Shown one piece after another: positions 1-64,000 of a stretch of 64,000 bases of DNA. Both the position numbers and the translations under genes were made by a program. The DNA lies in assembly GCA_958445065.1 (NCBI GenBank), contig CAUCQW010000002.1:1-64000 (forward strand), written 5' to 3'. Below the pieces are notes generated by a model. It made no database searches. It was given only the letters and a program-made list of their open reading frames with translations, and was not told the origin of the DNA. The number at the start of each line of letters is the position of its first letter. The first letter of the stretch is position 1. Origin of the DNA: an uncultured Collinsella sp. (GTDB taxonomy: Bacteria; Actinomycetota; Coriobacteriia; Coriobacteriales; Coriobacteriaceae).

Positions 1-275
1 TGACCGAGCTCGTGAGCGCGTCTGCCGATGTGGACCCCGACTGCCTTACGGTGAAGAACGCCTCCGTCACCCTCGACTCCGACGAGGACCTCGGGCAGGG
101 GAGCGCCGTGGCAGGCGACCTGGGCACCGAGAACCTCAGGACCGAGAGCAGGACCGTTACGGTATCGGCAGAGATCGTCTACGACTACCCGGCGCCCTAC
201 AACGTGTTTGGGAAGAGGTCCGTACGCAATATCACGCGCTCCTACATCAGCTATTCGGACTGGGAGGTCATCTAG
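1..275 (+). CDS. 3' part of a TadE/TadG-like pilus-associated protein (partial)
   Basis: The reading frame is open from the left edge of the window and stops at 273-275, so only the C-terminal ~90 residues are visible. The visible part is a soluble, acidic, beta-rich extracytoplasmic type of sequence ending in an aromatic-rich tail (SYISYSDWEVI). The stop codon directly abuts the ATG of the next gene, which has a TadE/TadG-like N-terminal membrane anchor, so the two are probably cotranscribed pseudopilin-like components of the Tad pilus cluster that continues downstream. Assignment rests on context only; no diagnostic motif is seen. Confidence 0.5.
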   Translation, partial: TELVSASADVDPDCLTVKNASVTLDSDEDLGQGSAVAGDLGTENLRTESRTVTVSAEIVYDYPAPYNVFGKRSVRNITRSYISYSDWEVI

Positions 276-923
276 ATGAAGTGCCATGTGTGCAGGGGGA
301 GTGGGGCACATGCTCAGCTCACGACCTTCTTCGTCGTGATGCTCATTCCCCTGTCCCTCCTTATTGCCCTTGCCGTCGATCTGGGCGGCGCGCTCGCCTA
401 CAGGACATGGCAGGGCTCGCTTCTCGAGAGCACGCGACAGTCCTGCTTCGGCGAGGCCAATGCCGTCAAATACGCCGACAATCCGGGCGAGGAGGCCCGC
501 TCCGAGGTGCTCGAGATGCTGAGGGCCAACGGCTATACCGGAAAGGCCACGGTCTACTACGTCGAAGCCCCCGAGAGCCTGTGTGGGGCTGCAGACCGCT
601 ACGCAGGCGTCTATGTCGTCCTCGAGGGAACGTGGCCGTCGACCTTCGCGAGGTTCGCCGGCATCGATGAGCTAAAGGTCCGCTCCGATGCCGTCTGGAC
701 GCTCCATCCCTATTCGTCCACGACGGTGTGGCGCCCGGCCGATACAGGAAACGGCTGGTGCGAGTACACAATCGACAAGGACGGCAACGTTTCGGCAAAT
801 ACCGGCGTCTGCTCGCTCGACGATGCGCCCGAAAGCCTCTCCAAGGCCGTGAGGGATATGCTGCCGGCCTCTACGGGAGGCGCCGGCAAGTCCGGTGAAA
901 CGACACCCGACGGCACCGAATAG
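276..923 (+). CDS. TadE/TadG-like membrane-anchored pilus assembly protein
   Basis: A 215-aa protein with a short cytoplasmic head (about residues 1-15), one strong transmembrane segment (about 16-42, FFVVMLIPLSLLIALAVDLGG) and a long external domain containing several cysteines. This layout is typical of the TadE/TadF/TadG minor pseudopilins that help initiate Flp pilus assembly. The start codon touches the stop of the preceding gene, so translation is probably coupled. A perfect 14-bp stem follows 43 bp after the stop, so this is the last gene of its operon. The C-terminus is low-complexity (Gly/Ser/Thr). Which of TadE, TadF or TadG it corresponds to cannot be decided from sequence alone. 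Confidence 0.6.
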   Translation: MKCHVCRGSGAHAQLTTFFVVMLIPLSLLIALAVDLGGALAYRTWQGSLLESTRQSCFGEANAVKYADNPGEEARSEVLEMLRANGYTGKATVYYVEAPESLCGAADRYAGVYVVLEGTWPSTFARFAGIDELKVRSDAVWTLHPYSSTTVWRPADTGNGWCEYTIDKDGNVSANTGVCSLDDAPESLSKAVRDMLPASTGGAGKSGETTPDGTE

Positions 924-948
924 AGCCAGTCGCGAGCCTCGCCCAGAT

Positions 949-968
949 TGTCACCCGATGGCACCAAA
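949..968 (+). promoter_or_regulatory. Repeated motif TGTCACC-N3-TGGCACCAAA, copy 1 (ahead of tad operon)
   Basis: Two TGKCACC half-sites in direct orientation with a 10-bp period. The same motif recurs on the minus strand at 9091-9110 and 30834-30853, each time upstream of a transcription unit. Here it lies about 70-80 bp before the HTH-cpaB-tadABC operon. A degenerate second copy overlaps the end of the previous gene (about 901-922). This is seen directly; a regulatory role is inferred. Confidence 0.5.
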
Positions 969-1006
969 TCGCCCCGCACGATAGCCCGTGCGGGGCGATT
1001 CTTTAT
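967..1006 (+). terminator. Rho-independent terminator
   Basis: Perfect 14-bp inverted repeat (967-980 / 987-1000) with a 6-nt loop, followed by CTTTAT. It lies 43 bp after the TadE/TadG-like gene and before the next coding sequence, separating two transcription units. Confidence 0.8.
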
Positions 1007-1047
1007 GTGTCGGAATAGCACGACAGATCGGAGGACCCTTGGGTCTG

Positions 1048-1269
1048 ATGTACGACCTGATGCGCCAGGGGAGATATGACCTCATGCCGGCGCTTTTGTC
1101 GTCGCGTGAGGCGGCGGACGCGGTCGGCGTCACCCCCAGGACCATCGAGAGGATGTGCGCGGCGGGAAAGCTCGAGGGCGCCCGTTTCGGTAACCGCTGG
1201 CGCGTCAACCGTGACTCGCTGCTCAGGTATTCGGGACTCATCGGTCCCGGGAAGGAAGCTAGACGATGA
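1048..1269 (+). CDS. Small helix-turn-helix (excisionase/MerR-like) DNA-binding protein
   Basis: About 73 aa. The core LSSREAADAVGVTPRTIERM followed by AGKLEGARFGNRWRVNRDSL is the classic HTH_17/excisionase-type winged helix: a 'sets reading, then key R/W for DNA wing' arrangement shared by Xis and small MerR-like regulators. The start is uncertain: TTG at 1039 lies 4 nt after GGAGG (1030-1034), ATG 1048 is in frame, and a longer GTG start at 988 would run through the terminator stem. It overlaps the start of the cpaB-like gene by 4 bp (ATGA), so it is the first gene of the tad operon. It could be the operon's own regulator or, given the adjoining conjugative element, an excisionase-like factor; I favour a regulator. 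Confidence 0.65.
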   Translation: MYDLMRQGRYDLMPALLSSREAADAVGVTPRTIERMCAAGKLEGARFGNRWRVNRDSLLRYSGLIGPGKEARR

Positions 1270-2216
1270 AGAAAAGGTCCCAGGAGGAGATCAAGGCCGA
1301 GATCGCCCAGGTCGAGGCAGAGGAGCGCGCGGCCGTGGAGGCTGGGCGCATGCGTAGCGTCGACAGGCTCCGCGGGCGCAAGCAAGCGCTCGGCCACGAG
1401 CTGGAGCGCGCCATGGCGCAAGAGGCCGCCATGGGTGCGACCAAGTCGAGCCCCATGCCAAACACGGCCCCCAAGAACGCAAAGAGCGGCCAGAGGACGA
1501 CAGCCACGGCAGGGGCCGCGACAGCACGCCGACAGCGCGGGCCGCAGCCCGGAGGTACCCGCAAGGACCGCAGGCTCGCTGCAGTGGCCGGCGTGGCCAT
1601 CGCCGTCTCCGTCGCGACGGTCGGCTTCTCCGGTTGGCGCTGGACCCAGGCACAGGGTGAACTTACGCGCCTCGAGCAGTCGACCGTCAAGGTCGTCACC
1701 GTCACGCGCGACATCGCTCCCGGCGAGGTGATCTCCTCGGCAGACCTCACGGTCGCGAGCGTTCCCAAGGCGTTTGCGCCCAAGGACGCGGCAAAGAAGG
1801 TCTCAGATGTGGCAGGTCGCCAGACCGTGACCCAGCAGACCTCCGGTACCGCGGTCTCGCTCTCGTCCGTCTCCGGCTCCAAGAAGCCGGCCTCGATTAC
1901 CACAGCCGTGACCGAGGGGCACGTCGCCTACACCGTCGCACTCGACAGCTCGACCGGCCTCTCCCCGCTGCTCTCCGTCGGCGATAAGGTGGATGTCCTC
2001 GCGAGCGTGAGCGACGGCCAAGTCGTGACGACCGAACGCGTGGCCGACTCCATCCGCGTCATTGCGCTCGACGGAAACCTGTCGGGCTCCAAGTCTGACG
2101 GCTACTCGAATGTCACCATCGAGGTGACCGAGGACCAGGCCCTCGCACTCTCCAGCGCGAGCGGCATCAGGCTCGTCGCCCTTCCCGAGACGGGGGAGAC
2201 GAACAATGCTGAATAG
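1266..2216 (+). CDS. cpaB: CpaB/RcpC-like Flp pilus assembly protein (SAF domain)
   Basis: A 316-aa protein. Residues 1-60 are a charged, probably coiled-coil cytoplasmic region; about 61-102 are an Ala/Thr/Arg-rich linker; about 104-123 form a transmembrane helix; about 141-205 form a SAF domain (VTRDIAPGEVISSADLTVAS), followed by a CpaB-type C-terminal domain. In the Tad system CpaB/RcpC sits on the outer face of the membrane and contributes to pilus stability. The long N-terminal cytoplasmic extension is unusual for CpaB, which normally begins near the transmembrane helix. The gene overlaps its neighbours on both sides (4 bp with the HTH gene, 11 bp with tadA). Confidence 0.8.
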   Translation: MKKRSQEEIKAEIAQVEAEERAAVEAGRMRSVDRLRGRKQALGHELERAMAQEAAMGATKSSPMPNTAPKNAKSGQRTTATAGAATARRQRGPQPGGTRKDRRLAAVAGVAIAVSVATVGFSGWRWTQAQGELTRLEQSTVKVVTVTRDIAPGEVISSADLTVASVPKAFAPKDAAKKVSDVAGRQTVTQQTSGTAVSLSSVSGSKKPASITTAVTEGHVAYTVALDSSTGLSPLLSVGDKVDVLASVSDGQVVTTERVADSIRVIALDGNLSGSKSDGYSNVTIEVTEDQALALSSASGIRLVALPETGETNNAE

Positions 2217-3507
2217 GGACCTGCTCCGAGTCGAGCGCGACGCCGTGCGCCAGGCGACCGGCGTGCTGACGGCAGCCAACGACGCATCCGAAAGCAATGA
2301 GCAGAGAGACGCGCGCGCACGCGACCTCCTTGCCGAGATCGTAGATTCCAGCCCCGAGGGCTCACGCCTGGACGACGACTCCTTCGACGCGGTTATCCAA
2401 GCAGGAATCAACGACCTGTACTATCTCGGACCCATCGAGGAGCTGCTTCCCGATACCACGATCTCAGAGATTATGGTCAACGCCCCGGATGACGTCTGGG
2501 TCGAGCGCGCGGGCCTGCTGCAGAAGACCCCGGTGACCTTCGAGGACGACGAGCATGTCAAGTTCGTCATCAACCGCATCGCGTCCGCCGACGGCCGCCG
2601 CTGCGACGAGGCGCAACCGCTGTGCGATTGTATCCTCAACCGACCCGGCGCCATCTTCAACGGCTCGCGCGTCGCGGCGACTGCCAAGGGCATCGCCGTC
2701 GACCACAACATCCTCAACATCCGAAAGTTCCGACCGGACGCGGTGGAGCCCGAGGACCTCATGGCGCTCGGCACCTTCGACCAGCGCATGCTCGAGTTCA
2801 TGGAGGCCATCGTCCTGGGCCGCATGAACGTCGTCATCGCCGGCGGCACGGGCTCGGGCAAGACGACGCTGCTCAACGCCTGTTCCTCCTTCATCCCGGA
2901 CAACCAGCGCATCGTCACGATCGAGGACGCGCCGGAGCTGCGTCTCCAAAAGCCCCATGTCGTGCGCAAGACCGCACGCCGCCCCAATATCGAGGGCGAG
3001 GGCGAGATCACCATCCGACAGCTCGTCATCCATGCGCTGCGCGAGCGCCCCGACCGCATCGTCGTCGGCGAGTGCCGCGGCGGCGAGGCTTTTGACATGA
3101 TCCAGGCCATGATGACGGGCCACGAGGGCTCGCTCACGACCGTGCACTCCTCCAACGCGCGCGAGGCAACGACCCGCCTGCGCTCCATGATCCAGCAGAC
3201 CGGAACCGAGATGCGAAGCGAGCAGATCATGGAACTCATCGCCTCGGCCATCGACTTCATCGTCTTCGTGAACCGCTTCGACATCGACGGCTCGCGCAAG
3301 ATCACCGAGATCGCGGAGGTCCAGGGCATGCAGGGCGACGTCATCACTATTGGCACCATCATGCGCTTTGAGCAGACTGGCTTCTCCGAGGACGGCAAGG
3401 TTCTCGGCGAGTTCATGCCCACCGGCGAGCGCATCACCCCGGCGCATCGCGAAAAGCTCTTCGCGCGCGGCGTTTACGTCGACGATGATTTCTGGTTCCG
3501 TCGATGA
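2206..3507 (+). CDS. tadA: TadA/CpaF-family pilus assembly ATPase
   Basis: A 433-aa secretion ATPase of the type II/IV family, which powers assembly of Flp pili at the cytoplasmic face. The Walker A motif GGTGSGKTT is at residues 213-221, and the Asp-box/Walker B region DRIVVGECRGGEAFDM follows near residues 283-298. The His-box region GHEGSLTTVHSSNA is also present. Length and motif order match CpaF/TadA well. The start overlaps the cpaB end by 11 bp, and the stop overlaps the tadB start by 4 bp (ATGA). It is the motor expected to pair with tadB and tadC directly downstream. Confidence 0.93.
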   Translation: MLNRDLLRVERDAVRQATGVLTAANDASESNEQRDARARDLLAEIVDSSPEGSRLDDDSFDAVIQAGINDLYYLGPIEELLPDTTISEIMVNAPDDVWVERAGLLQKTPVTFEDDEHVKFVINRIASADGRRCDEAQPLCDCILNRPGAIFNGSRVAATAKGIAVDHNILNIRKFRPDAVEPEDLMALGTFDQRMLEFMEAIVLGRMNVVIAGGTGSGKTTLLNACSSFIPDNQRIVTIEDAPELRLQKPHVVRKTARRPNIEGEGEITIRQLVIHALRERPDRIVVGECRGGEAFDMIQAMMTGHEGSLTTVHSSNAREATTRLRSMIQQTGTEMRSEQIMELIASAIDFIVFVNRFDIDGSRKITEIAEVQGMQGDVITIGTIMRFEQTGFSEDGKVLGEFMPTGERITPAHREKLFARGVYVDDDFWFRR

Positions 3508-4406
3508 GCGGGCAGATTTCCCCGGCAGCCCTCCTCCCCGCACTGCCGGCGGTATTGATGGGAATCGTTCTGTTCCTGATGGCCAGAAAGCTACGTGTCG
3601 AGCGCGAGCGCGCCGAGACCGGCCCCATCCCGGAGAACCCAACCGAAGATGCCGGCGGGAACCGACTCGTCGGCACACTCCGTCGCGTGTGCCAGGGAGC
3701 TGCTCCCCAGCTATCGGTCTCCGAGGCCGCGCAGCTTTGGGCCGTTATCGCCTTCGCCCCGTCCGTGCTTATCCTCGCCACCGGTTCGGCGGTGGGAGCG
3801 CTGGCCGCACTCCCGCTCGGTATCGCCGCCTTCCCGATTTGGGTGAGGCTGAAGCGCGGGGCAGAGCAGGGGCTTTTCGAGGAGCAACTCGGCGAGGCGA
3901 TGCCCCTGATCGCGTCGAACCTGCGCACGGGCGCCTCGGTCGCGCAATCGGTGGCCCCTGTCGCCGAGCATATGGCAGAGCCGCTGAAATCGGAGTTCGC
4001 CGTCCTCGAGCGCGACCTGCGAAACGGACGACCCATCGCCCAGGCACTCGATGATATGGCCAAGAGGACGGGGAGTTCGAACCTGAAGCTCTACTCCACG
4101 GCCGTCTCCGTATCGCAACAGACCGGCGGCTCGCTTTCCGATATCACCGAGCGCGTGGGCGAGGCCATCAGGGCGAAGGTCAAGGCAAAACGCTCGGCAG
4201 AGGCAAAGACGTCCTCGGCGCGATTCGAGGCCAAGCTCGTCGGCTTCGCGCCGGTCGTCATGCTGCTGCTCATGTCTCTGAGCTCAGAGATTCACCGCGA
4301 TTTCTTCATGACGCCCGCGGGGTGGGCGTGCCTTGCCGTCGGCGCGGTTCTCGATATCGTGGGCTTCTTGGTCCTCAAGCAAATCAGCAACATCAGGTAC
4401 GACTAG
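3504..4406 (+). CDS. tadB: TadB, type II secretion system F-like inner-membrane protein
   Basis: A 300-aa protein with an N-terminal transmembrane helix (about residues 6-24), a second hydrophobic pair near 78-118, a cytoplasmic GspF-type helical domain (LGEAMPLIASNLRTGASVAQSV, about 130-240) and two C-terminal transmembrane helices. This is the TadB arrangement: a polytopic platform that couples the TadA motor to pilin polymerisation. It is translationally coupled to tadA by a 4-bp overlap and followed 10 bp later by tadC. Confidence 0.9.
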   Translation: MSGQISPAALLPALPAVLMGIVLFLMARKLRVERERAETGPIPENPTEDAGGNRLVGTLRRVCQGAAPQLSVSEAAQLWAVIAFAPSVLILATGSAVGALAALPLGIAAFPIWVRLKRGAEQGLFEEQLGEAMPLIASNLRTGASVAQSVAPVAEHMAEPLKSEFAVLERDLRNGRPIAQALDDMAKRTGSSNLKLYSTAVSVSQQTGGSLSDITERVGEAIRAKVKAKRSAEAKTSSARFEAKLVGFAPVVMLLLMSLSSEIHRDFFMTPAGWACLAVGAVLDIVGFLVLKQISNIRYD

Positions 4407-4416
4407 GGGAGCTCAG

Positions 4417-5286
4417 ATGTTCGAAACGATAACGACCGGCTTCATATTCCTTCTCTTCGGAATCGTCGCGGGCCTTGGGGTGGATATCGCCCTCAAGCGG
4501 TTCTTCGAACTCGAGTCGCCTGTTGACGAGGAATCGTCCTCGACTCTTCCCGGCATCGCCGAGAAGGTGTCCGACGTCGTATCGAAGCTCGCGCCGATCT
4601 CGCGCTCGGTCATGGACTCCACGCGGGACTCCCTCGACCGCGCCGGCCTCACCATGCAGCCGGCGACCTTCTGGGCCTTCCGCGTCGCGAGCGCCGCAGG
4701 GTTCATCGCGGCCGGCCTCATCGCCTCGGTCTTCATCGGCGGCCCCAAGGGCCTCGGCGTCTTCGCCGCGATGGTCCTCATGGGGCTCGCGGTGCCGCAG
4801 CTGTGGCTCTTCAACGAGCGCTCGAAATGGCGCGATGAGCTCGACAGGCAGCTCCCCGACGCCCTCGACCTCCTCGCGATCTGCATGTCGGCGGGCTCGT
4901 CCATCGACTTTGCCCTCCATACGGTGGGTAGCAGGATGGACGGCGCCATTGCGCGCGGGTTCGAGCGCGTGGCCAACGAGGCCAGCTTCTCGTCTCGCAC
5001 CGAGGCGCTCCTGCGCTTCGCGGAACGCGCGCGCGTGCCATCCCTCACCATCTTCGCGGCGTCGTTCGCTCAATCCGAGCGTGCGGGCGGCTCGCTGGTC
5101 GACATCATCCGAGACCAGGCCGAGACCGTCCGCGAGCAGCGGCGCCTCAAGGTGGAGTCCGAGATCGAGAAACTGAGCTCCAAGATGCTCTTCCCGATCA
5201 TCCTGTTCATCCTGCCCGTGTTTTTGATTGTCGTCCTGGCGCCCGTGGTGGCGCAGATCGCCCAGACGTTCACCTCCCTCATGTAG
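4417..5286 (+). CDS. tadC: TadC, type II secretion system F-like inner-membrane protein
   Basis: A 289-aa protein starting at ATG 4417 (GGGGAG 8 nt upstream); an in-frame extension to 4333 would overlap tadB and has no ribosome binding site. It has an N-terminal transmembrane helix (about 7-27), a hydrophobic pair near 87-130, a GspF domain containing LDRQLPDALDLLAICMSAG, and a C-terminal transmembrane segment (LFPIILFILPVFLIVVLAPVV). It is the second platform protein of the Tad system and the partner of TadB. Confidence 0.9.
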   Translation: MFETITTGFIFLLFGIVAGLGVDIALKRFFELESPVDEESSSTLPGIAEKVSDVVSKLAPISRSVMDSTRDSLDRAGLTMQPATFWAFRVASAAGFIAAGLIASVFIGGPKGLGVFAAMVLMGLAVPQLWLFNERSKWRDELDRQLPDALDLLAICMSAGSSIDFALHTVGSRMDGAIARGFERVANEASFSSRTEALLRFAERARVPSLTIFAASFAQSERAGGSLVDIIRDQAETVREQRRLKVESEIEKLSSKMLFPIILFILPVFLIVVLAPVVAQIAQTFTSLM

Positions 5287-5296
5287 GAGACGGCCC

Positions 5297-5674
5297 ATGA
5301 GCTTCAAATACGATATCCCCTGCGTGGCCACGACCAGGTACGGTGCCGAAGTCCCGCTGTCCCTGAGGGCCGCCAGGACCTTCAGGGACAAAGCCATCGG
5401 GTATATGGGCGCAAGGTCGATAGAGAAGTCCTGCGGAACGATCTACGCGAGAGGCAGGTCCCTTCACACCCTGTTCATGCGCATCCCTGTCGATGTGTGC
5501 TGGATAGGCCGTTTCGACCCCTCGAATCAATCCTGGCCCGTCGTCTCGCTCGATGCCTCGGTTGCCCCCTGGCGCATCCTCTTCGCACCGCGAGGGGCAG
5601 TCGGGGGCATCGAGGTCGCACCCGGTACGTTCACCGAGTCAGACCGACCTCTCTTGATCAGGAGACTCGATTGA
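5297..5674 (+). CDS. DUF192-family protein (tad-linked)
   Basis: A 125-aa protein starting at ATG 5297, with GGAGACGG just upstream. It carries the DUF192 core: FRDKAIGYMGARSIEKSCG, then HTLFMRIPVDVCWIGRFD, then VAPWRILFAPRGAVGGIEVA. DUF192 proteins are small beta-barrels of unknown biochemical role, often exported elsewhere but here without a signal peptide. It follows tadC by 10 bp and its stop overlaps the next ATG. A second DUF192 gene (62368-62871) sits beside the pilin genes, suggesting a role connected with the pilus rather than a chance neighbour. The sequence is more divergent than the second copy. Confidence 0.8.
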   Translation: MSFKYDIPCVATTRYGAEVPLSLRAARTFRDKAIGYMGARSIEKSCGTIYARGRSLHTLFMRIPVDVCWIGRFDPSNQSWPVVSLDASVAPWRILFAPRGAVGGIEVAPGTFTESDRPLLIRRLD

Positions 5675-7164
5675 TGCGAATTGATGCAGAAAGGCTCATT
5701 CATGGGGCCTGCACGGTGCTCGCCCTTCTCTTATCCATGGCAATCATTGCTATGATCCCTGCTATCAGGTCGGCGGGGACGCTGGATACCGACGGCTGGT
5801 TTCTTCTCGCCTCGGGGCGCGAGGTCGTCGAATCCGGCATCCCGACAACGAACCCCTTCACCGCAGTCGAGGGCCAAGGCATCGTGCTCCAGCAGTGGCT
5901 CCACGACGCGTGGCTCTATCTGTGCTGGAAGGTGGCTGGCTACACCGGTGTCGCCGTCTCCGTGGCGATTCCCGCCGCGCTGGCACTGTGTACCTATACC
6001 GGCGCCGTCTGCCGGCTGGCGCGAGTCCCGCGCTATCCATGGGTGCCGCTGCTGATCGGCGCGCTAGGGTTTTTCCTCATGGCCTCATATCTATCCATCC
6101 GTCCGTCAATCTGGACGGCGGCGCTGCTGTTCGTCACCATATCCATCTGCCTGGAATGGCGACGCGGCGCCGACCCGCGGTGCCTTCTGGCGCTTCCGAT
6201 CGTGTCGCTGCTCTCCGTGAACCTGCAGGCCGCGCTCTGGCCCCTGCCGTCGGCCGCCGCTGCATGCTTCCTGCTCCCCGAAAAGGGCGAGATATCGACA
6301 CAGGCGACCGCCGAGACGCTTCGCGCATGGTGGCGTTCCAGGCTGCCCCTGCTCGCGGCGGTTGTCGGTATGGCCGCGGAATCGCTTGTAAACCCGTATT
6401 GTATCGATGGCTCGCTCTATGTGCTCCGCTCGCTCGGAGCCGCATCCTATGGCAGGGTCATCCTAGAGCTGAATCCGGTTTGGGTAATGCCTGCAGCGAC
6501 CCTGTTCTGGGGCGCCTCAATCCTTGTGGCCTTCGTATCGTGCTGCCTTGCCCGGCGGTTCCCGCCCAGGTGGCTTCTGGCCTTTTGGGCGGCGTCTGCA
6601 ATCGCCGGGACACTTGCCGTCAGGTGCCTTTGGATATCGTGGACGGTTTCATTTCTCGTTGTCGCCGCATCCGTCGGCCAGAGCGACTCAATCGGCCCCC
6701 GGGTGCATCGCCTGCTGATTGCCGGGAGAGCCGTTATGGTCCTCGTCCTAGCGTTCTCCATCGTCAACAGCGGCCTTAACTCGCTTGATTCGGAAACCCG
6801 CGGGGTCGAGACCGGATGGAGGGGCATCGACTCGGATATGGCGCAGATCGTCGAGGCCCTAGGTGACAACCCGGGTCGCATATGGTCCGAGGACGCAACG
6901 GTGATGAACTACCTCGAGTGGGCGAGGGTGCCTGTGACCTACGACATGCGTCCAGAGATCTGGTCTGAGGCGATCTCCGGTACCGGCAGGGCAAACGACT
7001 ACCACGCCTACGTTGACAGTCTGGAAGGGGGCTACGAGGTCCTTAAGGAGGATGGCTGGACGTGGGCGATCGTGCGGGATTCCAATGTGAAACGTTTTGG
7101 AAAGGCCTGCCCCGGCGCTGAAAAGGCGGCAAGCGGCAGAGGGTACGTGCTCTATCGGTTGTGA
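5674..7164 (+). CDS. Polytopic membrane protein, possible GT-C-fold glycosyltransferase
   Basis: A 496-aa protein starting at ATG 5674 (1-bp overlap with the DUF192 stop). It has about ten hydrophobic segments in the first ~390 residues and a soluble C-terminal domain of ~110 residues. The first loop contains DTDGWFLLASGREVVESGIP, then NPFTAVEGQGIVLQQWLHDAWLY. An acidic D-x-D/W pattern followed by 'G.P..NPF......WL...LY' is the layout seen in many GT-C membrane glycosyltransferases that use polyprenyl-phosphate sugars. Position at the end of a tad operon would fit glycosylation of pilin, but that is inference. It may equally be an uncharacterised polytopic membrane protein. Confidence 0.55.
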   Translation: MRIDAERLIHGACTVLALLLSMAIIAMIPAIRSAGTLDTDGWFLLASGREVVESGIPTTNPFTAVEGQGIVLQQWLHDAWLYLCWKVAGYTGVAVSVAIPAALALCTYTGAVCRLARVPRYPWVPLLIGALGFFLMASYLSIRPSIWTAALLFVTISICLEWRRGADPRCLLALPIVSLLSVNLQAALWPLPSAAAACFLLPEKGEISTQATAETLRAWWRSRLPLLAAVVGMAAESLVNPYCIDGSLYVLRSLGAASYGRVILELNPVWVMPAATLFWGASILVAFVSCCLARRFPPRWLLAFWAASAIAGTLAVRCLWISWTVSFLVVAASVGQSDSIGPRVHRLLIAGRAVMVLVLAFSIVNSGLNSLDSETRGVETGWRGIDSDMAQIVEALGDNPGRIWSEDATVMNYLEWARVPVTYDMRPEIWSEAISGTGRANDYHAYVDSLEGGYEVLKEDGWTWAIVRDSNVKRFGKACPGAEKAASGRGYVLYRL

Positions 7165-7193
7165 CATTTAATTTAATTGATGGGTGGTAACTC

Positions 7194-7742
7194 ATGGGTA
7201 TCGTCAACGTCAGCAGGAGGGCCGTTCTGGCCGCCATGGCCTCGCTGGCCCTTACGGGATGCGGCGGCTCAAAGAAAGCAAATGGATCGGACGATTCGAA
7301 GAAGAAGAATAAGGATTCCGAGAAGAGCGAGGACGAGGCGTTTTCCTTTGGAGGGATAGGCGACACGAGCTCATCAGATGCCTCCAGGGGATTGACAGTC
7401 GATGGCGTCTACAAAAAGGTCACCACGGACTCGAGCGGCAAGGAATACCGATTCCTCCTTGTCGGCATGACATTCGAGAACAGCCTCGACCATGACAGCC
7501 GGGCGCCGATTTCATACGTCTCGTGCTACCAGAACGGCGTGAAGCTCTCCCAGTGCACGAAATATAGCGATTCCAACACGATGAAGACACTCGAGCCCGG
7601 CTATTCGATTTCGGTCTGCAAGGCATTCCTCCTAGAGGATGAGGGGCAGCCCGTGAAGGTGAAGATAAAATCATCGAACTCATCGGACTACGTCTGCGAG
7701 GACACCTACCCGATCTCACACCTGAACTATACGACCCTCTAG
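7194..7742 (+). CDS. Predicted lipoprotein (DUF5067-like)
   Basis: A 182-aa protein with an n-region MGIVNVSRR, hydrophobic stretch AVLAAMASLALTG and lipobox LTGC (Cys at residue 23), so it should be lipid-anchored on the outside of the membrane. A Lys/Ser/Asp-rich linker (about 25-60) precedes a beta-sandwich-like domain (about 68-180). The YRFLLVGMTFENSLD...YQNGVKLSQC...LEPGYS pattern resembles the DUF5067/DUF4352 immunoglobulin-like domains common in lipoproteins of Gram-positive bacteria. It ends the plus-strand run and its stop overlaps the end of the convergent gene by 4 bp. Confidence 0.7.
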   Translation: MGIVNVSRRAVLAAMASLALTGCGGSKKANGSDDSKKKNKDSEKSEDEAFSFGGIGDTSSSDASRGLTVDGVYKKVTTDSSGKEYRFLLVGMTFENSLDHDSRAPISYVSCYQNGVKLSQCTKYSDSNTMKTLEPGYSISVCKAFLLEDEGQPVKVKIKSSNSSDYVCEDTYPISHLNYTTL

Positions 7743-7990
7743 GAGTCCTCTCCCGAGCGCACGATAAAGTACTCATCGTCGTCCCTGACGATGAAGCGGT
7801 GGACGGGCCTGCCCTTCCACTCTATCTCAACGCTCCAGATACGGGCAATGTTGCCCGTCTTTCGCCCGGGACAGGGGACAGATGCGCCCGTGGAGCGGAC
7901 CTGGAATCTACGACCGTCGGAAAGCTCGATCCACCTGAACTTCGGCTCCCGACCGGGCCTCTCCACGAGACTGACCGTAACGGGAGTCAT
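7739..7990 (-). CDS. Small hypothetical protein, paralogue of the 9214 gene
   Basis: An 83-aa protein. It aligns over most of its length with the 94-aa product of 9214-9498: both read VT..LV.R......W.....DGR.F..... then W.V....G.....I.....Y.V. The pattern resembles the small actinobacterial DUF6504 fold, but this is a weak resemblance. It is convergent with the lipoprotein gene and starts near ATG 7988-7990 after a gap of 73 bp from the 317-aa gene upstream. Function unknown. Confidence 0.55.
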   Translation of the reverse strand: MTPVTVSLVERPGREPKFRWIELSDGRRFQVRSTGASVPCPGRKTGNIARIWSVEIEWKGRPVHRFIVRDDDEYFIVRSGEDS

Positions 7991-8063
7991 TTTCGCTCCA
8001 AATGATTCTCATGGCCATAGGGAACCGGAAAGCTGCCCGATGGGCGCACCTGCGCACTCATGA

Positions 8064-9017
8064 CTATTCCGGCCTATATACGGACAGGGCGCGGGCGAGC
8101 GCCGGAACAAACCCTTCTCGGGGGTCCTGCTCACACTTGAGCTCAGCCTTTCTCGGATTGCCATAGAAATCCCCTGCGACCCAGGGCATATTCAGGTCCA
8201 GATGCTCCTTGAACATCGGCGCGACACGCTGATCCCATAACTCGAGGTCGGTATCGAACACCTCGCGGGCCTTCTTGAGGATCGAGTCACGGTACCGGGC
8301 GGGAACCCCCTCGGAGATAAAGCCGGCCTCATTCATTTTGCGTATGAAATCGGGTGAGGAGCCGGCACCCAGGACAAGCTCGACTCTCTCCTGGACGGTA
8401 ACCACATTCCCGTCGACGGGGCCGAGCAGCTCCTCTGCGTAAACGGGGCTGAAAACGGCAAGCCTGTGCAGTCCTGCCAGGTGGTTGACTATTTTACGGG
8501 CCTCATGGGAAACATGAGTGATCTCGTCACTGACCACACGTCTACATGGCCGACCAATAGACTCGACCCGATAGCATCGGTATATTTTGCCATAGCATAG
8601 GACCTCAGCAGGCATATCTACCCCGACGCCGTAAGTTTTTAGAGCGCAGGCGAGAATGGGAAGCTCCAACTGCTCCATTTCAAACCCTCGGGGCAGGCCC
8701 TTATCGTCCTTCGCGCAAATCTCCCCCTTGCGAACTGGAGCCGGATGACCATGATCATATTCCACGTTGACGATAAAGCCGGCCGACGTAGTGATGCCCA
8801 GGAACGCTAAAAGAGTTTCGAATACCTTTGACTCGACTTGCACTTCGTCCTTGAAAGAAACGGAATTCTCAAATCTGATTGTCCCCGGGAATGCATCGTC
8901 TCTCGTAACGGTCATCTTGCCAACCGAAGTCCTCAAGGGATGCGGATCATATATGCTCGAGACATCATATCTTGGCAGCAGCGGAACAAGTATGCTCTCA
9001 GTTATTTTCTTTACCAT
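8064..9017 (-). CDS. Hypothetical protein, 317 aa
   Basis: I do not recognise the family. The protein is soluble with no signal peptide or transmembrane segment, has a mixed alpha/beta composition and six cysteines, including a CYGKIYRCYRVES segment and RPCRRVV near residues 145-165. The start ATG 9017 is preceded on the minus strand by GGGAGAAAGG. It has its own upstream region carrying the repeated TGTCACC-N3-TGGCACCAAA motif (9091-9110), shared with the tad and conjugation operons, so it probably belongs to the same regulatory group. It lies between the two paralogous small genes. Confidence 0.6.
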   Translation of the reverse strand: MVKKITESILVPLLPRYDVSSIYDPHPLRTSVGKMTVTRDDAFPGTIRFENSVSFKDEVQVESKVFETLLAFLGITTSAGFIVNVEYDHGHPAPVRKGEICAKDDKGLPRGFEMEQLELPILACALKTYGVGVDMPAEVLCYGKIYRCYRVESIGRPCRRVVSDEITHVSHEARKIVNHLAGLHRLAVFSPVYAEELLGPVDGNVVTVQERVELVLGAGSSPDFIRKMNEAGFISEGVPARYRDSILKKAREVFDTDLELWDQRVAPMFKEHLDLNMPWVAGDFYGNPRKAELKCEQDPREGFVPALARALSVYRPE

Positions 9018-9090
9018 AACCGTTTATCCCTTTCTCCCAGGGGTTTCCATGAGATAAGAATCCCACCGTCGGAGCTCTCGCGCGGGGTCG

Positions 9091-9110
9091 TTTGGTGCCA
9101 TCTGGTGACA
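9091..9110 (-). promoter_or_regulatory. Repeated motif TGTCACC-N3-TGGCACCAAA, copy 2
   Basis: On the minus strand the sequence reads TGTCACC-AGA-TGGCACCAAA, matching the copies at 949-968 and 30834-30853 at all positions outside the 3-bp spacer. It lies 73 bp upstream of the 317-aa gene start (9017). Regulatory role inferred from repetition and position. Confidence 0.5.
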
Positions 9111-9146
9111 CCTCGGCCCGCAATGCCACGTTTTGCAGATGTCCGG

Positions 9147-9173
9147 CATCCACTCTATTGGATGTGTGATAAT
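9147..9173 (+). promoter_or_regulatory. Putative extended -10 promoter with operator for the 9214 gene
   Basis: TGTGATAAT (9165-9173) fits an extended -10 element, 40 bp before the GTG start at 9214. An inverted repeat CATCCA-N6-TGGATG (9147-9164) sits just upstream, where a repressor could block polymerase. No good -35 is visible. Confidence 0.35.
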
Positions 9174-9174
9174 A

Positions 9175-9186
9175 GAACACGCGTTC
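9175..9186. promoter_or_regulatory. LexA-like (SOS) box, site 1
   Basis: GAACACGCGTTC followed by G matches the Gram-positive/actinobacterial LexA consensus (CGAAC-RNRY-GTTYG) except for the first base. It lies immediately after the putative -10 and 27 bp before the 9214 start, a repressing position. Three related boxes occur at 18138, 32437 and 34441. Confidence 0.5.
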
Positions 9187-9213
9187 GTTCGTAAATTGGA
9201 ATAGGGAGGCAGC

Positions 9214-9498
9214 GTGGGGGAGAAGTCAATCAGACTCGTGACGGCCTTGGTCGAGTGTCGGCCGGATGGGGAGTACATGCCTTGGGGTATCAAATGGTAC
9301 GACGGTAGGATCTTCCCCTTCGCGGAGGTTGGCTGGCACGAGACGCGAACGTGGGTGTTGGGGGAGGGGCGCGTGTGCGAGAGCTGGCGCGTGAAAATGG
9401 GGGATGGAACCCTGCGCGACATCTGCCACCACGGCAACAGCTGGTATGTAGTCCATGACATGGATGACGACAGGCCGGATGACGGATGGTCTCCGTAA
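9214..9498 (+). CDS. Small hypothetical protein (DUF6504-like?), SOS-box upstream
   Basis: A 94-aa protein with GTG start at 9214 preceded by AGGGAGG at good spacing. It is rich in Trp and Gly: WGIKWYDGRIFPFAEVGW...ESWRVKMGDGTLRDICHHG.SWYVV. The alternation of short beta-strands resembles DUF6504-type small barrels, which in actinobacteria are sometimes encoded near translesion polymerases; that link is suggestive here only because a LexA-like box lies in its promoter. Paralogous to the 83-aa protein at 7739-7990. It is the only plus-strand gene in this part of the element. Confidence 0.6.
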   Translation: MGEKSIRLVTALVECRPDGEYMPWGIKWYDGRIFPFAEVGWHETRTWVLGEGRVCESWRVKMGDGTLRDICHHGNSWYVVHDMDDDRPDDGWSP

Positions 9499-9535
9499 CC
9501 GAGCCATCGTATCGGCAATAGTCGAACTTCGACAC

Positions 9536-9671
9536 AACGTAACTACGCAACAACGTATGATCGCTGCTTCATAACTGTGCAATAACGTGATTACGCAACT
9601 GCACAACAACGGAACTACCCAATAACGTAACTGCGACATAAAGTAACTGCGTAATAACGTGACAGCGTAAT
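9536..9671. repeat. Iteron-like array of 16-bp tandem repeats (8.5 units)
   Basis: Eight consecutive 16-bp units, consensus AACGTAACTRCGCAAY, start at 9536, 9552, 9568, 9584, 9608, 9624, 9640 and 9656, with one 8-bp partial unit at 9600-9607. Units differ at several positions, so the array is old or under selection for a binding pattern. It lies between the 3' ends of two convergent genes (9498 and 9751), so it is not a promoter. Iteron arrays of this kind bind replication initiators or relaxosome proteins in plasmids and conjugative elements. Confidence 0.75.
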
Positions 9672-9750
9672 TGTCGATTACATGTTTTACCAAGCTCATG
9701 AATAGCGAAAAGCCCCTGCTCAGGACAGTGCTTTCAGTCTGGCGAAACGT

Positions 9751-10515
9751 TTAATGGTGTGTTGAACGCTCTCTCATTTCGAGCGATTTTGTAAGGCTTT
9801 TCGTACCGGCGACGCCATGACCCAAAAGGCCATCGAGGCCCGACCTCAGCGCCGCGATATCTGACGGCGAGGCCCCGTCACGCAAGATCTTCGAGTCGAG
9901 TAGCGATCTCATGAAGCGCTCTGGCGTCTTCTCCGAAAGAACGACAGCGGCCTCGTTGGAAATCTGGTTCGGGTCGCGGGTGACGGGAATCGTCGGCATT
10001 TCCTCGGATGAGACAGGGTGCGACCCGTTATTCCTGAGCCAATATCTGAACTCGATATCGATATCTTCAGGAACCTCGACCCTAATCTCCCTGGCCTCCT
10101 CGTCGACCACGAGCGCGCCGTAAAGCGAGTCACGCTCGGCGTTCTCCACGACCCCCTCGAGCTCTAGGATGCCCATGAGGATCGGGAGTTCCATCAGGCT
10201 TTCATGTCCGGCACTGAAGCTCCCGATTTCCTTGGCGCCATCATAATGGCCGGGAAATTTGACTACATAACGGTTGGACGAAAGCTCCGGCCATCCGAGT
10301 GCAAGGGCGGCCTCCACCTCATGCGAGACGTGGGCCACAGGAGAGATGCCGTCACGCGAGAAGGGCTGGATGAAAACGCCCTCGCGGCCTTTCGGATCCC
10401 TCTTGAGTTTGAAACAGACATCATGGGGCCGACTTGGACGGTCACTGAACTTGGGCGCGTACTGTACGCTAAATAAGGCGACGTAAGGCTCACCGTAGTC
10501 ATCCACAAGGTACAT
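9751..10515 (-). CDS. Hypothetical protein, 254 aa
   Basis: I do not recognise the family. It is a soluble, acidic protein without signal peptide or membrane segment. The ATG at 10515 follows AGGAGGAGC at good spacing. The stop of the upstream gene is directly adjacent (10517), so it is the last gene of the run 18070 -> 9751 that contains the methyltransferase-helicase. The iteron-like array starts about 80 bp beyond its 3' end. Confidence 0.6.
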   Translation of the reverse strand: MYLVDDYGEPYVALFSVQYAPKFSDRPSRPHDVCFKLKRDPKGREGVFIQPFSRDGISPVAHVSHEVEAALALGWPELSSNRYVVKFPGHYDGAKEIGSFSAGHESLMELPILMGILELEGVVENAERDSLYGALVVDEEAREIRVEVPEDIDIEFRYWLRNNGSHPVSSEEMPTIPVTRDPNQISNEAAVVLSEKTPERFMRSLLDSKILRDGASPSDIAALRSGLDGLLGHGVAGTKSLTKSLEMRERSTHH

Positions 10516-10516
10516 A

Positions 10517-10954
10517 TCAGCTCCTCCTAATATTCGTTCGCTTGACCGTATTTTTTTCGTTTACCGCGATGCCGCGATCAGCCTTCTGCGCGCGCTCTGC
10601 ATCGAAGGTCCTGACGAGCGCGGGCGCGTACTCCTCAGCAAGTGATGCGGCCTGCAGCTTGAACATGCGGGAGATGACATCCGCATCCTGATTTGCCTGC
10701 TTGCCTGCGAGCGCGATGGCGGCCTCGCATATCTCATTGGTCGTCGGCTCCCTTCCACCGAACTCCGCGAGCTCATTTCTCACGGTATCCAGCGAGCCGC
10801 CGTCATTTCGGGAATAGGCGGCGATATAGGCCTGTTTGAGCGCCTCGACCAGCCTCTCGTCGAACGCAATCCCCGTCTCGGTGCCACCGCCATCCCGATA
10901 GTAGGCCGTCGTGGCCTCCTCAATCGATTCGGCGAGACTTTTCCCTACATCCAT
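10517..10954 (-). CDS. Hypothetical protein, ~145 aa
   Basis: A mainly alpha-helical, acidic, soluble protein of unknown family. I chose ATG 10954 (MDVGKSLAESIEEATTAYYRD) because GGAGA lies 7 nt upstream; a TTG start at 11008 would add 18 residues but has no well-placed ribosome binding site. It sits between the methyltransferase-helicase gene (83 bp away) and the 254-aa gene (1-bp gap), so it is part of the same transcription unit. Confidence 0.55.
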   Translation of the reverse strand: MDVGKSLAESIEEATTAYYRDGGGTETGIAFDERLVEALKQAYIAAYSRNDGGSLDTVRNELAEFGGREPTTNEICEAAIALAGKQANQDADVISRMFKLQAASLAEEYAPALVRTFDAERAQKADRGIAVNEKNTVKRTNIRRS

Positions 10955-11037
10955 CCCGTCTCCAATCTCATTCAACCTCAATAGGTCCAATAGCATCCAG
11001 ACGATCAATGCCTCTGGAAGCCGATTGTGCCTGTAGT

Positions 11038-14000
11038 TTAAAATCCATGACCGTTCGTGTGGGGGTGTTCGTCCCCATCCTGCCCCTCAGTACTGACGGG
11101 AGATTCCGTTATGGCAGGGCCGTCCTCGTCCTGGCCATCATCTCCGCTTGACTCTTCCTGCCCCTTTTGCAACTCCTTCTGCTCCAGCTCCGCAAGCTCG
11201 GCCTGTAGCTTCTTGAGGTTCTCCTTGCCGTCCCAGGGCTCGGCAACGATCTTGGCGGCATCCTCGAGCTGCTTGTCGGCGCGCTCCATAAGGGCCCTTG
11301 CCTGGTCCAGACCGCCCGCCTCCTTCTCGATAATGCCGTCCATCTGCTGCAGCACGGTACGCGAGCCGGAAGTGGCCGATGGCAGCATATGCTTCGACCA
11401 GTGCGCGTCGGCCGTTCCTTTGACCCTAAGGCCGATAAAGGGGTCGTAACGGAAGGTGCCGCCGCGCTCGAGCAGAGTCTGTTCCTTCTTCACGACAATC
11501 TCCAGACCGCGGAACTCTCCGATTGAACTGATGGGACCGATGGGGCAATCGGCGGCGGCCCTCTGGATCATCTCGATCGCACCAGCACGATTTTGCGCCG
11601 AGACGCCGCCAACCGATGCCCTTACGATATCGGTGCCCTTCTCGAGCTCCCTTTGCCTGTTTGCGCGCTCGAGGGCATCGTGATCGCGTTCGAGCAGCTC
11701 GAATTGCCAACGATAGGACTTGGCCGAAGGCGCAAAACGAGATTCGATCTGGCTGCGCATGCTCGCCACCATCTCGGCATGAGACTGCCTGAGCATGGAC
11801 TGCGCCATAATCTCGCTTCTCAGCTCCTGGATCCTCTTGATATCGGGATTGCCGGACGCCACGGCGGCAAGGTCTGAGTAGGAGATTCTCGTCTCATCGA
11901 TGTCGTCCATGCTGCGTACGGACGGCTTATTCGAGAAGACCTGCCCGATGAAGCGCTGCTTGTGCTCGACGGTGGAGTAGAGGAAGGAATCAAACGTTCC
12001 CTGGGCAACGTACTTGAAATCCTTGACGCTGTCGAACATGTTTCCCTGACGCCTGATTCGACCCAGGCGTTGCTCGAAATCGGAAGGCCTCCATGGGCAA
12101 TCGAGGTTGTGGATGGCTGCGAGCCTCGTCTGGACGTTCGTGCCCGTGCCCAACTTCTCGGTCGAGCCCATGAGAACTCGAACTTCGCCCATGCGCACCT
12201 TCTCGAAGAGCGTTTCCTTCTTCTCCGGGTCGTTGCCGACGTCGCTGACGCAAGCAACCTGCTCGGAGGGGATTCCCGCCTCGATGAGGCGGCGCCTCAT
12301 ATCATCCTGGATATTCCATTTTCCCGAGGCCGGGGTCGAACGGTCGCAGAAGACGAGCTGCGCGCCTCGCATGTCGGCCGTCTCCTCCCAGATTCTAAAT
12401 ACCTCGCGTGCGCACGCTTCACACTTGCCGCCCTCCATCGGCTCAAGCTCAGGGTGCATCAACTTCGGGTCGAGGGCGACCTTCATTCCGTCACCCGTGA
12501 TCGCAAGCAGGTTATCGTTGCCCTCCGCAGTTCCGGCGCGGACGCGCTCACCGCGGATGCCGAGCTTTTTGACCTCCTCGAGTTGCTCAGGCGTGGCGGG
12601 CACGGTGATATGGATCTCCTCGCATTCGGGAACCTTGAGGTTCACGGTCTCCTGCGTGACGATATCCGCAAAGGTTCGATAGGCACTCATGAGCTCGGGG
12701 AGGTTATGGAACTTCGTGAAGCGCTGCTTCAACTGGAAGCCGTTCCCCTCAGGCTTAATTTCCATCGAGTCCTCTATCGTGCCGAACGTAAACGCCCAGG
12801 ACGGGAACGATGACAGGCCCTGCCTCTCGAGGAGCTCGGGGGCGAGATAGCGCTGCATGTTGTACAGCTCGCCCATCGTATTGGTGACAGGCGTACCCGT
12901 GGCGAACACGATGTTGCGTCCATGGCCAATCTCACGAAGGTAGGTGCACTTTTCAAGCAGGCTCTCACTGCGGTTTGACTTCGAGGAAGTCATTCCCGCA
13001 ATAGTGAGACCATACGTAGGGAGATTCTTATAGTTGTGCGCCTCGTCCACAAACAGATAGTCGAAGCCGATCTCCTCGAACGAAAGTCCTTCGGTCTTCG
13101 GAGAAGAATGGAGCTTCGAGAGCTTTTCATTGATATTCTTAACTTCTTCCTCGAGCTTTTTAACCGAAAAGGTTCCACCGTTTTCTTGCGCATCTTCTTT
13201 GGCCCGCAGGAATTCCATCCTTCTGCGTTTGAGATAGATCTCCTTTCGCTCCTGCGAAAGGTCGAGCATATCGAAGCGCGAACCCGATACGACCACGGCG
13301 TCCCAGTCCCCGTTTGCCGCGCGGCCGAAGAACTCCCTCGCCGCGTCAGTTGAATCCGACTCCGTTTTTCCCATATAGAGAACCTTCGCCCCGGGATAGA
13401 GGTAGGCGAAATCCGATGCCCACTGTTCGGTTAAGTGCTTCGGCACGACGACAAGCGGTTTGTTGGCCCGACCGAGACGCCTGGCCTCCATGCACATGGC
13501 GATACCCGTATAGGTTTTTCCGGCGCCGACAACATGGGCCACAAGCGTGCCCTCGGCTGCCTGCCCAGCTCGCGCGACGGCGGCACGCTGATGCGGCCTC
13601 ATCTCCACGTCGGGATTCATACCGGGAAACGTGAGGTATGAGCCGTCATACGTCCTGGGCGCCAATCGGTTGTACCTATCGTTATAGATTTTGCACAGAA
13701 CATTTGCCCGATCCGGGTCTGCCCACACCCATTTCTCGAAAGCCGACGAAATCAAGCGCCTCCTGTCCCATGCGGCCTTAGTCCCCTGGGGGTCTGGAAT
13801 CTTCTTGCCCGTTGACAGGTCGGTCTTGTTCAGTTTCGTCTCGCTGCCGTTGAGAACGGCCGAGATGACCTTGAGCGGCGAATAGCTGCTGATGCCGTAT
13901 CTGGCCAGCACCTCGAGCGAAAGCTCGGTCGCGTTTCCCGTCAGGCGCCATTTTCCGGTACGAGGCTCATGGGCAACCTCGAATTTCCTCTGCTTTGCCG

Positions 14001-17000
14001 CAGTCATCTCGCCATCAGTTATCTCGAGCTCCTCCTCGATGAAGCTCATGACGAAGGAGGGGGGAATCCAGGGAGAACCCAGGGTCGCCGCGATCTCTCC
14101 GGGACCCAGCTCACGTGGAAGCACGGCTTTCAGTTTCTCTTCGCAGGTGCGCAGCGCGGCGAGCCTCTCGACATCCGACTCGGTTAGGCCGAAGGCTGCC
14201 ATATGTCGCTCGCGTCTAGCCCTGTACTCGGCAAGGTCATCTGAGTTGACGAGCTCCCCGTGGGGAATGGGCTGATCGACGTCGCCCATCCAGTCGACAT
14301 GGGTAGTCCTCATCACGGCCTCGTCACCAGCCTGGCGATAGCCGAGCGAGATAAGGAATTCCGCCGGCACGGGGTCTGCCTTCATCGCAGCCGCCAAAAC
14401 ACTCGATAGGGGCTCCTGCTCCGACTTCCGGGCAACAGAGATCCCATACGCGCGCGCCAGGTTTTTGATTGGTTCGGGAGTCTGATATGTGTTGTCAGCA
14501 TCGGCACGTCCAAGCGCGACGGCAAGGACATCGGGCCCCACGCGGGGATTGGTGGACAATCGCCAGAGAACCTCCTCCGTGTTCATCCCATCGGTCGCGA
14601 AATCCCGCTTACTTGCCAGATATCCGAGCGATCTCTCGACAAGCGCCGCGATGAGCGGGTTCGATATGGCCGCGTAGCCGTTCCTGCGCTCGGTGGAGAT
14701 GCGAACCCCCTCATCGAGCTCTCCCAAGGCCGCAATTAACGCCTCTCCGGTCCACGTGCTGAATGACCTGTCGCGCCAGCTGTCGGGGAGGCTGCCGACA
14801 TGCGCCGAGGCGATAACGGCACGGTCGGCCGTCAAGGGATGGACGCAGGTATCCCACAGGCCACTTTTCATGAGAACGGTAACGGCACTCGCCACCTCCG
14901 CACTCGTCTCGGGAGTGCGGGCAGGTGGAATCGATACCGACTCGAGCCAGGAGCTTTCCCCGGCGTCGACCCGATCGCTCTCTATCTTCTTTTGCATCGA
15001 ATGGATCGCGTCGAGCTTCTCGCCGATATCGCCGGAAAGATATGCCTCGGCGCTCTCGATTATCGACGTGTTTGGATCGCGGACGATGAGGTCGCCGAGC
15101 CTTTGCTCGGCCTCGGCGACACTGCAGCCGAGTAGTCGACCGATGAGTGCTAGATCGACGCCGCCCGTACGGTCATATGAGACGGCCAGGGCATCAGCCG
15201 GGGTCTCCGAACGGTCGGGGAGGGGTGCCTGGGGGCGCACGGTGCGCTTCGAGAGGATATCGGCCTTGCGGACGAAGTTCTTCTTGGTGTCCAGCACCTC
15301 GAGACTGAAGAGGTTGATGCCGAGCGAGCAGTCGTGATAGCCCTTCATGGTAAGGACTCTGCGGTTCTTGGGCTCATTAAGGCGACCGTAGCGCTCCGCG
15401 AAGCGGTCGTAGCGGTCGTTGAGAGCCTTAATACCAGATTCGATTGCGGCATCAGTCGATTTGGGGTCGCGCTCAAGCGAGATAAGCGCTCGCGCGGCAT
15501 CCCTGATCTCGAGCATTGCGCGTGCACGATCCTCTGCCCCCCGGCCTGTGGGCCGGAAACGCTCGACCGTATCGCCGTTGCCGTACCAGATCGACCCGCC
15601 GTCGCCCAGCGTGAACCCATAGAGCGCAGGGTCGGCGGGAACCGGCGCGACCTCGGGTACGGCAGACCTATCGGGCATCCCCTCGAAAGTATGGTAGATT
15701 GCAGCGATGGCCTGATCTGCCAGGGCCTCCCTGGCACCATCGGCGATACCCTTGACGTCAAGACCGCTGGTCAGTGCATATCCGGGGCCGTACGCGGTCA
15801 TTTCTGAACCCTGCTCGCCGACGGCCATGGACGGATTGGAGTCAAGCAGTGCGTTCACGCGGAAGCCGTCCGCGTTGGTCGCCGTGTGGACCCAGGCCGG
15901 CGCACTTTCGCGCTCGACCTCACGCGGCTTCTCAAGTTTTCTCAGGATGACGAGGTCGCACAGCGCGCTAGTTCCAGCCTGGCTCTCGAATGTCTCCTTG
16001 GGGAGTCGTGCCATACCGACAAGGTCGCACTCTCGCGCAAGGTACTCACGCGTGGCCTCGCGTGCCTTATCCATTGTGTAGCGGCTCGTCAGCACGGCGA
16101 CGATACCGCCGGGGCGCACGGCGGCCATGGCCCTCTTGATCATATAGTCGTGAAGCGGTACCCCATCAATTTTAATAGCGTCGGAGTAGGGGACGTTGCC
16201 TATGGCGGCGTCAAATGACCCATCGGGGATCTCGCATTTTTCGATATCTGCGGCGACGATCGTATGGTCCGGGCAAAGCACACGAGCAAGTCCCGCGCTC
16301 ACGGGGTCGATCTCCACGCCGGTCACATGGACGTCCATGCCCTCGGGCACGCAGCGCATGAAGTTGCCCGTGCCGCAGCCCGGCTCCAGAATCTCGGCTC
16401 TGCCCCCATCGCAGATACCGGCATCCCTCAGCGTCTCCCAGATAAGCTCTACGACGGGACGGGGGGTATAGAAGGCAGTGAGGACCGTCGCGCGCTGCTC
16501 GGCGAACTCATCTTCGCTCAGCAGCTCTTTCAGCTCCCGTGATACCTCGGCCCAGCCGCCGGTCTGGTTTTCGGCAAAGGCGTTCGCGGCACCGCCCCAA
16601 CCGGAGTAGGCTGAAATGGCGCGTGCCTCCTCTGGGGTGGCGTCTCGCCCCTCATCCATGGTCGCCTTGAGGGCGCGCAGGGCGGCCACGTTCAGCCTCG
16701 CGCGCTCCAGCGGCGAATGGCCGGCCTGGGCATCGGGGTTAAGGTACTCGGTGTTGCGGCGGGTGGCTAGAGCGTGAGCACCGTCTCGTTGAGGGCGATC
16801 TCCTCGGCCATCTTCCGGGCGCTGTTGGCCCTGCGAATGTAGTCGTCGTACCGGCACTCGGCCATCGTGAGCTGTGCGAACTCCGGCGTCGCCCCGCAGC
16901 TCTCCATGCAGCTGTCCTGAAGCTCCGCGAGCCTCGTCAGATAGTTGCGCTCCACTGCCTTGAGATACTCCTCCGTCTCGCAGGCCGCATCCATCCTGGC

Positions 17001-17304
17001 CAGTTCCTCCGGAGCGTTCCGCTCCATGAAGGAATACCGGAGTCCCCTCACGCCCCTGTACGGGTTCTTCAGCACCGACATGCGCTTCCTCCTCGGAATC
17101 ATCCTTGCGGGCGGCCTTATCGCCTCCCGCTTGGCTTACATAAGATTCCTGTTGCGCACCAAAGTCAAGTGCCAACCTTTGCTGCGCAACCACGTCATCT
17201 ATTTGTTTTTCGGCTGGCGCCTCGTAAATTGAGGGGTCGTCCATCGCGAAGAGGGAGATTTGCCCCTCAACCGCGACAAAGCGCCTCGACGTTCTCCTGG
17301 CCAT
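11038..17304 (-). CDS. Giant N6-adenine methyltransferase-SF2 helicase fusion (SNF2-like) of conjugative elements
   Basis: About 2,088 aa from ATG 17304, 4 nt after the stop of the preceding gene. The methyltransferase half has motif I EPGCGTGNFM (nt ~16357-16386) and motif IV NVPY (~16185-16196) instead of the usual NPPY. The helicase half has Walker A VGAGKT (~13515-13532), DEAH in FVDEAHNYKNL (~13030-13062), motif III TGTPVTNT (~12880-12903) and motif VI QRLGRIRRQGN (~12043-12075). A Lys/Glu-rich coiled coil ends the protein. Proteins of this architecture are carried by many conjugative elements and plasmids and are thought to protect or process transferred DNA. Between about 16770 and 17080 the translation turns into Gly/Arg/Gln/His-rich, shadow-like sequence, exactly where a TnpV-like gene is encoded in another frame. 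The true methyltransferase start may therefore be near 16700, with the 5' ~220 bp belonging to a separate small gene. Confidence 0.75.
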   Translation of the reverse strand: MARRTSRRFVAVEGQISLFAMDDPSIYEAPAEKQIDDVVAQQRLALDFGAQQESYVSQAGGDKAARKDDSEEEAHVGAEEPVQGREGTPVFLHGAERSGGTGQDGCGLRDGGVSQGSGAQLSDEARGASGQLHGELRGDAGVRTAHDGRVPVRRLHSQGQQRPEDGRGDRPQRDGAHALATRRNTEYLNPDAQAGHSPLERARLNVAALRALKATMDEGRDATPEEARAISAYSGWGGAANAFAENQTGGWAEVSRELKELLSEDEFAEQRATVLTAFYTPRPVVELIWETLRDAGICDGGRAEILEPGCGTGNFMRCVPEGMDVHVTGVEIDPVSAGLARVLCPDHTIVAADIEKCEIPDGSFDAAIGNVPYSDAIKIDGVPLHDYMIKRAMAAVRPGGIVAVLTSRYTMDKAREATREYLARECDLVGMARLPKETFESQAGTSALCDLVILRKLEKPREVERESAPAWVHTATNADGFRVNALLDSNPSMAVGEQGSEMTAYGPGYALTSGLDVKGIADGAREALADQAIAAIYHTFEGMPDRSAVPEVAPVPADPALYGFTLGDGGSIWYGNGDTVERFRPTGRGAEDRARAMLEIRDAARALISLERDPKSTDAAIESGIKALNDRYDRFAERYGRLNEPKNRRVLTMKGYHDCSLGINLFSLEVLDTKKNFVRKADILSKRTVRPQAPLPDRSETPADALAVSYDRTGGVDLALIGRLLGCSVAEAEQRLGDLIVRDPNTSIIESAEAYLSGDIGEKLDAIHSMQKKIESDRVDAGESSWLESVSIPPARTPETSAEVASAVTVLMKSGLWDTCVHPLTADRAVIASAHVGSLPDSWRDRSFSTWTGEALIAALGELDEGVRISTERRNGYAAISNPLIAALVERSLGYLASKRDFATDGMNTEEVLWRLSTNPRVGPDVLAVALGRADADNTYQTPEPIKNLARAYGISVARKSEQEPLSSVLAAAMKADPVPAEFLISLGYRQAGDEAVMRTTHVDWMGDVDQPIPHGELVNSDDLAEYRARRERHMAAFGLTESDVERLAALRTCEEKLKAVLPRELGPGEIAATLGSPWIPPSFVMSFIEEELEITDGEMTAAKQRKFEVAHEPRTGKWRLTGNATELSLEVLARYGISSYSPLKVISAVLNGSETKLNKTDLSTGKKIPDPQGTKAAWDRRRLISSAFEKWVWADPDRANVLCKIYNDRYNRLAPRTYDGSYLTFPGMNPDVEMRPHQRAAVARAGQAAEGTLVAHVVGAGKTYTGIAMCMEARRLGRANKPLVVVPKHLTEQWASDFAYLYPGAKVLYMGKTESDSTDAAREFFGRAANGDWDAVVVSGSRFDMLDLSQERKEIYLKRRRMEFLRAKEDAQENGGTFSVKKLEEEVKNINEKLSKLHSSPKTEGLSFEEIGFDYLFVDEAHNYKNLPTYGLTIAGMTSSKSNRSESLLEKCTYLREIGHGRNIVFATGTPVTNTMGELYNMQRYLAPELLERQGLSSFPSWAFTFGTIEDSMEIKPEGNGFQLKQRFTKFHNLPELMSAYRTFADIVTQETVNLKVPECEEIHITVPATPEQLEEVKKLGIRGERVRAGTAEGNDNLLAITGDGMKVALDPKLMHPELEPMEGGKCEACAREVFRIWEETADMRGAQLVFCDRSTPASGKWNIQDDMRRRLIEAGIPSEQVACVSDVGNDPEKKETLFEKVRMGEVRVLMGSTEKLGTGTNVQTRLAAIHNLDCPWRPSDFEQRLGRIRRQGNMFDSVKDFKYVAQGTFDSFLYSTVEHKQRFIGQVFSNKPSVRSMDDIDETRISYSDLAAVASGNPDIKRIQELRSEIMAQSMLRQSHAEMVASMRSQIESRFAPSAKSYRWQFELLERDHDALERANRQRELEKGTDIVRASVGGVSAQNRAGAIEMIQRAAADCPIGPISSIGEFRGLEIVVKKEQTLLERGGTFRYDPFIGLRVKGTADAHWSKHMLPSATSGSRTVLQQMDGIIEKEAGGLDQARALMERADKQLEDAAKIVAEPWDGKENLKKLQAELAELEQKELQKGQEESSGDDGQDEDGPAITESPVSTEGQDGDEHPHTNGHGF
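16767..17081 (-). CDS. TnpV-like protein nested in the methyltransferase-helicase frame
   Basis: A 104-aa product from ATG 17081, preceded by AGGAGG with 6-nt spacing. Its C-terminus, YDDYIRRANSARKMAEEIALNE, closely resembles the end of TnpV-family proteins (…NRAEEIVLNE…), small proteins carried by transposons and conjugative elements. Composition is ordinary and alpha-helical, whereas the overlapping frame looks like noise, so this is the likelier coding frame for this stretch. It lies wholly inside the open frame of the 11038-17304 gene, either a true nested gene or a sign that the large frame is artificially joined. Role unknown. Confidence 0.6.
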   Translation of the reverse strand: MSVLKNPYRGVRGLRYSFMERNAPEELARMDAACETEEYLKAVERNYLTRLAELQDSCMESCGATPEFAQLTMAECRYDDYIRRANSARKMAEEIALNETVLTL

Positions 17305-17308
17305 GGAA

Positions 17309-18070
17309 CTACGCCCCCTTTCGGGCGTTGTTGGAGGCTCCGCGCGCGCCGGCATCGAAGGATGCGAGCATACTCTTCAGGCGCTTTGTCGTCATGGTTG
17401 CCGATTGGCCGCGCTCGACCGGGCTGTTCTGCGATGCTCGCGTTCTCGGCTTGTGTTCGAACCCCGCCCGCCTGAGGGCGCGGTCGATTCTGTTCGTGGC
17501 GCCCCTCACCTGGGCGCAGACGCGCTCGATGCGGACGAGGAGCAGTTCGGTGTCCTCCATCGGCACGCGAACCTCCAAACCGTCATCGATCCCGTAGCGG
17601 CGAAGCGTCACATGGGAGGCCATCGGGTCCATGCCCTCAAGGTCGATGTCTTCGGCGGCCTTTGTGACCGCATCGAGTGCGACCGTATCCCCCTCGACCA
17701 CCCTGATTGGAGCGGCACCGGGACAGGAGGTGAGGCCCGTGTAGGCTGAGGCGGGGTAGACGGTCTCCGGCACGAGCTCGCAATCGAGAGTCAGCTCTTC
17801 ACCGTCTCGTTTTGCAAAGGGAACGAGGATCTCGAACCCTACCGGATGCTCTTTGATTTTGCCACCCAACCTATCGGCGCGCTGCCTGCTGAGGACAGCG
17901 GAGGTATCGGCCTCGGGATGGTCGAGCTTGAATGCCGCTAGGGCGAGAATACTCCTCGGGCCCAATTCGGAATGCTCGGCCATGGAGTCGAGAATCGTGT
18001 CCCAGCCTCGCGGATGACCCATCACAGCCGCGAGTATCTCGACAGGCGCTTCGATTAGCCTCTGCTGCAT
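17309..18070 (-). CDS. ArdC-like (N-terminal ssDNA-binding) protein
   Basis: A 253-aa soluble protein, start ATG 18070 after GGGGAGG. Residues ~15-75 (ILAAVMGHPRGWDTILDSMA, HSELGPRSILALAAF, then GGKIKEHPVGFEILVPF) follow the ArdC/LtrC N-terminal pattern, in which a helical pair around 'S..N.LLI' is followed by a 'G..V..GEKGI.I..P' strand. ArdC domains bind single-stranded DNA and help incoming conjugative DNA. The C-terminal 80 residues are basic (RIDRALRRAGFEHKPRTRAS), consistent with nucleic-acid binding. First gene of its run; a LexA-like box lies 67 bp upstream. Family assignment is moderate. Confidence 0.5.
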   Translation of the reverse strand: MQQRLIEAPVEILAAVMGHPRGWDTILDSMAEHSELGPRSILALAAFKLDHPEADTSAVLSRQRADRLGGKIKEHPVGFEILVPFAKRDGEELTLDCELVPETVYPASAYTGLTSCPGAAPIRVVEGDTVALDAVTKAAEDIDLEGMDPMASHVTLRRYGIDDGLEVRVPMEDTELLLVRIERVCAQVRGATNRIDRALRRAGFEHKPRTRASQNSPVERGQSATMTTKRLKSMLASFDAGARGASNNARKGA

Positions 18071-18137
18071 TATTTCCTCCCCGTCTCAGTCAACTCCCAT
18101 CGATGATGGGGGAGTGCGCCCATGCCGTCCGGTGCGG

Positions 18138-18149
18138 GAACAAGTGTTC
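18138..18149. promoter_or_regulatory. LexA-like (SOS) box, site 2
   Basis: GAACAAGTGTTC, an imperfect GAAC-N4-GTTC palindrome with 5-bp arms, 67 bp upstream of the ArdC-like gene start. The identical 12-mer occurs at 32437-32448. Confidence 0.5.
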
Positions 18150-18179
18150 ATCATGATTAGGCTGCTGAGGTACACCCAA

Positions 18180-18911
18180 TCACTGCCGACAACGATGCAC
18201 CCCCGCTCCGCAAGGGGCATCTAGTCCCCGGCCCTCATAGAAGGACGCATCTTGAAGCTCGTGGAAGCATATGACAGGCACGCCGTTATAGACACATGAT
18301 TTAGCCGATTTGCTATTCCACCTTCCGACGCATGGGTCATGGGCGAGGTCAAATAGGGGAGGCCATTTCTGAATCGCACGGTCGAGGACATCCTCCTCGT
18401 TATACTCGCCGTTATGGAGGAAGGCGAAGTGAGGCGCTCCGTGTTTTGCGCCTCCGCAGATTTCAACAACTGAAACCTGGCTGAAAGATTCTGAGCTTTC
18501 GCCGTCACCAAGCAATATCCAAGACGATGGGACGACAGCGAAATCATTGTCGGCAAGATCAATCCGCCGCATGTCGCGAGGCTCATTCTCCGCCACGTCC
18601 ATGTAGTAAAGGGAAAAGTGTTCGTGAAGGCGCAGGAACTGATCATAGTCACGCTCAAGTTCCGCTACGGACAATTCCTCTGACCCATCAAATGAGAGGT
18701 GTCTCATTTCCTGCGCAGTAAGTTGAAGCTCTTTTTGGCAGGCTTTATCCATGGCCTCTGCAACTCGAGGCGTAAGACCGGTAAACATAACAGTCAGATA
18801 ATCGATCGCCTCACCGGTACTCCGAATTGATTCGGGGTTCTTGCTGCGTAGCTCCTTGATTCTATCCGGCGTGGCCACCTCAACGGTCGTACCGAATTTA
18901 ATCTTATTCAT
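18180..18911 (-). CDS. Hypothetical protein, ~243 aa
   Basis: I do not recognise the family. It is soluble and acidic, with a helical N-terminal half and several cysteines in the C-terminal half (SCVYNGVPVICFHE, then CGAGVHRC at the very end). The start is uncertain: ATG 18911 (MNKIKFGTTVEV) has AGGG 10 nt upstream; ATG 18941 and GTG 18956 are also possible. It lies between the XRE-type regulator gene (upstream) and the ArdC-like gene, separated from the latter by 109 bp with a LexA-like box. Confidence 0.55.
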   Translation of the reverse strand: MNKIKFGTTVEVATPDRIKELRSKNPESIRSTGEAIDYLTVMFTGLTPRVAEAMDKACQKELQLTAQEMRHLSFDGSEELSVAELERDYDQFLRLHEHFSLYYMDVAENEPRDMRRIDLADNDFAVVPSSWILLGDGESSESFSQVSVVEICGGAKHGAPHFAFLHNGEYNEEDVLDRAIQKWPPLFDLAHDPCVGRWNSKSAKSCVYNGVPVICFHELQDASFYEGRGLDAPCGAGVHRCRQ

Positions 18912-19009
18912 CTTTGAGCCCTGTAACGGTAGTCTTGCCATGGTCTGTCCATTCACAATCGGTATTTACGTTGAACTCGTGCCCAACGATAGAAAGGTCG
19001 CCCGCGCCT

Positions 19010-19333
19010 TTAGTCCGAAACCTTATCTGCGCCCGCGATCTTCGGCGCCGAGGCGATCTCCGCGAGCCTCGTGAGCCCCGAGGCTATCTCGACCGCGTCC
19101 GCGCCCAACAGCCAGTCTGCAGGCACGCCGAACGTCCTCGAGAGGGCCTTGAGCGAGACCGCCGAAGGCAGCCTGACGCCCGTCAACCAAAGGGCGATAG
19201 AGCGCGGCGATTGGCCGATCGTTGCCGCAAGCTCATCCTGGCCGACACCCGTCACCCTCATGAGGGCGGCCAGGCGCCGGCGAAAGAGCAGCAGGGACGG
19301 TTCTGTTGTGTAGGGTCCGGGCGCATTCTTCAT
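19010..19333 (-). CDS. XRE-family transcriptional regulator
   Basis: A 107-aa protein with a single Cro/cI-type helix-turn-helix (about residues 18-78): LAALMRVTGVGQDELAATIG, QSPRSIALWLTGVRLPSAVS, then FGVPADWLLG. The last segment is the typical helix 5 of XRE domains. The next gene upstream ends 5 bp before its start. It is the only XRE repressor seen in the conjugative region and is a candidate for controlling the element, possibly through one of the repeated motifs. Confidence 0.8.
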   Translation of the reverse strand: MKNAPGPYTTEPSLLLFRRRLAALMRVTGVGQDELAATIGQSPRSIALWLTGVRLPSAVSLKALSRTFGVPADWLLGADAVEIASGLTRLAEIASAPKIAGADKVSD

Positions 19334-19338
19334 CTAAA

Positions 19339-19857
19339 TCAGTACGTCCCGACGTTGAAGCCCTCGCCCTTGGTGAAATCGACGGTCACGGGAATCTCCG
19401 TCTCGTTTGGGAAGTAGGCGCGGATGACCCAGTAGGGGATATCGGAGCCATCGGGGCCCATTCCCGCATTCACGTCGCTCGACTCGATAAGCGTCTTCTC
19501 GGGAACGCCGTATTCCGAGGTCAGGGATGTGAGGTATGCGGCGACAGCGTCCCGGAAACCCGCCTGGGTCGCTTCCTCCGGCAGGTTGTCGGGCACGGAC
19601 ACGATCGAGGGGTCAACCTGGGCCGTCTCGCCCTGTCCATCCGCAACGTCGGTTTCCCGCCCACCATCTGACTCGTCACCTGAGACTTCGGACGCGCTGT
19701 CGGTTCCAATTGAGGATTCCTCGCTCGAGGCACCATCCGACCTTCCCATGGGCGGGAATACCGCGAATGCGATATTGATTGCGATGCAGACCGCGATGAT
19801 GCCGACGCAGGCGAGAATAATCCCCTTTGAGTCGAGCTTCTTTCCCTTATCGTACAT
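19339..19857 (-). CDS. Membrane-anchored hypothetical protein of the conjugation cluster
   Basis: A 172-aa protein with one transmembrane helix (about 13-34, IILACVGIIAVCIAINIAFAVF), a Ser/Asp/Glu-rich low-complexity linker (about 40-85) and a compact extracytoplasmic domain (about 86-172) ending in TVDFTKGEGFNVGTY. Orientation is probably N-in/C-out. It follows the wall-hydrolase gene by 25 bp, so it is likely a component or accessory of the mating channel, comparable in layout to TcpC/VirB8-type anchored proteins though much smaller. No family recognised. Confidence 0.6.
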   Translation of the reverse strand: MYDKGKKLDSKGIILACVGIIAVCIAINIAFAVFPPMGRSDGASSEESSIGTDSASEVSGDESDGGRETDVADGQGETAQVDPSIVSVPDNLPEEATQAGFRDAVAAYLTSLTSEYGVPEKTLIESSDVNAGMGPDGSDIPYWVIRAYFPNETEIPVTVDFTKGEGFNVGTY

Positions 19858-19882
19858 GGCGCAAATTCCTTTCCTCTTAGAG

Positions 19883-21703
19883 CTATTTGAGCTCCACTCC
19901 GCCCATCCAGCCCCAGTAGACGCCGGAGCCCTTTCCGTAGAAGGCTATGAATTCGTCAAGCGTCTTGGTCGTGATAGCGCCCTCGTTGCTCATGACCTTG
20001 CCGTCACCGACGTAGATGCCGACATGGCCATAGAGAAGGCCGGGCGTTCCGGTGCCGGGGTGGCTCGTGTCGCCCACGATCATGCCGACCTTGAGGTCTG
20101 CTGGGTTGTTGCTATGGCACCAGGCCTTGACCATGTCGCAGGCGTTGCCGCCGTAGTAGCCGACGCCGGCGGCCTTGAACACATTAGTCACCCAGGCGGC
20201 GCACCAGTTCCTGCCTGGCGAGGGTGTCGATTTGCATGCGCTCACGACGGCCAGCTGGGTGCCCGTGGCGCCAGACAGCTCCTGGCCGGAGCCGCCGAGG
20301 GAGCCCGAAGTGATGGCGTTGTAGAAATACTCCGCGTTTGGGTACCTTGAGTCCCAGCCGTGCGGCTTGCCTCCCACCATCGCGCACCGCTCCCATCCCA
20401 TCGCATAGTGCATCGTCGCCGACTCGAGATCGTCGGTCTCCATGAATGTCTGGTAGGTGTACTTGCCGTTGGCGCTGGTGAACGAGCCCCACTCATCGTG
20501 GTCCGACCAGAACTCGAGCTGAACGTCGAGTTCGTACCAGTTCCTTCCCGTCTCCTTGGCGAACTGGGCAAGGCGAAGGCGACGCCCCCCGTCCCATTGG
20601 CCGATGCCAACCGCCTTGTTGTAGACGGGACCCCTCGCGATGATCTCGTCATTGGTGCAAGGACTGACACCCTCTTCCCAATAGGCACGACCGCCCTTCG
20701 CCTGGTCGGCCATCGGGTATATCTTCTTGGCTGCGGTGCCCGCGGACTCATGGCAATAGTTGCCCATGATGGCCGCAGCGTGGATGTCGTCGCAGCCGTG
20801 ATCCTTGAGGTACAGATATATCTTGAGCTCGTCGGAGCCCAGGCTCGCCGTACTGCTAGCGCCGGCGGCCTGGTTGCCGAACAGAACGATGCCAAGCGAC
20901 GAAGCTAGGACCACGCCCATGAACAGCAGGCAGCCGAGCGAAAGCAGGGAGGTGAACAGGGCGACCCTGTTCCTCCATGCCCTCATGGAGAGGAACTTCT
21001 GCCTTCCCTTGCGCCCCTTGAATATTTTTCGGGAGATGCTGCCGCCGACGGCGCGGCTCGCCTTCTTCCCGAGCGAGGCCTGTTTGAGTGCTGCCTTGCG
21101 CTTCCTGCGCAGAGAGCGCTTGCGGTAGTCCTTGAGCTTTTTGACGGCGGCCGGGTCCTTCTTGAAGGAACCGGGACGGCGCTTCATGAGGATATCGAGC
21201 TCGACCGCGTTGGCGCGATCAAGCGCCTTTGAGGCGCTGCCTGAGAACGGTGCGACGGGGACCGTCGCTATCTTTTTCGCGAGCTCCGAGGACGCCGTGA
21301 GCTGTGCCGAGGGCGTTGCGCCCGACACAGCGGCCCCGCGTCGGGAAGACGGGGCCATAGCGGAGGGGGAGAAACCCGATCCCTCCGCCATATCTGTGTC
21401 GGGCGCATCGGCTTCGGATGCACCTGCCATCGTGGATCGTGCGGCACCTGCAAAGGCGCCGCCGTAGGAGGCTGCGCCCGCGGCGGCAGATGCCGCACGC
21501 GAGCGCGTCGTTTTCTGTGCGCCGAGACGAGAAAGGTCGGATGAGTTCGCGCGCGAGCCATTCTTGCGCGAAGAGGATCCTGCCGATGCCGTGACATACC
21601 GCGACTCCGATTCGAGCATGGCGGCGACGGTGCCCGCACGCCTGCTGGCGGCTGTACGGGCATCCGCATGGGCAAGGTTGGAGCTGAATCTCGTCGAGCG
21701 CAT
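19883..21703 (-). CDS. Conjugal cell-wall hydrolase: phage-tail lysozyme + NlpC/P60 (CHAP-like) domains
   Basis: A 606-aa protein. Residues 1-220 are a basic, Ala/Ser/Arg-rich cytoplasmic region; about 240-265 form a transmembrane helix (FTSLLSLGCLLFMGVVLASSLG). About 285-460 form a phage-tail-lysozyme-type domain (LYLKDHGCDDIHAAAIMGNY, then AVGIGQWDGGRRLRLAQFA). About 470-606 form an NlpC/P60 or CHAP endopeptidase with catalytic-type Cys in GRNWCAAWVTNVF and His in LLYGHVGIYVGDG. It matches the bifunctional peptidoglycan hydrolases of Gram-positive T4SSs, which open the wall for the mating channel. It directly follows the VirB4 gene (3-bp gap). Confidence 0.9.
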   Translation of the reverse strand: MRSTRFSSNLAHADARTAASRRAGTVAAMLESESRYVTASAGSSSRKNGSRANSSDLSRLGAQKTTRSRAASAAAGAASYGGAFAGAARSTMAGASEADAPDTDMAEGSGFSPSAMAPSSRRGAAVSGATPSAQLTASSELAKKIATVPVAPFSGSASKALDRANAVELDILMKRRPGSFKKDPAAVKKLKDYRKRSLRRKRKAALKQASLGKKASRAVGGSISRKIFKGRKGRQKFLSMRAWRNRVALFTSLLSLGCLLFMGVVLASSLGIVLFGNQAAGASSTASLGSDELKIYLYLKDHGCDDIHAAAIMGNYCHESAGTAAKKIYPMADQAKGGRAYWEEGVSPCTNDEIIARGPVYNKAVGIGQWDGGRRLRLAQFAKETGRNWYELDVQLEFWSDHDEWGSFTSANGKYTYQTFMETDDLESATMHYAMGWERCAMVGGKPHGWDSRYPNAEYFYNAITSGSLGGSGQELSGATGTQLAVVSACKSTPSPGRNWCAAWVTNVFKAAGVGYYGGNACDMVKAWCHSNNPADLKVGMIVGDTSHPGTGTPGLLYGHVGIYVGDGKVMSNEGAITTKTLDEFIAFYGKGSGVYWGWMGGVELK

Positions 21704-21706
21704 TAT

Positions 21707-24700
21707 CTAGCCTACGAAACCGGAGCCGTTTGCGTATTCGCTAAGGCCCTCGGGGCTGATTTCATCGGGGTTTGCGAACACGCCGCCGACGTCCTCGCCG
21801 CTGTCGTTTTGATAGTTCAGCAGGGTGTCCATGGCGCCTTTGACCGATGCGCTGTTGAAGCGCTGTTCAGCGGGCTGCTGGGGAGCAGCCGTCGCCTGCA
21901 GCGCGGCCTGATGGCGGCGCTGAGCCGCGCGCTGGTTTGGATACATGCCGCCGGTCTGCATGAAGTCTGCAGCGGAAGTCTGCTGGGGTGTTGCGGAGTG
22001 CACCGGCTGTTGAGGGACTTGCGCCTGAGTGCGCGGACGGGCCGGCGATTCCACGGGCTGCTGACGGGCACCATCGAGACGAGAGGCAGCCTGCTCGGTA
22101 TCCTCCTCGATGGACTGAGTCTGCTCGGGGAAAGCGGCACGCTGGGGCTCCGCTACGGCATCGAGGCCGTTGGCGCGCTCCGACATGGCAACGAGCGCCT
22201 GCAGCGTGTATCCGACCTCGGAACCGGAAAGGGCGACCGTGCCGTTCGAGAAGGCGATGTCGCCGGAGGGGTCGGCGCCGAGCGTGATGCCGGCAGCGGA
22301 AAGCGCCAGCGCGAAATCGTCGAAGTGGGTATCGCTCTCACGGGTGAAGACCTGATCGATCGCGTTCAGGACAAGTTTCTTGAGCTCGGCTTCCGCCTGT
22401 GCGCGCAGCTCCTCCTCGGTCGGGAGTCGACGGGTGTTGAAGCGCGAGAAGCTCACGCCATCCTGGAAGTCACGAATATCCATATCTTCCATCCTTTCAT
22501 TTTTAGCGGCAACCGCGTCTCGGTTGTCGCCGCCGTTGAAACCAAATTGCTCGCTCGCAGGTCGATCGGAGGATCGGACTTGCGGCGGGGGAGCCATGTG
22601 CGCCGGCGACGGCACGCTGCGGCCGATCTCCTCACGTCTCGGACGCGAGGACGATGACGGGGCATCTTCCGGCTCGTCGAGCGTATCGACGTCGGCCTTC
22701 GCCGGCACCGGCCTCGCCACCCGGCGCTTGATATCGGCGGGGCGGGTCGTGCAGATGTCGTAGAGCGTCGGGCAGATCTTCTGGTCGATCGGGAAGTCGA
22801 AATGGACCACGCGGTTCTTGAACACGTAGAGGCCCTCGCCGGGATGCGCGGTCGCCAGAACCTTCGTCTGGCTCTCGGAGAGGTTGAAAAGCTCCTGGAA
22901 GTCGGGCAGAAGGTCGCTCGTCTGCTGCAGGACCGTCACGAAGGGCGAGTTCTGGAACATGTAGCGCGTCTCCTCGCTGTTGAGGACGCGCGAGAGGTTC
23001 TGCGTGATGGCGTTGATGTAGAAGTCCCATTTGCCGCCACGGGTGAAGAAGCGGTCGATCTGGCTGCGCGCATAGGGGCTGTCGAGCAGGAGCTGGAACT
23101 CGTCGATAACGAGCCAGGTTCGCCTTCCGGCGCGGCGGTTCGCCGAGACGCGGACCCAGATATGGTCGAGGATGATGAGAAGCGCCAGCGGCTTGAGCTC
23201 GCTGGACAGCTCATGCAGGTCGAAGCACACGAGGTTCGACTGGAGGTCCACATTCGTCGGATGGTTGAACAGCGACAGCGTGCCCGTGACGTAGCGGCGA
23301 ATGAGCTTCGCGAGGTCTCGGGCGTCGCGCATGTCGGAGCCCTGCTCGGACATCAGGAAGTCATAGATATCCTGCAGTGTCGGCAGGTTCTCGGGGCGCG
23401 GGTCGTCCAAGTATCGGTTATACGCGTAGGCAGCGGCGGCATCGAGCACGTTTGCCTGGGCGTCGTTGACGCTGCTCGCCATCATGCGAACGAGCGACTG
23501 GATGAAGGACACCTTCGCCGGCACAGGGGAGGACTTCGTCTCCGGGTCATCCGAGCCGTAGGCAAGGGAGATGTCGAGGGGGTTGATGTAGTCGCCGGAG
23601 TTCTCCGCGATACGGATCACCTGGCCGCCGAGATACTCGGTGGGGGTGACGTACTCGCCCTCGGGGTCGATTGTGATCACGTCGTCGTCCGGATGCTTCA
23701 GGTGTACGGGGATGATGCGGGTGATTTTCGAATTGAACGACTTGCCGGAACGGGGCTGTGCCAACGTGAAGCTGTTCGTGTGCTCATGGGAGACCGGATC
23801 GTAGACGATAAACGAGCGGGTCTCGGCATTGAGGCCCATGATGTTGCCGCCCGGGTCATTCATCTCCGCCGCAACGAACATCATCATGTGCGCCAGGGGA
23901 TCAGTCGTGAGGGTGCGCTCATACGGGATATAGGGGGTACCGATAGGCAGGGCGGTCGAGAACGATTCCTCGCGAAGCGCGCGCCAGGAATCGGGATAGG
24001 GCTTCCTGTGCGTGGAAAACACCTTCTCGACCTCGCGGCATGCCTCCTCGAGCTCCGTCTCCGTGCGACCCTGGACGGCAACGACCGTAGTGACGCCGAA
24101 CGCATGCATCTCCGCGCTTTCGAGGTCGTCTCGGAAGGCCTCGGCGTCCTCCTGGGCCTCACGCATGGCAGGCGGCATGTTGCTCTGGTCGACGAAGTAG
24201 CCGACCTCGGGACGGCTCGTGTTGAACTGATAGGTGTTGTTTTCCTCGGTGATCTCATGCAGGTGGTTCTCTGCAGCGGAGATCGCGGCAGAGAATTCCC
24301 AGGGCCGGATGTGCCAGGCGACGGTGAGGTCGTAGGGCAGGCCCGTCAAATCTGAGATAAAGGAGTCTTTCATCGTCTTGCCGTACCCGTCGAGGGTGAC
24401 GTCATAGGTCTTCACCCAACGGCGCCCGACGATCATCCTCGGATCGCCGCGATAGCCGTCTGCCGTGAGGACGGAAGAGGGGGCCACGAGCTCGCGGGTC
24501 GTGAGGCCGACGGTTCCGGAAAGACGCTCGAAGTTCGCCGTGCCCGGGTTATCGTCCTGTCGCGTCATGGCTTGGATGATATCGAGACGCTGCTGGCCGT
24601 CGAGGATATGCGCGTCGGATCCGAGGTCGCGCATGAAGCGCAGGAAGGAATCGGCCTCCTGGGAAAGGCGCGGGACGGCGCGCTCCATCGTGTCGGCAGA

Positions 24701-25348
24701 CACCGCGATCGTCACGATGCGGTCACGGCGAACGGATCTGGAGGATTTCGCCAGCATGGAGCGAGTCCAAGCGTTGTACTCGCGGCGCAAGACATTGCCG
24801 CGATCGTCACCGGGCACCTCTCGGAATAGCAGGTCGGAGGCGAACTCCTCCGGGCTGACGCGCTTGTTCATGATGAAGATGCCGAGGCGCACCGTATGGT
24901 CGAGGGAGTCGAGATACGCCGCCCATGCCTCGCGCACGCGATATTGGTCCTCGGGTCGTGCGCCCTGATAGTTGACGTCGTCGACCCGCAGGGCGATGGA
25001 GTAGGTCGCCGGATCGATACGCATGACGCCGTCGACCGTTAGCAGCTCGTAGGGCACGAGTTTCGTGGTCGTCCACTTGGGTTGGACGAGCTTTACGTCG
25101 GTCGACAGGGCGGTGTTGACGCCGAGATCGGCCTGGTCCTCATCCGTCTCCCAGGAAGAGCCAAGGGGGATGGATGGCACGTCGGGACCATATTTCGCAA
25201 GATGCTTGTCGCGTTTCTTATTTAGCTTTTTCAGGCGCTTGTCCATTTGGCGCACGCCCTTCGGCCAACCGGCCTCGACGGCGTTCGCGCGGCGCTGTTC
25301 CGCCTCCGCGATCTCACGGTCGAGATCCTCAATCGTCATCCTGCTCAT
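21707..25348 (-). CDS. virB4: VirB4/TraE-family conjugal transfer ATPase
   Basis: A 1,213-aa protein. Residues ~1-60 are charged and coiled-coil-like; the middle carries the VirB4 N-terminal domain and the AAA+ core with Walker A AQPRSGKSFNSK (nt ~23725-23760) and Walker B WLVIDEFQLLLDSP (nt ~23080-23121). The C-terminal ~330 residues are a disordered Gln/Ala/Pro-rich tail, longer than in most VirB4 proteins. VirB4 energises assembly of the type IV secretion channel. The ATG overlaps the stop of the PrgI gene (ATGA). It is preceded by PrgI (VirB3-like) and followed by the wall hydrolase, the standard order in Gram-positive elements. Confidence 0.93.
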   Translation of the reverse strand: MSRMTIEDLDREIAEAEQRRANAVEAGWPKGVRQMDKRLKKLNKKRDKHLAKYGPDVPSIPLGSSWETDEDQADLGVNTALSTDVKLVQPKWTTTKLVPYELLTVDGVMRIDPATYSIALRVDDVNYQGARPEDQYRVREAWAAYLDSLDHTVRLGIFIMNKRVSPEEFASDLLFREVPGDDRGNVLRREYNAWTRSMLAKSSRSVRRDRIVTIAVSADTMERAVPRLSQEADSFLRFMRDLGSDAHILDGQQRLDIIQAMTRQDDNPGTANFERLSGTVGLTTRELVAPSSVLTADGYRGDPRMIVGRRWVKTYDVTLDGYGKTMKDSFISDLTGLPYDLTVAWHIRPWEFSAAISAAENHLHEITEENNTYQFNTSRPEVGYFVDQSNMPPAMREAQEDAEAFRDDLESAEMHAFGVTTVVAVQGRTETELEEACREVEKVFSTHRKPYPDSWRALREESFSTALPIGTPYIPYERTLTTDPLAHMMMFVAAEMNDPGGNIMGLNAETRSFIVYDPVSHEHTNSFTLAQPRSGKSFNSKITRIIPVHLKHPDDDVITIDPEGEYVTPTEYLGGQVIRIAENSGDYINPLDISLAYGSDDPETKSSPVPAKVSFIQSLVRMMASSVNDAQANVLDAAAAYAYNRYLDDPRPENLPTLQDIYDFLMSEQGSDMRDARDLAKLIRRYVTGTLSLFNHPTNVDLQSNLVCFDLHELSSELKPLALLIILDHIWVRVSANRRAGRRTWLVIDEFQLLLDSPYARSQIDRFFTRGGKWDFYINAITQNLSRVLNSEETRYMFQNSPFVTVLQQTSDLLPDFQELFNLSESQTKVLATAHPGEGLYVFKNRVVHFDFPIDQKICPTLYDICTTRPADIKRRVARPVPAKADVDTLDEPEDAPSSSSRPRREEIGRSVPSPAHMAPPPQVRSSDRPASEQFGFNGGDNRDAVAAKNERMEDMDIRDFQDGVSFSRFNTRRLPTEEELRAQAEAELKKLVLNAIDQVFTRESDTHFDDFALALSAAGITLGADPSGDIAFSNGTVALSGSEVGYTLQALVAMSERANGLDAVAEPQRAAFPEQTQSIEEDTEQAASRLDGARQQPVESPARPRTQAQVPQQPVHSATPQQTSAADFMQTGGMYPNQRAAQRRHQAALQATAAPQQPAEQRFNSASVKGAMDTLLNYQNDSGEDVGGVFANPDEISPEGLSEYANGSGFVG

Positions 25349-25815
25349 CTCGGGTTTCTCCTATCGTTATCAATAGAGACCTCAGCCATCGCCTGGGCGA
25401 TTCCCGCCGGCACGGTCTCCTGTTCTACCTTTCTTGCCTTCTTCGCAGCCTTTTCACGGCGCTTCTCCTTGCGCAATTCGGCCCGAGTCTTCTTTGGCGT
25501 CGCGACCTCAAAAGTCGGCACCGCGAGCATGAGCTGATCTGGCTCGGCCCGGTCCTTCAGCATGAGGGGCAGCCATTTTTCCGATTTGAGGCCGTGGTGC
25601 GAATGGAGGCCTATCACGCCGATCGCGACGCAAACCGGTATCGCCAGATATGTGACGGCCTCCAGGTTCCAGCCCCATGCGTATACGCCGTAGATGCCGA
25701 CTGACACGACTGAGGCGGCGGCCAACGCCGCCACTGCAGAGCGCTTGGAAAAATGACCGAAGATGTTTCTCGCGACATAGTTGTTGATATCGTCGCGCAC
25801 GAATGTCTCTGCCAT
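25345..25815 (-). CDS. PrgI-family (VirB3-like) conjugal transfer membrane protein
   Basis: About 156 aa from ATG 25815 (MAETFVRDDINNYVARNIFG); a start at 25842 would overlap the upstream gene. Two transmembrane helices (about 28-46 and 52-72) follow the amphipathic N-terminus, and a basic C-terminal tail (KKTRAELRKEKRREKAAKKA) faces the cytoplasm. This is the PrgI layout, small VirB3-like partners encoded directly before VirB4. The stop overlaps the VirB4 start by 4 bp. Confidence 0.8.
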   Translation of the reverse strand: MAETFVRDDINNYVARNIFGHFSKRSAVAALAAASVVSVGIYGVYAWGWNLEAVTYLAIPVCVAIGVIGLHSHHGLKSEKWLPLMLKDRAEPDQLMLAVPTFEVATPKKTRAELRKEKRREKAAKKARKVEQETVPAGIAQAMAEVSIDNDRRNPR

Positions 25816-25828
25816 TTCATCACCTTCC

Positions 25829-27433
25829 CTAGGCAAGGCCAAACAGGCTGTTGGCGACCATCTTGGACTTGTTGACTATCTCCGTGATGCACAGGACGGC
25901 GCACATCGATGGGATGAGGGCGGCGACGGCATCCCCAAACCCGCTCAGGCTGCTCGTATCAGACGTGATCGGCGCTATGAGCTCGGAGGCCACTGTCATG
26001 ATCAAGGGGATCATGCCGATGGCGATGACAATCATGACCGCCTGGAAGCACACCGCGGCGAAGCGCTTGAGGTACCCGACCCCCATTGCCCTGGACCTGT
26101 CGTCTGCGAAAAATGCAAGGCAGAGTGGGCTCGCCGCCGCCCTGAGATATATCTCGCCGACGCGTACAAAGATGGTAGTGAGTACGCAAAATAGGCAGGC
26201 AACGCAGGCGACAAGGGCCACGATCGCAAGGAGCAGCAGGATAAAGGACGTGCTCGCCTGGGCATACGTCAGAGAGTCGAACGAGGCGATCACTTGCTCT
26301 TTTATGCCGAGGGACTTTGACGCCTCTATGCCGACAGACGCGAGCGCGATGTTCACGACCCTTACCAGATTCTGGGCGAGGATATATATGCATGCGCAGA
26401 TATCCATCGCGTGCACGATGAGGGTGTAGCTCACCGCGAACATCATCACGACGAAGGCGAGGCTTGCCATGATGTCGATACCGGCCATCTTGCGGCGGAC
26501 ATCGAGCTGGTGCATAAGGGCGACGCCGAAAGTCAGGCCAAGAAACGCAAAGGCGTAAGGCTGGAAGGCGTTTTTGGACAACGTCGATGCCATGGTGTAG
26601 AACTGGGCAAAAGGCCCATTGGTGAAATCGGAAGTGAAAGCCGTATCCGCCGTGGAGGACACCAACGAAATACACCATTCGGCGAGACTGGTAGCATTCT
26701 CGGCAAGTCCGCGGCAGAAGGACCATGCCAAATTTTCGGCAGAATACTTAAAGAATTCAAAATTTAGAGCGAATTTGGGCGGATGATCCTTGATTAACTG
26801 GTTTTCCAAGTCCTCCGGGTCCTTTGCTGCCGAGTCTTTGTCGGTATGAGGTCCGCCACCGGTTCCAGTGGATTCCTGTCCAGTTGCCGCGGCTTTTGCT
26901 ATCTCCCAGCCATCAGGGGCCCAACTTGGCGCCAAGCTCTTCAGAAACTCACTATCGCTCAAACTTCCGCTCAGCTTTTTTGTTTTGGCGGTTTTTGAAC
27001 TTACAGTTTTACCGTTCTTATCGACATAGATCGGGCCATTAAGATTTGCGCTTCCGTTTCCGATTTTCACCTCATATCTGATTTCATGAGCGGTGATGTT
27101 GCCATGTTTAAAGTCTATAAACTTGTCTTTTTCAATATCTGACCAACGGATGACGACATAGCGCTTAGAGTCTGTTGCCTGGGAACCTGAAACATCAAGC
27201 GAGTCTCTTACAGACCACTGACCCTTTTGCGCAGCATATGCGATGCCAGACAGCGCGCAGCCCAGCACCAGCAGGGCAACGCTGACAACCGCGAAGCGAA
27301 AAATGCACTCCGACCACTTTATGCATCGCCTGTCGAGCTCGTATTCCCCGTATGGTTCCGTCGGCCTTGGCGACCGGTCATCCCCGATAGGGGAGCCGGC
27401 GGCGAAGGCGAGCAACCTCTCCCGAATACTCAT
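25829..27433 (-). CDS. VirB6/TrbL-like polytopic conjugal transfer protein
   Basis: A 534-aa protein. A short cytoplasmic N-terminus precedes a transmembrane helix (about 46-68), then an extracytoplasmic domain of ~170 residues that is noticeably richer in A/T, then five to six transmembrane helices (about 290-525) with long alanine-rich segments such as ILLLLAIVALVACVACLFCV and RAAASPLCLAFFADDRSRAM. This is the VirB6/TrbL inner-membrane channel arrangement. It lies between the Maff2-like and PrgI genes. The extracytoplasmic insertion (KRYVVIRWSDIEKDKFIDF...) is unusual and AT-richer than the rest, which suggests separate acquisition. Confidence 0.8.
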   Translation of the reverse strand: MSIRERLLAFAAGSPIGDDRSPRPTEPYGEYELDRRCIKWSECIFRFAVVSVALLVLGCALSGIAYAAQKGQWSVRDSLDVSGSQATDSKRYVVIRWSDIEKDKFIDFKHGNITAHEIRYEVKIGNGSANLNGPIYVDKNGKTVSSKTAKTKKLSGSLSDSEFLKSLAPSWAPDGWEIAKAAATGQESTGTGGGPHTDKDSAAKDPEDLENQLIKDHPPKFALNFEFFKYSAENLAWSFCRGLAENATSLAEWCISLVSSTADTAFTSDFTNGPFAQFYTMASTLSKNAFQPYAFAFLGLTFGVALMHQLDVRRKMAGIDIMASLAFVVMMFAVSYTLIVHAMDICACIYILAQNLVRVVNIALASVGIEASKSLGIKEQVIASFDSLTYAQASTSFILLLLAIVALVACVACLFCVLTTIFVRVGEIYLRAAASPLCLAFFADDRSRAMGVGYLKRFAAVCFQAVMIVIAIGMIPLIMTVASELIAPITSDTSSLSGFGDAVAALIPSMCAVLCITEIVNKSKMVANSLFGLA

Positions 27434-27651
27434 TATTGAATGATGCCGTTAAAAAGCTGGGAGATGATGTGGGACACGCCGCATCCGGCAATGAATACGC
27501 CGGCGAGCACCTGCCACCATTCGGTACCGTGGCCGGGACGTCCCTTGGTCTTTTCCTCAAGCAGGTTGTATACACCCCACAGGGCAAACAGAGAACCACC
27601 GGCAATCATGAGATTCTCAAAGGATGTGACGATTTGTGTAAGCTGTTCCAT
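27433..27651 (-). CDS. Maff2-like small membrane protein (VirB2-like position)
   Basis: A 72-aa protein with two hydrophobic helices (about 14-31 and 48-70) joined by a polar loop: MIAGGSLFALWGVYNLLEEK, then WWQVLAGVFIAGCGVSHIIS. The pattern 'IA.G...G.WGV.NL.E......Q...G......I' is that of Maff2/DUF6133 proteins encoded between VirD4 and VirB6 in Gram-positive conjugative elements, possibly the small pilin-like subunit. Stop and start of the neighbours overlap by one base. Confidence 0.75.
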   Translation of the reverse strand: MEQLTQIVTSFENLMIAGGSLFALWGVYNLLEEKTKGRPGHGTEWWQVLAGVFIAGCGVSHIISQLFNGIIQ

Positions 27652-27694
27652 TTAAATGTCCTTCCCTAGGATTTGCGATATCTATTCATGCGCC

Positions 27695-29668
27695 CTAATA
27701 GGCGTCGATGACGATGGTCTTGGGGTTTGCTCGGTCGATGAGCACGACGTCCTCAGGTGTGGACGCGTCAGGTTCCTTCGCATGCTTCCTGGAGCGCGCC
27801 CACTCAAGCATGTCGGTCTTGCCGGCGGCGAGATACTCCTTGCGCCGGGGGTGGATCTCCGGGTCGGCCTTGAGGTCGCGGAACCACATTCCCTGCTTGT
27901 AGTGGGTCACGCACTCGTCAGGGGACAGGCCATCCTCCTCGTTGAAGCTGTAGAGCTCCTCGGGGCTCATAAGCGGGACCTTGACGTATCTCGTACTCTC
28001 ATTGATGGATTTGCCGCTTGCGGAATTCGAGACGGAGTAATCGGTGAACTTCTTCGTGGTGTTGCCCATCTCACGAGATATCTGCTCGCAGTCGGAAAAG
28101 AGGGAGGAACCCATGTACATGAAAATGGCCGAGTTTGCACGGATGGATTCCGACTGCTTACCGTACCGGGCCTCGAGCTGCTTGCCGTCCTGTACGATAG
28201 CGCAGAGGTTGATCCAAAACTTACGGCTCTCGGCGAACAGCTTCTCGAGGTCAGGGATCTTACCTATCTGGGCGAGCTCGTCGAGATAGCAATAAAGGGG
28301 GATCTCAAGATGGCCGATGCCGTTCGTGGATCCGATATCCTTCGAGATATCGAACAGCTGGTTCAGGGCCATCGCGGCGACAAAGTCATAGGGGCCGCCG
28401 CCGGACTTGATACAGAAGAATATGGCGCGCTTGCGCTTGTCGATAGACTGCAGGTCGAGCTCGTCGCGACCCAGCATCTTCCTGATCGCTGGGTTGTTGA
28501 GTCTCTGCAGGCGGGCCGCGCACGAGGACACGACTGCCGCCATCTGCTCGGGGGCGCCGGCGTTGGCCTTGAAGGTGCGGTAGTTGGTGAGGACGGAGTT
28601 CTCGGGGAGGGACTCGTCGTCGAGCGCGTCCTCGCCGTAGGTATCGATGATGTACTGCGCGAACCCATCAAAGCCGTCGCGCTCGCGGGTACCCTCGAAG
28701 ACGAGGTCGAGCTTGTTGATGCCCTCGGCGCCGTCGGCCTTGGCCATCGCCAAGTAGTCGATAATGCCCGGAAGGGTGCAGTCCGCGGTATTGCCGTTGG
28801 CCTTGAACCAAAAGACGAACATGCCGCAGACGCAGGTGTAGAAATTCTTCTCCATGTCGATGAAGAACTGCTGGTCGCCGCGCGTGTCCTCACCTTTGGT
28901 GTTCGCAATGAACATATTGACCAGCGAGTTGATGGACGTGACGTCACGGCAGTTGATGAGCGGGTTGTAGGGGGTAGAGGCCAGGATGTGCTCCTCGTCG
29001 CGCAGGTCGATGACCTGCACCTCATAGCCGTTTTTCTCCAAAAAGGCGGCAGATGCGCGGAAAAGCTCGCCAGACGGATCGGTGAAGACCATGTTGCCGT
29101 TCATCTGCATGATCTGGTTGGTCACGAATCGGTATGACTTGCCAGCACCCGATCCGGCCATGATGAACATGTTGCGGTTAGGCACCTGGCTCTCACGCCT
29201 GATCGGGTCCTTCTTGTCATTGACGATTGAGGTACCGGCAACCTTGCTGTTGAGCGACAGGATGATATTGTCGTCCTCGACCGTCTCGCACCAGTCGGGG
29301 ACGGGCCAGTCGTCAGTCGCCTTGTTATGCGAGTACAGCAGGCGCTCTTGGGCGGTGGAGAAGCGCTGGGATCCGTATTGCTTGGCGGGAGATATGTCCT
29401 CGCCGGGCGCTTCCTTCTTGAGGAAGACGGCCAGCGCGAACGCGAGGGACGTTGCGGCAGAAATCAGCAACGGGAGCCCACCGAAGTAGATGCCTAAGGG
29501 TCGCCGGGATGCCGACCATGCGATGAAGGCCACGACGTCATCGGGTGCGTCCATGCCGTTGATTCCGAGCATGACCTTCTGGACCGTAAGGTTTACGATC
29601 CAGAAGGCGGCCGCCCCCAGCACGACGGCTCCGATTGCCCTCGTTATGTCCAGCTTGGGCAACTTCAT
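27695..29668 (-). CDS. virD4: VirD4/TraG-family type IV coupling protein
   Basis: A 657-aa protein with two N-terminal transmembrane helices (about 13-33 and 57-80), Walker A MAGSGAGKSYRFVTNQ (nt ~29115-29165) and Walker B CYLDELAQIGKIPDLE (nt ~28240-28290). The TraG-specific C-terminal region with ESIRANSAIFMYMGSS is present. Coupling proteins bring the relaxase-DNA complex to the mating channel and pump the DNA. It directly follows the PcfB gene (3-bp gap), which matches the PcfB-PcfC order of enterococcal-type systems. Confidence 0.95.
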   Translation of the reverse strand: MKLPKLDITRAIGAVVLGAAAFWIVNLTVQKVMLGINGMDAPDDVVAFIAWSASRRPLGIYFGGLPLLISAATSLAFALAVFLKKEAPGEDISPAKQYGSQRFSTAQERLLYSHNKATDDWPVPDWCETVEDDNIILSLNSKVAGTSIVNDKKDPIRRESQVPNRNMFIMAGSGAGKSYRFVTNQIMQMNGNMVFTDPSGELFRASAAFLEKNGYEVQVIDLRDEEHILASTPYNPLINCRDVTSINSLVNMFIANTKGEDTRGDQQFFIDMEKNFYTCVCGMFVFWFKANGNTADCTLPGIIDYLAMAKADGAEGINKLDLVFEGTRERDGFDGFAQYIIDTYGEDALDDESLPENSVLTNYRTFKANAGAPEQMAAVVSSCAARLQRLNNPAIRKMLGRDELDLQSIDKRKRAIFFCIKSGGGPYDFVAAMALNQLFDISKDIGSTNGIGHLEIPLYCYLDELAQIGKIPDLEKLFAESRKFWINLCAIVQDGKQLEARYGKQSESIRANSAIFMYMGSSLFSDCEQISREMGNTTKKFTDYSVSNSASGKSINESTRYVKVPLMSPEELYSFNEEDGLSPDECVTHYKQGMWFRDLKADPEIHPRRKEYLAAGKTDMLEWARSRKHAKEPDASTPEDVVLIDRANPKTIVIDAY

Positions 29669-29671
29669 GAA

Positions 29672-30739
29672 TTACCTCTTGACCCGCTTGTTGAGAGTTC
29701 GGGAGTGCGTGGCCGGACGGTTCTGATTTCCGATCTGGTGACGGTTCGCCTTGCGGTCGGCGGCGTCGCGCATATTGGCGGCGCGAATGACCTCGTGCGA
29801 GCCCATCTGCTTGGTGCGTCCTGGGCGCTGCTGCAGCTTAACCGATCCCTCGAAGGCCTCACGGTCCTTCAGGGTCTCGATCTGGGAATGGCATCGAACG
29901 AGCGCGTCGGAGCGTCCCTCGATAAACGCCCCCTTGCCGTCTCCCTCGCAGACCTGGTTTCCGATTTTCGCCAGACGGCCGTCGGAATCGGTGATCCTGA
30001 AGGCACCGGCCGTTGTCATGGCGGCGGTGTAGACAGTGCCGTCCCAACCGGTGAATTTACGCTTGTACATGCCATCGGACTGGTCGAGCTTCCAAGACTC
30101 CCCGAGGTATTCGATGCTTTCCGGCGCGGGCGGCAGGCCAACCGGAGGGAGGCCAACGGCGGGAAGCCCGATTGCGGGAAGCGCTGGATACTCTTTTAAT
30201 TGCTCAGACGAGCGCTCATTACGCGGATTGACCGACTGGGGGCCGTTGCCCTTCTCGACCGGTCCCCTCATGGCGCTATCCACGTCGGCATTCGAGATAA
30301 GCTTTCTCTGGATAGCCGTCTCGATGCAGGCGGCAAGGGCCTCCTGGTCCTTCATCTTGTATTCGATTGCGAAATAGCCGGTCGCCGGGTCTTCGAAAAC
30401 CGCGAACCCGATGCGGTGCCTGCGGCAGATGTCGGAAAGGAGCGACAGGTCGCTGCGGTCGAGCGCGCCCTCCTTGCCGAGGTTGACGAGCTTGATGACG
30501 TCGTTGCGGTCGCGCCTCAACGTATGCTCGGTCACAAGGCCGTAGCGTCCGAGGCCATTTACATGGCTGAACGCATGGTTCGCGCCGCGCTGGGCCGTTC
30601 TGCCAGCAGTGCCGGCAACCTTGCCGGTGCCGCGCGCCAGCGCCCTCATCGTAAGAATGAGAACCTCACGCGCCGGCGGCATAACAGCCTGCCCGAGCAT
30701 GAGCAAGACACGCATGGCTTCTTCGTTCTCTCCGGGCAT
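29672..30739 (-). CDS. pcfB: PcfB-like (DUF3801) relaxosome accessory protein
   Basis: A 355-aa protein from ATG 30739, which has AAGGAGG 8 nt upstream; longer in-frame starts run through a strong hairpin. The N-terminal part (MRVLLMLGQAVMPPAREVLI, then LGRYGLVTEHTLRRDRNDVI, then LSLLSDICRRHRIGFAVFED) follows the DUF3801/PcfB pattern of an alpha/beta domain that scores a short 'non-canonical residue' core. The middle has a Pro-rich linker (PAIGLPAVGLPPVGLPPAPE) and the end is very basic. PcfB bridges relaxase and coupling protein. It is the first gene of the coupling-protein/channel operon. Confidence 0.65.
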   Translation of the reverse strand: MPGENEEAMRVLLMLGQAVMPPAREVLILTMRALARGTGKVAGTAGRTAQRGANHAFSHVNGLGRYGLVTEHTLRRDRNDVIKLVNLGKEGALDRSDLSLLSDICRRHRIGFAVFEDPATGYFAIEYKMKDQEALAACIETAIQRKLISNADVDSAMRGPVEKGNGPQSVNPRNERSSEQLKEYPALPAIGLPAVGLPPVGLPPAPESIEYLGESWKLDQSDGMYKRKFTGWDGTVYTAAMTTAGAFRITDSDGRLAKIGNQVCEGDGKGAFIEGRSDALVRCHSQIETLKDREAFEGSVKLQQRPGRTKQMGSHEVIRAANMRDAADRKANRHQIGNQNRPATHSRTLNKRVKR

Positions 30740-30767
30740 TGCTGGTACCTCCTTCCGGCGATGTGCA

Positions 30768-30795
30768 TTGGGGCCGCACGCTCGGGCGGCCCCAA
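30768..30795 (-). other. 10-bp perfect hairpin in the 5' leader of the conjugation operon
   Basis: TTGGGGCCGC (30768-30777) pairs with GCGGCCCCAA (30786-30795) around an 8-nt loop. It lies 28 bp upstream of the PcfB start, between the repeated TGTCACC motif and the ribosome binding site. There is no U-tract on the minus strand, so it is not a simple terminator. It might stabilise the mRNA or serve attenuation. Confidence 0.5.
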
Positions 30796-30833
30796 ATACA
30801 GTTTTCGCCATATAGGCCACCCGTGCAGACCGG

Positions 30834-30853
30834 TTTGGTGCCACAGGGTGACA
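30834..30853 (-). promoter_or_regulatory. Repeated motif TGTCACC-N3-TGGCACCAAA, copy 3 (ahead of conjugation operon)
   Basis: On the minus strand the sequence reads TGTCACC-CTG-TGGCACCAAA. It lies 94 bp upstream of the PcfB start. A TATATG hexamer about 23 bp downstream could be a -10. Same motif as at 949 and 9091. Confidence 0.5.
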
Positions 30854-30858
30854 ATTTC

Positions 30859-31467
30859 CTAGATATGCCTGTAAGCTCCGGGGCGTTTGACATTTGCCCC
30901 CGGATGTCTATGGCCTTCGATGATCGATTCGGCGTGTCGATATAAATACCTGGTAGCCAAGGCATCGGCGAGAGCGGTATGGGGCGCCCCCTCGAAGCTA
31001 TAGCCCACGGCATCTGCCGCAGAGGTCAGCCTCCATCGGGTATGAGTCTCCGAAAACGGGCCGTATGCGCGCCCGAAGGCCTCCATCGCATCGACTACCT
31101 TCGTCGTCTGCGGTATAACGACGCCCTCGTTCTCGAGAAAACCAAGGTCAAAGTTGACATTCCATCCGACAATCTTCTCAGTACGGTCGAATAGGAACTG
31201 AACGGCCTCTAGATATCTTTCAAAGGGCTTATAGCCCGCCACGGAGGCAGGGGAGATATGGTTCACGCGCTCGGCGTCGGGCCATTCCGTCTTATGCTGC
31301 GGCATGACACGTAGATGAACCGTCGAGGGTGAGTCTTGGCCTTCGATATCGAGAACCATGGCGAGCGTCAGGATCTCATCGCCGCCGGCTGGATCGAGCC
31401 CAGTGGTCTCCGTGTCGATTGTCATGCACTCGATATGGGAGTCGAACGGGATAAGGCTAATGTTCAT
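30859..31467 (-). CDS. DnaQ-like DEDDh 3'-5' exonuclease
   Basis: A 202-aa single-domain exonuclease. ExoI motif IDTETTGLDPAGGDE is at residues ~16-30, ExoII WNVNFDLGFLENEG near 100-113, and ExoIII with the active-site His in HTALADALATRYLY near 163-176, so all DEDDh residues appear present. Free-standing exonucleases of this type are common in mobile elements and may trim 3' ends during transfer or repair. It follows the 294-aa gene by 14 bp and precedes the motif-controlled PcfB operon by ~120 bp. Confidence 0.88.
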   Translation of the reverse strand: MNISLIPFDSHIECMTIDTETTGLDPAGGDEILTLAMVLDIEGQDSPSTVHLRVMPQHKTEWPDAERVNHISPASVAGYKPFERYLEAVQFLFDRTEKIVGWNVNFDLGFLENEGVVIPQTTKVVDAMEAFGRAYGPFSETHTRWRLTSAADAVGYSFEGAPHTALADALATRYLYRHAESIIEGHRHPGANVKRPGAYRHI

Positions 31468-31481
31468 CGTAGTGCGCCCCC

Positions 31482-32366
31482 TTATGACTGCCCATAGTGA
31501 AAGTAGGCGGTGCGGTCGGGGGCCGTGGTGTGAAGCGCTCCCTCGGTGCCGCCGCCTAGCTTCTTGCTGATCTGCGCGATGAGGTTTTTCGTTCCCGGCA
31601 TCACGTGGGCACGTTCGGTCTTGAGTTCGCTCTCTTCGACAAATCCGTCATTGAGAGAGTCCTCCCACTCATCCTGCTCTCCCTCGGTGTAGTAGACAGG
31701 GGCATCGGGATCGTTATCGATAGCCTGAGAAGCAAGTGTATCGATGTAGCCCGCTTCACCCCTCACGGCGGCGCTGATAACCTCGTCGGTAAGCGGGCCG
31801 CCGTTCGCGATGTATTCGTAGAGGCTCTGGTCGAGGGGGTCGGGAATCACGCGCACGAACTGCTCGTCTGTGACATAGCCATCGTCGCCGATCCTGTACT
31901 GGCCGTAGGGGCCAGCCGGCCAGTTCATGGCGATGTGTGTGAGCTCAGTGTCTGCCATGACATAGAATTTCATGACGGCGAGCTTCTGGTCATGCGAGAT
32001 GTAGTCCTGGACGGCAATGGCAGCCTTAGGATTGATATGGGCACGATCGGACGGCGAGAGCTCAAGCCCGTGCTCGACCTCATATGCGGCCTGGGCGGTT
32101 GAAGACGTGAATAGGGCCTGCGCAAGCAGCCAGGACTTCTGGTCGGCATTCGTATTGGGAGCAATACCGTCAAATGCAACCTCGGCCACGGCCGCAAGAA
32201 GACTCGGCTCGGCCATAATCGCGCCAAGCGTGGCGACGGCCGGCCACTTAAGGTGGCTCTCGCATCGCTGCGGGTCCATGATCTGCTCGCACACGTTATT
32301 GTAGATGTGGTCGAGATTGAGCAGGCCTAGCCCTGCCGCCGCTCCCGACCTGTCCAGCTTGTCCAT
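31482..32366 (-). CDS. Hypothetical protein, 294 aa
   Basis: I do not recognise the family. The protein is soluble and acidic, helical in the first 200 residues (LLNLDHIYNNVCEQIMDPQR, then AVATLGAIMAEPSLLAAVAE), with a charged C-terminal segment rich in Glu/Asp (TEGEQDEWEDSLNDGFVEES). No signal peptide or membrane segment. A LexA-like box lies 70 bp upstream of the ATG, so it is likely the first gene of an SOS-responsive unit that also includes the exonuclease gene. Confidence 0.6.
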   Translation of the reverse strand: MDKLDRSGAAAGLGLLNLDHIYNNVCEQIMDPQRCESHLKWPAVATLGAIMAEPSLLAAVAEVAFDGIAPNTNADQKSWLLAQALFTSSTAQAAYEVEHGLELSPSDRAHINPKAAIAVQDYISHDQKLAVMKFYVMADTELTHIAMNWPAGPYGQYRIGDDGYVTDEQFVRVIPDPLDQSLYEYIANGGPLTDEVISAAVRGEAGYIDTLASQAIDNDPDAPVYYTEGEQDEWEDSLNDGFVEESELKTERAHVMPGTKNLIAQISKKLGGGTEGALHTTAPDRTAYFHYGQS

Positions 32367-32436
32367 ACGGCTCTCCCTTCGGTCATAGTTCCGTTGGTTT
32401 TATCGTCCGCCCTGAGGCATGGCGATGAGAGCCGTT

Positions 32437-32448
32437 GAACAAGTGTTC
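32437..32448. promoter_or_regulatory. LexA-like (SOS) box, site 3
   Basis: GAACAAGTGTTC, identical to the 12-mer at 18138-18149 and at nearly the same distance (70 bp) from the start codon of the downstream minus-strand gene. Confidence 0.5.
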
Positions 32449-32459
32449 CTAGATTTTGG

Positions 32460-34373
32460 TTAATGCTTCAGCGATTGAACGTGGGGGAGGACTAGATCAC
32501 GCTCCATCGTCACAACGCCACCGGACGATGCCGTGCTTTTAGTCGTAAGCCGGAGCGAGTCGATTATCTTCTTGGTGCTTGGGCTGCAATCGACCCTGTG
32601 GGGGGCAACACTGAGCTCATCGTACTGATCGAGGATCGCGTCCACCTTCTGCGACTCCTCGAAGGTCTGCCCGCGATAGAGCGTATAGTCGTGCCCGCCG
32701 ACGTTGACGAGGCCATCGGGCATGAGGGCGATGTCTTTTGCTTCAATCGCCGGCACCACGGCGAACTTAACGCCCGCGGCAACAGCGATGTCCTTATATT
32801 CGGCGGGAACAACCATCTCTCGGAACTCCGGCAGATCCCTCATCGATAGGAAGGCGTTCGAGCTGACCTCGACGGTCTCATACCCTCCACGTCCGGCGCC
32901 ATCGATAACGCGACCGAACACCTCCGAGTCCATCAGGATCCCGGGCAAGGGGTCAATGTCGGATCGTTTCATGTAGACCGTGCGGTCGCCCTGTGCCGGG
33001 CCGTCAAGGTTCACGGTGACGTCCGACCAAAGAGCCCCGAACGAGTCGGAGCCCTCGGTCACATCGAAGGCTTGGATGCAGAGCGTATCATTCTCTTCGT
33101 AGATCTGCTTAACGAGCTCCACGGTCTTCGGCTCCCCGTCGACCGAATAGTTGACCTTGATGCCACCCTTGGAGGTCGCATCCACATAGAGGCTACTGTC
33201 CTCGATGCGCTTTTCGACATTCTCCCTATAGGCGACCAGCGAACCGGGGTGCGCCAGAATCTGGGACAGGCCTTCTTCCAGCTGGTCGATATCGACAACG
33301 ACGGGCTGCTCAACCTTAGGGAACAGGCCCCTCTCAAAAGCCTTTAATGCGTACTTGCTGCGGTCCTCCCTCACCGTCATAACGAGCGCGGCATCGCTGG
33401 GAAATTGAAAAGTGCCGTCAACTCTAACAATACTTACGGTATCTCGCCTAGTCGCCGCAGCAACGCACTGAAGGATATGGGAAGAGGCCTGGTCGATATT
33501 TCCCAAAACGATGGCGCCGCCGCTTACAGTCGAAATGATACCGGGCAGGATCGGGCGCCCCCCGCCGATGATGCCCGCAGTGCTCGCCGTCCCGACATCG
33601 GACACGACGGCGACGTTCCCCTTAGCGCCGGCGCGGGCGAGATCTCTCATGAGTGTCGCCTCGTCACTCTCGCCGACGCGGAAGAACGCCCGGAGCGCCT
33701 CGCCCGCGCGTTCCGGGCTATCCGTCTCGATGAGGATGGGTCTATGGGTCGCAAGCGCCTCAGCCACAGCGGAGACGGCAGCGGGCGGATAAACTGGGCT
33801 CAGTTGTTCGGGTTCGGCCGGCATGGTCCTTCCGATGAGCTTCTCGGGATTACTTAGGGCGTCAGTTGAAATCGAGTCCAAAGATTGAAGGCTCGAATGA
33901 TAAGGCCTGATTCCGCGCGGAGTTGCAGCTGAGACGATTCCTTGGAGACTCAGCTCTTGGCAAAGGTTCTCGACGGCGATAGTACCCCGGCATGAGGTGA
34001 CGTTGCCACCGAAATCGAGCGAACCGAAAAACAGCCTGTCCTCGATATATGTAGGATCAAGTTGCCCCGAGGCGCTTAGAATTCCGAGTGCGATGGGTAG
34101 CGCGAGGGAGCCTGCATCTCGGATTCGACCAGAGAAGGCCCTGCTATAGCCAGGCGAGGGCTTGACATCGATAGAGCCACTGTTTCGAGGCAGGGTGTAT
34201 CCCTGCGCCCTGAGGGCGCACCTGACGATACCTCGCAGCTCTACGGCGGCATTATCCTGAATGCCCAGAATGGTCAAGCCGGGAATTCCCGGCTTGAGTT
34301 CAACCGCGATGTCGATGGGCACCGCCGAGGCGGCTTCCACAATAGCGCCATGGACAACTGTACGATTGGTCAT
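32460..34373 (-). CDS. ComM-like protein with degenerate ATPase motifs and a novel C-terminal region
   Basis: A 637-aa protein from ATG 34373 (TTGGAG upstream). Residues ~1-165 match the N-terminal Lon-like/ChlI domain of ComM/YifB (VPIDIAVELKPGIPGLTILG, then SGSIDVKPSPGYSRAFSG, then GILSASGQLDPTYIEDRLFF). Residues ~205-345 align with the ComM AAA+ core, including IIGGGRPILPGIISTVSGGA, but the Walker A loop is replaced by ILIETDSPERAGEALR and the Walker B LDE by LGNIDQ, so ATP hydrolysis looks lost. The last ~290 residues are unrelated to ComM and unrecognised. ComM is a branch-migration helicase in natural transformation. A LexA-like box lies 67 bp upstream. Confidence 0.7.
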   Translation of the reverse strand: MTNRTVVHGAIVEAASAVPIDIAVELKPGIPGLTILGIQDNAAVELRGIVRCALRAQGYTLPRNSGSIDVKPSPGYSRAFSGRIRDAGSLALPIALGILSASGQLDPTYIEDRLFFGSLDFGGNVTSCRGTIAVENLCQELSLQGIVSAATPRGIRPYHSSLQSLDSISTDALSNPEKLIGRTMPAEPEQLSPVYPPAAVSAVAEALATHRPILIETDSPERAGEALRAFFRVGESDEATLMRDLARAGAKGNVAVVSDVGTASTAGIIGGGRPILPGIISTVSGGAIVLGNIDQASSHILQCVAAATRRDTVSIVRVDGTFQFPSDAALVMTVREDRSKYALKAFERGLFPKVEQPVVVDIDQLEEGLSQILAHPGSLVAYRENVEKRIEDSSLYVDATSKGGIKVNYSVDGEPKTVELVKQIYEENDTLCIQAFDVTEGSDSFGALWSDVTVNLDGPAQGDRTVYMKRSDIDPLPGILMDSEVFGRVIDGAGRGGYETVEVSSNAFLSMRDLPEFREMVVPAEYKDIAVAAGVKFAVVPAIEAKDIALMPDGLVNVGGHDYTLYRGQTFEESQKVDAILDQYDELSVAPHRVDCSPSTKKIIDSLRLTTKSTASSGGVVTMERDLVLPHVQSLKH

Positions 34374-34850
34374 AACCCGCTCCAATCCTCAAGGGTATTG
34401 AGACAAGTCTGATGGCGGGAAGTGCCAATATGGCCTTGCTGAACAACTGTTCCAGGCCTTCATTGACTTGGCGGCCAACAACCGTATCGAAATGGATCAT
34501 CTCGCAAGCTAAACTGAGATCATCTAGTTCCAGTGCGGCAAATGCTATCCATGAATTGCCGAGAGCGTTTTAGGTCCAACTGTTTGAATCTTTATTACAC
34601 CGGAAAGTAAAAGCCCCAAAACGGTCTCAAGACACAGAGAAGGCGCTCGCGGCCTCCGGCTTGCCGCCGACTCAGGACGACGCTCCCTAGAGCCTCCACA
34701 ATGTATATACAGGCGAAATGCCTTTTATGCATTGGGTTGTGGTGGATAGTGGTGGATAGCCAGAAGAAACCAGTGGATTCTAGAAAGAATAGCGAATAGT
34801 AAAGCGGTTCCCCCGATCGACTAGATTTCAGGGAAACCGCTGGTAGATAG
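34374..34850. other. Gene-poor right end of the conjugative element
   Basis: No convincing coding sequence. It contains the fourth LexA-like box (34441-34452), a TGTATATACA palindrome near 34710, an AATGC/GCATT inverted repeat near 34727-34743, two tandem TGGTGGATAG units (34740-34759), and an AGCGGTT/AACCGCT stem (34803-34841) that may terminate the adjacent tRNA transcript. Small palindromes and repeats beside a tRNA 3' end are typical of integrase/excisionase binding regions. Confidence 0.45.
34441..34452. promoter_or_regulatory. LexA-like (SOS) box, site 4
   Basis: GAACAACTGTTC (GAACA-N2-TGTTC arms), 67 bp upstream of the ComM-like gene start. It differs at one central position from the box at 18138 and 32437. 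Confidence 0.45.
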
Positions 34851-34856
34851 TGGTGG
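34740..34856. repeat. Direct repeat pair beside the tRNA 3' end (candidate attachment region)
   Basis: TGGTGGATAGTGGTGG at 34740-34755 recurs as TGGTAGATAGTGGTGG at 34841-34856 (one mismatch). The second copy runs into the CCA end of the CAU tRNA gene. Integrating elements often use a tRNA 3' end as attB. The far-end copy, if any, is outside the window, so this stays a weak candidate. Confidence 0.3.
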
Positions 34857-34926
34857 GCCCTCCGGGATTCGAACCCAGAACCCAGGGATTATGAGTCCCC
34901 TGCGCTAACCGTTGCGCCAAGAGCCC
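34851..34926 (-). tRNA. tRNA with CAU anticodon (Met or lysidine-modified Ile2)
   Basis: 76 nt including an encoded CCA. Acceptor GGGCTCT/AGGGCCC (one G-U pair), D-arm GGCGCAACGGTTAGCGC, anticodon arm GGGGA-CTCATAA-TCCCT giving CAU, and T-arm with GGTTCGAATCC. A CAU anticodon cannot by itself separate elongator Met from Ile2. A TATAAT -10 (minus strand, 34944-34939) precedes the gene by 12 nt. Confidence 0.93.
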
Positions 34927-35590
34927 TTATGTACTGTGATTATAGTTTCAACAATGGAAATTCATTTCCCATCGGGTTAAATCACGATTTGAAATACTAC
35001 CATGCACAAGCATGTCGCACAACGCACGATCAAGCGATGTTTTTAACACCCGCTATTCCCTGATAATCAAGATGCATCACAATAAATATCACTGGATGAG
35101 AATGGTTCAAGCCATTATCCAAAGGCTGCAAATAGAGTTAGCCATCGGCGAACTGGTGCCATTTCAAAACCATGCCGGATTACGGGGCTGGATCCAGACC
35201 GGCCGCCCATACCCGACATTTCACGGAATTCACAAGCCGTCTACCTGCGGTTTTGATTTTACCGATTGCGGCATGCTCGGGGGTTCCCGGCCTGGCCCCG
35301 TAAACCGGCATGGTTTTGAAATCGTCGGGTGTGCGGGGGGGGCGGTTGGCCCCGATAATGGGCCCGGCGCCGGCGGGACAGCCGTTGGGCGGATGGCGGA
35401 CCGCGCCGCGGATGCGAGAAACGGCGGTCCGCGGGATTCGGGATGTCCCAAGGGCGCCGGAGAGGAGGGCGGCGGCAACGCCGCCGCCCGCGTCCGCGGC
35501 CCGTCCCGCATCCTCGCCCCCGCCGCAGAAAGTTTTTCCGAAATTGTCCTTGCATCGCCGCCCGAGTTCCCGTATAGTACCTCTTCGCAC
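34927..35590. other. Intergenic region between two tRNA genes; no gene seen
   Basis: 664 bp with no supported coding sequence. The left half is AT-richer. The right half is very GC-rich, with a G8 run (35335-35342) and a perfect 10-bp stem with an AAC loop (35467-35489). It also holds a 16-bp sequence repeated at 53079. The promoter of tRNA-Ala lies at the right end. Confidence 0.5.
35550..35578 (+). promoter_or_regulatory. Promoter of tRNA-Ala
   Basis: TTGCAT (35550-35555), 17-bp spacer, TATAGT (35573-35578), 12 bp before the tRNA 5' end. Good sigma-70-type promoter. Confidence 0.75.
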
Positions 35591-35663
35591 GGGGGCGTAG
35601 CTCAGCTGGGAGAGCGCTTGACTGGCAGTCAAGAGGTCAGGGGTTCGATCCCCCTCGTCTCCA
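35591..35663 (+). tRNA. tRNA-Ala (GGC)
   Basis: 73 nt. Acceptor GGGGGCG/CGTCTCC with two G-U pairs, D-arm GCTCAGCTGGGAGAGC, anticodon arm CTTGA-CTGGCAG-TCAAG giving GGC, T-arm GGGGTTCGATCCCC. CCA is not encoded. Strong promoter upstream and terminator 17 bp downstream. Confidence 0.95.
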
Positions 35664-35679
35664 CCCGAGCATTGAATGA

Positions 35680-35707
35680 GGCTCCAACGCAAGTTGGGGC
35701 CTTTTTT
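35680..35707 (+). terminator. Terminator of tRNA-Ala
   Basis: GGCTCCAAC (35680-35688), GCAA loop, GTTGGGGCC (35693-35701), followed by six T. Confidence 0.9.
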
Positions 35708-35738
35708 CATATAGGCAAACAAGGTCAAAGGCGGCACC

Positions 35739-37772
35739 ATGATCCTCCTGGTCGACAAGATCGAAAAAAGCTTCGGCGCGCGCGTCCTCTTTAGCGGCGC
35801 GTCCTTCCAGATCAACCCCGGCGAGCGCTTCGCGCTCGTGGGACCCAACGGCGCCGGCAAAACCACCATGCTCAAGATCATCATGGGCATCGACAGCCCC
35901 GACTCCGGCCAGGTCCAGTACGCCAAGGACTGCCAGGTGGGTTACCTAGAGCAGGAAACCAACCTGGAACACAAGGACACCACCATCCTTGCCGAGGTCA
36001 TGGCCGCCGCCAAGGAAATCCGCCGCATGGGCGAGCGCGCCAACGAGCTGCAGGCCCAGATTACCGAGCTCTCCGAGCAAGGCAAGGACGTCGACGCACT
36101 CCTCAACGAGTACGGCCAGGTCCAGGATCGCTTTGAGCACCTGGGCGGCTACGAGCTCGAGAGCAACGCCCGCAAAATCCTGTCCGGCCTGGGCTTTAAG
36201 GTCACCGACTTTGAGCGCCCGTGCTCCGAGTTCTCGGGCGGCTGGCAGATGCGCATCGCGCTCGCCAAGCTCTTCCTGCGCCATCCTGACTTGCTGCTTC
36301 TGGACGAGCCTACCAACCACCTGGATCTCGAAAGCGTCCAGTGGCTTCGCGGCTTTATCGCGAACTACGACGGCGCCGTCCTTATCGTCAGCCACGACCG
36401 CGCCTTCATGGACGCCTGCGTCGACCACGTCGCCGCGCTTGAGAACCGCCGCGTGACCACCTACACCGGCAACTACAGCAGCTACCTTAAGCAGCGCGAG
36501 GACAACCTGGAGCAGATGCGCACCAAGCGTGCTGCCCAGGAGCGCGATATCGCTCACATGCAGGTCTTCGTCGACAAGTTCCGCTACAAGCCCACCAAGG
36601 CAGCCCAGGCCCAGGAGCGCATCCGCAAGATCGAGCAGATCAAAAAGGAGCTCGTCATCCTGCCCGAGGGCCACAAGCACATCGACTTTAAGTTCCCCGA
36701 TCCGCCGCGCTCCGGCGACATGGTTGTGGGCCTGGAGGGCGTGTCTAAGTCCTACGGCAACAAGCACATCTACAGTGATATTGACCTCAAACTCTACCGC
36801 GGCGAGCATGTGGCGCTCGTCGGCCCTAACGGCGCCGGCAAGTCCACCCTCATGAAAATCATCGCCGGCTTGGAGCCGCCCACTACAGGCACCCGTGACC
36901 TGGGCACCAACGTGGGTGTGGCCTACTATGCCCAGCACGCGCTCGAAGGCATGACCGAGTCCAACACCGTCCTGCAAGAAATCGACACCGTCACGCCCAA
37001 GTGGACCGTTCCGCAGCAGCGCAGCCTGCTGGGCGCCTTCCTGTTTAGCGATAACGACGCAATCGAAAAGCAGGTCCGCGTCCTCTCCGGCGGCGAAAAA
37101 GCGCGTCTGGCCCTGGCCAAGATGCTCGTGGCGCCCGAGGCGCTCCTGTGCCTGGACGAGCCCACCAACCACCTGGACATCGACTCGGTGGATATGCTCG
37201 AGAACGCCCTGCAAAACTTCCCCGGCACCATCGTGCTTATCAGCCACGACGAGCACCTAGTGCGCGCCGTTGCCAACCGCGTCATCGACATCCGCGACGG
37301 CAAGGTCACGGTCTACGACGGCGACTACGACTACTACCTCTACAAGCGCGAGGACCTCGCAGCCCGCGCCGCCGCCGAGGCGGCAGGGGAGAGCGCGCCT
37401 GTCGCGGCCAAGTCCACTAAAGCCAGCGCCGCCCAGGCCGACACCCCCGCCGCGGCGCCTAAGCCTGCCGAGGGCAAAAAGACCAAGGAGCAAAAGCGCG
37501 CCGAGGCCCAGGCCCGCGCCGCGCTCAACAAAAAGCTCAAGGGCGTGCGCAACCAGCTCAAGAAAATCGAGACAGAGCTGGACAAAAAGCGTGCCCGCTA
37601 TGACGAGCTTATGGAATTGATGGCAAGCGAAGAGCTTTATGCCGATCAGGACAAGTTCAACGCCGCGCTGGGGGAATATAACGGCCTTAAGCAAGAGCTG
37701 CCCAAGCTCGAGGACGAATGGCTGGAGCTTTCCACCCAGATCGAAGAGGAGACCGCGCGTGAACTCTCGTAA
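35739..37772 (+). CDS. ABC-F family ATPase (Uup/YkpA type)
   Basis: A 677-aa soluble protein with two ABC domains and no membrane segments. Walker A motifs GPNGAGKTT (about residues 35-43) and GPNGAGKST (about 362-370); signatures FSGGWQMR (about 165) and LSGGEKAR (about 449); Walker [13 protein letters not shown] and [13 protein letters not shown] linker of ~80 residues separates the domains. After an Ala/Lys-rich low-complexity stretch, a C-terminal coiled coil ([20 protein letters not shown]) resembles Uup/YdiF. Such proteins act on ribosomes in translation quality control; some give antibiotic resistance, but nothing marks this one as a resistance determinant. Confidence 0.93.
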
Positions 37773-38055
37773 AGCCACCGCCGTGGCGATGAGCATCATA
37801 GCCATCGCTTGTCGCATCTGCGGCATCTTTATGAGCGCGATGACCGTGCTGCTGTGCTTCAGCGGCCTCACCGCCAAGCTGCAGATCGTGGGCTTTGTCG
37901 TTGAGCTTTCGCGCGCCCTGCCGAGCGCCATCGCCGGCTACGGCGTTATCACCTCGCCCTTTGGCGGTGTCTTCCGCTTGGATTACGCCATCGTCGCCGT
38001 CATCCTGTTTGTGGCCGACTACCTGCTCACGCGCGCCTCGCGTCGCGTCCGCTAG
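37759..38055 (+). CDS. Small membrane protein, hypothetical
   Basis: A 98-aa protein with GTG start at 37759, preceded by AGGAG at good spacing and overlapping the ABC-F gene by 14 bp. Three hydrophobic segments (about 9-33, 37-58 and 74-90) separate short polar loops, and the end is basic ([10 protein letters not shown]). No family recognised. It lies 9 bp before the site-2 protease gene. Confidence 0.65.
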
Positions 38056-38064
38056 GGGAGCGCC

Positions 38065-38748
38065 ATGTCCAGCAGCTACCTCATGAACCTGCTCGCCAGC
38101 GCTGTCGCCGTCATCGTGGGCATCGTCATCCACGAGAGTGCACACGCCGCCGCGGCCTGGGCGCTCGGCGACAAGACGGCGCGTTCACGCGGCCGCGTTT
38201 CGCTCAACCCGCTCAACCATATCGACCCGTTTGGCACCGTCCTCCTGCCGCTGCTGATGCTCGCGGCCGGCGGCCCGGTGTTCGCCTTTGCCAAACCCGT
38301 GCCCGTCTACCTCAACAACCTCAAGCAACCCAAGCGGGACGAAGTCCTGGTGAGCGCAGCCGGCCCCGCATCGAACATCGCACTGGCATGCCTCGCCGCA
38401 GCCCTCATGCACGCAGCGTACGGCAATCTCTACGCCAGCATGTCCTTTGCCGTGGCGTCGCAGATCATGAACTTCGGCGCCACCTTTATCGTGGTCAACC
38501 TGTCGCTCGCGTTCTTTAACCTCATCCCGATCCCGCCGCTCGACGGCTCGTCAATCATCGTGCCCTTCCTCAAAGGCAAAGCCCTCGCCAACTACTACCG
38601 TCTGCAGCAATACGCTATGCCGATCCTTATCATCGTGCTGTATCTGCTGCCCATGTGGACCGGCATCGACGTGATCGGCCGCTATTTCGACGTTACCGTG
38701 TATCCGCTGGCTGAGCGGCTGCTCGACTTCGCAATCGCCGGCATCTAG
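38065..38748 (+). CDS. Site-2 protease family (M50) membrane metalloprotease
   Basis: A 227-aa polytopic protein. HESAH at residues 23-27 within the first transmembrane helix is the HExxH zinc motif, and the second zinc ligand motif lies in FNLIPIPPLDGSSI near 150-163 (NxxPxPPLDG). It belongs to the short YwhC/SREBP-like M50 group without a PDZ domain, which is commonly encoded beside scpA-scpB in Gram-positive bacteria, as here. Confidence 0.9.
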   Translation: MSSSYLMNLLASAVAVIVGIVIHESAHAAAAWALGDKTARSRGRVSLNPLNHIDPFGTVLLPLLMLAAGGPVFAFAKPVPVYLNNLKQPKRDEVLVSAAGPASNIALACLAAALMHAAYGNLYASMSFAVASQIMNFGATFIVVNLSLAFFNLIPIPPLDGSSIIVPFLKGKALANYYRLQQYAMPILIIVLYLLPMWTGIDVIGRYFDVTVYPLAERLLDFAIAGI

Positions 38749-38832
38749 GGTAAACTTACAGGTCGACCGCGCATAACGGTCGCAACATGCACCCAAACCG
38801 CGCCGCGAAGGCGCCGTCAAAGGAGGTCGAAG

Positions 38833-39642
38833 ATGTCGTATCGTGTGTCGACGCAGGTCTACAGCGGACCGTTCGACCTGCTGCTGCAGCTGGTAACCCG
38901 CCAAAAAGTTGATATCTGCGCCATCTCGATCAGCGAGGTGGCCGAGCAGTACCTTGCCGAGGTCGAGCGCATCGAGGCGCTGGACCTGGACGTGGCGAGC
39001 GACTTTTTGCTGGTCGCGGCAACCCTTCTGGACATCAAGGCCGCCTCGCTGGTGCCCCAGGAAGCCCCGCGCAAGACAGACGACGATGACGAGGATGACG
39101 ATGACCTCGAGGAGCTTAGCGCACTCGACGGCGACGCCCTGCGCGAGGTCCTGATTCAGCGCCTGATCGCCTATAAGCAGTTTAAGGGCGCGGCGGCAGC
39201 CCTTGGCGCGCGCATGCAGGCCGAGAGCCGCATGCATCCGCGCGTGGCCGGCCCCGACCCCGAGTTCCTAGGCCTTATGCCCGACTACCTGGCCGGCATC
39301 ACCCTGCGCGGCTTGGCCGTCATCTGCGCCGACCTGGACGGCAAGCGCCAGACCTTCCTACTGGAGGCCGAGCACGTGGCACCGCATCGTGTGCCGCTCG
39401 ACCTGACAGTGGCCTCGGTCGATCGCTTTACTATGGCGCACCAAACCTGCACCTTCCGAGAACTGTTGGACGGCGACGCCACCACCGAGCAGCTCGTTGT
39501 CACCTTCCTGGCCATGCTGGAGCTCGCCAAGCGCGGATCGCTTACGCTAAGCCAGGACGAGATCTTTGGAACCATTCAAATCAACCGCGTCGAGGGCGCC
39601 GAGGCATACGTGCCCGGCGAGGGCCCCGAGCTCACCGAATAG
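38833..39642 (+). CDS. scpA: Segregation and condensation protein A
   Basis: A 269-aa kleisin. The N-terminal block VYSGPFDLLLQLVTRQKVDI, then ISISEVAEQYLAEVERI and VASDFLLVAATLLDIKAASL, is diagnostic of ScpA. An acidic Asp/Glu run follows near residues 75-95, and the C-terminal winged helix (VTFLAMLELAKRGSLTLSQDEIF) is present. With ScpB and SMC it forms the chromosome condensin. GGAGG lies 8 nt before the ATG. Followed 12 bp later by scpB. Confidence 0.97.
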   Translation: MSYRVSTQVYSGPFDLLLQLVTRQKVDICAISISEVAEQYLAEVERIEALDLDVASDFLLVAATLLDIKAASLVPQEAPRKTDDDDEDDDDLEELSALDGDALREVLIQRLIAYKQFKGAAAALGARMQAESRMHPRVAGPDPEFLGLMPDYLAGITLRGLAVICADLDGKRQTFLLEAEHVAPHRVPLDLTVASVDRFTMAHQTCTFRELLDGDATTEQLVVTFLAMLELAKRGSLTLSQDEIFGTIQINRVEGAEAYVPGEGPELTE

Positions 39643-39654
39643 GAGCGACCAACC

Positions 39655-40374
39655 ATGTCAACCCTTTCCACGCTAGAGGTAAACAGCCTCAAAGGCGCCC
39701 TCGAGGCGCTGCTGCTGGTGTCGAGCGACCCCGTGAGCGCACCCGCGCTGGCAGGTGCGCTGGATATCGCCCCGGGCGAGTGCGCGTCGCTTTTGGCCGA
39801 GCTCAAGGTTGAGTACGAGGAGGCCAACCGCGGCTTTCAGCTGCGCGAGGTCGCTGGTGGCTGGCGCCTGTTTACACACCCCGCCTACCACGACGTGGTC
39901 GAGGCCTACGTGCTGAGCTGGGACACGCAAAAACTGTCGCAGGCAGCGCTCGAGACTCTGGCCGTCATCGCCTACCACCAGCCCGTCACGCGCGAGGTAG
40001 TCAAGGGCATCCGCGGCGTCAACTCCGACGGCGTCATTGCGTCGCTCGTGGACAAGGGCCTGGTGCGCGAGCTCGGCCGCGACCCCGAGCGCGGTCAGGC
40101 CATCATCTACGGCACGACCAACGCCTTCTTGGAAAAGTTCGGCCTGCGCTCCACTCGCGACCTGCCCGATCTAGAGCAGTTTGCCCCTGACGAACAATCG
40201 CGCCAGTTTATCCGCGAGCGCCTGAGCGGCCGCAGCATTCAGTCCACGCTCGAGGAGCAGGCCGAGGACCTGGACGAAGAGCGCGAACTGATCGATACCG
40301 ATGTTGAGGACACCGATGGCGAGGAGCTGCTGGCCGCCGGTGACACCTCGGAGGACATGCATGACGAGGACTAA
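39655..40374 (+). CDS. scpB: Segregation and condensation protein B
   Basis: A 239-aa protein with two winged-helix domains. KGALEALLLVSSDPVSAPAL starts the first; LSQAALETLAVIAYHQPVTR and IRGVNSDGVIASLVDKGLV are diagnostic of ScpB. The last ~60 residues are an acidic tail (EDLDEERELIDTDVEDTDGE) that is longer than in most homologues. Works with ScpA and SMC. Its end overlaps the rluB start by 14 bp. Confidence 0.96.
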   Translation: MSTLSTLEVNSLKGALEALLLVSSDPVSAPALAGALDIAPGECASLLAELKVEYEEANRGFQLREVAGGWRLFTHPAYHDVVEAYVLSWDTQKLSQAALETLAVIAYHQPVTREVVKGIRGVNSDGVIASLVDKGLVRELGRDPERGQAIIYGTTNAFLEKFGLRSTRDLPDLEQFAPDEQSRQFIRERLSGRSIQSTLEEQAEDLDEERELIDTDVEDTDGEELLAAGDTSEDMHDED

Positions 40375-41329
40375 CGAAGCAGAGGAGACGCGCATCGCAA
40401 GCGCCACGGGCGCCACAATGCCCGCGGGCGACGCCCAGCCCGTCTACCCGCACACCATGCGTTTGCAGCGCTTTTTGGCGCGCGCGGGTGTGGCGAGCCG
40501 CCGCGGCTCGGAGGACCTGATGACTGCCGGACGCGTGACCGTCAACGGCCAGGTCGCGACCGAGCTGGGCACCAAGGTCGATGTCGACCGCGACCATATC
40601 GAGGTCGATGGCATGCCCGTCAAGCTCAACCAGGGCGCCGTGTACCTGATGCTCTATAAGCCGTCCGGCTACCTCACCACCATGAGCGATCCGCAGGAGC
40701 GCCCCTGCGTGGCCGACCTGGTCCCGCGCGACCGCTTTCCGGGGCTCTTCCCGGTGGGTCGCCTGGACCGCGACACCACGGGCCTCTTGCTCTTTACCAC
40801 CGACGGCGACCTTTCGCAGGATCTGCTGCACCCCAGCAAGCATGTCTACAAGACCTATCAGGCACTGGTAGACGGCCCCCTGACCGATCGCGATTTGGAA
40901 CCGCTGCGTCGCGGCATCGAGCTCGACGACGGCCTGTGCCAGCCGGCGATCTGCCGCGTCATCAGCGCGCGCGAGGCCGAGGCCGTGGCTCCGCAAGGCG
41001 TAAAGCCCGGCACCACTGCCGTGGAGGTCATCATCCGCGAGGGGCGCAAGAACCAGGTCAAGCGCATGCTGAGCAAGATCCACCATCCGGTGATCCGCCT
41101 GCATCGCTGTAACTTTGCCGGCCTGGAGCTCAAGGACGTGGCCAAGGGCTCGTGGCGCGAGCTCACCGACCGGGAGGTGCAAATCCTCAAGGCCGGCGGC
41201 ATCCCGCCCAAACAGGCCGCCTCCAAGCGCGCCGCGCCGGCGACCAACACCGCGAGCCACGCACGTCACCACGGCAGCCATGGCTCCGCGCCCAAGCGCA
41301 ACACCTACCGCGAGCGCTACACGGGCTAG
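40361..41329 (+). CDS. rluB: 23S rRNA pseudouridine synthase (RluB family)
   Basis: A 322-aa protein from ATG 40361, with GGAGG 6 nt upstream and inside the end of scpB. An S4 RNA-binding domain (RLQRFLARAGVASRRGSEDL) lies near residues 32-80. The catalytic domain carries the Asp in FPVGRLDRDTTGLLLFT near 125-140 and the RsuA/RluB signature EVIIREGRKNQVKRML. It modifies the peptidyl-transferase region of 23S rRNA. The basic, Ala/His-rich C-terminal tail is typical of actinobacterial homologues. The scpA-scpB-rluB-cmk order is conserved in Gram-positive genomes. Confidence 0.93.
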   Translation: MTRTNEAEETRIASATGATMPAGDAQPVYPHTMRLQRFLARAGVASRRGSEDLMTAGRVTVNGQVATELGTKVDVDRDHIEVDGMPVKLNQGAVYLMLYKPSGYLTTMSDPQERPCVADLVPRDRFPGLFPVGRLDRDTTGLLLFTTDGDLSQDLLHPSKHVYKTYQALVDGPLTDRDLEPLRRGIELDDGLCQPAICRVISAREAEAVAPQGVKPGTTAVEVIIREGRKNQVKRMLSKIHHPVIRLHRCNFAGLELKDVAKGSWRELTDREVQILKAGGIPPKQAASKRAAPATNTASHARHHGSHGSAPKRNTYRERYTG

Positions 41330-41395
41330 CTAGCCCGCCAGCGAGCAGCGCCCGCGTCCCATACCAGAACGTCAACCACCGAAAGGAAGCATTGC

Positions 41396-42082
41396 ATGAT
41401 CGTCGCCATCGACGGCCCCGCCGGTTCCGGCAAGTCCACCATCGCCAAGGAGATTGCCCGCCAGCTGGGCTTTAACAAGCTCGACACGGGCGCCATGTAT
41501 CGCGCCGTCACCTTCGCCGCACTCGACCGCGGCATCGACCTGGACGACGAGGCTGCCATCGACGCCCTCGCCGAGCAGATCGATATCCGCTTTACCAACG
41601 GCACCGGCGAGGACACGCGCCTGACCATCGACGGCCAGGACGCATCGGCTGCCATCCGCACCCCGCAGGTGGACGCCAACGTCTCCAAGGTCTCGGCCTA
41701 CCCGGGCGTACGCGCCGCCATGCTCATCCATCAGCGCCGCGCAGCCGAAGACCGCGATATCGTGGCCGAAGGTCGCGATATCGGCACCGTCGTGTTCCCC
41801 AACGCGCAGGTCAAGGTGTTCCTGACCGCCGACCCGCGCGAGCGCGCCCGTCGCCGCGTGCTGCAGCGCCACCAAAACGACGCCCAGCCGCTCAGCGAAG
41901 AGCAGCTCGAAGCCGAGGTCGACGAAACCCTCGATGCCCTCAAGCAGCGCGACAAGCTCGACAGCAGCCGCGAGGTCGCGCCGCTCGTGCCCGCCGAGGA
42001 CGCCGTGCACGTCGACTCCACCGCCCACACCATCGATGAGGTCGTCTCGATAATCGAGGACCTCATCAACCAAAGGAGGTAG
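41396..42082 (+). CDS. cmk: Cytidylate kinase
   Basis: A 228-aa nucleotide kinase. P-loop AIDGPAGSGKSTIAKEIARQ is at residues 4-23. TGAMYRAVTFAALDRGIDLD, RTPQVDANVSKVSAYPGVRA and VAEGRDIGTVVFPNAQVKVF are diagnostic of Cmk. It phosphorylates CMP and dCMP for nucleic acid synthesis. GAAAGGA precedes the ATG. Followed 3 bp later by plsC. Confidence 0.97.
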   Translation: MIVAIDGPAGSGKSTIAKEIARQLGFNKLDTGAMYRAVTFAALDRGIDLDDEAAIDALAEQIDIRFTNGTGEDTRLTIDGQDASAAIRTPQVDANVSKVSAYPGVRAAMLIHQRRAAEDRDIVAEGRDIGTVVFPNAQVKVFLTADPRERARRRVLQRHQNDAQPLSEEQLEAEVDETLDALKQRDKLDSSREVAPLVPAEDAVHVDSTAHTIDEVVSIIEDLINQRR

Positions 42083-42085
42083 CCC

Positions 42086-42814
42086 ATGCGCCTGTTTAAG
42101 CAGACGCCCGAGGATTACTACAACGCCCCGTACGCCGAGTTCCCGGCGCTCATACGCGGCACTGTTGCCGTGGTCATGGGCATCCTGTGGGTCTTCTCCA
42201 AGCTCATGTGGCGCTGGAAGGTCGAGGACAGCGACCTGCTGTTTGAGCGGCAGGAAGGCCGCGGCAGCGTGGTCATCTGCAACCACACCTCAATGGCCGA
42301 GCTGCTGGCCGTTGAGACGGCGTTGTTCTTCGGCGGCCGCCGTGTGCGCCCTATCTTTAAATCTGAGTTCGCCAAGAGCAAGATCGTGCGCTGGGCCTTT
42401 AGCCGCGTGGGCGGTATTCCCGTCGAGCGCGGCACGGCCGACATGAAGTGTCTGCGTGCCGCCCAGCATGCGCTGCAGCGCGGCGAGGACGTCTTGATCT
42501 TCCCCGAGGGCACTCGCATCCGCTCGCGCGAGATCAAGCCCGAGGTCCACGGCGGTTTTGCGCTTATCGCCCAAATGGGCAAGGCGCCCGTCAACCCGCT
42601 CGCCATCTGCGGCTGGTCCGATATCACGCCTGCGGGCAAAAAGATCATGCGTCCCAAAAAGTGCTGGATCCGTGCCGGAAAGGCCATCTCGCTATCCGAT
42701 GCACCGGCCGAGCTCACGCGCAAGGAGCGTCTGGCATGGTTTGAGTCCGAGGCCATGAGTCGTGTCTACGCCATGCGCGACGACCTGTGCGCCGAGCACC
42801 CGGGTAGGTTCTAG
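42086..42814 (+). CDS. plsC: 1-acyl-sn-glycerol-3-phosphate acyltransferase
   Basis: A 242-aa membrane-associated acyltransferase. A hydrophobic N-terminal helix (about 22-43) precedes the HxxxxD-like motif, seen here as NHTSMAEL (H then E at the Asp position; residues ~71-78), and the FPEGTRIRS substrate motif near 141-149. It makes phosphatidic acid from lysophosphatidic acid. The replacement of Asp by Glu in the HX4D box (HTSMAE) is a mild oddity. Cotranscribed with cmk and ispH; plsY lies downstream, so the block contributes two steps of phospholipid synthesis. Confidence 0.9.
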   Translation: MRLFKQTPEDYYNAPYAEFPALIRGTVAVVMGILWVFSKLMWRWKVEDSDLLFERQEGRGSVVICNHTSMAELLAVETALFFGGRRVRPIFKSEFAKSKIVRWAFSRVGGIPVERGTADMKCLRAAQHALQRGEDVLIFPEGTRIRSREIKPEVHGGFALIAQMGKAPVNPLAICGWSDITPAGKKIMRPKKCWIRAGKAISLSDAPAELTRKERLAWFESEAMSRVYAMRDDLCAEHPGRF

Positions 42815-42816
42815 CC

Positions 42817-43716
42817 ATGGGCGAGGAAGTCATGAACACCGCCGAGGCCGTGCCCGGCAAGGCAGACGCCCCCACCATCGAAATCGCCGCCCACGCCGGC
42901 ACCTGCTACGGCGTGCAGCGTGCGCTCGATATGGCATTGGCGGCCGCCCCGCAGGCGGAAGAGAGCACTCAGGTCCACACGCTGGGTCCGCTCATCCATA
43001 ACCCCATCGTGGTCCGCGAGCTCGCCGAGGCGGGCGTCGGTCTGGCCGACACCTTGGACGATGCCGTATCTGGCACCGTGATCATCCGCGCCCACGGTGT
43101 GGTGCCGCAGGTCATTGACGCCGCTCGCGAGCGCGGCCTTACCGTGGTCGACGCCACCTGCCCCTACGTTAAGAAGGTCCATGTAGCCGCCGAGCGCCTG
43201 GTGCGCGAGGGCTACCGTGTGATCGTCGTGGGCGAGCCGGGCCATCCCGAGGTCGAGGGCATTCTGGGCCACGCCGGCGATGACGCTCAAGTCGTGAGCT
43301 GTGCCGCCGACGCCGACGAGCTGTCGCTCAAGGGCAAGGTTGGCCTGGTAGTGCAGACCACCCAAACCGCGCAGAACCTGGCCGAGGTTGTCGCCTCCAT
43401 CACCCCGCGCGTGCAGGAATTGCGTGTAATCAATACGATCTGCGCCGCCACGAGTGAGCGACAGCAGGCAGCAGCCGCACTTGCCAACCGCTGCGACTGT
43501 ATGGTCGTGGTTGGCGGCAAGAACTCGGGCAACACTCGCCGCTTGGCGCAGATTTGCACAAACGCCTGCGAGCGTACGTATCACATCGAGGAAGCTTCCG
43601 AGCTTCAGGCCGCGTGGTTTACCGACGCACGCCACATCGGCATCACCGCCGGAGCCTCTACCCCACAAGAACACATCGAGCGCGCCGTCGAGCGCATCAA
43701 GGAGCTTTGCCGCTAA
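42817..43716 (+). CDS. ispH: 4-hydroxy-3-methylbut-2-enyl diphosphate reductase
   Basis: A 299-aa protein. Three conserved cysteines that hold the [4Fe-4S] cluster are at residues 30 (GTCYGVQRAL), 115 (DATCPYVKKVH) and 209 (NTICAATSERQ). The conserved GPLIHNP and AGASTPQEHIE motifs are also present. It catalyses the last step of the non-mevalonate isoprenoid pathway. The start is at ATG 42817 just after plsC; a second in-frame ATG at 42832 would remove five residues. Confidence 0.97.
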   Translation: MGEEVMNTAEAVPGKADAPTIEIAAHAGTCYGVQRALDMALAAAPQAEESTQVHTLGPLIHNPIVVRELAEAGVGLADTLDDAVSGTVIIRAHGVVPQVIDAARERGLTVVDATCPYVKKVHVAAERLVREGYRVIVVGEPGHPEVEGILGHAGDDAQVVSCAADADELSLKGKVGLVVQTTQTAQNLAEVVASITPRVQELRVINTICAATSERQQAAAALANRCDCMVVVGGKNSGNTRRLAQICTNACERTYHIEEASELQAAWFTDARHIGITAGASTPQEHIERAVERIKELCR

Positions 43717-43718
43717 TC

Positions 43719-45161
43719 ATGGACCAGACCGTACCCGCATACGCCGCCGAGGTGGCCGATTACGGGCGCAGCCGCGACCCCGAGCCGGGTGAGGGCGCGC
43801 TCGTTAAAAACGTGCGCCCCGAATCGCCCGCATGGGATGTGGGTATCGAGCCGGGCATGCGCGTGCTCACGGTCAACGGCGAGCAACTGACCGATATGAT
43901 CGTGTGGCTCTGGGAGGCAGATGACGACACCGTCGAGCTGGAGGTTTTCGATCCGCGCGACGGCACCGTCACCCCCGTCGAGCTCGATCGCTTTCCCGGC
44001 GAGGACTGGGGCCTTGAGTTCGATGGCCCCATCTTCGACGGCATGCGTACCTGCGTAAACGCCTGTGTGTTCTGCTTTATGACGATGCTGCCCAAGGGCG
44101 GGCGCTCCACGCTCTACATCCGCGACGACGACTATCGCCTGAGCTTTTTGCAGGGCAACTTCGTCACGCTGACCAACCTCACCGACGAGGACGTGCAAAA
44201 CGTCATCGACCGTAACATGAGCCCCATGAACGTGTCGGTCCACGCCGTGAGCCCCGATGTCCGCCGCCGGATGATGGGCCGCAACGCCCAGCGCGGCATG
44301 GATGTGCTCGAGGCAATCATGGCCGCCGGTATCGAAATCCATGCGCAGATCGTTTTGTGCCCCGGCATGAACGACGGCGAGGAACTGCTGAAGACTCTGC
44401 GCTTTTGCGAGGAGCACGAACAGATCACGAGCCTGGGCATTGTGCCACTGGGCTTTACCAAGCATCAGAACCGCTTTACGTGGTCCTACAGCGACAAGCC
44501 CGAGCTGGCGCGCGAGACCATCGCCATGATCCGGCCCTTCCAGGACCGTGCCTTCGAGCGATTTGGCCGCCATACCTTCCAGATGAGCGACGAGTTCTAT
44601 CTGGACGCCGGCATCGAGCCGCCCGAGGCAGACTTTTACGACGGCTACCCGCAGTACTACGACGGCATCGGCATGATCCGCTCCTATCTGGACGAGACCG
44701 ACGATGTCCTTGCCGCCGACGCCGAGCGTCTGGCACGCGTTCGCAAGGCTATGACCGCCCGCGACCAGCGCCTGGTATGTCTTTCGGGCGTCAGCGCACG
44801 CGATACCGTGGCCCGCTTCGTGGAGTCTCCACAGGGCCTTTCCGGCACCGTCACGGCCATCAAAAACCGCTACTTTGGCGGTAACGTGGACGTGACCGGC
44901 CTCATCGTCGCCAGCGATATCCTTGAGCAGCTGCCGAAAGACCTGTCGGGGGTTATGCTCTTTGTGCCTAAGCTCATGTTCAACGCTGACGGCATGACGC
45001 TTGACGAGTATCATCGTGACGATTTACTCGCAAGCCTTACCAGTCGCGGCACCGAGGTTCATGTGGTGTCGACCATGCCGCATGAGCTGCTCGATACCCT
45101 GGAGCACATCCTTGGCATAACGCCCGCCAATTCAACTATTCCCGCTGACCCTATCCATTAA
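43719..45161 (+). CDS. DUF512 family protein (PDZ + radical SAM-like N-terminus)
   Basis: A 480-aa protein from ATG 43719. Residues ~25-85 form a PDZ-like domain (ALVKNVRPESPAWDVGIEPG). A radical-SAM type cluster motif Cx3Cx2C is at residues 112-119 (TCVNACVFCF), followed by an elongator-like fold and the DUF512 domain. This conserved family is often encoded next to der and is thought to be an iron-sulfur protein of unknown reaction. Here it lies between ispH and der, 2 bp after the former. Confidence 0.9.
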   Translation: MDQTVPAYAAEVADYGRSRDPEPGEGALVKNVRPESPAWDVGIEPGMRVLTVNGEQLTDMIVWLWEADDDTVELEVFDPRDGTVTPVELDRFPGEDWGLEFDGPIFDGMRTCVNACVFCFMTMLPKGGRSTLYIRDDDYRLSFLQGNFVTLTNLTDEDVQNVIDRNMSPMNVSVHAVSPDVRRRMMGRNAQRGMDVLEAIMAAGIEIHAQIVLCPGMNDGEELLKTLRFCEEHEQITSLGIVPLGFTKHQNRFTWSYSDKPELARETIAMIRPFQDRAFERFGRHTFQMSDEFYLDAGIEPPEADFYDGYPQYYDGIGMIRSYLDETDDVLAADAERLARVRKAMTARDQRLVCLSGVSARDTVARFVESPQGLSGTVTAIKNRYFGGNVDVTGLIVASDILEQLPKDLSGVMLFVPKLMFNADGMTLDEYHRDDLLASLTSRGTEVHVVSTMPHELLDTLEHILGITPANSTIPADPIH

Positions 45162-45171
45162 AGGAGAGCAG

Positions 45172-46506
45172 ATGAAACCTATCGTCGCCGTCGTCGGACG
45201 CCCCAACGTGGGCAAGTCCACGCTCGTTAACCGCCTGGCCCAGACCTCGGACGCCATCGTCCACGAGTCTCGCGGCGTCACGCGCGACCGCTCGTATCAC
45301 ACGGCCGATTGGAACGGCCGCGAGTTCACCATCGTCGACACGGGCGGCATTGAGCCGCTTAAGAGCGACGACGTCTTTGCCACGTCCATCCGCGACCAGG
45401 CCCTTGCCGCCGCCGAGGAAGCCGCCGTCATCCTGTTTGTGGTCGACGGTCGCACCGGCGTCACCGAGGAGGACGAGTCGGTCGCCCGCATGCTCAAGCG
45501 CTGCGGCAAGCCGGTCTTTCTGCTGGTGAACAAGCTCGACAACCCCGATCGCGAAAACGACAACATCTGGGAGTTCTATTCGCTCGGCATCGGCGAGCCC
45601 ACGCCGCTCTCGGCCCTGCATGGCCACGGCACGGGCGACCTGCTCGACGACATCGTGGCCCTGTTGCCCAAAGAGGAGGACGAGATCGCCGACGAGTTCC
45701 CTGATGCGCTGAACGTGGCCATCATCGGCCGCCCCAACGCCGGTAAGTCCTCGCTGTTCAACCGCATCCTGGGCGCCGACCGTTCCATCGTGTCCAACAT
45801 CGCCGGCACCACGCGCGATGCCATCGACACCGTCGTCGAGCGCGACGGCAAGCACTACCGAATGGTCGACACAGCGGGCATTCGCAAGAAGAGCACCGTG
45901 TACGAGAACATCGAGTACTACTCTATGGTCCGCGGCCTGCGCGCCATCGACCGCGCCGACGTGGCGCTGCTCGTCGTCGACGCCTCCGTGGGCGTCACCG
46001 AGCAGGATCAGAAGGTCATGGGCTTGGCCATCGAGCGCGGCTGCGCCATCGTGGTGCTGCTCAACAAGTGGGACCTGCTCGACGACGACCGCAAGCGTGA
46101 GGCCTGCATGGAGACCGTCGACCGCCGTCTGGGTGTTATGGCTCCCTGGGCTCAGTACCTGCGCATCTCGGCCCTGACCGGTCGCAGCGTCGAGAAGATC
46201 TGGGCGATGGTCGACGCAGCCGAGAAGACGCGCTCGCAAAAGATCAGCACCTCGCGCCTCAACACGTTCCTCACCGACCTGCGCGAGTTCGGTCATACCG
46301 TGGTGGACGGCAAGCGCCGCCTGCGCATGCACTACGTGACCCAGACGGGCGTCAACCCGCCGACGTTCACGTTCTTCGTCAACCACAGCGACCTGGTCAA
46401 CGACACCTACCAGCGCTACGTGGAGAACCGTATGCGCTCGACCTTCGATTTTTCCGGCACGCCCATTCGACTCTTCTTTAGGAAGAAGGAGCAAAAGGAT
46501 GCATAA
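45172..46506 (+). CDS. der: Ribosome-associated GTPase Der (EngA)
   Basis: A 444-aa protein with two tandem GTPase domains: GRPNVGKSTL at residues ~8-17 with DTGG and NKLD, and GRPNAGKSSL at ~186-195 with DTAGI and NKWD. A C-terminal KH-like domain follows (RRLRMHYVTQTGVNPPTFTF). Der is essential for 50S subunit maturation. The end overlaps the plsY start by 8 bp. Confidence 0.98.
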   Translation: MKPIVAVVGRPNVGKSTLVNRLAQTSDAIVHESRGVTRDRSYHTADWNGREFTIVDTGGIEPLKSDDVFATSIRDQALAAAEEAAVILFVVDGRTGVTEEDESVARMLKRCGKPVFLLVNKLDNPDRENDNIWEFYSLGIGEPTPLSALHGHGTGDLLDDIVALLPKEEDEIADEFPDALNVAIIGRPNAGKSSLFNRILGADRSIVSNIAGTTRDAIDTVVERDGKHYRMVDTAGIRKKSTVYENIEYYSMVRGLRAIDRADVALLVVDASVGVTEQDQKVMGLAIERGCAIVVLLNKWDLLDDDRKREACMETVDRRLGVMAPWAQYLRISALTGRSVEKIWAMVDAAEKTRSQKISTSRLNTFLTDLREFGHTVVDGKRRLRMHYVTQTGVNPPTFTFFVNHSDLVNDTYQRYVENRMRSTFDFSGTPIRLFFRKKEQKDA

Positions 46507-47182
46507 TCCGATTCTGCTGACCGCCATCTGCGCCGTGGTCTCGTTCTTTATCGGAGCGATTCCGTTTGGCCTGATCCTGGGCCGCGTGTTTAACCACACC
46601 GACATTCGCAAGGCGGGTTCCGGCAATATCGGCACCACCAACGCCTTGCGCGTAGCCGGCCCCAAGGTGGCCGCGCTCACGCTGCTGCTCGACTGCCTTA
46701 AGGGCGCCATCTGCGTTATCATCGCCCGTCCGCTTATCGCGGGCGTGGGCTATGGCTTTCCGCCGAGCATTATGGCTCCCGGTGCTGCCGGCGATTGGAT
46801 GCTCGGCGTCATCTGCCTGGCGGCCGTATGGGGCCATATCTTCTCGCCCTACCTCAACTTCCACGGCGGCAAGGGTATCGCCGTGGGCTTGGGCGTCATC
46901 CTCGCCTGGTACTGGCCCATTGGGCTTTCGCTGCTGGGCATGTTTATCGTGGCCGTCGCCATCACCAAGTTTGTATCGGTGGGCTCGCTTGCCGCGGCCA
47001 TCGGCCTTCCCATCGCCGCCTGCGCGGTCTTTCCGTACAGCAGCCTGGGACTTAAGTTTTGCATGGCGCTGATCGGCATTACCGTGGTGTGGGCCCATCG
47101 TGCGAACATCAAAAAGCTCATGACGGGCAAGGAGTCCAAGCTCTCGTTTACCAAGCGCGTCACCGAGCCCGACGATAAGTAG
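46499..47182 (+). CDS. plsY: Glycerol-3-phosphate acyltransferase PlsY
   Basis: A 227-aa polytopic membrane protein. The three PlsY motifs are present: FIGAIPFGLILGRVF, GSGNIGTTNALRVAG near residues 40-54, and HGGKGIAVGLGVIL near 120-133. It transfers acyl groups from acyl-phosphate to glycerol-3-phosphate, the first step of phospholipid synthesis, and pairs functionally with gpsA directly downstream, which makes its substrate. Confidence 0.96.
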   Translation: MHNPILLTAICAVVSFFIGAIPFGLILGRVFNHTDIRKAGSGNIGTTNALRVAGPKVAALTLLLDCLKGAICVIIARPLIAGVGYGFPPSIMAPGAAGDWMLGVICLAAVWGHIFSPYLNFHGGKGIAVGLGVILAWYWPIGLSLLGMFIVAVAITKFVSVGSLAAAIGLPIAACAVFPYSSLGLKFCMALIGITVVWAHRANIKKLMTGKESKLSFTKRVTEPDDK

Positions 47183-47191
47183 GAGAGAGTC

Positions 47192-48199
47192 ATGAATGTT
47201 GCGCTGATTGGCTCCGGCTCCTGGGGAACCGCCGTCGCCGGCCTTGCCGCCGCTCGAGCCGAGCGCGTGACCATGTGGGCCCATAGCGAGCAGACGGCCG
47301 CCGGCATCAATGGCGAGCACCGTAACCCCCGGTATCTGGTGGGATATGAGCTGCCCGGCAACGTCGTCGCCACGACGGACCTGGCGCAGGCGCTCAACGG
47401 CGCCGACGTCATTATCTTTGCCGTGCCCTCCACGCACCTACGCAGCGTATGCCATCAGGCGGCACCCTGTATCGCCGCCGACACCCCGGTGCTCTGCCTC
47501 ACCAAGGGTATTGAGCCCGAGTCCGGCCTGCTCATGAGCGAGGTCATTGCCAGCGAGATCGGCAACGATGCGCGCGTGGCGGCACTCTCGGGCCCCAACC
47601 ATGCCGAGGAGATCTGCCGCGGCGGACTTTCTGCCGCCGTCATCGCCAGCAAAGATCCGCAGGTAGGGGAGACCTTTAAGGACCTGCTCCTATCCACGGC
47701 CTTCCGCATCTACCTGTCGCAGGACATGACCGGCGTCGAGGTTTGCGGCGCCATGAAGAATGTCATCGCCATCGTGTGCGGCATTTCCGCCGGCTCCGGC
47801 GCGGGCGATAACACGCTCGCCCTCATCATGACGCGCGGTCTGGCCGAGATCAGCCGCTTGGTGCACGCCCGTGGTGGCCAGGCCATGACCTGCATGGGTC
47901 TTGCCGGCATGGGCGACCTCATTGCCACCTGCACCTCGGAGCATTCGCGCAACCGAACCTTTGGCTACGAGTTTGCCCACGGAGTGTCGCTCGACGAATA
48001 CCAGACGCGCACGCACATGGTGGTCGAGGGCGCCGTTGCGGCCCGCAGTGTCAGCGAGCTCGCCCGTTCACTGGGTGTAGACATTCCGCTCACCTTTGCC
48101 GTGGAGCAAACGCTCTACAACGGTGTTACTTTGGATAGGGCGCTCGAGATCCTTACCGACCGCGTCCCCTCCCAAGAGTTCTACGGACTCACCGACTAG
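47192..48199 (+). CDS. gpsA: NAD(P)H-dependent glycerol-3-phosphate dehydrogenase
   Basis: A 335-aa cytoplasmic enzyme. N-terminal nucleotide-binding motif NVALIGSGSWGTAVAGL (residues 2-18), LCLTKGIEPESGLLMSEV, the catalytic-lysine region GVEVCGAMKNVIAIVCGI near 182-199 and NTLALIMTRGLAEI. It reduces dihydroxyacetone phosphate to sn-glycerol-3-phosphate for membrane lipids. Follows plsY by 9 bp. Confidence 0.97.
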   Translation: MNVALIGSGSWGTAVAGLAAARAERVTMWAHSEQTAAGINGEHRNPRYLVGYELPGNVVATTDLAQALNGADVIIFAVPSTHLRSVCHQAAPCIAADTPVLCLTKGIEPESGLLMSEVIASEIGNDARVAALSGPNHAEEICRGGLSAAVIASKDPQVGETFKDLLLSTAFRIYLSQDMTGVEVCGAMKNVIAIVCGISAGSGAGDNTLALIMTRGLAEISRLVHARGGQAMTCMGLAGMGDLIATCTSEHSRNRTFGYEFAHGVSLDEYQTRTHMVVEGAVAARSVSELARSLGVDIPLTFAVEQTLYNGVTLDRALEILTDRVPSQEFYGLTD

Positions 48200-48217
48200 C
48201 GCAGAAAGGCTACTACC

Positions 48218-48889
48218 ATGGGTTCCATCAAAATCGCTCCGTCCGTCCTCTCGGCCGATATGGCCAACCTCAAGGGCGAGCTCGACAAGATCGCCGGTGC
48301 CGACTACGTGCACTTCGACGTCATGGACGGTCACTTTACCGGCAACCTCACCTTTGGCGTTGACATCCTCAAGGCCGTCAAGCGCTCCACCGATGTACCG
48401 GTCGACGCGCACCTGATGGTGTCGAACCCCGACGAGACGGTCGATTGGTACGCCGACGCCGGTGCCGACATGATCACCGTGCACTACGAAGCCTCCACGC
48501 ACCTGCATCGCACGCTCACGCATCTGCAGCAGCGCGGCATCAAGGCCGGCGTGGTGCTCAACCCCGCCACACCCGTCTGCGTGCTCGAGAGCATCATAGA
48601 CGTTGTCGACATGGTGCTGCTGATGAGCGTGAACCCCGGCTTTGGCGGCCAGAGCTTTATCCCGGGCACTCTGCCTAAGCTGCACGAGCTCAAGGCCATG
48701 TGTGAGCGCCACGGCGTGTCGCCCATGATCGAGGTCGACGGCGGCATTTCTTCTAAGAACATCGCCGAGGTCGTCAAGGCCGGCGCCAACGTGCTCGTAG
48801 CCGGCTCCGCCGTATTTAAGTCCGAAGATCCCGCCGCCGAGGTTGCGCTGCTGCAGAAGCTGGGCAACGAGGCCGCACAGGAGGCATAA
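48218..48889 (+). CDS. rpe: Ribulose-phosphate 3-epimerase
   Basis: A 223-aa TIM-barrel protein. IAPSVLSADMANLKGELDKI, HFDVMDGHFTGNLTFG, DAHLMVSNPDETVDWYADAG, LLMSVNPGFGGQSFIPGTL and EVDGGISSKNIAEVVKAGAN are the diagnostic blocks, including both catalytic Asp residues and metal-binding His residues. It interconverts ribulose-5-phosphate and xylulose-5-phosphate. AGAAAGG precedes the ATG. Confidence 0.97.
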   Translation: MGSIKIAPSVLSADMANLKGELDKIAGADYVHFDVMDGHFTGNLTFGVDILKAVKRSTDVPVDAHLMVSNPDETVDWYADAGADMITVHYEASTHLHRTLTHLQQRGIKAGVVLNPATPVCVLESIIDVVDMVLLMSVNPGFGGQSFIPGTLPKLHELKAMCERHGVSPMIEVDGGISSKNIAEVVKAGANVLVAGSAVFKSEDPAAEVALLQKLGNEAAQEA

Positions 48890-48895
48890 ATCCTT

Positions 48896-50074
48896 ATGAC
48901 CGCAGGTCAAAACCGCATACCCGTGAATCTTGACTATGCCGCCTCGACGCCCATGCGCGCCGAGGCGCTCCTTGCGCAGCGAGAGTACGACGACAGCGAG
49001 CTTGCGGGCGTCAACCCCAACTCACTGCACTCGCTTGGCCGCAAGGCCGCCGCACGCCTGGAAGTTGCCCGTCGCGAGATCGCCCGCAGCTTTGGCGCTC
49101 GCGTCCGCCCGTCCGAGATCGTCCTGACCAACGGCGGCACCGAGGCCAACCAGCTGGCGCTCCTCGGCCTTGCCGAGGGCGCCCGTCAGCACGACCGCAA
49201 GCGCAACCGCGTGATCGTATCTGCCATCGAGCACGATTCGATTCTGGACAACCTGCCGCTGCTGCGCGCCGCCGGCTTTACCGTCGATCTGGTGCAGCCC
49301 TGCCGTGCGGGCTACATCGAGCCCGCCGCGCTGAGCGACTTGCTCGGCGACGACGTCGCGCTCGTGAGCATCATGGCCGCCAACAACGAGACCGGCGTGG
49401 TGCAGCCCATCCGCGAGCTTGCCGCGGCTGCGCACACCGCAGGCGCCCTGTTCCACACCGATGCCATCCAGGGCTATCTGCATATTCCGCTCGATGTCAC
49501 CGAGCTGGGCGTCGACGCTATGTCCGTTGCCGCACACAAGATTGGCGGTCCTGTGGCATCCGGCGCGCTCTACCTTAAGAACCGCACGCCGCTGCGCCCC
49601 CGCATCTTTGGCGGTGGACAGGAAGCCGGACGTCGTGCCGGTACTCAGGACCTGCGCACGCAGCTCGCCTTTGCCGCTGCCGCCTGCACGCTGACGCCCC
49701 ATGTGGCCGAGGAGCGCGAGAAGCTACAAGCCCTTTCCGACAAGCTCTACGCCACGCTTACGGCCCATCCGCGCATTCACGCCACCATGGGTGACTACAC
49801 GCAGGCCGACCGTTTGCCCGGCATGGTATCGATCTACATTGACGGCATGGACTCCGAGGAGCTCATCATCAAGCTCGACGCCGCCGGCTTTGAGGTGTCG
49901 GCAGGCTCGGCATGCTCGAGCGGCAGCATGGACCCCAGCCACGTTTTGAGCGCGATGGGCATCGGTCGCGAGCAGGCGCTGGGCGCACTGCGCATCTCCT
50001 TCGATGACCGCGTGAATCCGGGCGATCTGGACGATTTTGCCCAGACGCTCCTCTCGATCGTAGGCGCCGCATGA
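48896..50074 (+). CDS. Cysteine desulfurase (NifS/IscS family)
   Basis: A 392-aa PLP enzyme. VNLDYAASTPMRAEALLAQR starts the fold; the PLP lysine is K215 in SVAAHKIGGPVASGALYLK, and the sulfur-accepting Cys is C340 in VSAGSACSSGSMDPSHVLSA. It releases sulfur from cysteine for Fe-S clusters or tRNA thiolation. The loop length around the Cys is of the IscS/NifS type rather than SufS. No iscU or mnmA follows in this block. The stop overlaps the next ATG by 4 bp. Confidence 0.93.
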   Translation: MTAGQNRIPVNLDYAASTPMRAEALLAQREYDDSELAGVNPNSLHSLGRKAAARLEVARREIARSFGARVRPSEIVLTNGGTEANQLALLGLAEGARQHDRKRNRVIVSAIEHDSILDNLPLLRAAGFTVDLVQPCRAGYIEPAALSDLLGDDVALVSIMAANNETGVVQPIRELAAAAHTAGALFHTDAIQGYLHIPLDVTELGVDAMSVAAHKIGGPVASGALYLKNRTPLRPRIFGGGQEAGRRAGTQDLRTQLAFAAAACTLTPHVAEEREKLQALSDKLYATLTAHPRIHATMGDYTQADRLPGMVSIYIDGMDSEELIIKLDAAGFEVSAGSACSSGSMDPSHVLSAMGIGREQALGALRISFDDRVNPGDLDDFAQTLLSIVGAA

Positions 50075-50880
50075 TCGTCGCCGAACTCGAGCGCGCCCTG
50101 CTTGCACGCTATCCCAAGGCGGACGCCGAACCCTGGGACCACGTAGGCTTATCCGTTGGCGACCCCGATGACGAGATCCGCGGCGTTGCCTGCGCGCTTG
50201 ACGCTACTAGGGACAACGTGCACCGCGCCTTGGCAGCCGGAGCCAACGTGTTGCTCACGCATCATCCCGTCTACATCAAGGCACCCGAGGCATTTTGCCC
50301 GCCCAGCGCGACACGTCCCCAGTGCAGTGCGGCGCTCTACGAGGCGGCCCGCTGCGGGGTGAGCATCATCTCGCTCCACACCAACCTGGACCGTTCGCAC
50401 GAGGCGCGCGTTCGTCTGAGTGAGTTGCTGGGCGCTGAGCCCATGAGCTCACTGGAGCATGTGGCCGAGCCCGAGGCCTGCGGCCTGGGAGCCCTTACGA
50501 CACTCGACGAGCCCTGCAGCCTGCGCGACCTTGCCACTCGCGCCGCCACGGCCTTCGGCAGCGACCCACGCGTTTGGGGCGAGGCCGATCACCCGTGCCG
50601 CACCGTCGCCATTTTGGGCGGCTCCTTGGGCGACTTTGGAGAGCTCGCCATCGCCTCAGGCGCAGATGTCATCGTGACAGGCGAGGCGGGCTACCATGTG
50701 GCGCAAGACCTTGCCTTGCGCGGGCTACCGGTGATCTTGCTCGGCCACGACCGCTCCGAGGAGCCGTTCGTTGATATATTGATGAACTCTGCAGTTGACG
50801 CCGGGGTCGACCCCCGTCATGCGATTAAAATACTGAACCCTTGCCAATGGTGGACTGTGACAAAAGGAGAGAACTTATGA
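50071..50880 (+). CDS. Nif3-like dinuclear metal-center protein
   Basis: A 269-aa protein of the Nif3/YbgI/YqfO family. PWDHVGLSVGDPDDEIRGVA, LLTHHPVYIK with the metal-binding HH, SLHTNLDRS, and VTGEAGYHVAQD with LLGHDRSEEP near the C-terminus supply the expected metal ligands. Its enzymatic function is not established. It starts inside the end of the cysteine desulfurase gene, and its own end overlaps the next gene (ATGA). Confidence 0.93.
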   Translation: MIVAELERALLARYPKADAEPWDHVGLSVGDPDDEIRGVACALDATRDNVHRALAAGANVLLTHHPVYIKAPEAFCPPSATRPQCSAALYEAARCGVSIISLHTNLDRSHEARVRLSELLGAEPMSSLEHVAEPEACGLGALTTLDEPCSLRDLATRAATAFGSDPRVWGEADHPCRTVAILGGSLGDFGELAIASGADVIVTGEAGYHVAQDLALRGLPVILLGHDRSEEPFVDILMNSAVDAGVDPRHAIKILNPCQWWTVTKGENL

Positions 50881-51596
50881 GCGCCGGCGCTACGCTACTC
50901 AAGCTGCAACAGATCGATTTGGAGCTCGCCCGCAACAAGAGCGAACTTGCCAATATGCCGGAGCTCAAGGAGCTCGCTTCCAAGCGCAAGACCTACGTTA
51001 AGCTCAAGTCCGAGATGACCAAGCTCTACGCCCAGCGCAAGGATCTGGACATTGAGCTCGACGACCTCAACACTACCGAGATCCAGACCAATAACGCCAT
51101 CGAGGCCGCCAAGAAGCGCCACGTTGACGGATCTGACTACCGCGAGGTTCAGGACCTGGAGAACGAGCTCGCCACCCTGGCCAAGCGTCTGGACAAGATC
51201 GAGCATACCCGCAAGGACGTTGTCATCGCCCATAAGGAGGCGCTCGACCGCGAGGCTCGCGCGCAGGCCATCATCGCCAAGTTCGAGGAAGGCGTGAAGG
51301 CCGACACCAAGGCCGCCCGCGCCAAGGCCGCCGACCTCCAGGCACAGATTGACGCCGCCACCAAGGAGCGCACTGCGCTGGCTGCCACGCTGCCGACCGA
51401 AGTGCTCACCGACTACGAGCGCCTGCTCAAGCAGTTCCGCGGCCTGGCCGTCGAGACCATCAAGGGCAACATTCCCACCATCTGCCACACCGCACTGCAG
51501 GCATCGTCCATGAGCGACCTCAACCACGACGGTAGCGAGATCGCGTACTGCCCGTATTGCCACCGTCTGCTGGTGCTTCCCAGCAAGGAAGCCTAA
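50877..51596 (+). CDS. Coiled-coil zinc-ribbon protein (C4-type, CT398-like)
   Basis: A 239-aa protein from ATG 50877. Residues ~5-180 form a long helical hairpin rich in Lys, Glu and Ala (LLKLQQIDLELARNKSELAN...). The C-terminal zinc ribbon has a clear second pair CPYCHRLLVL, but only one Cys (TICHTALQASS) in place of the first pair, so zinc binding may use Cys-His or be weakened. This family is commonly encoded beside Nif3-like genes, exactly as here. Function unknown. Confidence 0.9.
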   Translation: MSAGATLLKLQQIDLELARNKSELANMPELKELASKRKTYVKLKSEMTKLYAQRKDLDIELDDLNTTEIQTNNAIEAAKKRHVDGSDYREVQDLENELATLAKRLDKIEHTRKDVVIAHKEALDREARAQAIIAKFEEGVKADTKAARAKAADLQAQIDAATKERTALAATLPTEVLTDYERLLKQFRGLAVETIKGNIPTICHTALQASSMSDLNHDGSEIAYCPYCHRLLVLPSKEA

Positions 51597-52814
51597 ATGA
51601 TGACGGCGGCATCCAACAATTCAATGCAACTTGAGGGAAAAACGATCCTGCTGGGCATTACCGGCGGGATCGCCGCCTATAAGTCGTGCAATATCGTGCG
51701 CCTGCTGCAAAAGCGCGGCGCGCGCGTCAAGGTCGTTATGAGCGAGCATGCCACCGAGTTTGTGGGACCACTTACCTTCCGTGCGCTCACCAACGAGCCC
51801 GTTGCCGTGGGCCTATTCGACGATCCCTCAGACCCCATCCACCACATTTCGCTAGCGCAGGAGCCCGATCTTGTGATCGTGGCGCCCGCGACGGCAAATA
51901 TCATCGCCAAGATGGCCAACGGAATCGCCGATGACCTCATCTCCACCACGCTGCTTGCCACGTCGCGACCCATCGTGATCGCACCCGCTATGAACAACGG
52001 CATGTGGAAGGCGCCGGCGACGCAGGCCAATATGGCCACATTGCGCGACCGTGGCGTCCATGTGGTGGGACCAGGCAGCGGCTACCTTGCCTGCGGCGAC
52101 GTTGACACGGGGCGCATGAGCGAGCCCGAGGACATCGTCGAGGCCGTCTGCGAGGTGCTGAACCCCGTCCCGCAAGACCTGGCAGGCAAGCGCATTGTGA
52201 TAACCGCCGGCCCCACGCACGAGCCGATCGACCCCGTGCGCTTTATCGGCAACCGATCGTCGGGCAAGATGGGCATCGCCCTGGCGGGGGAGGCCGCTCG
52301 CCGCGGTGCTGCGGTTACGCTTGTGCTGGGGCCGACATCGCTCGATGTTCCCCGCGGCGTGGAGTGCGTGCGCGTGCAGACCGCCGCAGAGATGCTGCAG
52401 GCGGCGCTGGGCGCCTTCCAGACGGCCGATGCGGCCATTTGCGCGGCTGCCGTCGCCGACTACACCCCCGCAGCCCCTGCCGACCATAAACTCAAAAAGG
52501 CCAACGAACGATTGGACCACATCGAACTGGTCGAGACGGTCGATATCCTGGCCGAACTTTCGCGCCAAAAGGGAGAGCGATGCGTGATCGGCTTTGCGGC
52601 AGAGACTGATAACGTCGTGGAGTACGCGCAGCGAAAGCTCATCCGCAAGGGTTGCGATGCCATTATCGCCAACGATGTCTCGCGTGCCGATTCGGGTTTT
52701 GGAACCGATACCAACAAGGCCTGGATCGTGAGCACAGCGGGTACGCAAGAACTTCCCGTACTAACAAAACCCCAGCTCGCAGATACAATTTTGGACTTGC
52801 TTCAAAATTTGTAA
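51597..52814 (+). CDS. coaBC: Bifunctional phosphopantothenoylcysteine decarboxylase/synthetase
   Basis: A 405-aa enzyme of coenzyme A synthesis. The N-terminal CoaC half has the flavoprotein motifs LGITGGIAAYKSCNIVRLLQ, the catalytic His in DPIHHISLAQEPDL and PAMNNGMWKAPATQ. The C-terminal CoaB half begins near residue 195 with RIVITAGPTHEPIDPVRFIG, NRSSGKMGIALAGEAARRGA and later IGFAAETDN. Start ATG 51597 directly follows the previous stop; the second codon is also ATG. Last gene of the housekeeping block. Confidence 0.97.
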   Translation: MMTAASNNSMQLEGKTILLGITGGIAAYKSCNIVRLLQKRGARVKVVMSEHATEFVGPLTFRALTNEPVAVGLFDDPSDPIHHISLAQEPDLVIVAPATANIIAKMANGIADDLISTTLLATSRPIVIAPAMNNGMWKAPATQANMATLRDRGVHVVGPGSGYLACGDVDTGRMSEPEDIVEAVCEVLNPVPQDLAGKRIVITAGPTHEPIDPVRFIGNRSSGKMGIALAGEAARRGAAVTLVLGPTSLDVPRGVECVRVQTAAEMLQAALGAFQTADAAICAAAVADYTPAAPADHKLKKANERLDHIELVETVDILAELSRQKGERCVIGFAAETDNVVEYAQRKLIRKGCDAIIANDVSRADSGFGTDTNKAWIVSTAGTQELPVLTKPQLADTILDLLQNL

Positions 52815-52822
52815 AAAAGTTC

Positions 52823-52852
52823 TTGCACAAGTCTAAAGTTTCGGGTTAATAT
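52823..52852 (+). promoter_or_regulatory. Promoter of tRNA-Pro
   Basis: TTGCAC (52823-52828), 18-bp spacer, TAATAT (52847-52852), about 42 bp before the mature tRNA 5' end. Confidence 0.65.
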
Positions 52853-52894
52853 ACTCCCTGTTGCGAGCGAGAGCAGAGCAACAAATAAAAGCTT

Positions 52895-52971
<77 letters not shown>

Positions 52972-52981
52972 GAAGTTTGCA

Positions 52982-53011
52982 GGTCAGGCACCTAGTGCCT
53001 GACCTTTTTTT
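52982..53011 (+). terminator. Terminator of tRNA-Pro
   Basis: GGTCAGGCAC (52982-52991), CTA loop, GTGCCTGACC (52995-53004), followed by seven T. Confidence 0.93.
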
Positions 53012-53491
53012 ATCAGGAATCAACAAGGTAATCAAAAAAGAATCAACGGCTGTTTTTTAGCTAATAAGGACATGCCCATCTACCTGCGGTTTTGTAGAAT
53101 CGCAGTTTTAATGGATCCCCCCTTCACTTCTATTCCAAATTTCGGAATCTATTGATTCCGCATATGTAATCTATTACGCCTGTATTCTTCTACATACGCG
53201 AAACCCATCCGCCTGCGCCTAGCTACTGCGGCTAGTTGCGCCGTGCGCCTATGACAAAACACCTTGAAACGGCGCAATGCGGCTTGACAATCGGACGTCT
53301 TTTAGCTTGGGTATGCTTACGAGATCCTTGCCCGCAGCTGATGCCGCCAGAAACGAGCCAGAATCCGAAATACGGGGAGTATAACGGAATTCACCCACCC
53401 TCCACGACCGTCTCGTATGTAGCCCCATAAATCGCTCCTGATGGGCTAGGGCGGGGGATTGCGGTATTAGTCACCGCCCTGCGAGGCTCCC
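53012..53491. other. Intergenic region; no gene seen
   Basis: 480 bp between tRNA-Pro and the 3' end of the methyltransferase gene. AT-richer than its surroundings. No supported coding sequence. It contains the 16-bp repeat shared with 35240 (53079-53094), and a weak GGGCGG/CCGCCC stem near 53450-53482 that may terminate the methyltransferase gene. Confidence 0.5.
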
Positions 53492-54360
53492 TCATTCCGC
53501 CTTATAGTTCGTCAGCAGTACCTCGACCACGGGCCTATGCTTACCGTTGACGATATAGGCATGGTCGGCGTAGGAGACGTGGCAATCCGACCAAAGCGAG
53601 CCGATGAGCTCATTGCTCCGGTAGTCGTTGTGCGACCACGAGGAAACCATGAACCTGCACCCGCTTTCCATGAGCGAATCGTGCAGCCCCTTTTCCTTCT
53701 CCTCGTCCCAGGTGTCGAAATAGGTGCTCGTGAGTCCGATATAGGGCGGATCGCAGTAAATGAGGGATTTGCTAGGAGCGGCATCTATGGCGTCCCCGTA
53801 GTCCATGGTCAGAAACTCCCAATCATTCTCGGCGATCTTTGCTTGGACTTGCTCGACCTGGTTCACGATCTTCGTGACGTACGCCTTGGAGAAACGGTTG
53901 TCGTTGTGCCCATAGGGGACGTTGTAGCGGTGCTGGCGGTTAAACCTCATGAGGCCGTTGAAGCATGACCGGTTGAGGAAGAGAAAATCGTAAGGGTCAT
54001 GCGATTCGTTGAACCGGTCGCGGACCTCATAGTAGTAATCCCCCCCCTCGATTTCAGGCGTGCGCCTTCGGATTCAAGGAACTTCCTACAGCCGGCGGCG
54101 GTGAGCTGTCCGTCCTGGATGGACCGATAGAAGTCGATGATATGGACGTTCGTGTCCGAGAACAGTGCCCGCCTCGGGGCGAGGTTGAAGCCGACGACGC
54201 CCGAGCCCATGAGCGGCTCGACCCAGACCGTCCAGGCAGCGGATGGGGCGCACCGCGCGATCCACGGGACGAGCTTCGTCTTGATGCCCTGTGTCTTGAT
54301 GGGCGGGACGTGGACCTTCTCGGCGCCCTTCATGTTTTCTGCACCTGCGGACTGAGCCAT
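53492..54360 (-). CDS. Dam-type adenine-specific DNA methyltransferase, out of frame at a G8 tract (phase-variable candidate)
   Basis: Two overlapping frames together make a ~289-aa Dam-family enzyme. The first frame (54360 -> G tract) carries motif I, EPLMGSGVVGFNLAP, and ends in nonsense sequence after the tract. The second frame continues with GDYYYEVRDRFNESHDPYDF, FLFLNRSCFNGLMRFNRQ and motif IV CDPPYIG. The frames meet at a G8 tract (plus-strand C run 54040-54047). With nine G the reading becomes continuous; with eight, translation stops early. Dam-like enzymes methylate adenine in short palindromes such as GATC. The gene diverges from pilin gene 1, with a TGCCGC-T-GCGGCA palindrome between them. 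Either a phase-variable methylase in the OFF state, a recent pseudogene, or a homopolymer sequencing error. Confidence 0.85.
54040..54047 (-). repeat. Homopolymer G8 tract in the methyltransferase gene
   Basis: Eight G on the coding (minus) strand. Frame arithmetic: 9 (or 6) G joins the two halves of the gene; 8 gives a premature end. Mononucleotide tracts of this length inside coding sequence are classic sites of slipped-strand mispairing. Confidence 0.8.
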
Positions 54361-54428
54361 GGAATTGTCCTCTCAACGGAACTACGTCCCGAGACTTTCC
54401 CACGGTTCAGATAACCCAAGTTGACTAA

Positions 54429-54441
54429 TGCCGCTGCGGCA
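54429..54441. promoter_or_regulatory. Palindrome site A (TGCCGC-T-GCGGCA)
   Basis: Perfect 13-bp palindrome in the divergent intergenic region between the methyltransferase gene and pilin gene 1, 77 bp before the pilin ATG. TTGACT lies just before it and a weak TTATGC 17 bp after that, so it would fall inside a promoter spacer. One of six copies in the region 54-63 kb. Confidence 0.7.
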
Positions 54442-54518
54442 CGTTATGCCCTAATCTGTTTGGCCCATAGTAACTTCCTGCATGCAATATCAATCCCCAT
54501 ACGAAGGGAGTGTCGCCT

Positions 54519-55469
54519 ATGCATGCAGCGGCAAATAACCTTCGGGGGGGGGTATCTCCTAGAAATACCCGCCTCCGAGGACAGTCAATCATCGAGTACG
54601 TCCTGATCATCGCCGTCATCTCGCTCGTCGTCGTCTTCGCCGGCCCCGCCGTCGCAGGTGCCATCCGCAATCAGTTCAACCTGGTGGGCAACACGGTGAA
54701 CAGCGGGACGACAGGCGGCACCGAGGGAGGCGGCGCGTCCGGCGGGGCCGATTCCGCGACCGTCCAGGCGGCCATCGCCAAGGACGCGAAGGACTGGACG
54801 CTGGATGAGCAGGAGGCAGTCGCCAAAGACATCGCCGCCAAGGGAGAGGCCTCGCCTGCGTATTCCAAGGCCAAGGCGGTCATGGACGCAGGCACGATAT
54901 TCTCTACCAAGCTGACGAACGGTCAGACGCTCGCGTACCGTATAGTTGGCATCAACCACGATGACCTTGCGGACGGCTCCGGCAAGGCCGGTTTGACGTT
55001 CGAGGCGACAAACGATGCTATGGGCAGACAGCGTATGAACGCCGAGTTTACCAACGCCGGCGGATGGGAGAAGTCGGAGCTCCGCGGCCGCCTCAGCTCC
55101 GGCGACCTCTGGGCGCTTTTGCCCTCCGAGCTCCAGTCCAAGGTGAAGTCCGTCACGAAGATGACCGATAACAAGGGCGGCGGCAGCGCCGGCACCCCCT
55201 CGGCCACGACCGACAAGGTCTTCCTGCTCTCGACGGCGGAAATCTATGGTGACCTCCAGTCCGATGGCAGCCAGTACGAGTACTACAAATCCAAGCGCGT
55301 GTCGACGTCGAACCATTACGAGGCTTCATCGTCGAGCAAGTATCACTGGACTCGTTCTGTTGACCCGAACAAATCCACGAGCTTCTATTATGTCCTCGAT
55401 AGCGGCACCTTGATCAGCTACTACGGCTCGGCGAACGCCTTCCACTTGTTTCCCGCTTTCTGCTTCTAG
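54519..55469 (+). CDS. Type IVb (Flp/Tad) prepilin with C-terminal DUF6273-like domain, copy 1 (in frame, ON)
   Basis: 316 aa from ATG 54519 (GAAGGGAG 8 nt upstream; GTG 54510 is less likely because the other copies start at the equivalent ATG). Class III leader RLRG|QSIIEY with cleavage after Gly21, Glu+5 and Tyr+6, then a hydrophobic helix (VLIIAVISLVVVFAGPAVAG), as in Flp pilins. A Gly/Ser linker leads to a helical segment (KDWTLDEQEAVAKDIAAKG) and a ~170-aa DUF6273-like domain: YRIVGINHDDLADGSGKAGL, GGWEKSELRGRL, DKVFLLSTAEIYG, ending PAFCF. Flp pilins are normally ~50-80 aa, so this is a giant, probably adhesive, pilin. A G9 tract at codons 9-12 is in frame here. The partner Tad machine may be that at 1-5.3 kb. 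Confidence 0.88.
   Translation: MHAAANNLRGGVSPRNTRLRGQSIIEYVLIIAVISLVVVFAGPAVAGAIRNQFNLVGNTVNSGTTGGTEGGGASGGADSATVQAAIAKDAKDWTLDEQEAVAKDIAAKGEASPAYSKAKAVMDAGTIFSTKLTNGQTLAYRIVGINHDDLADGSGKAGLTFEATNDAMGRQRMNAEFTNAGGWEKSELRGRLSSGDLWALLPSELQSKVKSVTKMTDNKGGGSAGTPSATTDKVFLLSTAEIYGDLQSDGSQYEYYKSKRVSTSNHYEASSSSKYHWTRSVDPNKSTSFYYVLDSGTLISYYGSANAFHLFPAFCF
54544..54552 (+). repeat. Homopolymer G9 tract in pilin gene 1 (in frame)
   Basis: Nine G immediately after codon CTT-C, at residues 9-12 before the prepilin cleavage site. Nine keeps the frame; 8 or 10 would truncate the product within a few tens of codons. Confidence 0.85.
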
Positions 55470-55479
55470 CCCGTCTAGT

Positions 55480-55510
55480 GAAAAGCCCGCGTAGCCTGTG
55501 CGGGCTTTTC
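55480..55510 (+). terminator. Terminator of pilin gene 1
   Basis: GAAAAGCCCGC (55480-55490) pairs with GCGGGCTTTTC (55500-55510) around a 9-nt loop, 10 bp after the stop. The sequence between the stop and the stem (GTCTAGTG) is conserved after pilin gene 2. Confidence 0.85.
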
Positions 55511-55529
55511 TATTGGCAAGCCAACATGA

Positions 55530-55544
55530 TTGCCGTAGCGGCAA
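55530..55544. promoter_or_regulatory. Palindrome site B (TTGCCGT-A-GCGGCAA)
   Basis: 15-bp palindrome with one mismatch, 64 bp upstream of the CoiA-like gene. Same core as sites A and C-F. Confidence 0.65.
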
Positions 55545-55608
55545 CGGCCAATCCGAACTATGCGCCTCCTGTACGTTGACTTAAACAAGGTGAGCAGAAA
55601 GGTGTCCT

Positions 55609-56790
55609 ATGGCTTCGAAATGCGCGGGACGGGGCGTGCCGTTCGGATATGACCCACAAACTGATAGGTTTGTATGGTTGAGCTCGGTACCGCTCGACAG
55701 GTACGGAGAGCGCTGCGGGCTCGTCTGCCCGTCCTGTGGCGGCAAACTGCAGGCCGTGCGGCCTGCGACAAATACGCCTCACCCGTACTACAAGTGCTTC
55801 AGGCACTCTTCGCTGTCCTCGTGTGGCGGAGGTTTCGAGTCGCAGCTGCATAGGGCAGTTAAGTCTCTTCTGGCCGACTCGGTCGGCAGGGAGTTCCGCC
55901 TCCCGATGGTCTCCTTGGCGGATGCCGCGCCGCACGCGTCGAGGATGAGCGATTCCGGACGATGGGTTCACGATTGGCGGCAGACTTTCGAACAGGACGA
56001 CCGCTGCGTCTATCCGGAGATCTGGGTGCCGTACTCGGCGAGAAAATGCACCATCGAGGCCGTTGAGCTTGAGACGACTCAGGAAAACGGCCTGCGCCCA
56101 GATGCCGTCCTGACACTGAAAGATAGCCGTGGGGATCTCGGCAGGGTTGCGGTTGAAATTCGCGTGGAGCACCAAAAGTCGCTGGAAGACGCAGTAAAGT
56201 TTAGCGAGATCGGTCTGGACGTTATCGAGATAAATTTTGGCGGTATCGATTTGACCTCGGAGGATTGCGAATCATTGCTCCAGAGGATCGTATTCGGTGA
56301 TCTGTCCCCGAGATGTCAGCGAGATAGGCGCCGCGAATGGCTTTGGACTGCAAGGGCTGTATCGGTGCTGGATAATTACCATCCCTATGTAGACCAATCT
56401 GGTTTTTCTAAAAGTGAAAGGGCTCAGTTTCCATATATCGGCAGACATGCCCACATTGCCGTGGCAAAGGGTATCGGGAAGCAGGATTGGGGCAATCAGC
56501 CTCGCCTGACTTGGGAGGATTTGACTCGTCTATGCGATATCGTAGACGAGATCGATAGGGAGGCGGATTCCGAGATCGAGGGACCGGAGCTCGATTACTT
56601 CGGAACGATTGAAACGGATGCGGAATCGTACGATATGGCTGACGGGCAGGAAGATCAAGCTGTTCAACCAGATGAGAATGCAGCCGATGAATCCGATGGC
56701 TCTAACTCTGATTGGTCGAAAGGGAAAACCGACAAGAAACGATGGTGGCAGCGCAATCCCTTGAGCCGTTTCCTGAGCAGGTTCAAATAG
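55609..56790 (+). CDS. CoiA-like predicted nuclease (competence-type family)
   Basis: A 393-aa soluble protein, ATG 55609 after GAGCAGAAAGG. A zinc-finger-like N-terminus (LVCPSCGGKLQAVRP, then YYKCFRHSSLSSCGGGFESQ with LHRAVK) is followed by a restriction-endonuclease-like core: EAVELETTQENGLRPDAVLT, then GRVAVEIRVEHQKSLEDAVK, where Asp and Glu/x/Arg fit a PD-(D/E)xK site. This order is that of CoiA-family proteins, which in streptococci act in natural transformation. The C-terminal ~130 residues are acidic then basic. It lies directly after pilin gene 1 with its own palindrome. Whether it acts in competence here is inference; a defence role is the alternative. Confidence 0.65.
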   Translation: MASKCAGRGVPFGYDPQTDRFVWLSSVPLDRYGERCGLVCPSCGGKLQAVRPATNTPHPYYKCFRHSSLSSCGGGFESQLHRAVKSLLADSVGREFRLPMVSLADAAPHASRMSDSGRWVHDWRQTFEQDDRCVYPEIWVPYSARKCTIEAVELETTQENGLRPDAVLTLKDSRGDLGRVAVEIRVEHQKSLEDAVKFSEIGLDVIEINFGGIDLTSEDCESLLQRIVFGDLSPRCQRDRRREWLWTARAVSVLDNYHPYVDQSGFSKSERAQFPYIGRHAHIAVAKGIGKQDWGNQPRLTWEDLTRLCDIVDEIDREADSEIEGPELDYFGTIETDAESYDMADGQEDQAVQPDENAADESDGSNSDWSKGKTDKKRWWQRNPLSRFLSRFK

Positions 56791-56974
56791 CCGCCTTGCT
56801 TAAGCGCCATACCGATGACAGCTTGACTGTTAGCTGATATATCCGCCGTTGCATGTACTGACTTCATGTCACTCTAATCGGACTTCCCATAGAGAGGGGA
56901 TGACCCAATGCACGGGTGCCATCTCAACGGCGGAGGGCTCAGGGGGCAACAGGACACTCGGCCTTCGAGAGTAT

Positions 56975-57793
56975 TTATTTCGAGAGGCTCGTTTCGATTT
57001 CCGCGCGGCGGGCGTTGATTCGATTGCACTCCTCGGCATACTCCGTGGCGTATTCCGAAATGTCATAGAGCGATTCGAAATCCTTGTCGAAAAGCCGATC
57101 GCATAATTCAGGATATTTATTCCTTAGCGCTACTTCATTTCCGCAGCTCAACAGTATCGAGGCAAGGGAAGAAGAGTGGATTTCGGTGAGATTTTCGTCT
57201 AAAAATTCAATGACCGAATAGGACATTTCGTCATTCCTGCGCGAGAGGATGATAGCGATAGGCTCAACCGTGCCAACCGACTTTTCTTGGAGTTCGATAT
57301 CGCTCAGGAGTTGAAGGCTTGTCGGGACGAAGGTTACCGGCCCCGATTTCTTTGAACCGATGTGAATCGCGCCAATTGCGAAGCCTGCCTTTGACCCGGA
57401 TATCCAAATCTCAGCGTTAACTTTTGAGCGACGCTTGTTGACTGCACTCACATGTGTTGCGGTGGAACCGAATTCATTTAGGAATTTGGCTGCGATTGTT
57501 TTCATCTTAAACTTAGGCGCGATGCTATAGCCGAGGTCTTGGGGTTTAAGATTGCCTGCAATCGCTCGGGCATACACCTCATGAGGTTTGATTTGGCAAT
57601 TGTGTTTGTCGATGCCCGCGAGATGACTGAAGTTGCCGGCTGAAAATGACACTTCGAGAAAACGAAGTGTCTTTGTACCGAAGCAAATAAGAAAAGATTT
57701 GCCATTCAAATTCTTATCGAACTGCTGGGCTAGTGAAATTATTGCTTCAGCTTCTTCCTTGCCGGCTAGACGCCCATAGCTGTTGCTTCTCAT
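56975..57793 (-). CDS. PBECR4-like (phage barnase-EndoU-ColicinE5/D-RelE-like) domain protein
   Basis: 272 aa, ATG 57793 preceded by AAAAAGGAGG. The region KSFLICFGTKTLRFLEVSFS, AGNFSHLAGIDKH, then later GPVTFVPTSLQLLSDIELQE, MSYSVIEFLDENL resembles the PBECR4 nuclease-like domain found in phage and mobile-element effectors ('NF.HL.G' signature). The composition is AT-richer and lysine-richer than most of the window, which suggests recent transfer. Palindrome site F lies 54 bp upstream. It could be a toxin-type nuclease; no obvious immunity gene is adjacent. Confidence 0.5.
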   Translation of the reverse strand: MRSNSYGRLAGKEEAEAIISLAQQFDKNLNGKSFLICFGTKTLRFLEVSFSAGNFSHLAGIDKHNCQIKPHEVYARAIAGNLKPQDLGYSIAPKFKMKTIAAKFLNEFGSTATHVSAVNKRRSKVNAEIWISGSKAGFAIGAIHIGSKKSGPVTFVPTSLQLLSDIELQEKSVGTVEPIAIILSRRNDEMSYSVIEFLDENLTEIHSSSLASILLSCGNEVALRNKYPELCDRLFDKDFESLYDISEYATEYAEECNRINARRAEIETSLSK

Positions 57794-57847
57794 GGGGTGC
57801 CTCCTTTTTGGGAAAACTACCTCAATCGCTGAAACTGTCGTTATCGG

Positions 57848-57860
57848 TGCCGCGGCGGCA
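57848..57860. promoter_or_regulatory. Palindrome site F (TGCCGC-G-GCGGCA)
   Basis: Perfect 13-bp palindrome, 54 bp upstream of the PBECR4-like gene (minus strand). Core identical to sites A, C, D and E apart from the centre base. Confidence 0.7.
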
Positions 57861-57878
57861 ATATCTACTCTCTAAACA

Positions 57879-57904
57879 AATAAGGGCGCTTTCGCGCCCT
57901 TATT
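57879..57904. terminator. Strong hairpin, possible bidirectional terminator
   Basis: AATAAGGGCGC (57879-57889), TTTC loop, GCGCCCTTATT (57894-57904): an 11-bp perfect stem. It lies upstream of the PBECR4-like gene and just after the remnant ORF at 57971-58162 (minus strand), so it would end transcription coming from that side. Confidence 0.55.
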
Positions 57905-57970
57905 GATTCTCGGTTGCTGCCTGCCAGTCTGCTCTCCTAAACCGAAGTCTAGGCGCGGGGGCTTAGGCCC

Positions 57971-58162
57971 CTAGGCTTGAACGTACTCGAGGTCAAGCTC
58001 TCCAGGCGCGTCCACGTACACCGCGCCGAACGTCAGGTTTACCAGCCGAGCCTGGGTTCCTTTCGGAACACCTTCATTATACCCTGGTAAGTCTAGGTGA
58101 TCAATATCGTTTAGGAGAGATTTCAATCTAGTCTCGATTTCGACGTCTCCCCATCCACTCAG
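57971..58162 (-). pseudogene. Remnant of a minus-strand gene, C-terminal ~63 codons
   Basis: An open stretch ending at TAG (57971-57973) reads KSLLNDIDHLDLPGYNEGVP, then KGTQARLVNLTFGAVYVDAP and GELDLEYVQA, which has natural protein composition. It has no ATG or GTG and a stop at its 5' side, so it is probably the 3' part of a decayed gene. Family unknown. Confidence 0.35.
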
Positions 58163-58322
58163 TCAAACATGTGGGACGCCCCAAAAAGGCGCCCCTCAGT
58201 AAAGCAAGTTGTTTTCATCACTCATATCGCGAACCCACATCGTCCTATTTATCCCTTCCGCTCTTTCCTGCCCTTCTACCTACCCGCTAGCCCTCTACCT
58301 GTGCCGAGCCGCCATATAATCC

Positions 58323-58529
58323 TCACCGCAGCAATGGTTTATCCGTCGCCCAGGTCAACCCGACAAAGACAACCAAAACCAACCATTTCCGCAGTTCTGC
58401 GCTATTACTCCCTTCAACATCCCAATACCGAACCGTCTCCACATCACGTTCAAACTCCCAGTAAAATCTAGCTGCTTGAAAATCGCCTGTCCGCGCGTCT
58501 ATCAGCTTGATTAGACCCCAGTCATTCAC
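58323..58529 (-). pseudogene. Short minus-strand fragment, 68 codons, possibly a remnant
   Basis: Reads GLIKLIDARTGDFQAARFYW, EFERDVETVRYWDVEG, then a hydrophobic segment (WLVLVVFVGLTWA). The composition looks genuine, but the only start is a GTG without a ribosome binding site. Either a small membrane protein or the trace of a larger lost gene. Confidence 0.3.
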
Positions 58530-58994
58530 TCGAACACATCCCCGAACGCGACCCCGCGCTATCTGCCCGCCGCCTCGACACCTACCTCGACAACTGAATA
58601 TCGCCCGACTGGCTATTCTTGACCTATCCGGTTGCCTGCCGCGCGACCCGACGCCTGATCAGCATCGGCAAGCGCCGAGCGCGGAGGACGTGGCCACTAA
58701 GGGCCTGAAAGAGTCCGCAAGTGCTCAAAACTTGGCGAAAGGCGCAAAGGATGACGGGATCCATTTCGGATACCGAGTACCCAGGTGGGGTCGATATAGG
58801 CGGTTTTTGCAGACTACGTCTCCTGCCAGCGATTACCCCCGAGAGGGAAAGGATCTCATAGGGTTCCGTAATTCAATGCGACCGATTGCCGCCCGGACAA
58901 GGGACCGGACTTCATGGCCACATGCCGCGAATCCATAAACGCAAATTACCCATACCACGGATTCGCGGCAAGGCCTCCATGGGATAGGAGCCAC

Positions 58995-60884
58995 ATGTCC
59001 GCGAGCGGTTTGAAATTAAGAGACTACCAAGCGGAATGTATCGACATAATCGACAACCTAGACGGCGGCGCCCATCTGGTGCAGATGGCAACCGGCTTGG
59101 GCAAGACCGTCACGTTCGCGAACATTCACAGACACGGCCGAATGCTGATTCTGTCCCATAGGGACGAGCTGGTGGCGCAGCCGGTCAAGTATTTCGATTG
59201 CCCCGTGGGAATCGAGAAAGCCGAAAGGCATTCGGATGGCGAGCCAGTCGTCTCCGGTTCGGTACAGACCCTATCGCGCGGCACCCGCCTTGAGCGGAAC
59301 TTCAAGCCTGGCGATTTCGACCTCATCGTGACTGACGAGGCGCACCACGCCTCAGCACACACCTATCGCAAGATAATCGACTATCTGCAACCCCGCCTTC
59401 ACATCGGTTTCACGGCGACGCCGAACCGAGGCGACGGTAGGGGATTGGACGATATCTTCGAGGATATCGTCTTCCAGCGCGACCTCCTCTGGGGTATCCG
59501 CCGTGGGTACCTCTGCGATATCGACTGCATGCAGGTCGAGGTCGAATGGTCCACCGCTGGCGTGAAGCGCGTCGCGGGAGACTTCCAGCTGAACGCCCTA
59601 AACGACGCCGTAAATCGCCCGAAATCGAACGCGCAGGTCGCCGAGGCATACCGCCGATTCCATCGCGGCCAGACTCTCATCTTCGCCTCGTCGGTCAAAC
59701 ATGCCTACGCGTTGGCCGAACTCATCGAGGGCGCGGTGGTCGTCGACGGCAAGACCCCGATGGACGAGCGCCGCCAGATTATCGAGGATTTCACCGCCCG
59801 AAAGATCCCCGTCATCATCAATTTCGGCGTATTCACCGAAGGCACCGACATGCCCCTCATCGAGACAATTCTATTGGCCCGACCGACGCGAAACTCAACC
59901 CTCTACACGCAGATGGTCGGGCGCGGCCTGCGTCTCTACGAGGACCCCGAAACGGGCTACAAGAAGCAGAACCTGCTGCTGATAGACTGCGTTGGCGATT
60001 CCGACAAGAACGATATCTGCACGGCTCCGAGCCTGATCGGCATCGACTCGAGTGACCTCGATAAGAACGAGAAAAAGGCCGTCCGTGGCCCCCTGTCGGG
60101 CATGTGCGACCGTATCGAGGCATCCGAGGACACTCCCGAGGGCTGGGTCCTTTCCGTCCGCAAGGTCGACCTCACATCATCGAGCCAGAATATCGCTTGG
60201 ATTCGCCGCGCAGACGGCTCGAAGGTCATCCGAGGCAAGGGCTGGTCGGTCCGTATGCACGCGCCCGATATCCTCTACCGCGTCACGGTCGATTTCAACG
60301 GCAACAACAAGACCGTCCGTGAATATGACGATGAGGCCGAAGCTGAGGCCGCAGTTCGCCGCTGGTTAGACCGCTATCCCGTACCCTCACAAGACAGATC
60401 ACTATGGGACACTGAATCTGTCAAGAAATGGGGCAACAAGCCCGCCTCCAGCGCCCAGATTGGGCAAATTAGGCGGATGCTCGGCGATGATGCCGAGGCG
60501 ATCGATGTCGAGCATCTGACGAAGCGTGAGGCGGCGGCGGTGCTGGACAACGCATTCGAGAAACAGGAAAAGGCGTTCGCCGATATCTATGGCCTGTGCC
60601 CCAAATGCGGTCAAGCTCTAAAGCTCACCAAGAATAAGAAATCCTTCACCTGCACGTCAAACCACTGGTCGCAAGACGGCACATGGACGCTGATTTCGGG
60701 GTGCGGGACGACCTTCAAGGTGAGAGCCGACGGCCATTGCATAAAGCCCGCCGACCTCAAGGCCATTCGCGAGAGCGGCTTCTACGTATGGCGCGGGAAG
60801 AGGTTCGCCTTCGAACCCGCCAGAAACCCTGGTGACTTCAGCGCTATCAGATGCATCGGCGATGCCGACGATGCCTCCTGTTAG
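58995..60884 (+). CDS. SF2 (SSL2/DEAD-DEAH type) helicase with C-terminal zinc finger
   Basis: 629 aa from ATG 58995, with ATAGGAG 5 nt upstream; an extension to 58914 has no such site. Motif Q-like LRDYQAECIDII, Walker A MATGLGKTVTF near residue 31-41, DEAH in VTDEAHHASAHTYR near 114, GFTATPNRGDG near 140 and motif VI QMVGRGLRLYED. The C-terminal part has a helical domain (VEHLTKREAAAVLDNAFEKQ) and a zinc finger starting CPKCGQ near 535, with further Cys in FTCTSNHW and SGCG. Helicases of this group are common in prophages and defence islands. It has no palindrome of the A-F type upstream, so it may be outside the pilin regulon. Confidence 0.85.
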   Translation: MSASGLKLRDYQAECIDIIDNLDGGAHLVQMATGLGKTVTFANIHRHGRMLILSHRDELVAQPVKYFDCPVGIEKAERHSDGEPVVSGSVQTLSRGTRLERNFKPGDFDLIVTDEAHHASAHTYRKIIDYLQPRLHIGFTATPNRGDGRGLDDIFEDIVFQRDLLWGIRRGYLCDIDCMQVEVEWSTAGVKRVAGDFQLNALNDAVNRPKSNAQVAEAYRRFHRGQTLIFASSVKHAYALAELIEGAVVVDGKTPMDERRQIIEDFTARKIPVIINFGVFTEGTDMPLIETILLARPTRNSTLYTQMVGRGLRLYEDPETGYKKQNLLLIDCVGDSDKNDICTAPSLIGIDSSDLDKNEKKAVRGPLSGMCDRIEASEDTPEGWVLSVRKVDLTSSSQNIAWIRRADGSKVIRGKGWSVRMHAPDILYRVTVDFNGNNKTVREYDDEAEAEAAVRRWLDRYPVPSQDRSLWDTESVKKWGNKPASSAQIGQIRRMLGDDAEAIDVEHLTKREAAAVLDNAFEKQEKAFADIYGLCPKCGQALKLTKNKKSFTCTSNHWSQDGTWTLISGCGTTFKVRADGHCIKPADLKAIRESGFYVWRGKRFAFEPARNPGDFSAIRCIGDADDASC

Positions 60885-60983
60885 ATATTCGTCCCTACAT
60901 TCCACAACCCAAACACGTCCAGTCCTAACGGCCGGACATTGCCTCATTCCCAGTCAATCGGGGTGATTTTCAATAGCATCATC

Positions 60984-61007
60984 TGACTGATTGAGGTCTT
61001 TAGTCAT
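60984..61007 (+). promoter_or_regulatory. Conserved upstream element of pilin gene 2
   Basis: TGACTGATT...TAGTCAT with TGACT/AGTCA inverted arms, 29 bp before palindrome C. A very similar element (63029-63048) lies upstream of pilin gene 3. Possible second binding site or relic of shared ancestry. Confidence 0.35.
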
Positions 61008-61035
61008 TTTCAAATTCAGATCACAACCGCCACCC

Positions 61036-61050
61036 TTGCCGCTGCGGCAA
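61036..61050. promoter_or_regulatory. Palindrome site C (TTGCCGC-T-GCGGCAA)
   Basis: Perfect 15-bp palindrome, 73 bp before the ATG of pilin gene 2. The left arm TTGCCG could act as a -35, with ATAAAA (61058-61063) 16 bp downstream as -10. Confidence 0.75.
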
Positions 61051-61123
61051 GACCGCCATAAAAATCCGCGCCGACCCCTAAGCTCGAAATGTTTCTATCA
61101 ACCCTGAGCGAAGGGAGCCGCAC

Positions 61124-62217
61124 ATGAACGCAGCGGCAATTTCGCCTCGGGGGGGGGCGCTCCTAAGACGACCCGCCTCAGAGGCCAATCCATCATCGAG
61201 TACGTCCTGATTATCGCCGTCATCGGCCTTGTGATCGTATTCGCGGGACCTGGTGTGGCCGGGGCCATCCGCAACCAGTTCAACCTGGTCGGCGACATCC
61301 TAGACAGCGGGACGAGCGGAGGCACCGAGGGCGGCGGAGCATCCGGTGGCGGCTCCGCTGGGGCCGATTCCGCGACCGTCCAGGCGGCTGTGGCCAAGGA
61401 TGCCAAGGACTGGACGCTCGACGAGCAGAAGGCCGTGGCCGAGGATATCGCCGCCAAGGGCGAGGCCTCGCCCGCCTACGCCAAAGCGAAGGCTGCGATG
61501 GATGCCGGAACCGAATTCTCGATGAAATTGACGAACAGCGATATTCTTAAGTACCGCATCATCGGCATCAACCACGACGATTTGGCCGACGGCTCGGGCA
61601 AGGCGGGCCTGACGTTTCTCACCACCTCACCGACCATCTCATCCTACATGTGCTACAAGGGTTCGAAATCTAACGCCGGCGGCTGGGAGTTCTCGGATCT
61701 CCGCGCGATGCTGAACGGCGAGCCGTTCTGGAACCTGATGCCGACCGAGTTCCAGTCAAAAGTCAAGAGAGTAAAGAAGTTGACGAACAACGCCGGCAGC
61801 GGTGAGGAGATCTTAGGCGATGAGGAGAACAAAAATATCCCCGCGACGGCTACCTTGGACAAGCTGTTTCTGCTCAGCTATTCCGAAATCGTCCCAGCTG
61901 CCCACGGAGAAGGGGAAATCATCCCAAACCTCCCCGGAACCCCCACCGGTGGCCCCACCCACAATTGGGCCTACAAGTACCCGTGGACTTCCTCCGAGGG
62001 CACCCAGTACGAGGCCTTCCAAGGCAAGGTGACGGAGAGGTATTCGAACAACGCTTGTCTGCAGCTTGACAGCGAAGGTTTCCGTTGGGAGTGGTGGGAG
62101 CGTACGGTGAATCCTGGCTCCTCTACGGGCTTCCTCAATGTCGATGCCAACGGCAATCCGTCGGACAGCTGCGACCAGAAGATCTCGCTTTACGTCTGCC
62201 CCGCTTGGTGCTTCTAG
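61124..62217 (+). CDS. Type IVb prepilin with DUF6273-like domain, copy 2 (out of frame at G9, OFF)
   Basis: From ATG 61124 (GAAGGGAG 6 nt upstream) the frame runs into a G9 tract and stops after ~29 codons. With one extra G (10) it joins the large frame and gives a ~364-aa protein starting MNAAAISPRGGGAPKTTRLR and continuing GQSIIEYVLIIAVIGLVIVF, the same class III leader as copy 1. The body matches copy 1 (KDWTLDEQKAVAEDIAAKG, GINHDDLADGSGKAGLTF), but the C-terminal domain is longer and strongly diverged, ending CPAWCF. Upstream region, start and 3' flank are conserved with copy 1. Read as a phase-variable pilin in the OFF state, unless the tract length is a sequencing error. Confidence 0.85.
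61149..61157 (+). repeat. Homopolymer G9 tract in pilin gene 2 (out of frame)
   Basis: Nine G at the same position as in pilin gene 1. Here 10 (or 7) would be needed for the full-length frame. Confidence 0.85.
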
Positions 62218-62230
62218 TCTGTCTAGTGTA

Positions 62231-62262
62231 AGGCCCGCGCGATCCTGCGCGGGCCTTTCTTT
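62231..62262 (+). terminator. Terminator of pilin gene 2
   Basis: AGGCCCGCGC (62231-62240), GATCCT loop, GCGCGGGCCT (62247-62256), then TTCTTTT. Confidence 0.88.
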
Positions 62263-62283
62263 TGGTAATGAAGCTCTGGTTGA

Positions 62284-62296
62284 TGCCGCAGCGGCA
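62284..62296. promoter_or_regulatory. Palindrome site D (TGCCGC-A-GCGGCA)
   Basis: Perfect 13-bp palindrome, 71 bp before the ATG of the second DUF192 gene and after the terminator of pilin gene 2, so it serves a separate transcription unit. Confidence 0.7.
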
Positions 62297-62367
62297 AGTC
62301 AGCCTCACTAGACCCCATGACCCCTATCTTCAAACCATCAAAGACTTTGGCTTGAAAGGACACCTTC

Positions 62368-62871
62368 ATGGCAGATAGCGAGGCTCGCCTGTTCGACGCA
62401 ACCGGAAACAACATCGGCTCGTACAAACTCGAGGTGATGGACACCTTCTGGAAGCGTTTCATGGGATTGATGGGACGTCCTGAGATGCCAATCGGCGATG
62501 CCGCATTGTTCCGCAACTGCTCTTCAATCCACATGTTCTTTATGAAGATTCCCCTCGATGTCATTTGGTACGGAGCGCCACTTTCCAATGGCCGAATGCC
62601 CGTCCTTGCGGTATCGAGGGACGTAAAGCCCTGGCAATTGTCTTTCGGCCCGAAGCACTCGCAGGGATGCCTCGAGGTTGCCGCCGGCACCGTCCCCGCC
62701 AATCTCGATGCGATCGAGATCTTGACCGTATCTCCCAACCGACCGAACGCAACCGTTATCCGACCCGACTACCGCGACGTCGTCCGAGACCGTATCCAAG
62801 TGACCAGATGCGCCGATACCCAAACCCACTTGGGCGGAGCCGCCTCACTCCTACATGGTCATGTCTGCTAG
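62368..62871 (+). CDS. DUF192-family protein (pilin-linked)
   Basis: 167 aa, ATG 62368 after GAAAGGA. The DUF192 core is clear: FWKRFMGLMGRPEMPIGDAA, SSIHMFFMKIPLDVIWYG, VSRDVKPWQLSFGPKHSQG and LEVAAGTVPANLDAIEI. A C-terminal extension of ~45 residues has no recognised domain. It has no signal peptide. It lies between pilin genes 2 and 3 with its own palindrome and is the second DUF192 gene tied to pilus genes in this window (see 5297-5674), which points to a cytoplasmic role in pilin handling or regulation. Confidence 0.88.
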   Translation: MADSEARLFDATGNNIGSYKLEVMDTFWKRFMGLMGRPEMPIGDAALFRNCSSIHMFFMKIPLDVIWYGAPLSNGRMPVLAVSRDVKPWQLSFGPKHSQGCLEVAAGTVPANLDAIEILTVSPNRPNATVIRPDYRDVVRDRIQVTRCADTQTHLGGAASLLHGHVC

Positions 62872-63028
62872 CCAATTCCTCCACGCCACACTACCTGATG
62901 AGCCCATGGCTTTCAGTATCGCGGGGACGCTCGACCTCCATAGGTTGAGTTTCCATGGGGTAAGGAATACATGCCCACAAGGCCGCACATCCCATTCGAC
63001 CCGAATGATTCCCAAGATTTCCCCTCAT

Positions 63029-63048
63029 TGACTGATTCCTGTAGTCAT
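63029..63048 (+). promoter_or_regulatory. Conserved upstream element of pilin gene 3
   Basis: TGACTGATT...TAGTCAT, counterpart of 60984-61007 upstream of pilin gene 2, but about 100 bp further from its palindrome. Confidence 0.35.
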
Positions 63049-63177
63049 CTACCTCAATCAAAACGCGGCAAATCATCCAGTCCTCACAGCCGATCATCAT
63101 CTTGATCCCAATCAACCAGAGCGATTCCCAATATCTCCCTCCCTGCCAGATTTCTTTAGCCATCATCCCTCCCCAAA

Positions 63178-63192
63178 TTGCCGCAGCGGCAA
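63178..63192. promoter_or_regulatory. Palindrome site E (TTGCCGC-A-GCGGCAA)
   Basis: Perfect 15-bp palindrome, 60 bp before the ATG of pilin gene 3. Confidence 0.75.
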
Positions 63193-63252
63193 GACCGCCG
63201 CCACTCCTACCCTTGGCTCGTATCTACCAACCCTGAGCGAAGGGAGCCGCAT

Positions 63253-64000
63253 ATGCATGCAGCGGCATTTTTGCCACGGGAAGGGGTATCTCCTAGGAGT
63301 GCCCGACTTCGAGGCCAATCTATCATCGAGTACGTCCTGATTATCGCCCTCATCGGTCTGGTAATCGTGTTTGCAGGCCCGGGTGTAGCCGGCGCCATCC
63401 GCAACCAGTTCAACCAGGTTACGAACACGGTCGATTCCGGCACAGACGGCGGCAATTTCATGAGCGCCGAGGAGAAGGCATACCAAGAGGCGATGAAGAC
63501 CGTCGTGAATAAGGACGCGAAGGACTGGACGCTCGATGAGCAGAAGGCCGCCGCTACCGACATCGCCAAGAACGGCACGTCCTCCGCTGTCTACGCCAAG
63601 GCCGAAGCCGCGATGGATGCCGGTACCAAGTTCTCCACCAAACTGACGAACGGCAAGACGCTCGAGTACCGCATCGTCGGCATCAACCATGACGATCTCG
63701 CCGATGGTTCCGGCAAGGCGGGCCTGACGTTCGAGGCGACTAATTCTGCACTGGGTTACCAGAAAATGAACGCTACGAATACCAACGCCGGTGGCTGGGA
63801 GAAGTCGGAACTCCGAGGCCGTCTCAACACAGGTGACCTCTGGTCGCTCCTGCCTAGCGAACTTCAGTCCAAGGTGAAGGCCGTCACGAAGATGACCGAT
63901 AACCAGGGTGACGGCAAGGCCGGTACTCCCACCACCACGACTGACAAGGTCTTCCTGCTCTCGGCGACCGAGGTCTGGGGCGATATGCAGTCCGACGGCA
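63253..64000 (+). CDS. Type IVb prepilin with DUF6273-like domain, copy 3 (in frame; cut by window end)
   Basis: From ATG 63253 (GAAGGGAG 6 nt upstream) the frame is open to the window edge (249 codons). Leader: MHAAAFLPREGVSPRSARLR then G|QSIIEYVLIIALIGLVIVF. The body has KDWTLDEQKAAATDIAKNG, YRIVGINHDDLADGSGKAGL, GGWEKSELRGRLNTGDLWS and DKVFLLSATEVWGDM, closer to copy 1 than to copy 2 in the DUF6273-like part. At the position of the G9 tract the sequence is CGGGAAGGGG, so the tract is broken by two A and the frame is correct: this copy looks locked ON. More cassettes may follow beyond the window. Confidence 0.88.
   Translation, partial: MHAAAFLPREGVSPRSARLRGQSIIEYVLIIALIGLVIVFAGPGVAGAIRNQFNQVTNTVDSGTDGGNFMSAEEKAYQEAMKTVVNKDAKDWTLDEQKAAATDIAKNGTSSAVYAKAEAAMDAGTKFSTKLTNGKTLEYRIVGINHDDLADGSGKAGLTFEATNSALGYQKMNATNTNAGGWEKSELRGRLNTGDLWSLLPSELQSKVKAVTKMTDNQGDGKAGTPTTTTDKVFLLSATEVWGDMQSDG

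Follow-up and report, generated by a model that had tools for sequence, protein, structure and literature searches.

Predicted Tad pilins of Collinsella with lectin-like heads, G tracts at their starts and, in one type, retroelement-associated head variation

The window analyzed here, a stretch of 64,000 nucleotides of Collinsella aerofaciens-like DNA, encodes three paralogous pilins with large C-terminal heads. We propose, with a probability of about 0.7, that such headed Tad pilins are under three layers of control, namely, palindrome-marked promoters, a G tract combined with two overlapping start codons, and a diversity-generating retroelement (DGR). The promoters, whose palindromes are observed, would switch the genes together. 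The length of the tract would put the first ATG (ATG1), the second (ATG2), or neither in frame, resulting in two expression states and an OFF state; the frames are observed, and we infer the use of ATG2 and the levels of expression. The DGR would act on one copy with an interrupted tract, in frame wherever this copy was observed: the reverse transcriptase (RT) would copy a template repeat (TR) with errors at adenines, and this copy would replace the end of the head gene, thereby varying about 20 residues. The template, the RT, and the mutation pattern were observed in a collinear genome, G001, and in database relatives, and the element is presumably active. The G-tract copies would serve as slowly changing stored heads. 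A wider proposal, to which we give slightly less than even odds, places this three-layer surface variation on a mobile island: a palindrome regulon with its own Tad pilus, an always-in-frame lectin pilin hypermutated by the DGR, and a G-tract archive of earlier heads (ATG1, ATG2, or OFF), hypermutation exploring new heads and slippage picking stored ones.

Headed pilins in the window and in the genus

The preliminary description of paralogous Flp-type pilins carrying DUF6273 heads was borne out. All three copies matched DUF6273 (PF19789), with E values of 1.4e-14, 9.7e-13, and 5.2e-9 for copies 1, 2, and 3, respectively, and the leader and helix are present in the sequence. The features are those of class III pilins: a leader ending in G is followed by a mature hydrophobic helix beginning QS-I-I-E5-Y6. 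The helix scored below the Pfam cutoff of 32.2 bits for Flp_Fap (23.2 bits for copy 1 and 25.2 bits for copy 3), the family profile gave a weak match to PilA, a pilin of solved structure (8u1k; E = 0.0082), and the assembly helix is nearly the same as in short Flp pilins. Structure prediction gave a weak model for copy 1 and a good one for a 78% identical relative (P0025). A T2SSE ATPase was found in 43 of 43 Collinsella genomes, and G001 contains Tad genes and a prepilin peptidase. Judged from sequence, the headed pilins are presumably Flp-type pilins that are predicted to assemble into the Collinsella Tad pilus, the C-terminal C-type-lectin-fold (DUF6273) head presumably serving for binding. 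The pattern of the pilin start recurred in 12 of the 43 genomes, a count from which a thirteenth raw match (in G039, apparently by chance) was left out; a reversed control pattern had no match in the same 43 genomes. Copies 1 and 2 carry G9, and copy 3 carries an interrupted tract (Table 1).

Table 1. Features of the window, in order of position
Feature	Position	Strand	Remarks
RcpC, ATPase, and T2SSF genes	1266-4406		
Presumably coaBC	51597..52814	+	Adjoins pilin genes on the chromosome in many listed pilin loci
D12-class adenine DNA methyltransferase	53492..54360	-	Two pieces meeting at G8 (C8 at 54040-54047, + strand)
Palindrome	54428..54442		Differs from TTGCCGCNGCGGCAA at 2 positions; precedes copy 1 by 91 bp and the divergent methyltransferase gene by ~82 bp
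Copy 1	54519..55469	+	Presumed Flp-type pilin with DUF6273/C-type lectin head; in frame
Copy 1 overlapping starts	54519..54525	+	ATG1 54519-54521; ATG2 54523-54525 (next frame)
Copy 1 G9 tract	54544..54552	+	ATG1 in frame with G9
Copy 1 variable-region equivalent	55329..55454	+	71% to the G001 template repeat
Inverted repeat/terminator-like hairpin	55481..55510	+	3' of the copy 1 stop codon; by eye from sequence
Palindrome and gene	55530..56790	+	Palindrome 55530-55544 (1 mismatch); gene 55609-56790
PBECR4-like gene and palindrome	56975..57861	-	Gene 56975-57793; palindrome 57847-57861 (1 mismatch) upstream
Palindrome	61036..61050		Exact; precedes copy 2 by 88 bp
Copy 2	61124..62217	+	Architecture as copy 1; pilin frame (used from 61162) out of frame with ATG1
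Copy 2 G9 tract	61149..61157	+	
Palindrome and DUF192 gene	62283..62871	+	Palindrome 62283-62297 (1 mismatch), like spacing (85 bp upstream); gene 62368-62871
Palindrome	63178..63192		Exact; precedes copy 3 by 75 bp
Copy 3	63253..64000	+	REGV pilin, with interrupted tract; truncated at the window end
Copy 3 interrupted tract	63278..63286	+	GGGAAGGGG; longest G-run 4

Adenine-restricted variation of the copy 3-type head

In G001, a candidate accessory gene, a template repeat, and an RT gene lie in this order downstream of the copy 3 ortholog. The RT reading frame begins 44 bp past the TR and matched phrog_1423 (8.5e-51) and PDB 8ub7 (2.6e-10), which we take to be the RT of phage BPP-1. Its motif reads LGNQVNQ or LGNQINQ in all 73 close members and LGxxxSQ in 44 of 48 distant relatives among the matches listed. 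The candidate accessory gene is a 165-residue open reading frame at the expected place, for which family searches gave no useful match. The variable region (VR) lies at the C-terminal end of the C-type lectin domain. A close RT was found in only 1 of the 43 genomes.

The preliminary description allowed for cassette exchange behind the diversity of the heads, and recombination among paralogs or cassettes would find support in genomes that hold several paralogs with conserved flanks, in P0019, a pilin joined to a methyltransferase-antisense reading, and in pilins of the other types, in which 10 pairs among 94 close ones (all with P0062, or P0066/P0093) have heads that differ at adenine-free codons too, as recombination would explain. 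The copy 3-type genes point elsewhere. Template and target in G001 differ at 20 of 38 adenines but at only 1 of 88 other bases, and residues at AAY sites were NNY encodable in 1,293 of 1,302 cases. Five REGV pilins from databases have near-identical backbones and 13 to 18 head residue differences per pair; all 152 of these differences are at template codons that contain an adenine, and none of the 18 adenine-free codons varies. This restriction to adenines disfavors recombination as the main source for the REGV copy; as the explanation of head diversity in general, we regard recombination as very unlikely. Exchange as the chief origin of the diversity is not supported, and the copy 3-type genes show the pattern of adenine-templated mutation, with template, RT, and target together in the collinear genome. 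A DGR, the retrohoming of which would have to be active, best explains head variation in copy 3-type genes.

Copy 3 of the window shares 240 of 249 residues with the G001 DGR target and is a DGR-type pilin; its last third is outside view because the gene is cut at residue 249. The window, which ends before the VR of copy 3, contained no RT match, no accessory match, and no separate TR; from collinearity with G001, the template and RT of copy 3 are predicted to lie 0.8 to 2.4 kb past its end, the template at about 0.8 kb and the RT at 1.0 to 2.4 kb, and the VR of copy 3 is expected to begin within about 0.1 kb. The VR equivalent of copy 1 differs from the G001 template outside adenines as well and would therefore be archived or not templated by that repeat.

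G tracts, overlapping start codons, and palindromes

The preliminary description located both G9 tracts correctly and rightly had copy 1 open through its tract from ATG1 and copy 2 out of frame from its ATG, but the tract, said to lie right after the start codon, begins 25 nucleotides past it. Most pilin starts read ATGCATG, which provides two overlapping ATGs in adjacent frames; the second is also present in copy 3 (position 63257, next frame) and absent from copy 2 (ATGAACG). Among 25 distinct starts, 9 were in frame with ATG1, 12 with ATG2, and 4 with neither, the last being copy 2 of the window, the ATTCCTTTC-type starts L003 and L046 (both G9), and L089 (G11). Because of the overlapping ATGs, slippage would often change the start site, and probably the level of expression, rather than only turn the gene OFF. 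The equation of a shifted frame with OFF consequently holds for copy 2, which lacks the second ATG, but not in general.

That the tracts are slippery is supported by comparison of loci across genomes: their length varies between strains and shifts the frame. In one gene compared between two strains, G10 versus G9 is the only gap in 1,300 bp of 99.4% identity; assemblies give one tract length per strain. G/C runs of at least 9 are not by themselves rare in the window (2 observed versus 0.62 expected, with a maximum of 3 in 100 first-order Markov simulations). Their repeated placing at pilin starts is not due to chance: a set of 25 loci (388 kb in total, in part redundant, and picked for carrying pilin genes or their element) contained 21 G-runs of at least 8, of which 16 were at pilin starts. 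The slippery G-runs probably turn pilins up or down.

The two ATGs might instead act as a buffer, G9 and G10 both giving protein so that expression withstands slippage. Consistent with this, 18 of the 25 distinct starts carry tracts of 9 or 10, and 21 of 25 are in frame with one ATG versus two-thirds by chance, an excess that is suggestive only, since the starts are not independent. The four starts in frame with neither ATG do not fit a buffer, nor do the G-runs in a methyltransferase gene (length 11 in G001) and two SpaA-like-family genes near or within the same element, as switching loci would have, and we consider buffering rather unlikely. We think it less likely still that copies 1 and 2 are decaying remnants of an old DGR target, with incidental G-runs and the REGV copy alone mattering. 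Copy 2 is indeed out of frame without ATG2, every ATTCCTTTC-type start seen is out of frame, and several loci match the pilin in part only; against this, tract, dual ATG, Shine-Dalgarno-like site, and palindrome are kept in many copies, and the tract varied in length in the otherwise 99.4% identical gene.

For the proposed layer of joint switching, 23 of the 25 pilin starts were preceded by a palindrome at a distance of 75 to 91 bp, and G001 has one before a Tad operon.

Significance and comparison with known systems

Collinsella is a common genus of the human gut. If our reading is true, hypermutation targeted to the head of a Tad pilus and combined with control by slippage would give a commensal a new way to vary its adhesion and antigenic face, affording a fast-changing sticky surface; in a close relative, one of the pilins is presumably rewritten by a DGR. 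The sites to test are exact, namely, the template adenines, the tract lengths, and the two start codons. No Tad pilus with this combination was found among the literature matches listed (open-licence papers).

Close parallels are phase variation by the poly-G tract of Neisseria pilC and by the multiple starts of Haemophilus lic, ATGs in different frames giving graded expression. The Collinsella genes likewise place a slippery tract close to where an adhesin or surface gene begins but differ in the overlapping ATGCATG and in a poly-G located within a class III prepilin leader, here in a Gram-positive bacterium. In the DGR of Bordetella phage BPP-1, the order is Mtd, avd, TR, and brt. The Collinsella element shares the order target-(candidate) accessory-TR-RT, adenine-specific changes from TR to VR, a C-type lectin target, and a hairpin after the VR. 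Unlike in BPP-1, the target is a bacterial pilin, the RT motif is LGNQVNQ, and the accessory gene is not recognizably Avd; no phage genes were seen beside the DGR in the stretch read.

The primary paper on type V tip pilins of Bacteroides diversified by DGRs is reportedly that of Macadangdang et al. According to the available text of a review (PMC12632263), these are likewise DGR-diversified pilus adhesins of a gut commensal, built from lipoproteins in contrast to the Tad/Flp type IV pilin of Collinsella, which adds slippery tracts and a paralog array. Kil/TadEFG systems have exchangeable Tad pilus tips made of pilin-like complexes (PMC12075869), and the likeness lies in Tad pili whose specialization comes from minor pilins that vary in their C-terminal domains; the tips contain other domains, and neither a DGR nor phase variation appears in the portions of PMC12075869 at hand. 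DUF6273, as far as the accessible parts of PMC11792537 and PMC10743442 go, is a C-type-lectin-like DGR target in Faecalibacterium and other gut phages, the variable region mapping to its C terminus (PMC11792537). For this widespread domain of unknown function, reported as C-type lectin-like in phages, the present sequences would support a role in binding, as a head carried by bacterial pili. In contrast to the phage target proteins described in those parts of PMC11792537 and PMC10743442, the Collinsella domain is carried by a Flp-type pilin.

Pilin genes and overlapping start codons

The best match of the window was a locus (L001) of C. aerofaciens D31t1_170403_C12, with 96% identity. Contigs C18 and C2 of this genome (G001) were collinear with the window from ~53.5 kb to the window end, in blocks of 3885 bp (96.4% identity), 4274 bp (92.2%), and 1729 bp (91.5%). 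The sequence confirmed what the preliminary description reported, namely three genes that encode a Flp-type leader and helix and a DUF6273 head, two of them with a G9 tract; the system is real. The tract begins 25 nt past the ATG. A gene that we take to be coaBC adjoins the pilin genes in many of the pilin loci listed.

Coordinates of the pilin genes and of neighboring features
Feature	Location	Strand	Remarks
Tad-like locus and adjoining conjugative-element-like region	window 276-4406 and ~8-34 kb		Tad-like locus separate, with RcpC, ATPase, T2SSF
ORF with G8 run	window 35012-35794		run at 35335-35342; no Pfam match for the ORF
D12-class adenine methyltransferase	window 53492-54360	-	two pieces meeting at G8 (54040-54047)
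Pilin copy 1	window, ATG 54519		open frame from this ATG
Pilin copy 2	window, ATG 61124		ATG out of frame with the pilin
Pilin copy 3	window, to its end		tract GGGAAGGGG; truncated at residue 249 by the window end
793-aa paralog	L104:13529-15910 = G001:C2 31029-33410		SpaA-like domain
789-aa paralog (next gene)	G001:C2 33573-35942

Copies 1 and 3 start with ATGCATG, which provides two start codons in adjacent frames (ATG1 and ATG2). Both were present in 22 of 25 distinct start regions from the window and the fetched loci, a set that excludes regions with masked bases or without the start motif and in which some members are orthologous to each other. The pilin was in frame with ATG1 in 9 of these regions, with ATG2 in 12, and with neither in 4. 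All eight G10 tracts placed the pilin in the ATG2 frame; G9 tracts placed it in the ATG1 frame (6), the ATG2 frame (1), or neither (3). In a protein search (E <= 1e-5), the best 120 of 2516 homologs started in the ATG1 way (100), the ATG2 way (17), or otherwise (3), a ratio biased by ranking according to similarity to an ATG1 query. One gene compared between two strains (L003 and L013) was 99.4% identical over 1300 bp, the sole gap being G10 versus G9. The ATG1 and ATG2 leaders terminate at the same G, so that the mature pilin would be identical; judging from the sequence, tract slippage would alter the level of expression and not the product. Copy 2 starts with ATGAACG and, lacking ATG2, is OFF, as the preliminary description had proposed. 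The phase variation that it postulated is likewise supported, with the refinement that most starts have a second ATG, which is often the one in frame.

A further type of pilin start, GGAAATTCCTTTC followed by a G run, was found at L003:2514, at L046:1552, and in L089 (genome G002); the three distinct versions (G9, G9, and G11) were all out of frame with both ATGs. The L003 pilin of this type has the helix GQSTVEY.

Retroelement cassette and head diversity

On the 3' side of the G001 ortholog of copy 3 (240 of 249 residues identical) come a hairpin, an ORF of 165 aa, and, 615 bp past the stop codon, a template repeat; a 481-aa reverse transcriptase (RT) frame runs from 44 bp past the repeat. 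The true start of the RT may be further in, since the annotations of many close relatives give 412 aa. Template and target differed at 21 bases, all but one of which were template adenines (20/38 adenines versus 1/88 other bases; Fisher p 7e-12). The RT matched phrog_1423 (8.5e-51), the PADLOC RT profile (1.2e-11), and one PDB sequence, 8ub7 (2.6e-10), presumably the enzyme of the BPP-1 diversity-generating retroelement (DGR); the match to RVT_1 was weak (0.0067), and that to TIGR04416 (4.5e-8) was far under the cut-off of the model. Among the matches listed, LGNQ[VI]NQ and YMDD occurred in 73/73 close members and LGxxxSQ in 44/48 distant relatives. Close RTs (>= 66% identity) made up 72 of the best 120 clusters listed and were encoded by one of the 43 genus genomes, G001. 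A second RT family (L131-L139; 30-33% identical to the DGR RT) was found in 7/43 genomes, with GLGSEPNQ and YMDD read in 5/7, and is possibly another DGR.

The head motif was present in 112 of the 120 homologs, and 93 aligned to the template without gaps, the other 27 being left out of the codon count. In these 93, the template residue was retained in 91-100% at A-free codons (except for one TGG, at 67%) and in 3-27% at the 14 AAY codons, where 1293 of 1302 residues were NNY-encodable. The interrupted tract characteristic of copy 3 (REGV type) occurred in 8/120 homologs and, among the 25 distinct starts, in the window and G001 only. Five of the eight passed the pair filter (<= 5 backbone differences and enough aligned columns), yielding 10 pairs with 0-2 backbone and 13-18 head differences each. 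In these five database proteins, which come without genomic context, 152/152 head differences were at A-containing codons; by column, 20/24 A codons varied versus 0/18 others (p 2e-8). Among 94 close non-REGV pairs, 84 had 0 or 1 head difference and the other 10 had 18-26, A-free codons included. The signature of recent DGR activity thus sits on the REGV copy, and the other copies look frozen or recombined; the adenine pattern was absent from the head of window copy 1 compared with the G001 template. The preliminary description held that conserved flanks would permit cassette exchange; the head diversity is explained differently and more strongly by a DGR, given that the differences were confined to A-containing codons among the REGV pilins and nearly confined to adenines between template and target.

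Palindromes, pilus genes, and neighboring loci

Of 25 pilin starts, 23 are preceded at a distance of 75-91 bp by the palindrome TTGCCGCNGCGGCAA (<= 2 mismatches); shuffled upstream sequence gave no match. The exact form of the palindrome (W at the centre) was found in 9/43 genomes, with 10 sites in G001; the reversed pattern had no match in the 43 genomes. Eight of the nine belong to the 12 genomes with the pilin start, the exception being G027. The evidence lies in the clustering upstream of pilin starts and not in the whole-window count, a mild excess (15 versus 7.3 by chance at <= 3 mismatches). The palindrome also precedes other genes of the island, and we read it as a putative operator.

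The G001 pilin contig also carries Tad genes, with a palindrome (1 mismatch) upstream: they encode two short Flp pilins that match copy 1 almost completely in the helix, a prepilin peptidase, the ATPase, and a TadB-like protein, along with TadE/G-like proteins identified by visual inspection alone. We infer that the headed pilins join the same filament as the short ones, perhaps at the pilus tip, a location proposed for Tad tips in PMC12075869. The ATPase of the Tad-like locus in the window is 53% identical to that on C2 of G001, and next to this locus lies a region that resembles a conjugative element and encodes a T4SS coupling protein.

The start pattern occurred in 13/43 genus genomes, or 12 once an apparent chance match (G039) is discounted. 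At the order level, 162/395 genomes matched the pilin alignment at 1e-20, mostly via the DUF6273 part, and matches < 1e-60 were all within the genus set. This patchy presence, together with SSB, ParA-like, relaxase-like, and ArdC-like genes on the G001 contig, suggests a mobile island.

Each of two paralogs in G001 (793 and 789 aa) is preceded at 86 bp by an exact palindrome and contains a G9 soon after its start, so that slippage may reach a second surface family. The methyltransferase run, also located at L088:3399, measures 11 in G001, the same frame by length as the window G8; being next to the pilins, this enzyme, if phase-variable, could serve as a phasevarion switch. The predicted protein P0019 fuses an antisense reading of the methyltransferase to the copy-1 pilin, probably through deletion at a short common stretch.

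Overall assessment

The best explanation combines headed Flp/Tad pilins, palindrome promoters, tract switching between two ATGs, and a DGR acting on the copy-3 type. We consider it probable (about 0.72), a rating lowered slightly because the five REGV pilins come without genomic context and the evidence on the Tad operon is partial. We rate the system as two known kinds, a DGR adhesin and a slippage locus, in a new setting.
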